From the IMG/VR virus record IMGVR_UViG_3300021335_000080, positions 1 through 25,495 of that record: 25,495 nucleotides of DNA. One strand, 5' to 3'. The notes under the pieces were generated by a model. It was not told the DNA's origin and ran no database searches. It saw nothing but the letters and a program-made list of their open reading frames with translations. The translations under genes and the position numbers were made by a program. This document shows positions 1-25,495 of this stretch, piece after piece (the stretch's first letter is position 1; each line of letters opens with the position of its first letter). The stretch comes from a virus.

Positions 1-1
1 A

Positions 2-529
2 CTAGAAGAAACTGATCCACTAGAGCAAGAGATGCTAGAGATAAAGATAACAGAGAAGCAAGCTAACGCAGCAAGCTCTCGTGGTTACGTTGAGGCTGCA
101 GTACGTAAGTTAAACTTCTTTACGAACCAGTACGACAATCTGATGGAGAAGATAGGTAAAGAAGAACTGACAGAAGAAGACTACGAGCTAGAAGAAATTA
201 AGTACCACATTATGACCTGCATGAAGCAAGCACTTAATAGTGCAAGACCACGACAGGGTGTCATTGATGAAGGTAACATGATATACTTGTTTGACCTTGG
301 TATCAACGCAGCACAGGCACAGGCTGAAGTGTTTGCTTACCTAGAGTGGGAAAACAAAACAATACAGGATGGTAAAGCACCAGAGCATCACCACACAGTA
401 CAGTGGCTAGAACAGTTAGCTGACAAGTGGGCACACTGTCCAGGTGACTTTGCTAACAGCAGAGGTTTTAACATATTAGATAAAACATCTTTGACAAACA
501 CACCACAGTTAGAAAACAAAAGCAAATGA
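2..529 (+). CDS. hypothetical phage protein, 5' end outside window
   Basis: The frame is open from base 2 to the TGA at 527-529, so the gene probably starts upstream of the window. The first in-window ATG is at 32 but has no good Shine-Dalgarno site, and the codons before it (LEETDPLEQE) look like ordinary coding sequence. From that ATG there are 165 residues: an acidic, helix-rich protein with a long Glu/Lys segment (about 35-60) and a histidine-rich patch EHHHT near residue 118. I see no signal peptide, membrane segment or catalytic motif, and I do not recognise the family. It is the first gene of the plus-strand structural block and overlaps the next gene by 4 bases (ATGA), so it is probably co-translated with it. 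Function unknown. Confidence 0.7.
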   Translation, partial: LEETDPLEQEMLEIKITEKQANAASSRGYVEAAVRKLNFFTNQYDNLMEKIGKEELTEEDYELEEIKYHIMTCMKQALNSARPRQGVIDEGNMIYLFDLGINAAQAQAEVFAYLEWENKTIQDGKAPEHHHTVQWLEQLADKWAHCPGDFANSRGFNILDKTSLTNTPQLENKSK

Positions 530-780
530 GTGACATCAAACTTACCCCTGACGATCTAGAGGAAATGCTAGACAACGCAGCTAGACGTGGTGCTAAAGAG
601 GCACTACGTTCTATTGGGTTACTTGATGATGATGCAGCCAGAGACATCATAGAGATGAGAAGTTTGTTAGAAGCTTGGAGAGACACACGTAGGTCTGTTT
701 GGTCTACTGTAGTTAAATTAGCCACTGTCGCACTGTTGACGTTTATTGCAGGTGCAGTGTGGATGACAATGGGTAAATAA
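526..780 (+). CDS. small one-helix membrane protein, DUF6127-like (possible holin)
   Basis: This 84-residue protein has a soluble, charged N-terminal half (ALRSIGLLDDDAARDI, then MRSLLEAWRDTRRSVW) followed by one C-terminal membrane helix (about residues 60-80, TVVKLATVALLTFIAGAVW) and a basic last residue. The pattern G-L-x-D-D-D-A, then L-L-x-A-W-R-D-x-[KR]-R, then a hydrophobic tail, matches what I remember of DUF6127, a small family in alphaproteobacterial phages. That assignment is from memory. The size and single helix would suit a holin or spanin-like lysis accessory, and a lysozyme-like gene lies nearby at 3928-4815, but no lysis function is shown by the sequence. Its ATG overlaps the previous stop (ATGA), so translation is probably coupled. 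Confidence 0.75.
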   Translation: MSDIKLTPDDLEEMLDNAARRGAKEALRSIGLLDDDAARDIIEMRSLLEAWRDTRRSVWSTVVKLATVALLTFIAGAVWMTMGK

Positions 781-790
781 GGAAAAAGAT

Positions 791-3700
791 ATGGTACAAT
801 CTAGTGGTTATAGAGAAGTAGATAGTTACACAAAAGCTGATGGTACAAAATACATTGCCAAAGCTAGTAACAAAAAAACTCAAATTATTAAAGTAGATCC
901 TGAAGGTAAAACAACTTATTTAGCCATACATTCAAAAAAAGGTTCTAGAAGCTCTAACGCAAGTAACGTTGCAGAAGAGTTTGCTGCATTTAAAGAAGGT
1001 TTAGAAGCTGCTGAAGCAGGAGAAAATATAACTTACACTGATGAGGATGTAAATGCTATCAAAGGAGATGGTGGTCTCTTTGGTTTTGGTGGTGATGCAG
1101 CATCTACAGTAACTTTATCTAATGGTACTGTTTTAAGTAGTTCGTCAGGTAGTACTGGTAACGAAGTTAAAACAGTAACAAGATTAGCTGATGAAATAGC
1201 AAATACAGAAGCAATAAAGGTAGAGGATGGTAACGAAGGCGGTAACGAAGGTGGTAACGAAGGTGGTAACGAAGGTGGTAACGAAGGTAATGACGGAAAT
1301 GGAGATGTAAACAAAGGTGGAGATGGAGATGGTGATGGAGATAAAGATAAAATTATAGGTGGTGGTAAAGACGGAACTGGTACAGGTACAGATTTTGTAG
1401 ATACAGAAGTAACTAGACCAACCTTTGTAGAAACTAATCCATCAGTAGAAGTAGTAAATTTAGAAGCTGACGAAGTAGCTCCTATAATACCCTCAACTCC
1501 AAAGACTGTCGTTCAAAAGGTTGCTCCTGTAACATATCAAACTCCTATTACTACACAAACACAACAACAGGCTAAACCTTTTGTAATGGAGCAAGCACCT
1601 CAAACAGGAACGTTTGCTACACCTGTGCAGACTGCAGGATTATCTGCTGTTCCTCAACAGATATCTTATAAAACACACTATGCAGGTACTGCAGGTGCTG
1701 TTCCACAAACACTCGTTACTACTGCCCCAGGATCAGGTGAACAGATTACTTCAGGTTATCAACAAGTTGCTTACATAAATCCAAAAACAAATCAAAGAGT
1801 AATGATTACTGAGTTTAACGGTAAACCTATTACTTACGTGCCGCCTGGTTTTGTACGTCAAAACTTATTAGAGATAAGACAAGATCCTGGATTTGATTAT
1901 AAACTTCTGCCAATTGAACCGAATTCTAAATCTCCTGTTGATAGACCTCTTCCAGGATCTGACATTGAGCCTGGGAGTTCTGGTGGAACTGCTAGAGATA
2001 TAAATGATGGTATGATTTTTTCACAGGGTGGAGATGTCAGTCTAGCTAAAAAGTTTTTAGGTTTTCCAGAGGAATCTCCTGATGATCAGCTTGATAACTT
2101 TTTACAGTCTAACCCTTCTGCTGCTGCACGTATGGGTAAGTACAGACAGGCTATGATGAACATGGGCGGTATGCGTATGGGTGCTCAAGAAGGTACTCTT
2201 GCAACAGTTGTGTCTCCTCCACCTACTTCTGCTCCTGTTGTGGTTAATCCTCTGGCTCAAATGAGTTCTAACTTAGTAAGTCAGACGATGCAACCTATGC
2301 AAGCACCGATAGCAGGGCTTCAACCCACACCTGCAGAGTTTATACCAGTAGACGCAGGTATGACTGTGCCTATGGCTCCGTTTGCTGAAGCTGCTACAAC
2401 AGGCACAACACAGCAAGCATTAATGCCAACTGCTACACAACCAACAGCCATGACTCCTGCCTTTGCAGCACCACAGGTACAAGCTGTAACTGGTGCGTTA
2501 CAACCTGCTCAAGGAACTTTATCACAACAGGCTCAAGTAGGTGCTGCTCAACAAGCTACTACTTCTGTAACAGGTATGGAGGCTGCTCAAGGTGCAGCAA
2601 TAAAAGTAGAAGGACCAACAGCTAGAAAACTAGAGACAGATCCTGTATCAGGTGAGAGTGAGATTATCTCTGGCTCTGCTAACGCTGAGACTGCTAGGGC
2701 TTTTACTGAAGCTGTAGAAGCTGAGACTGCTACCCCTACTAAACAGGCTACAGTGCAAGGTCAGCTAGAAGGATTAATGGCTCAGTTCGAGGGTGGTAAC
2801 ACACCTGCTTGGGCTTCAGGAGCTATGAGAGCCGCTACGAGTACTATGCTTGCAAGAGGTCTTGGTGCTTCTTCTATGGCAGGACAGGCTATTGTTCAGG
2901 CTGCTATGGAGTCTGCACTACCTATCGCACAAATAGATGCTGCTACACAGGCTCAGTTTGAAGCACAGAACTTGTCTAACAGACAACAACGTGCTATGCT
3001 TGGAGCACAACAACGTGCTCAGTTTATAGGACAAGAGTTTGACCAAGCGTTTCAGGCTCGTGTGCAGAACGCAGCTAAGATTGCTGACGTAGCTAACATG
3101 AACTTTACTGCTGAACAACAGATAGCGTTAGAGGATTCTCGTGCAGCTAACACAGTAAACTTAAACAATTTATCCAATAGACAGTCTATGGTTATGGCAG
3201 AAGCTGCTGCTCTATCTCAACTAGATATGGCTAACCTATCTAACAGACAACAGGCTTCTGTACAGAACGCACAAAACTTCTTACAGATGGATATGTCTAA
3301 CCTGTCAAACAGACAACAGACAGAGGTATTCAAAGCACAACAAAACATACAGTCTTTGTTTACCGATCAGGCTGCAGAGAACGCTGCTGAACAATTCAAC
3401 GCAGCAAACCAAAATCAAACAGACCAGTTCTTTGCTAACTTATCTAATCAAACATCACAGTTTAACTCTGTCCAAGCAAATGCTATGGATCAGTTTAACG
3501 TCAACAGTGTCAACGCTCTGAGAGAGTTTAACTCACAGATACAACAGCAAAGAGATTTGTTTAACGCACAGAATGGTTTGGTGATAGCACAGGCTAACGC
3601 TCAGTGGAGACAAAACTTGGCTACTCTTAACACCTCTGCACAGAACGAAAGCAACATGGCTTTTGCTCAGACTATAAACGCTTTGACATCTACTAACCTT

Positions 3701-3913
3701 GACTCAATATGGCAGAGAGAAAGAGATATAATGTCTATGGCTTTCCAAGTGTCAGAAAGTAACGCTGACAGAGCTAACAGTATTATACTTCAAAAGATGG
3801 CTGCTGATGCTGAGATAGATGTTGCTGAGTTACAGGCTAAGATAGGGGCTGCTCAGTCAAAAGGTAATTTTATTGCTGAAGTAGTTAAAAAGATAATACC
3901 TTTACCGTTTTAA
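791..3913 (+). CDS. large virion protein with GGNE repeats and a hendecad-repeat domain
   Basis: This 1040-residue protein has an AAGGA ribosome site just before its ATG. N-terminal part (1-145): unremarkable and soluble. Residues 147-195: an extreme Gly/Asn/Asp/Glu linker with five GNEG repeats and then DGDGDGDKDK. Residues about 210-640: a Pro/Gln/Thr/Val-rich region containing one compact block near 290-360 (ITYVPPGFV). Residues about 654-715: a block that I recall as conserved in marine phage structural proteins (APWASGAMR-like; here PAWASGAMRAATSTMLARGL). Residues 727-1023: a continuous 11-residue repeat, with NLSNRQ marking several units, predicted to be one very long helical domain. 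The end, VVKKIIPLPF, is hydrophobic and basic. Neighbours are structural and lysozyme-like genes. It could be a tail, needle or ejection protein. A virion role is inferred from context and composition; the exact role is unknown. Confidence 0.8.
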   Translation: MVQSSGYREVDSYTKADGTKYIAKASNKKTQIIKVDPEGKTTYLAIHSKKGSRSSNASNVAEEFAAFKEGLEAAEAGENITYTDEDVNAIKGDGGLFGFGGDAASTVTLSNGTVLSSSSGSTGNEVKTVTRLADEIANTEAIKVEDGNEGGNEGGNEGGNEGGNEGNDGNGDVNKGGDGDGDGDKDKIIGGGKDGTGTGTDFVDTEVTRPTFVETNPSVEVVNLEADEVAPIIPSTPKTVVQKVAPVTYQTPITTQTQQQAKPFVMEQAPQTGTFATPVQTAGLSAVPQQISYKTHYAGTAGAVPQTLVTTAPGSGEQITSGYQQVAYINPKTNQRVMITEFNGKPITYVPPGFVRQNLLEIRQDPGFDYKLLPIEPNSKSPVDRPLPGSDIEPGSSGGTARDINDGMIFSQGGDVSLAKKFLGFPEESPDDQLDNFLQSNPSAAARMGKYRQAMMNMGGMRMGAQEGTLATVVSPPPTSAPVVVNPLAQMSSNLVSQTMQPMQAPIAGLQPTPAEFIPVDAGMTVPMAPFAEAATTGTTQQALMPTATQPTAMTPAFAAPQVQAVTGALQPAQGTLSQQAQVGAAQQATTSVTGMEAAQGAAIKVEGPTARKLETDPVSGESEIISGSANAETARAFTEAVEAETATPTKQATVQGQLEGLMAQFEGGNTPAWASGAMRAATSTMLARGLGASSMAGQAIVQAAMESALPIAQIDAATQAQFEAQNLSNRQQRAMLGAQQRAQFIGQEFDQAFQARVQNAAKIADVANMNFTAEQQIALEDSRAANTVNLNNLSNRQSMVMAEAAALSQLDMANLSNRQQASVQNAQNFLQMDMSNLSNRQQTEVFKAQQNIQSLFTDQAAENAAEQFNAANQNQTDQFFANLSNQTSQFNSVQANAMDQFNVNSVNALREFNSQIQQQRDLFNAQNGLVIAQANAQWRQNLATLNTSAQNESNMAFAQTINALTSTNLDSIWQRERDIMSMAFQVSESNADRANSIILQKMAADAEIDVAELQAKIGAAQSKGNFIAEVVKKIIPLPF
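1229..1288 (+). repeat. five tandem 12-bp repeats encoding GNEG
   Basis: Five adjacent copies of GGTAACGAAGGT lie inside the 1040-residue virion protein gene. The first copy ends in C instead of T; the others are identical. Each copy adds four residues (G-N-E-G) in frame, so changes in copy number would lengthen or shorten the linker without a frameshift. A second, less regular GATGGAGATGGT-type run follows at about 1319-1350 and encodes the DGDGDG stretch. Confidence 0.95.
2969..3859 (+). repeat. 27-unit hendecad (11-residue) protein repeat
   Basis: Residues 727-1023 of the virion protein fall into 27 consecutive 11-residue units with no insertion or deletion. Units beginning with NLSNRQ start at 727, 793, 815 and 837, all multiples of 11 apart. 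Seven units end in Phe: the unit ending at 847 and then six in a row ending at 869, 880, 891, 902, 913 and 924. Many units start with Asn (870, 892, 903, 914, 925, 936, 947). Eleven-residue periodicity is the signature of hendecad coiled coils. At 1.5 angstroms per residue a single helix of this length would span about 45 nm. The DNA copies have diverged, so this is an old protein repeat, not a recent tandem duplication. Confidence 0.85.
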
Positions 3914-3927
3914 ATTAAGGATTAAAT

Positions 3928-4815
3928 ATGTTAAACTCATTACAAGATAAAAGAAGAAAAAAAATAATGCTTGAGCAGGGCAATCCTGAGTTAAGTGTGG
4001 GTAATCCTGGAGTTAAACGTAAAAGAAAAGCTCTTGGTAATCCTGATTTTGATTTTAGTGAAACGAGAGAAGGTGTTAGGAGAGCACAAAATGACTCAAA
4101 AGAAAAACCTGAAAAAAATACCGATAGTCTTAATGCTTTTGCAACTGGGTGGATGGAGGAAATAAGACAAGCATTTGCTGATGAAGATCCTTTATTTAAA
4201 GAACAAAGAGCTAGTCTTGAGGGTGGTGTTCCTGACTACTACAAGGGCATTGATATAGATACTGCATTTGATTCTAAAGAGTCTCAAGATAAAAGAAATA
4301 AATCTGTAGATCAGAACAGAGCAGCAGGTGAAAACCTACCTTCTTTTATTATTCAAGGATCTAAATTTAGAAAAGCTTTGTCTGGTGTAGAAGCAGAGAA
4401 TTATAAAACTCTTTTTGGTAACGCAGAAGAAAAGAAAACACCATTTAAAGATGTAGACATAACTACTATGCCTATGAAAGATATATTTAGTCTGGTAGAA
4501 TTGAATGGAAAGTTTCACAAATTTAATCTTTCTAAGGGTGAAGATACCACAGCCATAGGTAAATACCAAATGGTAGGAAACACGCTAAGAGATTTAAAGA
4601 ATAGAAATGTTTTAAAAGAACTTGGTATAGATGATGACACTCTCTTTAACGAAAATACTCAGGACAAAATAGCAGTTCGCCTAGCTGAAAGAAGAGTAAG
4701 ACAAAAGTTTTCAATGACAGAGGCTAGAAAAGAAATGAGAAATGAGTGGGAAGGTTTTAAAAAGTTGAGTGATAAAGAACTAAATGCAATAATTAACGAG
4801 GTTCGTGGAGGTTAA
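3928..4815 (+). CDS. lysozyme-like (muramidase-type) virion or lysis protein
   Basis: This 295-residue protein starts at an ATG preceded by AAGGAT. The N-terminal 45 residues are basic and carry three GNP motifs (19, 25, 37). The middle (50-140) is charged and probably flexible. The C-terminal domain (about 155-260) runs NYKTLFGN (158), PFKDVDITTMP, TTAIGKYQMVGNTLRDL (207-223) and NENTQDKIAVRLAERR (241-256). The order Y-x-x-L-[FL]-G, then [AT]-x-G-x-YQ[IM]VG-x-TL-R, then Q-D-x-[IL] matches a lysozyme-like phage domain known especially from Rhodobacteraceae phages and prophages. I cannot point with confidence to the catalytic acid; E191 and E205 are candidates. Its place inside the structural block suggests a virion-associated peptidoglycan hydrolase, though a lysis endolysin is possible. 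There is no signal peptide. The next gene starts one base after its stop codon. Confidence 0.65.
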   Translation: MLNSLQDKRRKKIMLEQGNPELSVGNPGVKRKRKALGNPDFDFSETREGVRRAQNDSKEKPEKNTDSLNAFATGWMEEIRQAFADEDPLFKEQRASLEGGVPDYYKGIDIDTAFDSKESQDKRNKSVDQNRAAGENLPSFIIQGSKFRKALSGVEAENYKTLFGNAEEKKTPFKDVDITTMPMKDIFSLVELNGKFHKFNLSKGEDTTAIGKYQMVGNTLRDLKNRNVLKELGIDDDTLFNENTQDKIAVRLAERRVRQKFSMTEARKEMRNEWEGFKKLSDKELNAIINEVRGG

Positions 4816-4816
4816 G

Positions 4817-5329
4817 ATGACAGAAGCAGCACTCATGGCAGCAGTGCCAGGACAATCTCTTACGGACTATCCTAAGAACTATCCCTGGGAAAGACCACCT
4901 GAAATGATAGACCCTAATGAAGCTATCAAGTTTCATATCGACAGGGTTTCAGAGCCTGATATTATAGACAACATATTAGATGCTATTGATTTTGGCATAC
5001 CTGTAAAGACACTCTCTGAGTCTATGATGACAGGGGCTGTAGCTTCAGGTGTTCACAGCATAGATGTAAGTCTTATCGTTGAACCCATTGTCAGAGAATT
5101 TATTATGAAGGCTGCTGACATGGCAGGGGTAAAATATAAAGAGGCATTTAAACCTGACGAATTAACTATGACAGAACGTGCATCCTTGTTTAACGATGCT
5201 GTTGAGTCAACACCTGAAGGTGAGAGAGACAAAGGATTTGACCTAGTTAAAGAAGCTTCTGAGTCAATGCGAGAAGAGCCAGTAGAAAAAACAACAGAAG
5301 AAGAACCTAAAGGTTTAATGGCGAGGTAG
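4817..5329 (+). CDS. conserved marine-phage virion-type protein
   Basis: This 170-residue protein is given the ATG start at 4817 because GGAG lies six bases upstream. An in-frame GTG at 4805 would overlap the previous gene and place that ribosome site inside the coding region. The N-terminus has PGQSLTDYPKNYPWERPPE (residues 11-29), followed by an alpha-helical segment ending in GVHSIDVSLIVEPIV. The combination of PGQSLT, PWERPPE and a later HSIDVSL motif is one I remember from uncharacterised structural proteins of cyanophages and other marine phages. The last 35 residues are very acidic (EEPVEKTTEEEPKG). The gene lies between the lysozyme-like protein and two internal-virion-like genes. Function is unknown, and the virion role is inferred from position. 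Confidence 0.75.
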   Translation: MTEAALMAAVPGQSLTDYPKNYPWERPPEMIDPNEAIKFHIDRVSEPDIIDNILDAIDFGIPVKTLSESMMTGAVASGVHSIDVSLIVEPIVREFIMKAADMAGVKYKEAFKPDELTMTERASLFNDAVESTPEGERDKGFDLVKEASESMREEPVEKTTEEEPKGLMAR

Positions 5330-5334
5330 TTTAA

Positions 5335-6270
5335 ATGGTAACAGGAACAGTAATGGCAGGTGCTTTCTTTGGTAATCTAGCAGATACCATGAAAGAAAAC
5401 AGAGAGTATCTGAAAGCAAAGCAGGGTATGCTTCAAGATTACATGTTAAAAGCAGGTTTTGAAGAGAGAGCTAACTTAAAGAAAGCTAGAGCAGAAAGAG
5501 CAAAGCTCTTAGCAGAAGCAGATAATCTTGGACTTGATAAGGAAGCTTCAGCAGTTTTGTACTCTACTGGTCAACTGTCAAGCACTGTAGGTTATTTAAA
5601 AAAGATAGAGCAGTCTGAAGATCCTGATAAGAAGATAAACAAAGCAGGACTAAAAAGATTTAGTGAGACTATTGTAGGAAGTTTACCTCCTGAAAAAGTA
5701 GGTGCTGCTATGAAGTACGCTTTTGATTTAGGGGCTGCAGAAGATCCAAGTTCTGACAAACTAGTAGAAGCTATACATGCTACATCACTAAGTGAGTATG
5801 ATGAAGCTATATCTTCATTTATGAATACGTCACCTACTACTCGTGTAGCTCCAAACATAAGCCCTTTTGACATTAACAAAAGAGGTTTGGTAGACTATGA
5901 TCCTGCAGATATAAAAGCAGCTAGAGAAATTATAGAAAAGAATTTAAAGACACAATTAGAAACAACAACAAATCCTAACACTGGTCAGTTACAATTTACA
6001 AACCCAGACGCTTCAGGTGAAATTTTAAATAACGCAGTAGATTTTTACGTTAGTGAAATGATTGATCCAATAAAATCAAAAAGTCAATCTGAAGTATTAA
6101 GAGACATCTCCAACAGAGTAGACGCTCTAACTGAAGATCCAACAATAACTTTAAGAGATATTGCAGACAACTTTAAAACGTTTGAAGTTCCGCTTCCGTT
6201 TCAGGGACCAATTCCTTTAAACTCTAACACTGCTGAACAAGATATTATTGATCAAGAGTATAATTTATAA
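5335..6270 (+). CDS. putative internal virion protein, 311 residues
   Basis: The ATG at 5335 follows GAGGT, which overlaps the previous stop codon. The N-terminus (MVTGTVMAGAFFGNLADTM) is small-residue and glycine rich and mildly hydrophobic, followed by a long charged helix (about residues 20-65, rich in Lys/Glu/Ala) that may form a coiled coil. The rest is soluble and helical, ending with a Pro-rich stretch (EVPLPFQGPIPL) and an acidic tail. There is no enzymatic motif. Its stop overlaps the start of the 1116-residue gene (TAATG), so the two are probably translated together and may act together, as T7 gp14-16 do. The role is inferred from position; I cannot name a family. Confidence 0.7.
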   Translation: MVTGTVMAGAFFGNLADTMKENREYLKAKQGMLQDYMLKAGFEERANLKKARAERAKLLAEADNLGLDKEASAVLYSTGQLSSTVGYLKKIEQSEDPDKKINKAGLKRFSETIVGSLPPEKVGAAMKYAFDLGAAEDPSSDKLVEAIHATSLSEYDEAISSFMNTSPTTRVAPNISPFDINKRGLVDYDPADIKAAREIIEKNLKTQLETTTNPNTGQLQFTNPDASGEILNNAVDFYVSEMIDPIKSKSQSEVLRDISNRVDALTEDPTITLRDIADNFKTFEVPLPFQGPIPLNSNTAEQDIIDQEYNL

Positions 6271-9200
6271 TGAGCACTTACGTACAAAAAGCACCTGACT
6301 CTAGTTTTATTAATCTTGTTGAAGACAATGATTTTAAAAGAGACTTAGTTAGTTTCTTTAGTGGTGGTAGGTATAAGTATACCAAAGATGAAATGAGAGA
6401 AATGGGTTTTGAAAATCTAACTAAAGATTTTATAGAACACATGAGAGCACAATCAGTCAACGAAGTCACTGCCACAAAAGATTTAAATTATGTTCGCAAC
6501 AAAGACTTTAGCTACAAAGGTAAGCAAGCTTTTGGTAGGCTGACTCAGGCGTGGGATAATTCTAAAGAAGCAGGTACAGGTTTCTTGGATGGTCTTGGAG
6601 ACTTTGCAGAAGGAGCAATTACAGCACCGTCTACTTACTTGGGGTTTGCTAGTTTTGGTCTTGGAAAAGTAGGGGCTAAAATAGCATCTAAAGGTGTTCA
6701 GTTAGCTGTCAGAGCAGGTCTAAAAGAAACTCTAAAGAAGAATGTACTTAAGTCTTCTATCGCAAGACAGTCTGTAAAAGACGCAGGTACAGGTGCGGTA
6801 ACTGGTGCTCTTGTATCTGGGTTTCAGGGTAAACAACAGGGTGAAACTAGGGAAGAGCTTGGAGTAGGTCCAGAGTACACAGCAAAAGATTTAATCTTTG
6901 ATTCTACTGTAGGTGCTGTAGCTGAAGGAACTTTTGGTGCAGCCACAGGATACATCTCTGGAAGAATAGGTAGAGGTAGAGCTAAAGAAGTAGCAGATGT
7001 AATGTTGGAAAGAAACACTACATTTAAGAAGCAAGCAGAAGAGGCTGCTAAAAAATCTCTTGGAACTATAAAGGCTGCTTCAGACGCTGAGAAGAAACAA
7101 GCTATGAATATTGTAGCTGATGTAGAGGATATACTGTCTGCTCGTGCAGGAGTAAGAGGTGCTAAGATAAAAGGTAGGTTAGATCCTGAACGTGTAGCCA
7201 AGGGTAGAGCTATCCTTAACGCAATGTCAGATCCAAAAGCAAACCCAGAGTTTAGTTCTGGTCTTTCAGCACAAACAATGAGAGGTATTGCTGCTGCTAG
7301 TGTAGATCTCATGAGAGCTTTAAAGTTAGATACTAAGAGTGGTGATATCAGAATTACTGAGGCTATAGCTAACAAGCTGAGAGATGGAGAGGGTCAAGAA
7401 GTATTTACAATACTCAAGAATGTAAAAGATAAATACGGTCTTTCCAAAGATGAGTTCTCTATGATCTACCTATCTGAGGTATCAAGAGCAGGTCAAACAC
7501 TAGGGTTTCAGAGTGCTATAAAACGTGGTGCTAAGATAAACTTAGACGAAGCATCTGACATAGATGTTTTGTTTTCTAAGGGTGCTTCATCTATCAGCAG
7601 TCAAGATGCACAGGAAATATCTTCAGCAGCAGTTAGAAACTCTAGAAATGTTGGTGTTAGATTTTTACAAGACTTAGATACCATGAGAATATCTTTTATG
7701 ACTTCTCAACCTGCTACTACAATGCGTAACTTAACCAACGTAGGTATCCTTATTGGAACAGATATGGTAGACCAAGTTAACAAGGCTATCTACAAAGGTC
7801 TTACTGGTGACGCATCTCAAATAAAAACTTTTATACCTAACATGACAGCCGTTGTCAGAGGTCTTTCTTTTAACAACACAGAGGCTAAATTACTACGTCA
7901 AATTATGTTAGAGGAAATGCCAGAGCAATCCATGCGTTTATACAATCAAGCTATGAGACTTGAGGTTGGTATGGAAAGCAGTGGAGTTTTAGCTAGAGTA
8001 GGTAGGTTTGTAAACATGGCTAACACTCTTTCTGATTCTGTTTTTAAAGAGGGTATCTTCTACGGAAATCTAGAGAGACAGTTCAGAGACAAAGGTATGT
8101 CCATGTCTGACTGGTTAAGGGCCAACACAAAGTTAGAAGATCTACCAGAAGGAATAGATCTAACCCTTGCTGTCGATGACGCAAACAGACTTACCATGCA
8201 GAGAGACTTTAGAGGTGCTGACTCTGTACTAGCAAGCACAACAAGAGGGTTAGTAAACTTAAATAGAAAAGTACCATTCCTTGTTTCAGCAGCAGCAGGT
8301 GTTCCCTTCCCAAGATATTTAGGCAATCACCTACAGACGGTATCTGACTACGCTCCTATCCTTGGAGAGATGTTACATAGATCAGGTCTAACTGAAGGTG
8401 CTAAAGATGATGCTACTAGATATGCACGTCAAGCCACTGGAGCTATGATGTTGTTTGCAGGATATCAGATAGCTAAAGATAGAGATGGTGAAGTTGACTA
8501 CGGATCTATAAAGAATGAGCTAGGAGCAAAAGAGGATCTCAAACCTTTGCTTGGTGCTGCCATGTTCCATATGTATTTAGGTGATCAAGCATGGAGAAAA
8601 GAGAATGGTCTTCCTACTTCTTTTGATAACACAGATCAGCTAAAGAGAGACTTACAAGATGTTCTTGGTGGTATACCAGAATTTTCTTTTGACCTTGGTA
8701 TTCCTGTTGCAATATTAGATGCTGTAGCAAAACAAAAAATAACACCAGACTTAGAGAAAAAGTTTGGAGATTTCTTATCTACATTTACCATGCCAGGTGC
8801 GATAGCAAGAGACTTGATAGGACAAGCAGACTATGATCAAGCAGGTAATCCTTACACCAGAGAACTAGCAATCACAGATGATGTAAAGCTAGACTACAGT
8901 GGTGCTGAGATGACCAACAGAGCACTGAGGATGTTGCCTGATGTGAGATCTAGACAGTACCTACAATCTTTTAATGATGAGACAGATATTTCTTACTATG
9001 ACTTTGACAACCCTGTAGCTAGAGGTAAAGTAAACCCTGCTCTAAAACAGATTACTGGTAGAACAGCAGAGCCACCTCTTACAACACTACAAAAAGAAAT
9101 GTCTAGATACAATTTAAAGAACTGGCAGATATATGGAAGCACTGCAACAAAGAGTGCTAACGTTGATCTTGTCTTGAGAGAAAGACTAGCTAAGTCAATG

Positions 9201-9620
9201 TACAAAGACTTTGAAAACTGGAAGTCTAAAGCTCCTGCTTCAAAGAAGTATGAGGAGATGACTTACGATGAGATCGTAGCCAGTGATAGTATCTCTAACT
9301 TAGATAAAGCTAATCTTCTTGAGGGTTGGATTAGAAAGAAAATAAGAAAAGGAAAAGAACAAGTCGAAGCTTTGTTTGATTCTTTCTTATCAGAAAATGA
9401 GAGTAAGATAAAAGCTAGAGGATATATTAGAAATAATTATATAATTTATTCTAAAGATAAAGGCGGTAAGCAAAACTTAAATACTGCTGCACAAACCCTT
9501 GGGTTTAAAACAGCAGATGAGTACTTGGCTGAGTCTGAGACTATATCGGATGAATTAACAAGAAGAATGAAACTTCTAGCCATAGTTCCAAACATAAGAG
9601 AGAACGAACCATACGACTAA
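6270..9620 (+). CDS. very large internal virion / ejection-like protein, 1116 residues
   Basis: This is the last gene of the plus-strand arm, starting at an ATG that overlaps the previous stop by one base. Residues about 100-240 contain glycine/alanine-rich hydrophobic stretches (ITAPSTYLGFASFGLGKVG, TGAVTGALVSGF, GTFGAATGYISG), of the kind seen in phage proteins that interact with or cross membranes during DNA ejection. Further on are conserved-looking blocks: MTSQPATTMRNLTNVGI (about 475-492), KVPFLVSAAAGVPFPRYLGN (about 667-687) and TGAMMLFAGYQIAKD (about 718). The C-terminal third is charged and helical. I see no transglycosylase active site in it; the lysozyme-like domain is on the separate 295-residue protein instead. 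Size, position and composition resemble internal virion proteins of marine podoviruses. It ends five bases before a terminator hairpin. Confidence 0.75.
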   Translation: MSTYVQKAPDSSFINLVEDNDFKRDLVSFFSGGRYKYTKDEMREMGFENLTKDFIEHMRAQSVNEVTATKDLNYVRNKDFSYKGKQAFGRLTQAWDNSKEAGTGFLDGLGDFAEGAITAPSTYLGFASFGLGKVGAKIASKGVQLAVRAGLKETLKKNVLKSSIARQSVKDAGTGAVTGALVSGFQGKQQGETREELGVGPEYTAKDLIFDSTVGAVAEGTFGAATGYISGRIGRGRAKEVADVMLERNTTFKKQAEEAAKKSLGTIKAASDAEKKQAMNIVADVEDILSARAGVRGAKIKGRLDPERVAKGRAILNAMSDPKANPEFSSGLSAQTMRGIAAASVDLMRALKLDTKSGDIRITEAIANKLRDGEGQEVFTILKNVKDKYGLSKDEFSMIYLSEVSRAGQTLGFQSAIKRGAKINLDEASDIDVLFSKGASSISSQDAQEISSAAVRNSRNVGVRFLQDLDTMRISFMTSQPATTMRNLTNVGILIGTDMVDQVNKAIYKGLTGDASQIKTFIPNMTAVVRGLSFNNTEAKLLRQIMLEEMPEQSMRLYNQAMRLEVGMESSGVLARVGRFVNMANTLSDSVFKEGIFYGNLERQFRDKGMSMSDWLRANTKLEDLPEGIDLTLAVDDANRLTMQRDFRGADSVLASTTRGLVNLNRKVPFLVSAAAGVPFPRYLGNHLQTVSDYAPILGEMLHRSGLTEGAKDDATRYARQATGAMMLFAGYQIAKDRDGEVDYGSIKNELGAKEDLKPLLGAAMFHMYLGDQAWRKENGLPTSFDNTDQLKRDLQDVLGGIPEFSFDLGIPVAILDAVAKQKITPDLEKKFGDFLSTFTMPGAIARDLIGQADYDQAGNPYTRELAITDDVKLDYSGAEMTNRALRMLPDVRSRQYLQSFNDETDISYYDFDNPVARGKVNPALKQITGRTAEPPLTTLQKEMSRYNLKNWQIYGSTATKSANVDLVLRERLAKSMYKDFENWKSKAPASKKYEEMTYDEIVASDSISNLDKANLLEGWIRKKIRKGKEQVEALFDSFLSENESKIKARGYIRNNYIIYSKDKGGKQNLNTAAQTLGFKTADEYLAESETISDELTRRMKLLAIVPNIRENEPYD

Positions 9621-9624
9621 AAAG

Positions 9625-9653
9625 AAACCCCCAGGAATTAACTGGGGGTTTTT
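9625..9653. terminator. bidirectional intrinsic terminator between the converging arms
   Basis: AAACCCCCAG (9625-9634) pairs perfectly with CTGGGGGTTT (9642-9651) around a 7-base loop. On the plus strand the stem runs into TTTTT (9649-9653). On the minus strand it runs into TTTCTTT (9627-9621). It sits between the stop of the plus-strand structural arm (9620) and the stop of the minus-strand arm (9660), so it can end both transcripts. Confidence 0.93.
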
Positions 9654-9659
9654 AGTTTG

Positions 9660-9887
9660 TTATTTCTTTTTATTATTTTTGTAGTCGATCATCTTATTTG
9701 AGTAGGAGAAAGCTTCTTCAATTATCTGATCAGACTTAGTGTAATACTTACCAGAAGCAAGGAGTCCTGACAAGGCATGACCTGCAAAAAAATCGTCAGT
9801 CTCTACCTTTATCTGAGTAGTATCTTTATTTGATACAAACTCTTGGGCTTCCTGCTCAAGGGTTTTTTTATTATCTTTACTAGTCAT
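9660..9887 (-). CDS. small hypothetical phage protein, last gene of the minus arm
   Basis: This 75-residue, charged protein has a central block DDFFAGHALSGLLAS (about residues 31-45), then YTKSDQIIEEAFSYSNKMI and a Lys/Asn-rich tail. The pattern F-x-A-x-x-L-x-G-L-L-A, followed by an amphipathic helix, recalls small phage proteins of unknown function that are common near replication genes; I recognise the pattern but not a named family. Its start overlaps the previous stop by 4 bases (ATGA). Its stop lies just upstream, in its own direction, of the bidirectional terminator, so it is the last gene of the minus transcript. Confidence 0.75.
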   Translation of the reverse strand: MTSKDNKKTLEQEAQEFVSNKDTTQIKVETDDFFAGHALSGLLASGKYYTKSDQIIEEAFSYSNKMIDYKNNKKK

Positions 9888-10231
9888 TTATGTTTTTCTT
9901 TTAAAGACTCTAACATCCTGGCAAGATACCACTGTGCTTTTTCCATATCTTCTACAGGATTAGTTTTATATCTGTAACGGTGTTGATACTTTATCATGTT
10001 ACCATGACAGTAATCTATAAAGCCATCAAGACCAAGGACTTGTTTGATGTAGTCAATACATTCTATCCCACCGTCTGCGTGATTGTAGTGGAAAGGTTTA
10101 TCAACTGGATTAAATTTAGAACTCATTTCTTTCCTTCCTGCTAAGTCTATTATATCTGAAACACTATACCTGTTGCACTCTCCACAGTGACCATCATCAT
10201 CAAGAAGAAAACCGCAGTCTTTGCATTTCAT
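9884..10231 (-). CDS. DUF3310 protein (T7 gp1.7-like nucleotide kinase family) with zinc ribbon
   Basis: Of 115 residues, the first 20 form a zinc ribbon with C3, C6, C16 and C19 (CKDCGFLLDDDGHCGEC). The main domain begins near residue 46: PFHYNHADGGIECIDYI, then FIDYCHGNMIKYQHRYRYK and EDMEKAQWYLARML. This order (HY, then IE-x-I, then G-N-x-x-K-Y-x-x-R, then D-x-x-K-A-x-W-Y-L) is the DUF3310 signature, the family of T7 gp1.7, reported as a dNMP kinase. It probably helps phosphorylate deoxynucleotides, matching the neighbouring NrdJ and MazG. AGGAT stands before the ATG. An internal Met36 could give a shorter form without the zinc ribbon. The N-terminal zinc ribbon is a fused addition to the core domain. 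Confidence 0.85.
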   Translation of the reverse strand: MKCKDCGFLLDDDGHCGECNRYSVSDIIDLAGRKEMSSKFNPVDKPFHYNHADGGIECIDYIKQVLGLDGFIDYCHGNMIKYQHRYRYKTNPVEDMEKAQWYLARMLESLKEKHK

Positions 10232-10239
10232 ATTCTATC

Positions 10240-10725
10240 CTAGCTTATAGCAACAGAGTGTGTACTGTTTTCTACCACGTAGTCTAAAGGAAGTATAGTA
10301 ATTAAATCACCTCTACCTGGTCTGGTCAGTAATCCAAACTCACCCTTGAAGTATTCAGTACATCTCTTCCTAAGATCATGTATAATATTAGATGGATCTA
10401 ACAGATAGAAGAAGTCCTTTGCTCTTACTGCAACAAACCTATCTATATCGTTAGGTACTCCCCATCCCTTTGTAGGCTTCCAATCAGGAGGACGTTTAAC
10501 TGTACGTAGTTCCCACCAAATTGTGTAGTCTACTGGTCCTTTCCTTTCAAATCGTTTGGCTGCTTTTACGTCAACCTTACCAAAGTCTTTATCTAAAACG
10601 TCCCAGTGTTCAAAGATATCTTCTTCTCTTGTAGCAGATCTAACAAAGTTATCTCCACGTAATTTTATAAACTCTTTTTCTGCTGCTGTACCCTCTCTAA
10701 TAGAGGAAGCGTTTTTCTTTGGCAT
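10240..10725 (-). CDS. PD-(D/E)XK-like nuclease-fold protein of unknown role
   Basis: This 161-residue protein starts at an ATG with GGAG eight bases upstream. The central block EHWDVLDKDFGKVDVKAAKR (residues 39-58) has D42, then D52-x-K54, preceded by a helix with E16/E18. This arrangement (E, D, then D-x-K) resembles the active site of the PD-(D/E)XK nuclease fold. It is followed by W-rich strands (DYTIWWELRTV) and GVPNDIDRFVAVRAKDFFYLL, as in substrate or protein-binding parts of such folds. The call rests on a short motif and is moderate. The protein lies between NrdJ and the DUF3310 protein in a recombination and nucleotide cluster, which fits a nuclease. It could equally be an inactive relative. 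Confidence 0.65.
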   Translation of the reverse strand: MPKKNASSIREGTAAEKEFIKLRGDNFVRSATREEDIFEHWDVLDKDFGKVDVKAAKRFERKGPVDYTIWWELRTVKRPPDWKPTKGWGVPNDIDRFVAVRAKDFFYLLDPSNIIHDLRKRCTEYFKGEFGLLTRPGRGDLITILPLDYVVENSTHSVAIS

Positions 10726-10728
10726 ACT

Positions 10729-12627
10729 TTAAGCTCCTATGTCTACCACCTCACAGACATCACCAGTGCAAGCCATTGCCTGACTTGACGTAGTAGTGTC
10801 CTCTTTTTCATACTCGCTGAGTCTAGACCAGTCAATAGTTTTTGGCATAGTAACTAAAATATTTTTGTATTCTTCTTTGTCTATCTCCTGATACGGAGCT
10901 TGTTGATAAGTGTGTTCGTTATAGGGTAGAAAAGATACACCACTCATTTCATCGAAGTGTTCATACACAAATGTTCCAACCTCAAACCATTCATCTTTCT
11001 TGACGTTGATTGTTACACTAGGTTTGTGCTCTGACCAGTGCCTCTGATACATCAACCACATTTTAAGTTGGTCAACAGCAGACAAGTCAGATGTAACTAC
11101 AGCCTTGTTAGGAGCTTTAACAGGAAACGAGAACACTGTTGTTTGGTCTGGTTTAAATACGTCAGGCTCACTAGGAATACCCTGATCCTTCATGAAAGTG
11201 GTAAGAGGATCTTTGTTATCTCCTCTAACGGTTCTAACGTAATAAGGTGAATGACGTGCATGGATTCCAGAGGCAGAGTCAACCAACTGTGAGACTGTAC
11301 CTGATGGCTTGACACAAGTAATAGCTGCCGACTGTGGAATACCAAGACGATCAGCCCACTCAGCATTAGTAACAACAGCAACGTTACGTAAGTTCTCAAG
11401 GGTTTTATCCAGTCCTTTATTCTTTGTAGTCATAAGAGGGTTATCCATTATACCTGTAAGACTTACACCTAAGAGTCTTTCTTCTTCTGTGTTTGTTGTC
11501 CAGATTTTTCTGAGGTATGGAAACTTTGTGTACGTGCTTTGGATCGTCCCAAGTATTGTGGCGAGTTTGACTTTTCTAGCCAGGTCATCCACCGTATCTG
11601 TGGCTCGTACCACAACTTCCGTAAGATTGCAGAACTGATACGGTCTAAGAATAATCTCACTACAGGGATTAGTTCCGAAGTCAAAATCAGAATTACGTCT
11701 GCCATTCTTTGCAGCCTGTCTCTTAGATGCCTCACGATTAAATATACCACGTTCACCACTCCCTGATTCTACTAGTGCCATCCACTCACGCATGAAGGAC
11801 AGACTATCTGGTTTCTCTGTGTATGCTACACTGTTGTTAGCCAAGGCACGTTGGGGTTCGTTATCCCACCAGTTACCAGACTTAGCATGACGCATACGAT
11901 CATCTGATAGATTAGATAAAGATATCATAGCAGACCTACGTACTCCACCTACAACTACTATCTCTCCTATCTTACACATTAGATCGTGGCACTCTATTGA
12001 GGATAGCTTACGTCCTTCTGCTTCTCTAAACATTTTAACTGTAAAGTTAAATAAATCTACAAGAGGAGCAGGACCAGAGGCTCTACCACCAAATGTTTTT
12101 AACCTTGCACCTGCAGGTCTTACCCTGCTTACATCCCATAGTGGAACCTCACCTGCCCATAGGAGTACTAGTAATTGTCTGAACGCTTTAGCCCATCCCT
12201 CCTTGCTGTCCTTTACCACAATGGTAGTATCACTATCGAAGAGTTTAGGAATTTCGGGAAGCTTGCTAATGAACTGTCTCTCAACACTGAAGCCAACACC
12301 AGTACCACAGAGGAGGATAAACATAGCCTCATCGAAGGACTTTGGGTCATCTACAGGTAAGTAACTACAGTTATATCCTGCAGTGTTATCTCTGTCTAAA
12401 GCTATACCTGCTGTCATCATAGCTCTCATGCTAGGCATGATCTCTAAGTTAAGTATAGCAAACATTATTTCATCTTTAGTATCTGAGTCTACTTTGTCAC
12501 CTATAACATTCTCTATGTAACGATCTACTGTTTCAGGCCATGCTTCTCTGCCTTTACCATCAAAGTATTTAGCGTACCTTGATGTGTGAATAAATGCTTG
12601 GTAATCTGTTGGTAAGTAATTGTTCAT
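10729..12627 (-). CDS. nrdJ: adenosylcobalamin-dependent class II ribonucleotide reductase
   Basis: This enzyme makes deoxyribonucleotides from ribonucleotides using coenzyme B12, needs no oxygen and no separate radical subunit. All expected cysteines are present: C87 (GYNCSYLP), C322 in NPCSEI with E324 (thiyl radical site) and C333 (FCNLTEV) exactly 11 residues later, and a C-terminal redox pair C620/C625 (ACTGDVCEV). These match C119, C408, C419, C731 and C736 of the Lactobacillus leichmannii enzyme in order and spacing. PSGTVSQLVDSASGIHAR (441-458) is a further signature. At 632 residues it is about 100 shorter than that 739-residue enzyme. It overlaps mazG by 4 bases (ATGA). The host must make or import B12 for it to work. 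No intein is present. Confidence 0.96.
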   Translation of the reverse strand: MNNYLPTDYQAFIHTSRYAKYFDGKGREAWPETVDRYIENVIGDKVDSDTKDEIMFAILNLEIMPSMRAMMTAGIALDRDNTAGYNCSYLPVDDPKSFDEAMFILLCGTGVGFSVERQFISKLPEIPKLFDSDTTIVVKDSKEGWAKAFRQLLVLLWAGEVPLWDVSRVRPAGARLKTFGGRASGPAPLVDLFNFTVKMFREAEGRKLSSIECHDLMCKIGEIVVVGGVRRSAMISLSNLSDDRMRHAKSGNWWDNEPQRALANNSVAYTEKPDSLSFMREWMALVESGSGERGIFNREASKRQAAKNGRRNSDFDFGTNPCSEIILRPYQFCNLTEVVVRATDTVDDLARKVKLATILGTIQSTYTKFPYLRKIWTTNTEEERLLGVSLTGIMDNPLMTTKNKGLDKTLENLRNVAVVTNAEWADRLGIPQSAAITCVKPSGTVSQLVDSASGIHARHSPYYVRTVRGDNKDPLTTFMKDQGIPSEPDVFKPDQTTVFSFPVKAPNKAVVTSDLSAVDQLKMWLMYQRHWSEHKPSVTINVKKDEWFEVGTFVYEHFDEMSGVSFLPYNEHTYQQAPYQEIDKEEYKNILVTMPKTIDWSRLSEYEKEDTTTSSQAMACTGDVCEVVDIGA

Positions 12628-13013
12628 CTGTTGTCTCCCGATCCTTGTAGTGTTCCTCTTTTTTCCCTATCATCTAACTTAGCTACATTTTTCTCCATTA
12701 CAATAGCTAAGTTCTCACCAAAATGATTAGCTAGTGCAGTTACGTAAAATAAAACATCACCCAGTTCTTTAACTATTTCCTCAGAGGAAACTTTGTTTCT
12801 ATCTCTTATCTTTTTCTTTATCTTCTCTGCTACTTCTCCTGCCTCTCCTACAAGACCAAGTGTGTTCTCTATAAGTCTGTCATCACCTGTTGTTACAATT
12901 TTCTTTTCAACCCAGTCTGTGTAGTCTGCAAGAACTGTGCTGTTCTCTGGTTTGTTTAAATCAAATTGATCAAAGTATCCCATGTCTTCTAAGTCTTTAC
13001 CTGTAATCATCAT
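12624..13013 (-). CDS. mazG: MazG-like nucleotide pyrophosphohydrolase
   Basis: This 129-residue protein contains GLVGEAGEVAEKIKK (53-67) and VKELGDVLFYVTALA (81-95), giving the E57-x-x-E60 and E83-x-x-D86 metal-binding pairs of all-alpha NTP pyrophosphohydrolases. The C-terminal segment EKNVAKLDDREKRGTLQGSG is also typical of phage MazG-like proteins. The family hydrolyses (d)NTPs to monophosphates. In phages it is thought to clean or rebalance the pool, or to alter ppGpp signalling in the host. It is translationally coupled at both ends: its ATG overlaps the stop of the 53-residue gene and its stop overlaps the nrdJ start (both ATGA). This places nucleotide turnover and deoxynucleotide synthesis under joint expression. 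Confidence 0.93.
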   Translation of the reverse strand: MMITGKDLEDMGYFDQFDLNKPENSTVLADYTDWVEKKIVTTGDDRLIENTLGLVGEAGEVAEKIKKKIRDRNKVSSEEIVKELGDVLFYVTALANHFGENLAIVMEKNVAKLDDREKRGTLQGSGDNR

Positions 13014-13171
13014 TTTTCCTTTACATCTATCTCTATTATTTCAACATCATCAATATCGTACACTGCGTAAGATACGGCTTGTTCAAGTCCTATCTTTGCA
13101 CCATCCTTATCTGCAGCTATAAAGTTAGCGTCAGAATCTAAGTCAAGTAGCATTGTTATTTCAAACAACAC
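13010..13171 (-). CDS. 53-residue conserved-looking small protein (GTG start)
   Basis: A GTG start at 13171 lies five bases after a perfect GGAGG, making a better initiation site than the in-frame ATG at 13153. The product begins (M)LFEITMLLDLDSDANFI, continues AADKDGAKIGLEQAVSYAV and ends YDIDDVEIIEIDVKEK, an acidic alpha/beta-looking protein with a strand, helix, strand pattern. The stop overlaps the mazG ATG (ATGA). The strong ribosome site, overlap and codon structure make it a real gene despite its size. I recall similar short phage proteins that begin with a strand of the form [FV]E[VI]TM, but cannot name a family. Function unknown. Confidence 0.8.
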   Translation of the reverse strand: MLFEITMLLDLDSDANFIAADKDGAKIGLEQAVSYAVYDIDDVEIIEIDVKEK

Positions 13172-13213
13172 AGGAACCTCCAAGTTATAAGAATTAAATT
13201 AAACACGTCAAGA

Positions 13214-13600
13214 TTATTCTTCAAGCCACTCATCAGGTATTACCTTTTGAGCATATTTAAATCCATGACGTTTACACCAGTCACCGTAGGAAGACTTAGC
13301 ACCCTTATATAACTTGGCTCTGCTATTCTGAAACACAAACCTCAAGTCTAACTCAGGGTATTGTTTCTTTATCTCTACGTGCTTACGTCTGTCGTTAGAT
13401 ACAAAACGTCCTTTGGTTTCTATTACGATACCATTCTCTAAGATAAAGTCAGGTGTGTAGTGTCGAGTCCTAACATCTAACCACTCTATACGTTCTTTCT
13501 CGTAGGTAAACTTGATACCTTTTTTCTTTAAGTACTTAGCTGTGTCATCCTCAAAACCAGAACGATACCCTGCCTTTATAGCCCTGGATCTAGTACTCAT
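13214..13600 (-). CDS. T7 gp3-like endonuclease I (Holliday junction resolvase)
   Basis: This 128-residue protein matches phage endonuclease I along nearly its whole length (T7 gp3 is 149 residues). The active-site residues are all present: E17 (GYRSGFED), D51 (YTPDF), E61 and K63 (VIETKGRF), with the same spacing as T7 E20, D55, E65 and K67. It continues with FVFQNSRAKLYKGAKSSYGD (88-107), typical of the family. The enzyme works as a dimer, cutting branched DNA and Holliday junctions and degrading host DNA for nucleotide reuse. The ribosome site is weak, and the gene starts only six bases after the upstream exonuclease stop, so it is probably read from the same transcript. Confidence 0.95.
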   Translation of the reverse strand: MSTRSRAIKAGYRSGFEDDTAKYLKKKGIKFTYEKERIEWLDVRTRHYTPDFILENGIVIETKGRFVSNDRRKHVEIKKQYPELDLRFVFQNSRAKLYKGAKSSYGDWCKRHGFKYAQKVIPDEWLEE

Positions 13601-13606
13601 AATTAA

Positions 13607-14392
13607 TCACAACCACTCAGGTTTTTGAATAACAGTGTAGTCACCCCAACCTGTACTATAATCAGAATCCTTTTCTGCTTTTGCAATAATAGCTAAAGTT
13701 TTATGCAGTTGCTTCATACCCCAGTGCATAACTTCTGGACCCATCACATGTACGTGTGAAAGAAATGGTGCAGTCTTTTCACAGGCAATAAAAGAAAAAT
13801 TATCTACTTCATAACCTGCCAGTTTACATGCGTAAACGTAGTGAGCACCCTGTAAAAGATAGCCATACTTCAGACACTCTTTTAAGAAACCTCTTGGACT
13901 AGCATCCTGTGTTGTCTTTACATCGTAGACTGTACCTTCTTTTTCTATCAGTAAGTCTGGACGAGTTTTCAAAGTTAATCCTGAGATAGGATCTTCTACA
14001 AAGATACTGATCTCGTTTAATCTATCAGGGTGATTTAAGTATGATGCACACACAGGATTGTTTAGAGCACCCCTGGTTATACAGTTAGCCACGTTAAACT
14101 CTACCTCAGTAAGTAAGATTTGATCTTCATCAAGGTTGGCTTGCATCTCTTTAAATGCTGTACTTGATTTAGTCTTTGGTCCTTTAACTACTAGGTTACG
14201 TTCTTTCTCTAGTAGGTTAGCGTGTACTGCACTTCCCATTGCAAAGGCTGCGTTGTTAGAGTTACGCTTCTCACCCTTCCAGTGTGCCAGTGTCTTTTTA
14301 TATACAGCCTTTACAGCACTTGAAGAAACACCACTGGTTGAGTGATACTCTTCATTAGACATATCTGTTATTATTTCTTTTTTATATTCCAT
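13607..14392 (-). CDS. PD-(D/E)XK exonuclease (RecE / exonuclease VIII-like, DUF3799 type)
   Basis: The 261-residue protein has the RecB/RecE-like nuclease layout: GSAVHANLLE (53-62) on the first helix, E127 (LNEISIF), RPDLLI with D146, YDVKTTQDASP with D157 and K159, and the QGAHYVYAC helix with Q181. These are the conserved H, E, D, D-x-K and Q-x-x-x-Y positions of the superfamily, seen also in phage recombination exonucleases. It probably degrades one DNA strand to create 3' single-stranded ends for recombination, or acts in place of the T7 gp6 exonuclease, which is not seen in this window. A GAGAGAG ribosome site precedes the ATG. The gene begins just after the SSB terminator. The C-terminal part (KHDKxLAIIAKAE-like) is helical. 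Confidence 0.9.
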   Translation of the reverse strand: MEYKKEIITDMSNEEYHSTSGVSSSAVKAVYKKTLAHWKGEKRNSNNAAFAMGSAVHANLLEKERNLVVKGPKTKSSTAFKEMQANLDEDQILLTEVEFNVANCITRGALNNPVCASYLNHPDRLNEISIFVEDPISGLTLKTRPDLLIEKEGTVYDVKTTQDASPRGFLKECLKYGYLLQGAHYVYACKLAGYEVDNFSFIACEKTAPFLSHVHVMGPEVMHWGMKQLHKTLAIIAKAEKDSDYSTGWGDYTVIQKPEWL

Positions 14393-14413
14393 GTCTCTCT
14401 CTCATTATAAAAT

Positions 14414-14450
14414 AGCCCCCACCTAAAAATGAACGAAAAAGATGGGGGCT
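14414..14450 (-). terminator. intrinsic terminator after the SSB gene
   Basis: Read on the minus strand, AGCCCCCATCT (14450-14440) pairs with AGGTGGGGGCT (14424-14414), an 11-bp stem with one G-U pair and a 15-base loop, followed by TATTTTAT. The G-U pair becomes an A-C mismatch on the plus strand, which supports a minus-strand RNA. It lies between the SSB stop (14481) and the exonuclease start (14392). The imperfect U tract suggests partial read-through to downstream genes. Confidence 0.8.
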
Positions 14451-14480
14451 TAGTCTTCTAGGGTAAAAAGGAACTAAAAC

Positions 14481-15005
14481 CTAGAAGGGTATTGAGTCCT
14501 GTGGTTCTTTTTGGGAGGAAGACTTACCACTAGAACTCTTACTGTGATCTGTAAACATTTCAGAGGCTGACTGGGAGGAGCCACCCTCACTGTTATAAAC
14601 CACATGATCAAGAACTTGAAGACCCATAAGACGTGTACCTACAAGACCTTTCTTTGTACGATACACCTCAACTTTAACAATACCTTTGCTTCCGTTACCG
14701 ATAAAACCGTTATCGTCTAGACTCCAGGCTTTACCTGCAATGTCAGCTATGACAGGCTCACCGCCCATCCAGTCCTCAGTACCAGTGTGAGGGCGTGACA
14801 CAGTGAGTCTATACCCACCGTCTACTTCCTCTATTTTCTTTTGACATCCTGCTTTCTTCAAAGCATCTGCTGTTTTCTTGTCGGTGGTTACAGTAACCTT
14901 GTACTCACCGTTAGTATCAATATTCCATTCGGCTTGATCTCTGTTGGACTCAAATACTTTTGCCCATTCGATTGTACCTTTAATATCTATTTGTGTTGAT
15001 GGCAT
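14481..15005 (-). CDS. T7 gp2.5-like single-stranded DNA-binding protein
   Basis: This 174-residue protein begins with a strand-rich OB-fold-like region (EWAKVFESNRDQAEW, then YKVTVTTDKKTADALKKAG) and continues GIVKVEVYRTKKGLVGTRLMG (a strand pair) before a Ser/Gly/Lys-rich linker (about 140-165). It ends EPQDSIPF, with the terminal phenylalanine characteristic of gp2.5-type and other phage SSBs, where the tail contacts polymerase and helicase. The tail is less acidic than in T7. The overall order matches phage gp2.5-type SSBs, which are poorly conserved in sequence. A strong AGGAGGG site precedes the ATG. The gene sits between polymerase and exonuclease and appears to have its own -35 element and terminator, fitting the high copy number SSBs need. 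Confidence 0.88.
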   Translation of the reverse strand: MPSTQIDIKGTIEWAKVFESNRDQAEWNIDTNGEYKVTVTTDKKTADALKKAGCQKKIEEVDGGYRLTVSRPHTGTEDWMGGEPVIADIAGKAWSLDDNGFIGNGSKGIVKVEVYRTKKGLVGTRLMGLQVLDHVVYNSEGGSSQSASEMFTDHSKSSSGKSSSQKEPQDSIPF

Positions 15006-15034
15006 ACTGCCCTCCTTTTCTTTTACTGTTGTTA

Positions 15035-15063
15035 CATCTAATATTTTTTATTGTAGTTGTCAA
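15035..15063 (-). promoter_or_regulatory. candidate sigma70-like promoter for the SSB gene
   Basis: On the minus strand a perfect TTGACA (15063-15058) overlaps the polymerase stop codon. Seventeen bases downstream is TAGATG (15040-15035), a weak -10 with only three consensus positions. An AT-rich spacer and AGGAGGG (just upstream of the SSB ATG) follow. The -35 is convincing by itself, but it partly encodes the last residues and stop of the polymerase, so chance is possible. Confidence 0.4.
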
Positions 15064-17021
15064 TGGGTCTCAGCCCAGTTTTTTCCTATGTCATATGATC
15101 CTGGAGTAGGTATCTTAAACCCTAACTCCTGACCAGTTTCTAACATGCAGTCTGCTTGTATCTTTCCTAGTGCTCTAGCTTCCTCCTCTGTTCCTGTTAC
15201 CTCTACTTGGTATTCATCGTGGATGAACCCAACCATCTTAAACTTTATCCCTTCCTGTCTAGCTTTGTCGTGCCACTTGAGTAGACTGTGCTTCATCAAA
15301 CAAGCTTCACCATTCTGTAGTATCCCTGCCAAGGTTTTGTGTGCGTTGGGTACTGGAACTCTACGTCCATCATACCCAGTGAAGTATCCCTGCTCTGCTA
15401 TGTAAGGCACGAGTGTATTCTTAAGATTGTATAAGCCATCAATGCTCATCTCGAAACGAGTACGTGCCTCCTGTGCTTCCTTCATGTTTACTTTTAGTAT
15501 CTGACCAGTCTTTGCTACACCTGCACCTAGTAACCAAGCATAGATAAAAGTCTTAGCCATATCCCTCGTACCATTGGGTACATCTAAAGCTTTCTTATTG
15601 ACGTTGTGTATGTCTGTCTCGTCTTCTTTCTTTCCCTTCATGATGGCTTGTGCATACTGATCAGCGTCAAAGTGTCTCCAGAGATAGTCAGCTAACACAC
15701 GTAATTGAATACCGTCTGCGTCTGTACCAACTAACCAAGAGTCAGAAGGAACTGTCCAACAAGAACGTAGGTGTACATCAAATTGTTTCTTTACTTCATC
15801 AACTGCTGACTTAGGTTGACCATGAAACGGAGATGATATGTTAGCAGTGTTAGGATCTTTGTGAGCACACCGTCCTGTCCATGCTCCAATGTTATTTATC
15901 CTACCATGAATCCTTAGATCGTCACCACACTGCCCTATCCACTCCACCAGTGAGCTTCTGCGTCCTTCTAGTGTGAGCCACTGGGCTAGAGCTTTCGCTC
16001 CTGTAGGTGCTGTCTCAGGGAGTGTGCTAAGATTTGCCTCTGATACAGTGAAACCGTACCTGTCTAAGTCTTTCTTCTTTTGATTGTAGAAATCCTCGTC
16101 CATAGAGGCTACTGACTTGCCGTATGGATCACCTACCTTCTTTCGAGAGAAGTTAATAGCAGTCTTTGTTTTATCTACTGGCTTCCATCCTGCACCCCAG
16201 AGAACATCTATCCTGTCCTTTGAAGATCCTGGATTAAACTCTATCCAGTCGAGACAAACTAAGTCATCATCCTCTACGTTTGTGATAGCGTACTTCTCTT
16301 TAGCCCTGATAACTGTAGCCATCTCATCGCCATCCTTCTTGAGTCGATACTTGATACGATTGACCTCAGTAAGTTTAGGTGGGAAGTCTACTTGAAACTG
16401 CTCCTCTAAGGTAATCATCTTTGTCTTGACTGAGTTAAGAAGAAACTCTGCTTTTGTTTTATCAAAGAAGAAACCGTAGTGTTGTGTACGAACTAACTCT
16501 ATCTGTACATCGTGCTCAGTCCTTAAAGACTTACGCCAATCAGGACTCCAAACAATATCGTTGAAGTGATCATACAAAGATTCTGTAACCTCGATGTCTT
16601 GATACCAGTAGTCAACCATTTTGATACTGAACTTATCGAACTCATGAAAGTCTCCTTTATGTTTGTTGAGTCGTATGCCCCAAGCCTGTAGACTGTGAGG
16701 AAACTTAGCACCCTTGGGTGTTTCAATGTCGTAGTTTACTAACCTACTAATAAGTAAAGTATCTACAATCTTTCTTGGATCTATCAGTCTGGGTTTAAGT
16801 AGTTTGTTTAACATGGGTGCATCAAACTGTACAAAGTTGTGACCGATAATTAAATCTGCTGACTCGTACCACTTGATAGCTTCACGCCTAGCAACCTCAT
16901 CCTCGTGGCAGTTATCAAACCTTACTGTCTCACCAGTAGTAATATCTTTACCACCACAGATCCAGAGTTTGTCACTGTTGTTAAGACCGTTTGTTTCTAT
17001 GTCGCTGATGACAATCTTCAT
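15060..17021 (-). CDS. T7-type family A DNA polymerase with 3'-5' exonuclease
   Basis: This 653-residue polymerase replicates the phage genome. The exonuclease is intact: D7-x-E9 (SDIETNG), D67 (HNFVQFDAP) and Y138-x3-D142 (YWYQDIE). The polymerase domain has GRCAHKDPNTANI (383-395), motif A D434 (GTDADGIQLR), motif B RDMAKTFIYAWLLGAG (486-501) and motif C HDE (601-603). Tyr494 occupies the 762 position (E. coli numbering), as in T7. Two usually conserved positions differ: the Glu five residues after the motif A Asp is Gln439, and the second motif B Tyr (E. coli Y766, T7 Y530) is Leu498. No 5' nuclease domain or DnaJ-type cysteine insert is present. It overlaps the helicase by 4 bases and ends next to the SSB promoter candidate. 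Confidence 0.96.
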   Translation of the reverse strand: MKIVISDIETNGLNNSDKLWICGGKDITTGETVRFDNCHEDEVARREAIKWYESADLIIGHNFVQFDAPMLNKLLKPRLIDPRKIVDTLLISRLVNYDIETPKGAKFPHSLQAWGIRLNKHKGDFHEFDKFSIKMVDYWYQDIEVTESLYDHFNDIVWSPDWRKSLRTEHDVQIELVRTQHYGFFFDKTKAEFLLNSVKTKMITLEEQFQVDFPPKLTEVNRIKYRLKKDGDEMATVIRAKEKYAITNVEDDDLVCLDWIEFNPGSSKDRIDVLWGAGWKPVDKTKTAINFSRKKVGDPYGKSVASMDEDFYNQKKKDLDRYGFTVSEANLSTLPETAPTGAKALAQWLTLEGRRSSLVEWIGQCGDDLRIHGRINNIGAWTGRCAHKDPNTANISSPFHGQPKSAVDEVKKQFDVHLRSCWTVPSDSWLVGTDADGIQLRVLADYLWRHFDADQYAQAIMKGKKEDETDIHNVNKKALDVPNGTRDMAKTFIYAWLLGAGVAKTGQILKVNMKEAQEARTRFEMSIDGLYNLKNTLVPYIAEQGYFTGYDGRRVPVPNAHKTLAGILQNGEACLMKHSLLKWHDKARQEGIKFKMVGFIHDEYQVEVTGTEEEARALGKIQADCMLETGQELGFKIPTPGSYDIGKNWAETH

Positions 17022-18613
17022 ACGTTGAACACCACCTCTTCAAGGATAGTTGTCTCAGGATCGTAGAAGACTGACCCTGCTTTACCTAGCTTGGCAAAGG
17101 GTCTGTTCTTGTCAACAATAAAGTGTGTCGTGTTTCTCTCTACATCATCATCTGATTCAGTATCTCTGTTGAGTTTTATACAGACGATAGCTTCTTCCTC
17201 AAGGGATGCTGCGTACTTTGTGCGTCCATCATCGTTAACCTGTGATATAAATACAACACCTATGTTTAATTCTTTAGCAAGCTGTGCCATCCTAGCACCA
17301 AGAGTAGTCAGGGTACTGGTAGCTGCATCTACTCCAGAGTTTGATAGATAGGCTAGACGTTGGACGTGATCTATAAAGATGTACTCTGCACCATAGACTG
17401 TTGCTGCAAGCCTAACGTAGTCCAGGAGTTGCATAGGATCATCATGGCTACGCATCTCAAAGATAACTGTGTTCTCTCCACCTGCCATCTTCTGTGCTGC
17501 TTTGATAACTTCATCCTCAGTGTAGCCAGTTGCTACTGCATCCTCTTTGGTTCTAACATTCCACCCAAGTTCGTAGGTTGCCATAGACCTGTAGGTTGTA
17601 GACTTCATCTCTTCCATGTGGAGTAGGGCAAGCTTTGTGTTCTGCTTGAGTAGTCCAACCTCAAAATATCTGACTAGCTCAGTCTTACCCTGACCCCTCA
17701 TTGCTTTGATGAATGTAAGCCCACCCTTAACCAGACCCCTGATCTTGTCATCAATACCAGTGTGTCCTGTCGGTACATACTCGTAAGGGTTCTCTGTGGT
17801 GATAGCCTTCTCTACCTCTAAGTCTCCAACAAAGAAGTTGTCTGGTGCAAATCTCTGTGGCTTGAGTGCTGCCCACTTGAGGTCTGACTCGTCACCCTTC
17901 ATGAGAAACTCGTTGGCATCCTTGTGCTTGGACATAGGTACGTAGTAAAACTTCTCAGGCATAATGCTGTACAGTTTCTGTGCTGCACCCTGACCTGCCT
18001 GATCCAGTTCACCTGCGTAGACTACCATCTCGAAAGCGTTGAGGTAGTCAAAGTTATCCTTGATAAACTTATCTGATAGGGCTGCACTTGGTAGTGACTT
18101 TACAGGATAGGATTTACCTAAGACCTGATACAGACTTGCTGCATCAAACTCACCCTCAGTAATGTAGATACGCTTACTAGATCCTGCGTTAAACTCAGGA
18201 CCGAAAAGTTCTGTCAGTGACCCACGTTCTTTAGTCCAGAACTTCTTTTCGTGGTAGCCACGATACTTGACGTTATCTTTGTACTTGAAAGCGTAACGTA
18301 CAGGATCACCACCCTCACCTATTTGTAATTGAATATTGTATAGTTTAGCTACGTCTTCATCTAGTCCTCTGATACCTTCATACCTACCTGAGATTACGTT
18401 GACGTTACGTAAGTCTACCTTGGGTGGAGGTGGTGGATAAGTTGCCTCTGCCCACTCAAACTTCTTTGCTGAGTTTGGGTAGCCCCTGTTACAGGAGTGG
18501 CACTTGCCTACCTTGGTTACTAGGTTGTAGCTAAAAGCATCTGAACTTGCACAATCCTCAAACGGACATGGCTGATGTGTAATCTCACTCTTGCTGTTCA
18601 CTGCTGCTGTCAT
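17018..18613 (-). CDS. T7 gp4-like primase-helicase
   Basis: This 531-residue bifunctional protein unwinds DNA and makes primers at the fork. Domains in order: a zinc-binding site C16, C21, C38, C41 (first pair spaced CPFEDC instead of the usual CxxC); a Pro-rich linker (59-65); a TOPRIM primase fold with E153 (ITEGEFDAAS), then E202-L-D204 (AGELDQAG) where T7 has D-M-D, and D232 (HKDANEF); and a RecA-type helicase with Walker A AMRGQGKTE (304-312), Walker B YIFIDH (D415) and a VFISQVN sensor (454-460). T7 gp4 is 566 residues. The 4-base ATGA overlap with the polymerase gene implies coupled production of replisome parts. A 45-residue gene overlaps its start by 29 bases. Confidence 0.95.
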   Translation of the reverse strand: MTAAVNSKSEITHQPCPFEDCASSDAFSYNLVTKVGKCHSCNRGYPNSAKKFEWAEATYPPPPPKVDLRNVNVISGRYEGIRGLDEDVAKLYNIQLQIGEGGDPVRYAFKYKDNVKYRGYHEKKFWTKERGSLTELFGPEFNAGSSKRIYITEGEFDAASLYQVLGKSYPVKSLPSAALSDKFIKDNFDYLNAFEMVVYAGELDQAGQGAAQKLYSIMPEKFYYVPMSKHKDANEFLMKGDESDLKWAALKPQRFAPDNFFVGDLEVEKAITTENPYEYVPTGHTGIDDKIRGLVKGGLTFIKAMRGQGKTELVRYFEVGLLKQNTKLALLHMEEMKSTTYRSMATYELGWNVRTKEDAVATGYTEDEVIKAAQKMAGGENTVIFEMRSHDDPMQLLDYVRLAATVYGAEYIFIDHVQRLAYLSNSGVDAATSTLTTLGARMAQLAKELNIGVVFISQVNDDGRTKYAASLEEEAIVCIKLNRDTESDDDVERNTTHFIVDKNRPFAKLGKAGSVFYDPETTILEEVVFNV

Positions 18614-18722
18614 TTTGTTGTTCCTTTTCTTTTGCTCTCTGTCGTTCTTCCTTGGTCATTGGCCTTATCTCTTTCGAGATTCCCTTCCTCCTGTCAATGT
18701 ACCACTCTTTAGGTTCGTTCAT
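18585..18722 (-). CDS. 45-residue charged small protein upstream of the helicase
   Basis: An ATG at 18722 opens a 45-codon frame: MNEPKEWYIDRRKGISKEIR, then PMTKEERQRAKEKEQQNDSS and SEQQE, ending at TGA 18587-18585. It is strongly charged and probably helical, with no membrane part. It starts four bases after the stop of the 57-residue gene and fills what would otherwise be a 100-base gap. The ribosome site (GGTAAAG) is weak and it overlaps the helicase start by 29 bases, so it is less certain than its neighbours. Function unknown. Confidence 0.55.
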   Translation of the reverse strand: MNEPKEWYIDRRKGISKEIRPMTKEERQRAKEKEQQNDSSSEQQE

Positions 18723-18726
18723 ATCT

Positions 18727-18900
18727 TTACCACATCGGATTCATTAGGTCAAATCTTTCGTACCAGTCAGCCCCTTCCAAGGCTAACCACATCAGTACAG
18801 GCACACCTAGTATGAGAAACATACAGGTAACAAAAGCCCACCCCAATCCTTTTGTTGTGCAGTACTGCTCACTCGTATTACTAGTGCAGTTTTTTGTCAT
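18727..18900 (-). CDS. 57-residue single-pass membrane protein
   Basis: The frame opens with MTKNCTSNTSEQYCTTKG, followed by one hydrophobic helix (about 19-41, LGWAFVTCMFLILGVPVLMW), then a short amphipathic acidic C-terminus (LEGADWYERFDLMNPMW). It starts inside the end of the zinc-ribbon gene (20-base overlap) and stops four bases before the 45-residue gene, so it fits the tight packing of this block. The Cys4/Cys14 pair before the helix is notable. Likely an inner-membrane protein; function unknown. No clear ribosome site stronger than GAAGA was seen. Confidence 0.65.
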   Translation of the reverse strand: MTKNCTSNTSEQYCTTKGLGWAFVTCMFLILGVPVLMWLALEGADWYERFDLMNPMW

Positions 18901-19063
18901 CTTCATCTTCTTCCCTTGGATAGTATACTAAAACATATGAGTCACACTCAGGACAACTAAGATTAGTCACTATGCTATACTCCCCAAAGAGGGAAGTTTG
19001 ATCCTCGTCAATGTCGTGATCACCACCCCAAATTAATTTAGTATCACAGTGCCAACAGTTCAT
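18881..19063 (-). CDS. small zinc-ribbon protein
   Basis: This 60-residue acidic protein has two cysteine pairs, C3-x-x-C6 (NCWHCDTK) and C37-x-x-C40 (SCPECDS), a classic zinc ribbon. IWGGDHDIDEDQ and YSIVTNLSCPEC between them are, as I recall, a conserved pattern in small phage proteins sometimes annotated only as zinc-ribbon or hypothetical. Such proteins may bind nucleic acid or a host protein; the sequence does not say which. The C-terminus is very acidic (REEDEDDKKLH). Its start overlaps the previous gene's stop by 4 bases (ATGA). Confidence 0.85.
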   Translation of the reverse strand: MNCWHCDTKLIWGGDHDIDEDQTSLFGEYSIVTNLSCPECDSYVLVYYPREEDEDDKKLH

Positions 19064-19275
19064 GCGTAATCCTTCCTGGCTTTAGATGGAAAGTCATCTC
19101 TGTTCCATCCTTTGTTTACTTGCTCAGTTGCCCAGGCATAGGTGATCTTCCAATACCTTGCTGCCTCTGCCATGTTGCTGAAGTCTTTTCCGTAGAGTCT
19201 ACACTTCCTACCCTTCTGTTTAAAGGTAGGCTCGTACCTGATACGGACATGAGTAGGTACTTCTTTTGGTTGCAT
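19060..19275 (-). CDS. small basic protein, possible helix-turn-helix-like DNA binder
   Basis: This 71-residue basic protein contains FSNMAEAARYWKITYAWA (about 32-49), an amphipathic helix pair resembling the helix-turn-helix-like segments that recognise repeats of the NUMOD/AP2 type, followed by EQVNKGWNRDDF. The resemblance is weak and is an inference from the pattern A-A-x-x-W-x-I-x-x-x-x-[AV]. The gene is coupled to its neighbours: it starts on the last base of the previous stop (TAATG) and ends overlapping the zinc-ribbon gene. It could be a small regulator, but no family is confidently recognised. Confidence 0.7.
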   Translation of the reverse strand: MQPKEVPTHVRIRYEPTFKQKGRKCRLYGKDFSNMAEAARYWKITYAWATEQVNKGWNRDDFPSKARKDYA

Positions 19276-19469
19276 TACTTTTCTCCTATGTTCTTGGGTG
19301 TGTACACTGCACCATTGTACTGACTACCAGTCTCAGTATCTGCACCAAAGTTACACCAAGCTAGAATAACTAGGATTGCCATGATCCAGTAGAATGAAAC
19401 CTTCAACCACTTGATGAAGCCCTCGAATGTTTTCTTTGCTTCTACCTCTGCTGATTCACTTGGTGTCAT
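19275..19469 (-). CDS. 64-residue single-pass membrane protein
   Basis: I use the start at 19469 instead of the longer frame at 19553 because the ATG overlaps the upstream stop (ATGA) and has GAGGT six bases before it. The product is MTPSESAEVEAKKTFEGF, a membrane helix about residues 24-40 (YWIMAILVILAWCNF preceded by KWLKVSF), then a polar tail with YNGAVYTPKN. The basic KWLK just before the helix favours the N-terminus facing the cytoplasm. Neighbours are other small early proteins. It may act on the host envelope; function unknown. Confidence 0.75.
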   Translation of the reverse strand: MTPSESAEVEAKKTFEGFIKWLKVSFYWIMAILVILAWCNFGADTETGSQYNGAVYTPKNIGEK

Positions 19470-19639
19470 TGCTGCACCTCTACTTCCAGACAAGCCACTG
19501 TCTCTGACTTGTGCGTTACCATCTTGGCTGCTTTGCTCAGTTCTATCTGACACTCTTCTATCGTGGCATAATTACCTAACTGGTAGTGCTCCACTGTCTG
19601 TGTGCTGAACAGTTGCATCCACACTAATACATACATCAT
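19466..19639 (-). CDS. 57-residue protein with a short hydrophobic N-terminus
   Basis: The longer frame from 19690 overlaps the previous gene by almost 50 bases; AAGGA sits eight bases before the ATG at 19639, so I start there. The product begins MMYVLVWMQLFSTQ, a short hydrophobic stretch that might be a strand or a weak signal-like segment, followed by VEHYQLGNYATIEECQIELS and ending in TVACLEVEVQQ. The pattern (a strand, then x-Y-x-T-I-E-E-C, a helix, then C-L-E-V) recalls small secreted or periplasmic phage proteins with a disulfide between C30 and C50; the disulfide is inference. Its stop overlaps the next start (ATGA). Confidence 0.7.
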   Translation of the reverse strand: MMYVLVWMQLFSTQTVEHYQLGNYATIEECQIELSKAAKMVTHKSETVACLEVEVQQ

Positions 19640-19643
19640 ATCT

Positions 19644-19838
19644 TTAGTCCTTCTCTTCACTTGTTTTATGTTTATCCAACAAGGCTTCAAGTTGTTTAGA
19701 CATACTGCTGCTTCTTATCATCATAGCAATAGTTACCTGTGCCAGTTCCTCATGCGAATATCTTTTACATAAGTTCTTTACTAGATCATCTCTGCTTATA
19801 CTTCTAATATTTTTATTATTTAAAACATCGGATACCAT
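19644..19838 (-). CDS. hypothetical small phage protein
   Basis: This 64-residue protein has a basic N-terminal half (VLNNKNIRSISRDDLVKNLC) and a helical C-terminal half with several Met and Ser (IAMMIRSSSMSKQLEALLDK). It has no cysteine pairs, membrane helix or catalytic motif. It overlaps the upstream gene by 19 bases. I do not recognise it. The overlaps and packing support a real gene. Confidence 0.65.
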   Translation of the reverse strand: MVSDVLNNKNIRSISRDDLVKNLCKRYSHEELAQVTIAMMIRSSSMSKQLEALLDKHKTSEEKD

Positions 19839-20005
19839 AACTCACCCCTATCTCTATACCCTTTAACTTCGTTCAACAAGATCTTTAACTTGTCTGCTTT
19901 ATACTGTTCACCATCCCACTCAAGATCGTCAATATCTTTCTGTAGATCTTTGAGATAAGACTCAACAGCTACTACCTTTTCATCCTCGTACTTTAAATGT
20001 CTCAT
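19820..20005 (-). CDS. hypothetical small acidic helical protein
   Basis: This 61-residue protein is charged throughout (KYEDEKVVAVESYLKDLQKD, then DDLEWDGEQYKADKLKILLN) and is predicted to be a helical hairpin or a short coiled coil. The C-terminus has GELWYPMF. Its ATG shares one base with the previous stop (TGATG), which indicates translation coupled to the upstream gene. No family recognised. Confidence 0.7.
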   Translation of the reverse strand: MRHLKYEDEKVVAVESYLKDLQKDIDDLEWDGEQYKADKLKILLNEVKGYRDRGELWYPMF

Positions 20006-20238
20006 CAGTGATAAGTCCTTGTCTCTTTTTTATCTACCCAAACTTTAAAGTCTTTGGAGTTGTATCCTTTATCCCTCATAAATTCTTGCAGATCTACAAT
20101 ACAATCCAACAGCGTTGAGTTTTGTGACATAATTATTTCAACAATATCCCTGTCCTCTTTCTTTAGTTTGTCTAGCAGATTGTCTATTTCATCTGAAGAA
20201 AGATACAACACCTCATCATCATCCTCATCATATTCCAT
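20005..20238 (-). CDS. hypothetical small acidic protein, first gene after the non-coding gap
   Basis: This 77-residue protein has a very acidic N-terminus (MEYDEDDDEVLYLSSDEIDN) and a helix with LLDKLKKEDRDIVEIIM, then YNSKDFKVWVDKK near the end. AAAGGA precedes its ATG. It is the first gene downstream of the only sizeable non-coding gap, which holds a candidate promoter and paired dyads, so it may head a transcript that runs through 18585. The acidic, small character is like DNA-mimic or host-takeover proteins, but that is only a possibility. Confidence 0.75.
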   Translation of the reverse strand: MEYDEDDDEVLYLSSDEIDNLLDKLKKEDRDIVEIIMSQNSTLLDCIVDLQEFMRDKGYNSKDFKVWVDKKETRTYH

Positions 20239-20257
20239 ACTGTTAGTTCCTTTCTTT

Positions 20258-20341
20258 AGGTAATACCTATAGTATTATTATCTATAAGTAATAATAAATA
20301 TTAGTATACTTTAGGTATAACCTTTAGTTATTAGTTGGCAA
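20258..20341 (-). promoter_or_regulatory. candidate promoter with two AGGT-N3-ACCT dyads
   Basis: In the 136-base gap 20239-20374, minus-strand TTGCCA (20341-20336) and TATACC (20319-20314) are 16 bases apart, a plausible sigma70-like promoter. The dyad AGGTATAACCT (20313-20323) covers the -10, and a second copy AGGTAATACCT (20258-20268) lies 55 bp downstream, centre to centre. The two lie in 18-bp arms (20258-20275 and 20306-20323) that match as an inverted repeat at 16 of 18 positions. Between them TATTATTA (20273-20280) and TAATAATA (20289-20296) form another perfect inverted repeat, and AGTATACT (20303-20310) is a perfect palindrome. This arrangement suggests an operator region, or possibly an AT-rich origin. 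Confidence 0.5.
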
Positions 20342-20374
20342 CTGTTGTTTTTATTTCAAGTGGGGCAAGTTGTC

Positions 20375-20452
20375 TCACCACCACAGAAGAAACAGAAAAC
20401 CTAACCAAGCTATGTTGATGAGTATGGCTACTACTTCGTGTGTCTCTAACAT
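20375..20452 (-). CDS. 25-residue membrane mini-protein
   Basis: An ATG at 20452 lies nine bases after the upstream gene's stop and opens the frame MLETHEVVAILINIAWLGFL followed by FLLWW and a TGA at 20377-20375. This is a short acidic head and one uninterrupted membrane helix ending in two tryptophans, the usual interface residues. Upstream GTGGGTG is a weak ribosome site. The frame fits exactly between the preceding gene and the non-coding gap. It may be a tiny regulator of an envelope protein, like other phage mini-proteins; function unknown and existence not certain. Confidence 0.5.
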   Translation of the reverse strand: MLETHEVVAILINIAWLGFLFLLWW

Positions 20453-20461
20453 AATCACCCA

Positions 20462-20776
20462 CTATACGTTGATGTACTGATGTGTGTTCATGGTATAACT
20501 TATACCCATCTCGTAGTCAGGGCTGCTGCCATACAACTCTGTCAAGGCATCTACTACAACCCTTACGTTGGTGTAAAATCTACCTGATGTATCTTGGTAG
20601 TCATCAAAGTCGTTGTTCACAGGTATCACTGCTGCTACTTCTTTCCAGTGTTTATACTTACGTTTACCTACATCATCTTCTTCTGGGTTCAAACATTTAA
20701 CATGTCTCTCGTACACGTATATCACTGCGTCATGATAGTCACCCACTTTAATTTTATATGTTTTATCTTGTATCAT
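20462..20776 (-). CDS. hypothetical phage protein, 104 residues
   Basis: This soluble 104-residue protein has an N-terminal strand-rich part (YKIKVGDYHDAVIYVYERHV) and a central VAAVIPVNNDFDDYQDTSGR, then RFYTNVRVVVDALTELYGSS. GGAG stands seven bases before its ATG. No cysteine pairs or catalytic motif were seen. It lies between the metallopeptidase and the 25-residue membrane mini-protein. No family recognised. Confidence 0.7.
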   Translation of the reverse strand: MIQDKTYKIKVGDYHDAVIYVYERHVKCLNPEEDDVGKRKYKHWKEVAAVIPVNNDFDDYQDTSGRFYTNVRVVVDALTELYGSSPDYEMGISYTMNTHQYINV

Positions 20777-20793
20777 TTTAGTTCTCCTTTTTT

Positions 20794-21201
20794 TTAATCT
20801 TGTGTCCAGGCTTTATTGCCTAAGTTATTTTCTTCTGCCCAAGTAATGAACAGTCCTAGCTCACGCCCATAGGCTTCGATCTCTGAGGGCTTATCCCAGT
20901 ATGGTATGTTGATCTCACTGTTCTGCGTTAGCTCTCCGTACTCGTACTGTTTAACGTGTACCAGTTCATGCGCCAGTGTCATGAGCATTTCCTTGAGCCT
21001 CATAGATCTTCTCAGGTCTATCTGATACTCACCATCATCTATCTCAACACACCCACCTAGACCATAGCTATCACCTCGAAAGTATATCTCTATGTAAGGA
21101 TCTATTTTAAACTTTTTCTTTGCAAACATAACCATACTAATGATGTGCTTTTGTAAGCTCTTAGAGCCACCATCAATTACAGTCCAACTATTATACCTCA
21201 T
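20794..21201 (-). CDS. small zinc metallopeptidase-like protein (HExxH)
   Basis: This 135-residue protein carries H78-E79-L-V-H82 (TLAHELVHVKQYEYG), the HExxH zinc and catalytic motif, and a downstream glutamate in PSEIEAYGREL (E107 or E109) that is placed correctly for the third zinc ligand of gluzincin-type peptidases. The N-terminal half has strands (PYIEIYFRGDSYGLGGCVE) and the layout resembles minimal SprT/WSS1-like or phage metallopeptidase domains, without a C-terminal zinc ribbon. The substrate is unknown: processing of host or phage proteins early in infection is plausible but inferred. AAAGGG precedes its ATG, which lies 11 bases inside the end of the upstream gene. Confidence 0.85.
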   Translation of the reverse strand: MRYNSWTVIDGGSKSLQKHIISMVMFAKKKFKIDPYIEIYFRGDSYGLGGCVEIDDGEYQIDLRRSMRLKEMLMTLAHELVHVKQYEYGELTQNSEINIPYWDKPSEIEAYGRELGLFITWAEENNLGNKAWTQD

Positions 21202-21451
21202 TGTATGCCCTTTCTATTTCTTCAGTAGTGACAGGCGGTAGGTCAGTAACACTGTCCTTTATTTCAGTCCAGTCATAGATACTTTCAACTGAGGAATGAT
21301 CCTGATCGTAGTCATCATAGAGTCTAGGCTTCCAGTATCCGTTGTTCTTGTCTCTCTTTATCATGTAGTCAGCAGTGTTGTAGCAGTGCTTAAGACTACA
21401 GTTAATAAACATCACTGACTTATCTTTGTAGTTAAACATTCTAGTGTTCAT
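21191..21451 (-). CDS. hypothetical phage protein, 86 residues
   Basis: I start at the ATG at 21451, which shares one base with the upstream stop (TAATG) and has AAGGAG eight bases before it; the longer frame from 21490 would lie inside the neighbour. The product begins MNTRMFNYKDKSVMFINCSL and has two cysteines (C18, C23), then an acidic Tyr/Asp-rich middle (YDDYDQDHSSVESIYDW) and PPVTTEEIERAYNEV at the end. No known motif. It is translationally coupled to the upstream gene and overlaps the metallopeptidase start by 11 bases. Confidence 0.7.
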   Translation of the reverse strand: MNTRMFNYKDKSVMFINCSLKHCYNTADYMIKRDKNNGYWKPRLYDDYDQDHSSVESIYDWTEIKDSVTDLPPVTTEEIERAYNEV

Positions 21452-21657
21452 TATACTATCTCCTTCCTTTTTATAAATGCTACACCACACTTGGGTATCT
21501 TTATGTATTCCCTAGTCTCGATATGTTTGAACATCATGTACTCAAGGTCATCCCTGCCCTTCTCAGTACCCATGTACATATAGTCAAACATGATAGAGTC
21601 TACAGCCCTGTCGAAAGCTTCTCGAACTTCGTTGTCTAATTCTTTTTCAGTCTTCAT
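21451..21657 (-). CDS. hypothetical acidic small protein
   Basis: This 68-residue protein has a helical N-terminal half (KELDNEVREAFDRAVDSIMF) and two Tyr/Met-rich stretches (DYMYMGTEKGRDDLEYMMFK), followed by a basic end (GVAFIKRKEIV). Its ATG overlaps the previous stop (ATGA) and its stop overlaps the next start. No family recognised. Confidence 0.7.
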   Translation of the reverse strand: MKTEKELDNEVREAFDRAVDSIMFDYMYMGTEKGRDDLEYMMFKHIETREYIKIPKCGVAFIKRKEIV

Positions 21658-21980
21658 TTTATTAACTCCTTCTGTTTACTTAGCCCTTGCTCTAGCATCT
21701 TGATTGCTTCTGCTTTGTCACCTCTGGCGAGTGTCTCATATGCCCACGATACCCAACTGTAAGCCTGTGGATCTATCAACTCTGGATCAGGTGCTGTCAT
21801 CACTGGCTGTTGTGGTGGTGGAGACTGTGAATACGCCCCTACCTTGTGAACGTTCAGGAACTCAATGAGATACTCCTTAGATACAGGTACATCTACTTGC
21901 TCCCAGTCTTTAGGGAAGTATCTCTGAGCATCTCTCTGAGTACCAACCCACTGTCCTTTACTTGATCTATACAGTATCAT
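21654..21980 (-). CDS. hypothetical phage protein with a C-terminal helical hairpin
   Basis: This 108-residue protein begins MILYRSSKGQWVGTQRDAQR, continues WEQVDVPVSKEYLIEFLNVH and has a Pro/Gln-rich linker (SPPPQQP) before SWAYETLARGDKAEAIKMLE, which looks like a short TPR-like helix pair. The N-terminal W-V-G-T-Q-x-[DE]-A followed by a strand and E-x-L-x-x-F-L-N is a pattern I recall in marine phage proteins of unknown role. GGAG precedes its ATG. The stop overlaps the next gene (ATGA). Confidence 0.75.
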   Translation of the reverse strand: MILYRSSKGQWVGTQRDAQRYFPKDWEQVDVPVSKEYLIEFLNVHKVGAYSQSPPPQQPVMTAPDPELIDPQAYSWVSWAYETLARGDKAEAIKMLEQGLSKQKELIK

Positions 21981-21983
21981 CTA

Positions 21984-22166
21984 TTAACTCCTCTGCTTCC
22001 TTTTGAAAGCCTCTATTCTTTCGTCTAGCTTTAAATCTTCTATTAAATCTTCTGCCTCCTCTTTAGTATCAAAGAGATTATCTCCTTCTTTATTTTCATA
22101 TGTTTCTCCGTTTTCGTCTTGGACTTCATAGTTAATCCAAGGTATTTCTACTATTTTATATTTCAT
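21984..22166 (-). CDS. hypothetical small acidic protein
   Basis: This 60-residue protein has two short strands (KYKIVEIPWINYEVQDENGE) followed by an acidic helix (DTKEEAEDLIEDLKLDERIE) and a basic tail (KRKQRS). The strand-strand-helix layout resembles small phage proteins in which the helix contains EEAE. Its ATG overlaps the previous stop by 4 bases. No family recognised. Confidence 0.7.
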   Translation of the reverse strand: MKYKIVEIPWINYEVQDENGETYENKEGDNLFDTKEEAEDLIEDLKLDERIEAFKRKQRS

Positions 22167-22363
22167 CTCAGGTTATCTCCTCCATCAAAGTCTAGTTCTC
22201 TCTCATCATCTAGCTTGTAGCTACTTACTGTGTCTGCTGTTTGATGCCAGGACGCATCATTAAGTGTTGTGCCAAGTAGACCTATTGCTAATTGTTTAAT
22301 CTCGTACTCGTCAAAGTCTGAGTAATAGATCAGGTTATATATCTTTTCTATTCTAGGTGTCAT
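22163..22363 (-). CDS. hypothetical small phage protein
   Basis: This 66-residue protein has a helical N-terminus (RIEKIYNLIYYSDFDEYEIK) and a C-terminal acidic tail (DDERELDFDGGDNLR). No cysteine pairs or catalytic residues were seen. It overlaps the upstream gene by 11 bases. The ribosome site is a moderate GGAT. Unrecognised. Confidence 0.65.
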   Translation of the reverse strand: MTPRIEKIYNLIYYSDFDEYEIKQLAIGLLGTTLNDASWHQTADTVSSYKLDDERELDFDGGDNLR

Positions 22364-22529
22364 AGTTATCCATCCTCATTCTAACATCTAGTCTCCAGTT
22401 AAATCCTGTTAATGTTTTACGTGTTGCAATCCCAACATCCAAGATGTGATTCTTAATTGCTTTATGGATTGTGTCTGTTTCGTCACACTCCAGATCATCT
22501 GCTGATATTACAATCTCTTTAAACCTCAT
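22353..22529 (-). CDS. hypothetical small phage protein, 58 residues
   Basis: The start at 22529 is chosen because the ATG overlaps the stop of the newly seen 49-residue gene (ATGA) and an AAAGGA site precedes it; the longer frame from 22637 would run through that gene. The product is MRFKEIVISADDLECDETDT, then IHKAIKNHILDVGIATRKTL and a basic, strand-like end (NWRLDVRMRMDNYDT). Unrecognised. Confidence 0.65.
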   Translation of the reverse strand: MRFKEIVISADDLECDETDTIHKAIKNHILDVGIATRKTLTGFNWRLDVRMRMDNYDT

Positions 22530-22675
22530 GACAAATTCCTTTTCTTTACCTCTATTGTTATACCCTTCATCTTTAAATACTTGGCAACAAGCCTGTCTAA
22601 TTCTGATGTGTCTTTTGTAGAGTGGTAAGCGAAACACTCACCACCCTTTTTGCTTATGTGTATGACGTACTCCAC
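22526..22675 (-). CDS. 49-residue small protein with GTG start
   Basis: A GTG at 22675 follows AAGGA by seven bases and shares one base with the previous stop (TAGTG). The product is MEYVIHISKKGGECFAYHST, then KDTSELDRLVAKYLKMKGIT and IEVKKRNLS, with an alternating strand-turn-strand start and a basic helix. Its TGA overlaps the next ATG. The double overlap and ribosome site show it is real. The family is unknown to me. Confidence 0.7.
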   Translation of the reverse strand: MEYVIHISKKGGECFAYHSTKDTSELDRLVAKYLKMKGITIEVKKRNLS

Positions 22676-23022
22676 TAGTCCATCCTTGTTATAAAATATT
22701 TACCATCTGGTTGTGGTAGTGCAACAATAGCATGGTCATAAAAGTATGCGTATCCATCCTTGGTAATCATCTTACCTATGTATGGCATATCTGCATCATC
22801 ATCGTAGTTAGATACATAGTCACCTTTTTTATTTATTTTACCATCAAACTTGTACAGTTTACCAAAACCATATCTGTCAGTCATAAACTGTACTATGTCT
22901 GTGTTATCATCATTACCTACGTGTTCAGCTACCCATAGTGGGAGTAGCCCTAGCATCTCATTGAGTTGTCTCTTGTCATACTCAGGGTATGCGTTGGTGT
23001 TTATTGCTAGTGTTAGTTGCAT
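22675..23022 (-). CDS. hypothetical phage protein, 115 residues
   Basis: This 115-residue protein begins MQLTLAINTNAYPEYDKRQL, contains EMLGLLPLWVAEHVG and NTDIVQFMTDRYGFGKLYKF, and has a later acidic stretch (SNYDDDADMPYIGKM). No cysteine or catalytic motif is obvious. It appears to be alpha plus beta and soluble. The C-terminal YDHAIVALPQPDGKYFITRM looks like a compact beta hairpin. Ribosome site AAAGGAAA. Unrecognised. Confidence 0.7.
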   Translation of the reverse strand: MQLTLAINTNAYPEYDKRQLNEMLGLLPLWVAEHVGNDDNTDIVQFMTDRYGFGKLYKFDGKINKKGDYVSNYDDDADMPYIGKMITKDGYAYFYDHAIVALPQPDGKYFITRMD

Positions 23023-23040
23023 AATTTTATTTCCTTTTTA

Positions 23041-23289
23041 TTATAATAATCTTTCACTGCATATGTAGCCTAGTGTGTCACCACTAGCTGAGTGTACTGA
23101 CGTACTGTTTTTTGTGCGTTCATCTACAGAACCTAACTTGTCTACTTTAATTAATTCTATGTAGGACTTGGCACGTTCAACAGCCTTCTTCTTACTGGTG
23201 TGGTATGTAGAATAACGATCTACAAATTTGTTTTCTGAATTGTCCCAGTCCATAAGGTCTAGCTTCCATATTTTTCTAAAGTTACTCAT
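23041..23289 (-). CDS. hypothetical phage protein, 82 residues
   Basis: This 82-residue basic protein has strands in KIWKLDLMDWDNSENKFVDR, then a helix with HTSKKKAVERAKSYIELIKV, and a Ser-rich C-terminus (SVHSASGDTLGYICSERLL). AAGGG precedes its ATG. The strand, helix, strand layout is common in phage early proteins, but I cannot place it. Confidence 0.65.
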   Translation of the reverse strand: MSNFRKIWKLDLMDWDNSENKFVDRYSTYHTSKKKAVERAKSYIELIKVDKLGSVDERTKNSTSVHSASGDTLGYICSERLL

Positions 23290-23291
23290 GT

Positions 23292-23474
23292 TTATATCCC
23301 TTCCTTGGCTAATATTCTTAACACGTAGTGTAGTGGTTGCTCACCTAGTGTAATCTCTTTCTGTTTGCTGTTACTGTATCGCTTGGCCTTCGCCATTGCT
23401 TCTATGTCGCTAGGTATTTTGCGAGTAGCTAGTACGTTTTCCATAGCTAGTATTTGGTTGAGTGTTACTGTCAT
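23292..23474 (-). CDS. hypothetical small basic protein
   Basis: This 60-residue protein begins MTVTLNQILAMENVLATRKI, continues PSDIEAMAKAKRYSNSKQKE and ends in ITLGEQPLHYVLRILAKEGI. It is basic with a helical profile and no membrane part. AAGGA precedes the ATG. The short gap (23475-23534) upstream contains no gene. Unrecognised. Confidence 0.65.
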   Translation of the reverse strand: MTVTLNQILAMENVLATRKIPSDIEAMAKAKRYSNSKQKEITLGEQPLHYVLRILAKEGI

Positions 23475-23534
23475 TTTTTATTATCCTTTTTGTTTGTTCT
23501 ATCCCTTCAATATCAGATAGAATTATAGTTGTAA

Positions 23535-23735
23535 CTACACCTCGTGAACTTGGTTATAACGTGTGTCTTTTATGTCACGTTCATACTCAACATAGTAGGT
23601 CACGTTGTTAGGGCTAGGTGCGTAAGCACCTCCAAAGATAGCCTTGTCTAGCTCTTCCTTACTAGGTGCACTAATGAATTGCCTCTCATTATGTTTGTAG
23701 AATAGCGCCCAGTGTTTTAATATTTTTTTATTCAT
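23535..23735 (-). CDS. hypothetical small phage protein
   Basis: This 66-residue protein has a basic N-terminus (MNKKILKHWALFYKHNERQF), a Pro/Ser-rich middle (SAPSKEELDKAIFGGAYAPS) and a Tyr/Arg-rich tail. Its ATG overlaps the previous stop by 4 bases (ATGA). No motif or family seen. Confidence 0.65.
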   Translation of the reverse strand: MNKKILKHWALFYKHNERQFISAPSKEELDKAIFGGAYAPSPNNVTYYVEYERDIKDTRYNQVHEV

Positions 23736-23944
23736 AACTCTTTACCTCTCGCAATTAAATTTCCACAAGAGAAAACAATTTCTTCTAGGGCTTCCCTTGC
23801 CTCTATTGGTAGCGCACCAGAGCCTTTAACCTCTATTGCTAACTCTTGTATTTGTTCAAGTTTATCAGTTAATTCTGTTAATTCTGTAAACACTTCCAAC
23901 GCATCACTAGTTGCTTTGTTTATCCTGATTAGATTATTTTTCAT
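23732..23944 (-). CDS. hypothetical small helical protein
   Basis: This 70-residue protein is mostly helix (INKATSDALEVFTELTELTD, LEQIQELAIEVKGSG) with a second helix (PIEAREALEEIVFSCGNLIA), so it may be a small helical bundle. It is acidic. It overlaps the upstream 57-residue gene by 11 bases. Unrecognised. Confidence 0.7.
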   Translation of the reverse strand: MKNNLIRINKATSDALEVFTELTELTDKLEQIQELAIEVKGSGALPIEAREALEEIVFSCGNLIARGKEL

Positions 23945-24107
23945 CGTTCAATATCCTTTCTAAAAAATTATTTATTTCACATATTTTGTTTAAAGCTTCT
24001 CGCCTTTGTTCCTCACTGTTGAAGACTGTACTAGCAGACACTTCTAGACTGTTCATGTAGTCACTAAAATCATAAAGTTTTTCTTTATGGTAAAACATAT
24101 GCTGCAT
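23934..24107 (-). CDS. 57-residue small protein with strong ribosome site
   Basis: GGAGG lies nine bases before the ATG at 24107 (an alternative start is Met4). The product is MQHMFYHKEKLYDFSDYMNS, then LEVSASTVFNSEEQRREALN and KICEINNFLERILNDEK. It is polar with an amphipathic C-terminal helix. The ribosome site lies inside the end of the 30-residue gene upstream, so the two are probably co-translated. Function unknown. Confidence 0.7.
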   Translation of the reverse strand: MQHMFYHKEKLYDFSDYMNSLEVSASTVFNSEEQRREALNKICEINNFLERILNDEK

Positions 24108-24111
24108 TTAT

Positions 24112-24204
24112 TTATACCTCCATTATTAAATAGGTTATTATGTAGGCTAGTATGCCTAGAATAGTTGTGAGTGCTATCGTGCCTACGATCAAAGTTAAAA
24201 GCAT
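24112..24204 (-). CDS. 30-residue membrane mini-protein
   Basis: AAGGA lies five bases before the ATG at 24204, and the frame reads MLLTLIVGTIALTTILGILA followed by YIITYLIMEV and a TAA at 24114-24112. It is nearly all hydrophobic, one membrane helix. The stop lies inside the ribosome site of the next gene, and the start lies 12 bases after the upstream stop, so it fits the operon exactly. Such mini-proteins in phages may tune a membrane partner; function unknown. Confidence 0.6.
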   Translation of the reverse strand: MLLTLIVGTIALTTILGILAYIITYLIMEV

Positions 24205-24216
24205 TTTTAATCCTTC

Positions 24217-24957
24217 CTAGTGTAGTGGGTAGCTAATGTTTGCTACATCTTTAGACCAACAAGCTCTACAATCACCACAGTGTCCAAAGTCTTGTTCTTT
24301 TTTATCGGGTCTAGACATAGCTTTAAACGTTTCTAAATCGACAACAATATTCTCTTTGTTGGTGCGATAAGCTAGACACTCTTTACCATGTACAGTCTCT
24401 TTATGTTTGTGGACTGTACTAGTGTGAGTGTGACCTTTAATAGGTGCGTCACTAATCATAGTAGCACTAACTCTAATCACTAAGTTGTCTGGCTCTAGTC
24501 CATGTCTCTTGCGGTATGTCTGGACAAGTTTAGCTTCTCTAGTTGGTAACCAGTGTTTTATATCTGGCGTTTCTAGACAACACAAAATGATAGCATGTAA
24601 CATTTCAACCGATTGTAAATCACCACTATCAAACCACCTATGATGAAATATGCCTAGCTTGTTACACCCTCTTTTAATCTGAAAGGCCATTTGTTTAGCC
24701 CACAATTTAGGGTTAGTAGCAATTAGCTTTTCGGCCTTGAATAGGTTGTTTGTCCAACCAGTATCAACACTAGGTCTAAGCTTTTGAAGCTTCAAAGCAT
24801 AGCACCTAGAACAAGTACTACCCTCTATTTTTGCAAGCTTAGATCCTACTTTGCAATGCTTTGCACTGATAGCGAATGTAGTACTAGGCATCTTAGTATT
24901 TCCTAGCGATACCTTGCCGCTATTCTCAATAGTTTCTTTTAGTGTGAAATTATCCAT
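24217..24957 (-). CDS. conserved cysteine-rich phage protein (CxxCYA type), function unknown
   Basis: This 246-residue protein has C35 followed by C49-x-x-C52 in GSTCSRCYALK, and a C-terminal GHCGDCRACWS (C227, C230, C233). Between them are WFDSGDLQSVE (108-118), HWLPTREAKLV (135-145) and NLVIRVSATMI (158-168). This arrangement (C, then C-x-x-C-Y-A, then a D-S-G-D-L motif, then V-R-x-S-A-T, then the C cluster) matches a widely distributed phage family that I recall but whose function I do not know. It resembles the phage Gp37/Gp68 family, with its CxxCYA motif, at the first cluster. The cysteines could bind zinc or an iron-sulfur cluster. It is the largest gene in the early small-gene block. 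Confidence 0.85.
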   Translation of the reverse strand: MDNFTLKETIENSGKVSLGNTKMPSTTFAISAKHCKVGSKLAKIEGSTCSRCYALKLQKLRPSVDTGWTNNLFKAEKLIATNPKLWAKQMAFQIKRGCNKLGIFHHRWFDSGDLQSVEMLHAIILCCLETPDIKHWLPTREAKLVQTYRKRHGLEPDNLVIRVSATMISDAPIKGHTHTSTVHKHKETVHGKECLAYRTNKENIVVDLETFKAMSRPDKKEQDFGHCGDCRACWSKDVANISYPLH

Positions 24958-24970
24958 TTGTGTTTACTCC

Positions 24971-25291
24971 CTAAAGTTTTAACTCTGTAAATTCTTCAAT
25001 TAAATTTTCTGTATAGTCGTTTGCTTCATAGTCTGAAATAATTTCTTCTGGCTCTCTGTTGTATTCCAATACAATAAATAACCAACCCAAATATCTTTTG
25101 GTTTTTCTATTACCAAATAATATATATGAAACGTCCACACTAAAAATAGCATCAATAATTTCATCAAGTTTATTATTTTCATTTATTCTTTGTTCATCTT
25201 CATCCTTAACAACAATTACAATTTCAGGATCTAATTGAGCCTTTTTAATAATACTTTTAAGTAATGTTTTAGCTTTCTTTTCATGTATCAT
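24971..25291 (-). CDS. hypothetical phage protein, 106 residues
   Basis: The start at 25291 is chosen because GAGGT stands eight bases upstream; the longer frame from 25324 begins inside the neighbour and would place that site within the coding region. The product is MIHEKKAKTLLKSIIKKAQL, then PEIVIVVKDEDEQRINENNK, VDVSYILFGNRKTKRYLGWL and an acidic tail. It is an alpha/beta-type soluble protein with no obvious catalytic motif. Its start lies two bases after the stop of the gene truncated by the window edge. Confidence 0.65.
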   Translation of the reverse strand: MIHEKKAKTLLKSIIKKAQLDPEIVIVVKDEDEQRINENNKLDEIIDAIFSVDVSYILFGNRKTKRYLGWLFIVLEYNREPEEIISDYEANDYTENLIEEFTELKL

Positions 25292-25292
25292 T

Positions 25293-25495
25293 TTATAATA
25301 CCTCACTAAAATTTGTTGCACCACTAGCGTCTATATAAACATAAGACCTAGCGTTTATTTCTACTCCAGAACCCCAAACATCATTATCAGCAACACAAGT
25401 GTAAGTAGGTGTAGGATAAAAAGAACACTTTCTATTATAGTGACCTTTATAAAAATTCTTTAGTGCATCAGGTTTTCTTTTAAATTCATCACCTT
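25293..25495 (-). CDS. hypothetical protein, 5' end outside the window
   Basis: The minus-strand frame is open from the window edge to a TAA at 25295-25293. The visible part (66 residues) includes FKRKPDALKNFYKGHYNRKC, then SFYPTPTYTCVADNDVWGSG and VEINARSYVYIDASGATNFS, with a Cys pair (C23, C33) and a strand-rich end. No family can be named from this portion. Confidence 0.55.
   Translation of the reverse strand, partial: GDEFKRKPDALKNFYKGHYNRKCSFYPTPTYTCVADNDVWGSGVEINARSYVYIDASGATNFSEVL

Follow-up and report, generated by a model that had tools for sequence, protein, structure and literature searches.

The window, by which we mean the whole stretch of 25,495 bases analysed here, has the gene layout of the HMO-2011-type short-tailed marine phages. 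Close to its start lies the gene of a large protein, called protein X below, and the features of this gene and its surroundings are as follows.

526..780, + strand: small DUF6127 protein directly upstream of X (Pfam PF19622, E 1.6e-22)
791..3913, + strand: protein X gene, an ORF of 1040 aa, with relatives found by tblastn in 27 phage records
1228..1288, + strand: GGNE-encoding 12-nt tandem repeat (Tandem Repeats Finder) in the variable N-terminal part of X
2738..2968, + strand: conserved pre-rod stretch, residues 650-726, with PAWA and ALPIAQIDA motifs, seen in alignments; residue 706 is the first landmark
2969..3859, + strand: rod of 27 hendecads, residues 727-1023; the second landmark, Trp939, lies at nt 3605-3607
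3860..3910, + strand: C-terminal tail of X, 17 residues, variable, basic and partly hydrophobic
3928..4815, + strand: probable cell-wall hydrolase, residues ~152-293 of which match endolysin families
4805..5329, + strand: 174-aa partner gene, found 3' of X in 116/116 loci with enough flank
5335..6270, + strand: 311-aa protein in a gp15/gp20-sized gene position, a putative function taken from order and size
6270..9620, + strand: 1116-aa protein in a gp16-sized gene position, its putative function likewise taken from order and size

The product of 3928..4815 matches phrog_14527 (unknown function, 1.2e-11) and phrog_90 (endolysin, 6.1e-10). Across loci the genes 3' of X typically begin with a hydrolase-like or other variable gene, which some loci lack, and continue with genes of about 160-200, 290-970 and 800-1330 aa; the partner count is based on loci with a complete X stop codon and at least 2.6 kb downstream. 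The AlphaFold2 model of the ~174-aa partner has a pLDDT of 80.6, and a fold search of the PDB gave no clear match for it (nothing below E 1.8, best Z 4.3), while the 174-, 311- and 1116-aa proteins of the window had no informative match in Pfam and PHROG. In size and order this small-medium-large series resembles gp14/gp15/gp16 of T7, gp7/gp20/gp16 of P22 and gp73/gp72/gp71 of DEV, judged by the ejection-gene sizes given in passages of PMC8954989 and PMC10925440.

The records that carry X are those of HMO-2011, CRP roseophages, HTVC pelagiphages, CHOED, Slicky01, MQM1, Aeromonas phage 1233, rhizobial phages and one metagenomic podovirus, and in all 27 the protein is annotated as hypothetical, except for one 'huntingtin' and one record without annotation. 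A pattern search of IMG/VR added at least 597 relatives among the 599 matches listed. Protein X belongs to a large family without annotation that occurs in phages of the HMO-2011 type and in related ones, and searches of the open-access literature gave no description of it. It has no match in Pfam and NCBIfam, and its sole PHROG match, phrog_10432 (unknown function), covers residues 146-200, i.e., the GGNE region. Alignments show that about 370 C-terminal residues are conserved, the N-terminal part being variable in length and sequence. Among 52 diverse relatives, five carry a C-terminal S74 chaperone domain, which a domain search did not find in the X of the window, and one carries LysM. Four of the 52 match phrog_4287 'DNA ejection protein' and five phrog_6121 'virion structural protein'; like the LysM domain, these labels lean towards an ejection role, and the S74 domain may partly lie behind both sets of matches. 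The basic hydrophobic tail reported by the initial annotation is present, but its sequence varies among the relatives and a membrane-spanning role is ruled out by the Kyte-Doolittle values: none of 117 relatives (122 distinct ones minus five with an S74 ending by a crude test) reaches a mean of 1.6 over 17 residues, and 34 reach 1.0.

The gapless run of 27 units of 11 residues claimed for residues 727-1023 was confirmed at exactly these coordinates. Identity autocorrelation against 1000 shuffles gave z values of 4.75, 7.46, 3.66 and 4.68 at lags 11, 22, 33 and 44, and heptad-type lags remained flat (lag 7, z = -0.62; lag 18, z = 0.83). The NLSNRQ motif recurs on the hendecad grid as described, starting at residues 727, 793, 815 and 837, six units in a row are indeed closed by Phe (the first at residue 869, step 11), and an 11-residue signal is also present in the periodicity of the hydrophobic residues (5.1 at period 11). 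Under profile scoring the common register was the best fit in 20 of the 27 units, with 2.5 expected, the exceptions starting at residues 738, 749, 760, 782, 848, 958 and 1002; since the profile, built from 50 relatives with other lengths, includes homologous positions, this test is not fully independent. The repeat is genuine and conserved, and the family as a whole shows it far more strongly than the window does by itself, so that the strict long register first read from a single sequence gains from the relatives. The GGNE linker said to flank the rod belongs elsewhere: its repeat (about residues 147-166) lies some 560 residues upstream and therefore does not flank the rod.

Relatives differ in rod length by whole units. 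We measured the distance between a MESALPIAQ-type motif (residue 706 in the window) and the Trp of an SN..WR-type motif (residue 939), which in the window is 233 = 11 x 21 + 2. Expressed as 11k + 2, with k = 21 in the window, the same rule held in 135 of 137 measured relatives of a first set of 149 loci, 12 of which were unmeasurable at first. One of the two off-rule relatives, L089, had a mis-set landmark and by hand fits with k = 31; the other, L134, is longer by a single residue. L096 and L097, earlier unmeasured, by hand fit the rule with k = 15. A later set of 262 further loci came from searches with more distant members; 259 gave an ORF, and 57 of these could not be measured for want of landmarks. 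The Trp landmark was here used in a fixed form, without the two alternative endings permitted in the first set, and at least four contigs had already been in that set. All 202 measured loci of this set, representing 144 of 144 distinct cores, obeyed 11k + 2, with k values of 11, 14, 15, 20, 21, 22, 25, 29, 31, 39, 41, 49 and 51. As a straight helix, 11 to 51 units between landmarks would span roughly 18 to 84 nm. On a tree of 124 representatives, which between them show 17 distances including one that breaks the rule, Fitch counting gave 24 length changes (25 with weak nodes collapsed), and shuffled labels averaged 74. When 16 relatives were aligned to the window, 22 of 35 gaps had lengths divisible by 11. 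Of the remaining 13, 12 were split gaps that sum to multiples within their own protein, which the total length forces, and the last was the extra residue of L134. Most gaps cluster around residues 715-770 and 900-940, with a single one close to 838. The distance from the first to the second Trp was 35 in 133 of 134 proteins. Kept across lengths that differ more than fourfold, the whole-unit rule is an unusually clean natural record of a rod held in exact helical register.

A rod as a ruler of the host envelope is not supported. The phages CRP-3 (k = 15) and CRP-207 (k = 20) share the host strain FZCC0040, which argues that the host does not fix rod length; among pelagiphages k is 15 or 29. The whole-unit variation also brings to mind an internal ruler, i.e., a podovirus counterpart of the siphophage tape measure, in which the number of hendecads would set the length of some virion part. 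Passages of PMC3271669 describe tape measure proteins with 11-residue units marked by Trp or Phe, the number of which can vary; X shares the units, the Phe markers and the varying unit number, and 143 of 334 distinct proteins have six Phe/Trp in a row at step 11. The seven-marker step-11 Pattern 1 given in the same passages was, however, found in none of 402 proteins, the longest run being six, and neither X nor its relatives matched a tape-measure family in Pfam, NCBIfam or PHROG. Passages of PMC9038755 also describe the phage group as short-tailed. We regard this explanation as highly doubtful.

What kind of helix the rod would form can be read from its hydrophobic residues. The AlphaFold2 monomer model of the rod, made with 67 sequences, contains helix only, which agrees with part of the claim of a single 45-nm helix, but the model breaks it into three long helices (residues 695-767, 774-902 and 909-1035), and its confidence is low (pLDDT 64, pTM 0.25). 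On an 11/3 helix, the bulky hydrophobic residues of the window give a first harmonic of 0.4 and a second harmonic of 8.2. The single-core signal that hendecad coiled coils usually show is absent, 69% of shuffles being as high as this fundamental. In 20 of 20 proteins tested the second harmonic was significant (p <= 0.01), whereas the first harmonic reached p < 0.05 in none of them. This describes a helix whose hydrophobic residues form two seams on opposite sides instead of one face. In 22 proteins the seams fall on columns b, f, j and k, d, h; of the two faces between them, one (c, g) is Gln-rich and the other (a, e, i) Asn-rich or charged. No heptad signal is seen at 7/2, where the rod of the window scores 0.1 and ten relatives score 0.1-2.6. 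As a control, the coiled coil of the P22 needle gp26 gave a first harmonic of 7.2 and a second of 9.6 at 7/2.

Two further readings of the periodicity were dismissed. A single amphipathic helix lying on a membrane was ruled out because the first angular harmonic is absent. A beta-solenoid, conceivable from the 2.2-residue period of 8.2, was rejected since AlphaFold2, at low confidence, placed no strand in the rod and Gly and Pro together make up only 4 of its 297 residues; a period of 2.2 residues also arises as the second harmonic in an 11/3 helix. A 2.75-residue component is significant in most of ten proteins and in the window exceeds the two-seam period (9.9 vs 8.2). The tube model proposed below does not explain it, and sharp column preferences are the one account we can offer.

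The arrangement of the seams bears on how copies of X might be packed. Across the c/g face, the angle from one seam to the other is 162 degrees (bootstrap 160-163), or 175 with Ala counted; under a simple ring model, a trimer should give 60, a hexamer 120 and a decamer 144. The same measurement on 33 residues of the phiX174 pilot protein H, a known decamer, gave 164, or 142 with Ala, and the method therefore cannot fix the ring size. A small coiled coil around one core seems unlikely from this pattern, which would fit a wide tube or a flat sheet. X might sit in the head as an internal core or portal-associated sheet, its seams holding it in a flat array or a large helix ring with a structural or assembly role and no conduit. 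Large rings or sheets are compatible with an angle of 162-175 degrees between the seams, and gp72 of DEV forms a 12-mer ring around the portal according to passages of PMC10925440. A sheet would nevertheless leave the Gln-rich face and the large length range without explanation, and we consider it improbable.

The initial annotation had offered a tail needle, a fibre or an ejection tube. An external needle or fibre would be a long helical shaft that contacts the envelope or penetrates it and that in some relatives bears a removable tip chaperone. P22 gp26 and S74-bearing fibres share with X the long helical rod, the S74 domain of five of the 52 relatives and a similar gene position, needle gene 26 lying two genes before the ejection genes of P22; rods of up to 51 units would also be easier to hold outside the virion, and the X profile also picks up gp26 (p 0.009 at 55 residues). 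Yet gp26 is a one-face coiled coil and X a two-seam helix in which the single hydrophobic face was absent from 20 of 20 proteins, and neither X nor the 52 relatives matched the needle families phrog_1219 and phrog_1030, which gp26 itself matches. A trimeric or hexameric needle or fibre around one core is not supported because there are two opposite seams and no single face, so that this part of the claim is unlikely to hold; the ejection-tube idea is the part that gained support.

One of the closest known patterns is that of phiX174 H, a DNA-delivery protein to which X is likened by sequence pattern. According to passages of PMC7354561, H forms a decameric tube of 170 A, in which Asn, Gln and Arg occupy 18 of 23 inward positions and which starts with three hendecads. 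When H residues 151-183 are scored on the X profile, each of the three units in the best phase has Gln on c and g; column b then holds Met or Ile, column j Leu or Ile and column i Glu, the same preferences as in X. An Asn/Gln/Arg-rich face between hydrophobic contacts, as in an H-type tube, is thus seen in X as well. The shuffle p for H against the X profile was 0.015 for these 33 residues, 0.0008 for 140-183 and 0.056 for 151-194, and local shuffling over the whole protein gave 0.04-0.06; the heptad half of H did not match (p 0.91), and in its hendecads, too few in number, the second harmonic was not significant (p 0.28 on 44 residues). The match to H is statistically weak, and the P22 needle does just as well on the profile. 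Unlike H, in which three hendecads are followed by heptads, X has 27 hendecads in the window and no heptad signal. The phage carrying X is a dsDNA podovirus, phiX174 an ssDNA microvirus, and homology between X and H is undetectable; phrog_1471, the family of H, matched H itself but neither X nor the 52 diverse relatives. We read the likeness as a similar working pattern rather than common descent.

Building on the register, the whole-unit changes, the two seams and the conserved partner gene, together with a helix predicted at low confidence, we propose that X is a pilot-type ejection protein of short-tailed phages, ejected to form an alpha-helical DNA tube whose length is set by the number of hendecads. 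We hold this explanation with moderate confidence. The rod would be an alpha helix of 11/3 geometry that carries its two hydrophobic seams on opposite sides, one face between them being Gln-rich (c, g) and the other Asn-rich or charged (a, e, i). Several copies could pack laterally via both seams into a hollow tube whose lumen the Gln face would line. X and its neighbours would leave the virion, and the tube could then carry DNA across part of the cell envelope. The gain or loss of whole hendecads, which would set the rod length, would keep both seams in phase. We infer from the sequence patterns and gene order that X oligomerizes into a tube, is present in the virion, is ejected and transports DNA; the length rule and the two-seam pattern stand as firm sequence results. 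The 11k + 2 rule, the indels at several sites of the rod, the two seams, the H-like Gln phase and the ejection-like gene series speak for the tube. Several observations weigh against it: the AlphaFold2 model is a low-confidence monomer with the rod broken twice, the angles between the seams would also suit a flat sheet or a ring of more than ten copies, the host does not fix rod length, and the longest rods, which if straight would measure about 84 nm from landmark to landmark, seem to exceed what a periplasm can hold. The same applies to the tail, which is not transmembrane, to the lack of a match to solved structures and to the S74 domains in five of the 52 relatives, such domains being best known from trimeric fibres.

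To our knowledge, the crossing of the envelope by short-tailed phages is known in atomic detail for few phages only, and the X family provides a candidate tube for an abundant marine phage group. With tube length written in countable units, geometry and function are testable across natural members. More tentatively, X might represent a pure-hendecad DNA conduit of dsDNA podoviruses, with whole-unit length changes from 11 to 51, the face code of the H tube and the place of a fourth ejection component beside the T7-type three. If the tube is real, ssDNA and dsDNA phages would use the same Gln-faced hendecad solution for DNA carriage. Compared with the T7, P22 and DEV sets, X would be an extra protein before the series, without sequence match, and passages of PMC8954989 and PMC10925440 describe no rod of this kind in those ejection proteins. 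The known ejection families phrog_805, 598 and 917 did not match X or the 52 diverse relatives.

When 13 non-family proteins were compared with the X profile at two lengths each, T7 gp14 and P22 gp7 gave p 0.016 and 0.022 at 33 residues, and 0.096 and 0.189 at 55. This likeness, suggestive at the shorter length, is lost at the longer one, where the P22 needle scored best of these three, and we place no weight on it. Compared with solved structures, X had no match by sequence or fold, the PDB fold search with its weak model giving nothing below E 5.7. With the same weak model, a fold search of a viral library returned three matches below E 0.001 at 26-32% identity; the viral-library match W8FPS3 has 460 residues, the same length as the CHOED relative.

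The rod of X, the 1040-residue protein, is more strongly periodic at a lag of 22 residues than at a lag of 11 (window 2969-3859), as it is in long relatives, e.g., the loci L227, L231 and L409, and all the longest members have an odd number of hendecads between two fixed rod landmarks (29, 31, 39, 41, 49 and 51). Taken together, these two features hint that duplications within the rod often insert pairs totalling 22 residues. The hydrophobic pattern of the window rod has a 2.75-residue component of 9.9, versus 8.2 for the 2.2-residue component that corresponds to two opposite hydrophobic faces, and the model of a hollow DNA tube of side-by-side rods gives no explanation for the former.

Two phage homologues of X carry extra domains:
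L096:2411-4942, homologue of phage CRP-235, LysM domain at the N-terminus (residues 71-110)
L082:8419-10539, homologue of phage HMO-2011, additional C-terminal module of about 70 residues

The LysM domain suggests that the CRP-235 homologue would contact peptidoglycan. The HMO-2011 module is aromatic-rich and absent from the other 19 sequences of the same alignment.

The following genes accompany X in the window:
526-780, DUF6127 protein (E 1.6e-22), adjoining X upstream
4805-5329, 174-residue helical protein
10729-18613, minus strand, B12-dependent ribonucleotide reductase, family A DNA polymerase and primase-helicase, identities read by eye and from synteny to HMO-2011

The DUF6127 protein, which has a hydrophobic C-terminus, is perhaps holin-like. 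The 174-residue partner occurs together with X in all 116 loci with enough flank; its family consensus has a PWERPPE motif near the start and GLMAR at the end, and the helical protein has no clear known fold. The minus-strand genes are transcribed in opposition to the structural block.

X relatives were also found in bins whose labels include Flavobacteriales, Neomarinimicrobiota, Rhodobiaceae and Maricaulis (L399-L414). Since contigs identical in name and size recur in two separate bins (L399-L402), some of these are probably misbinned phage contigs.
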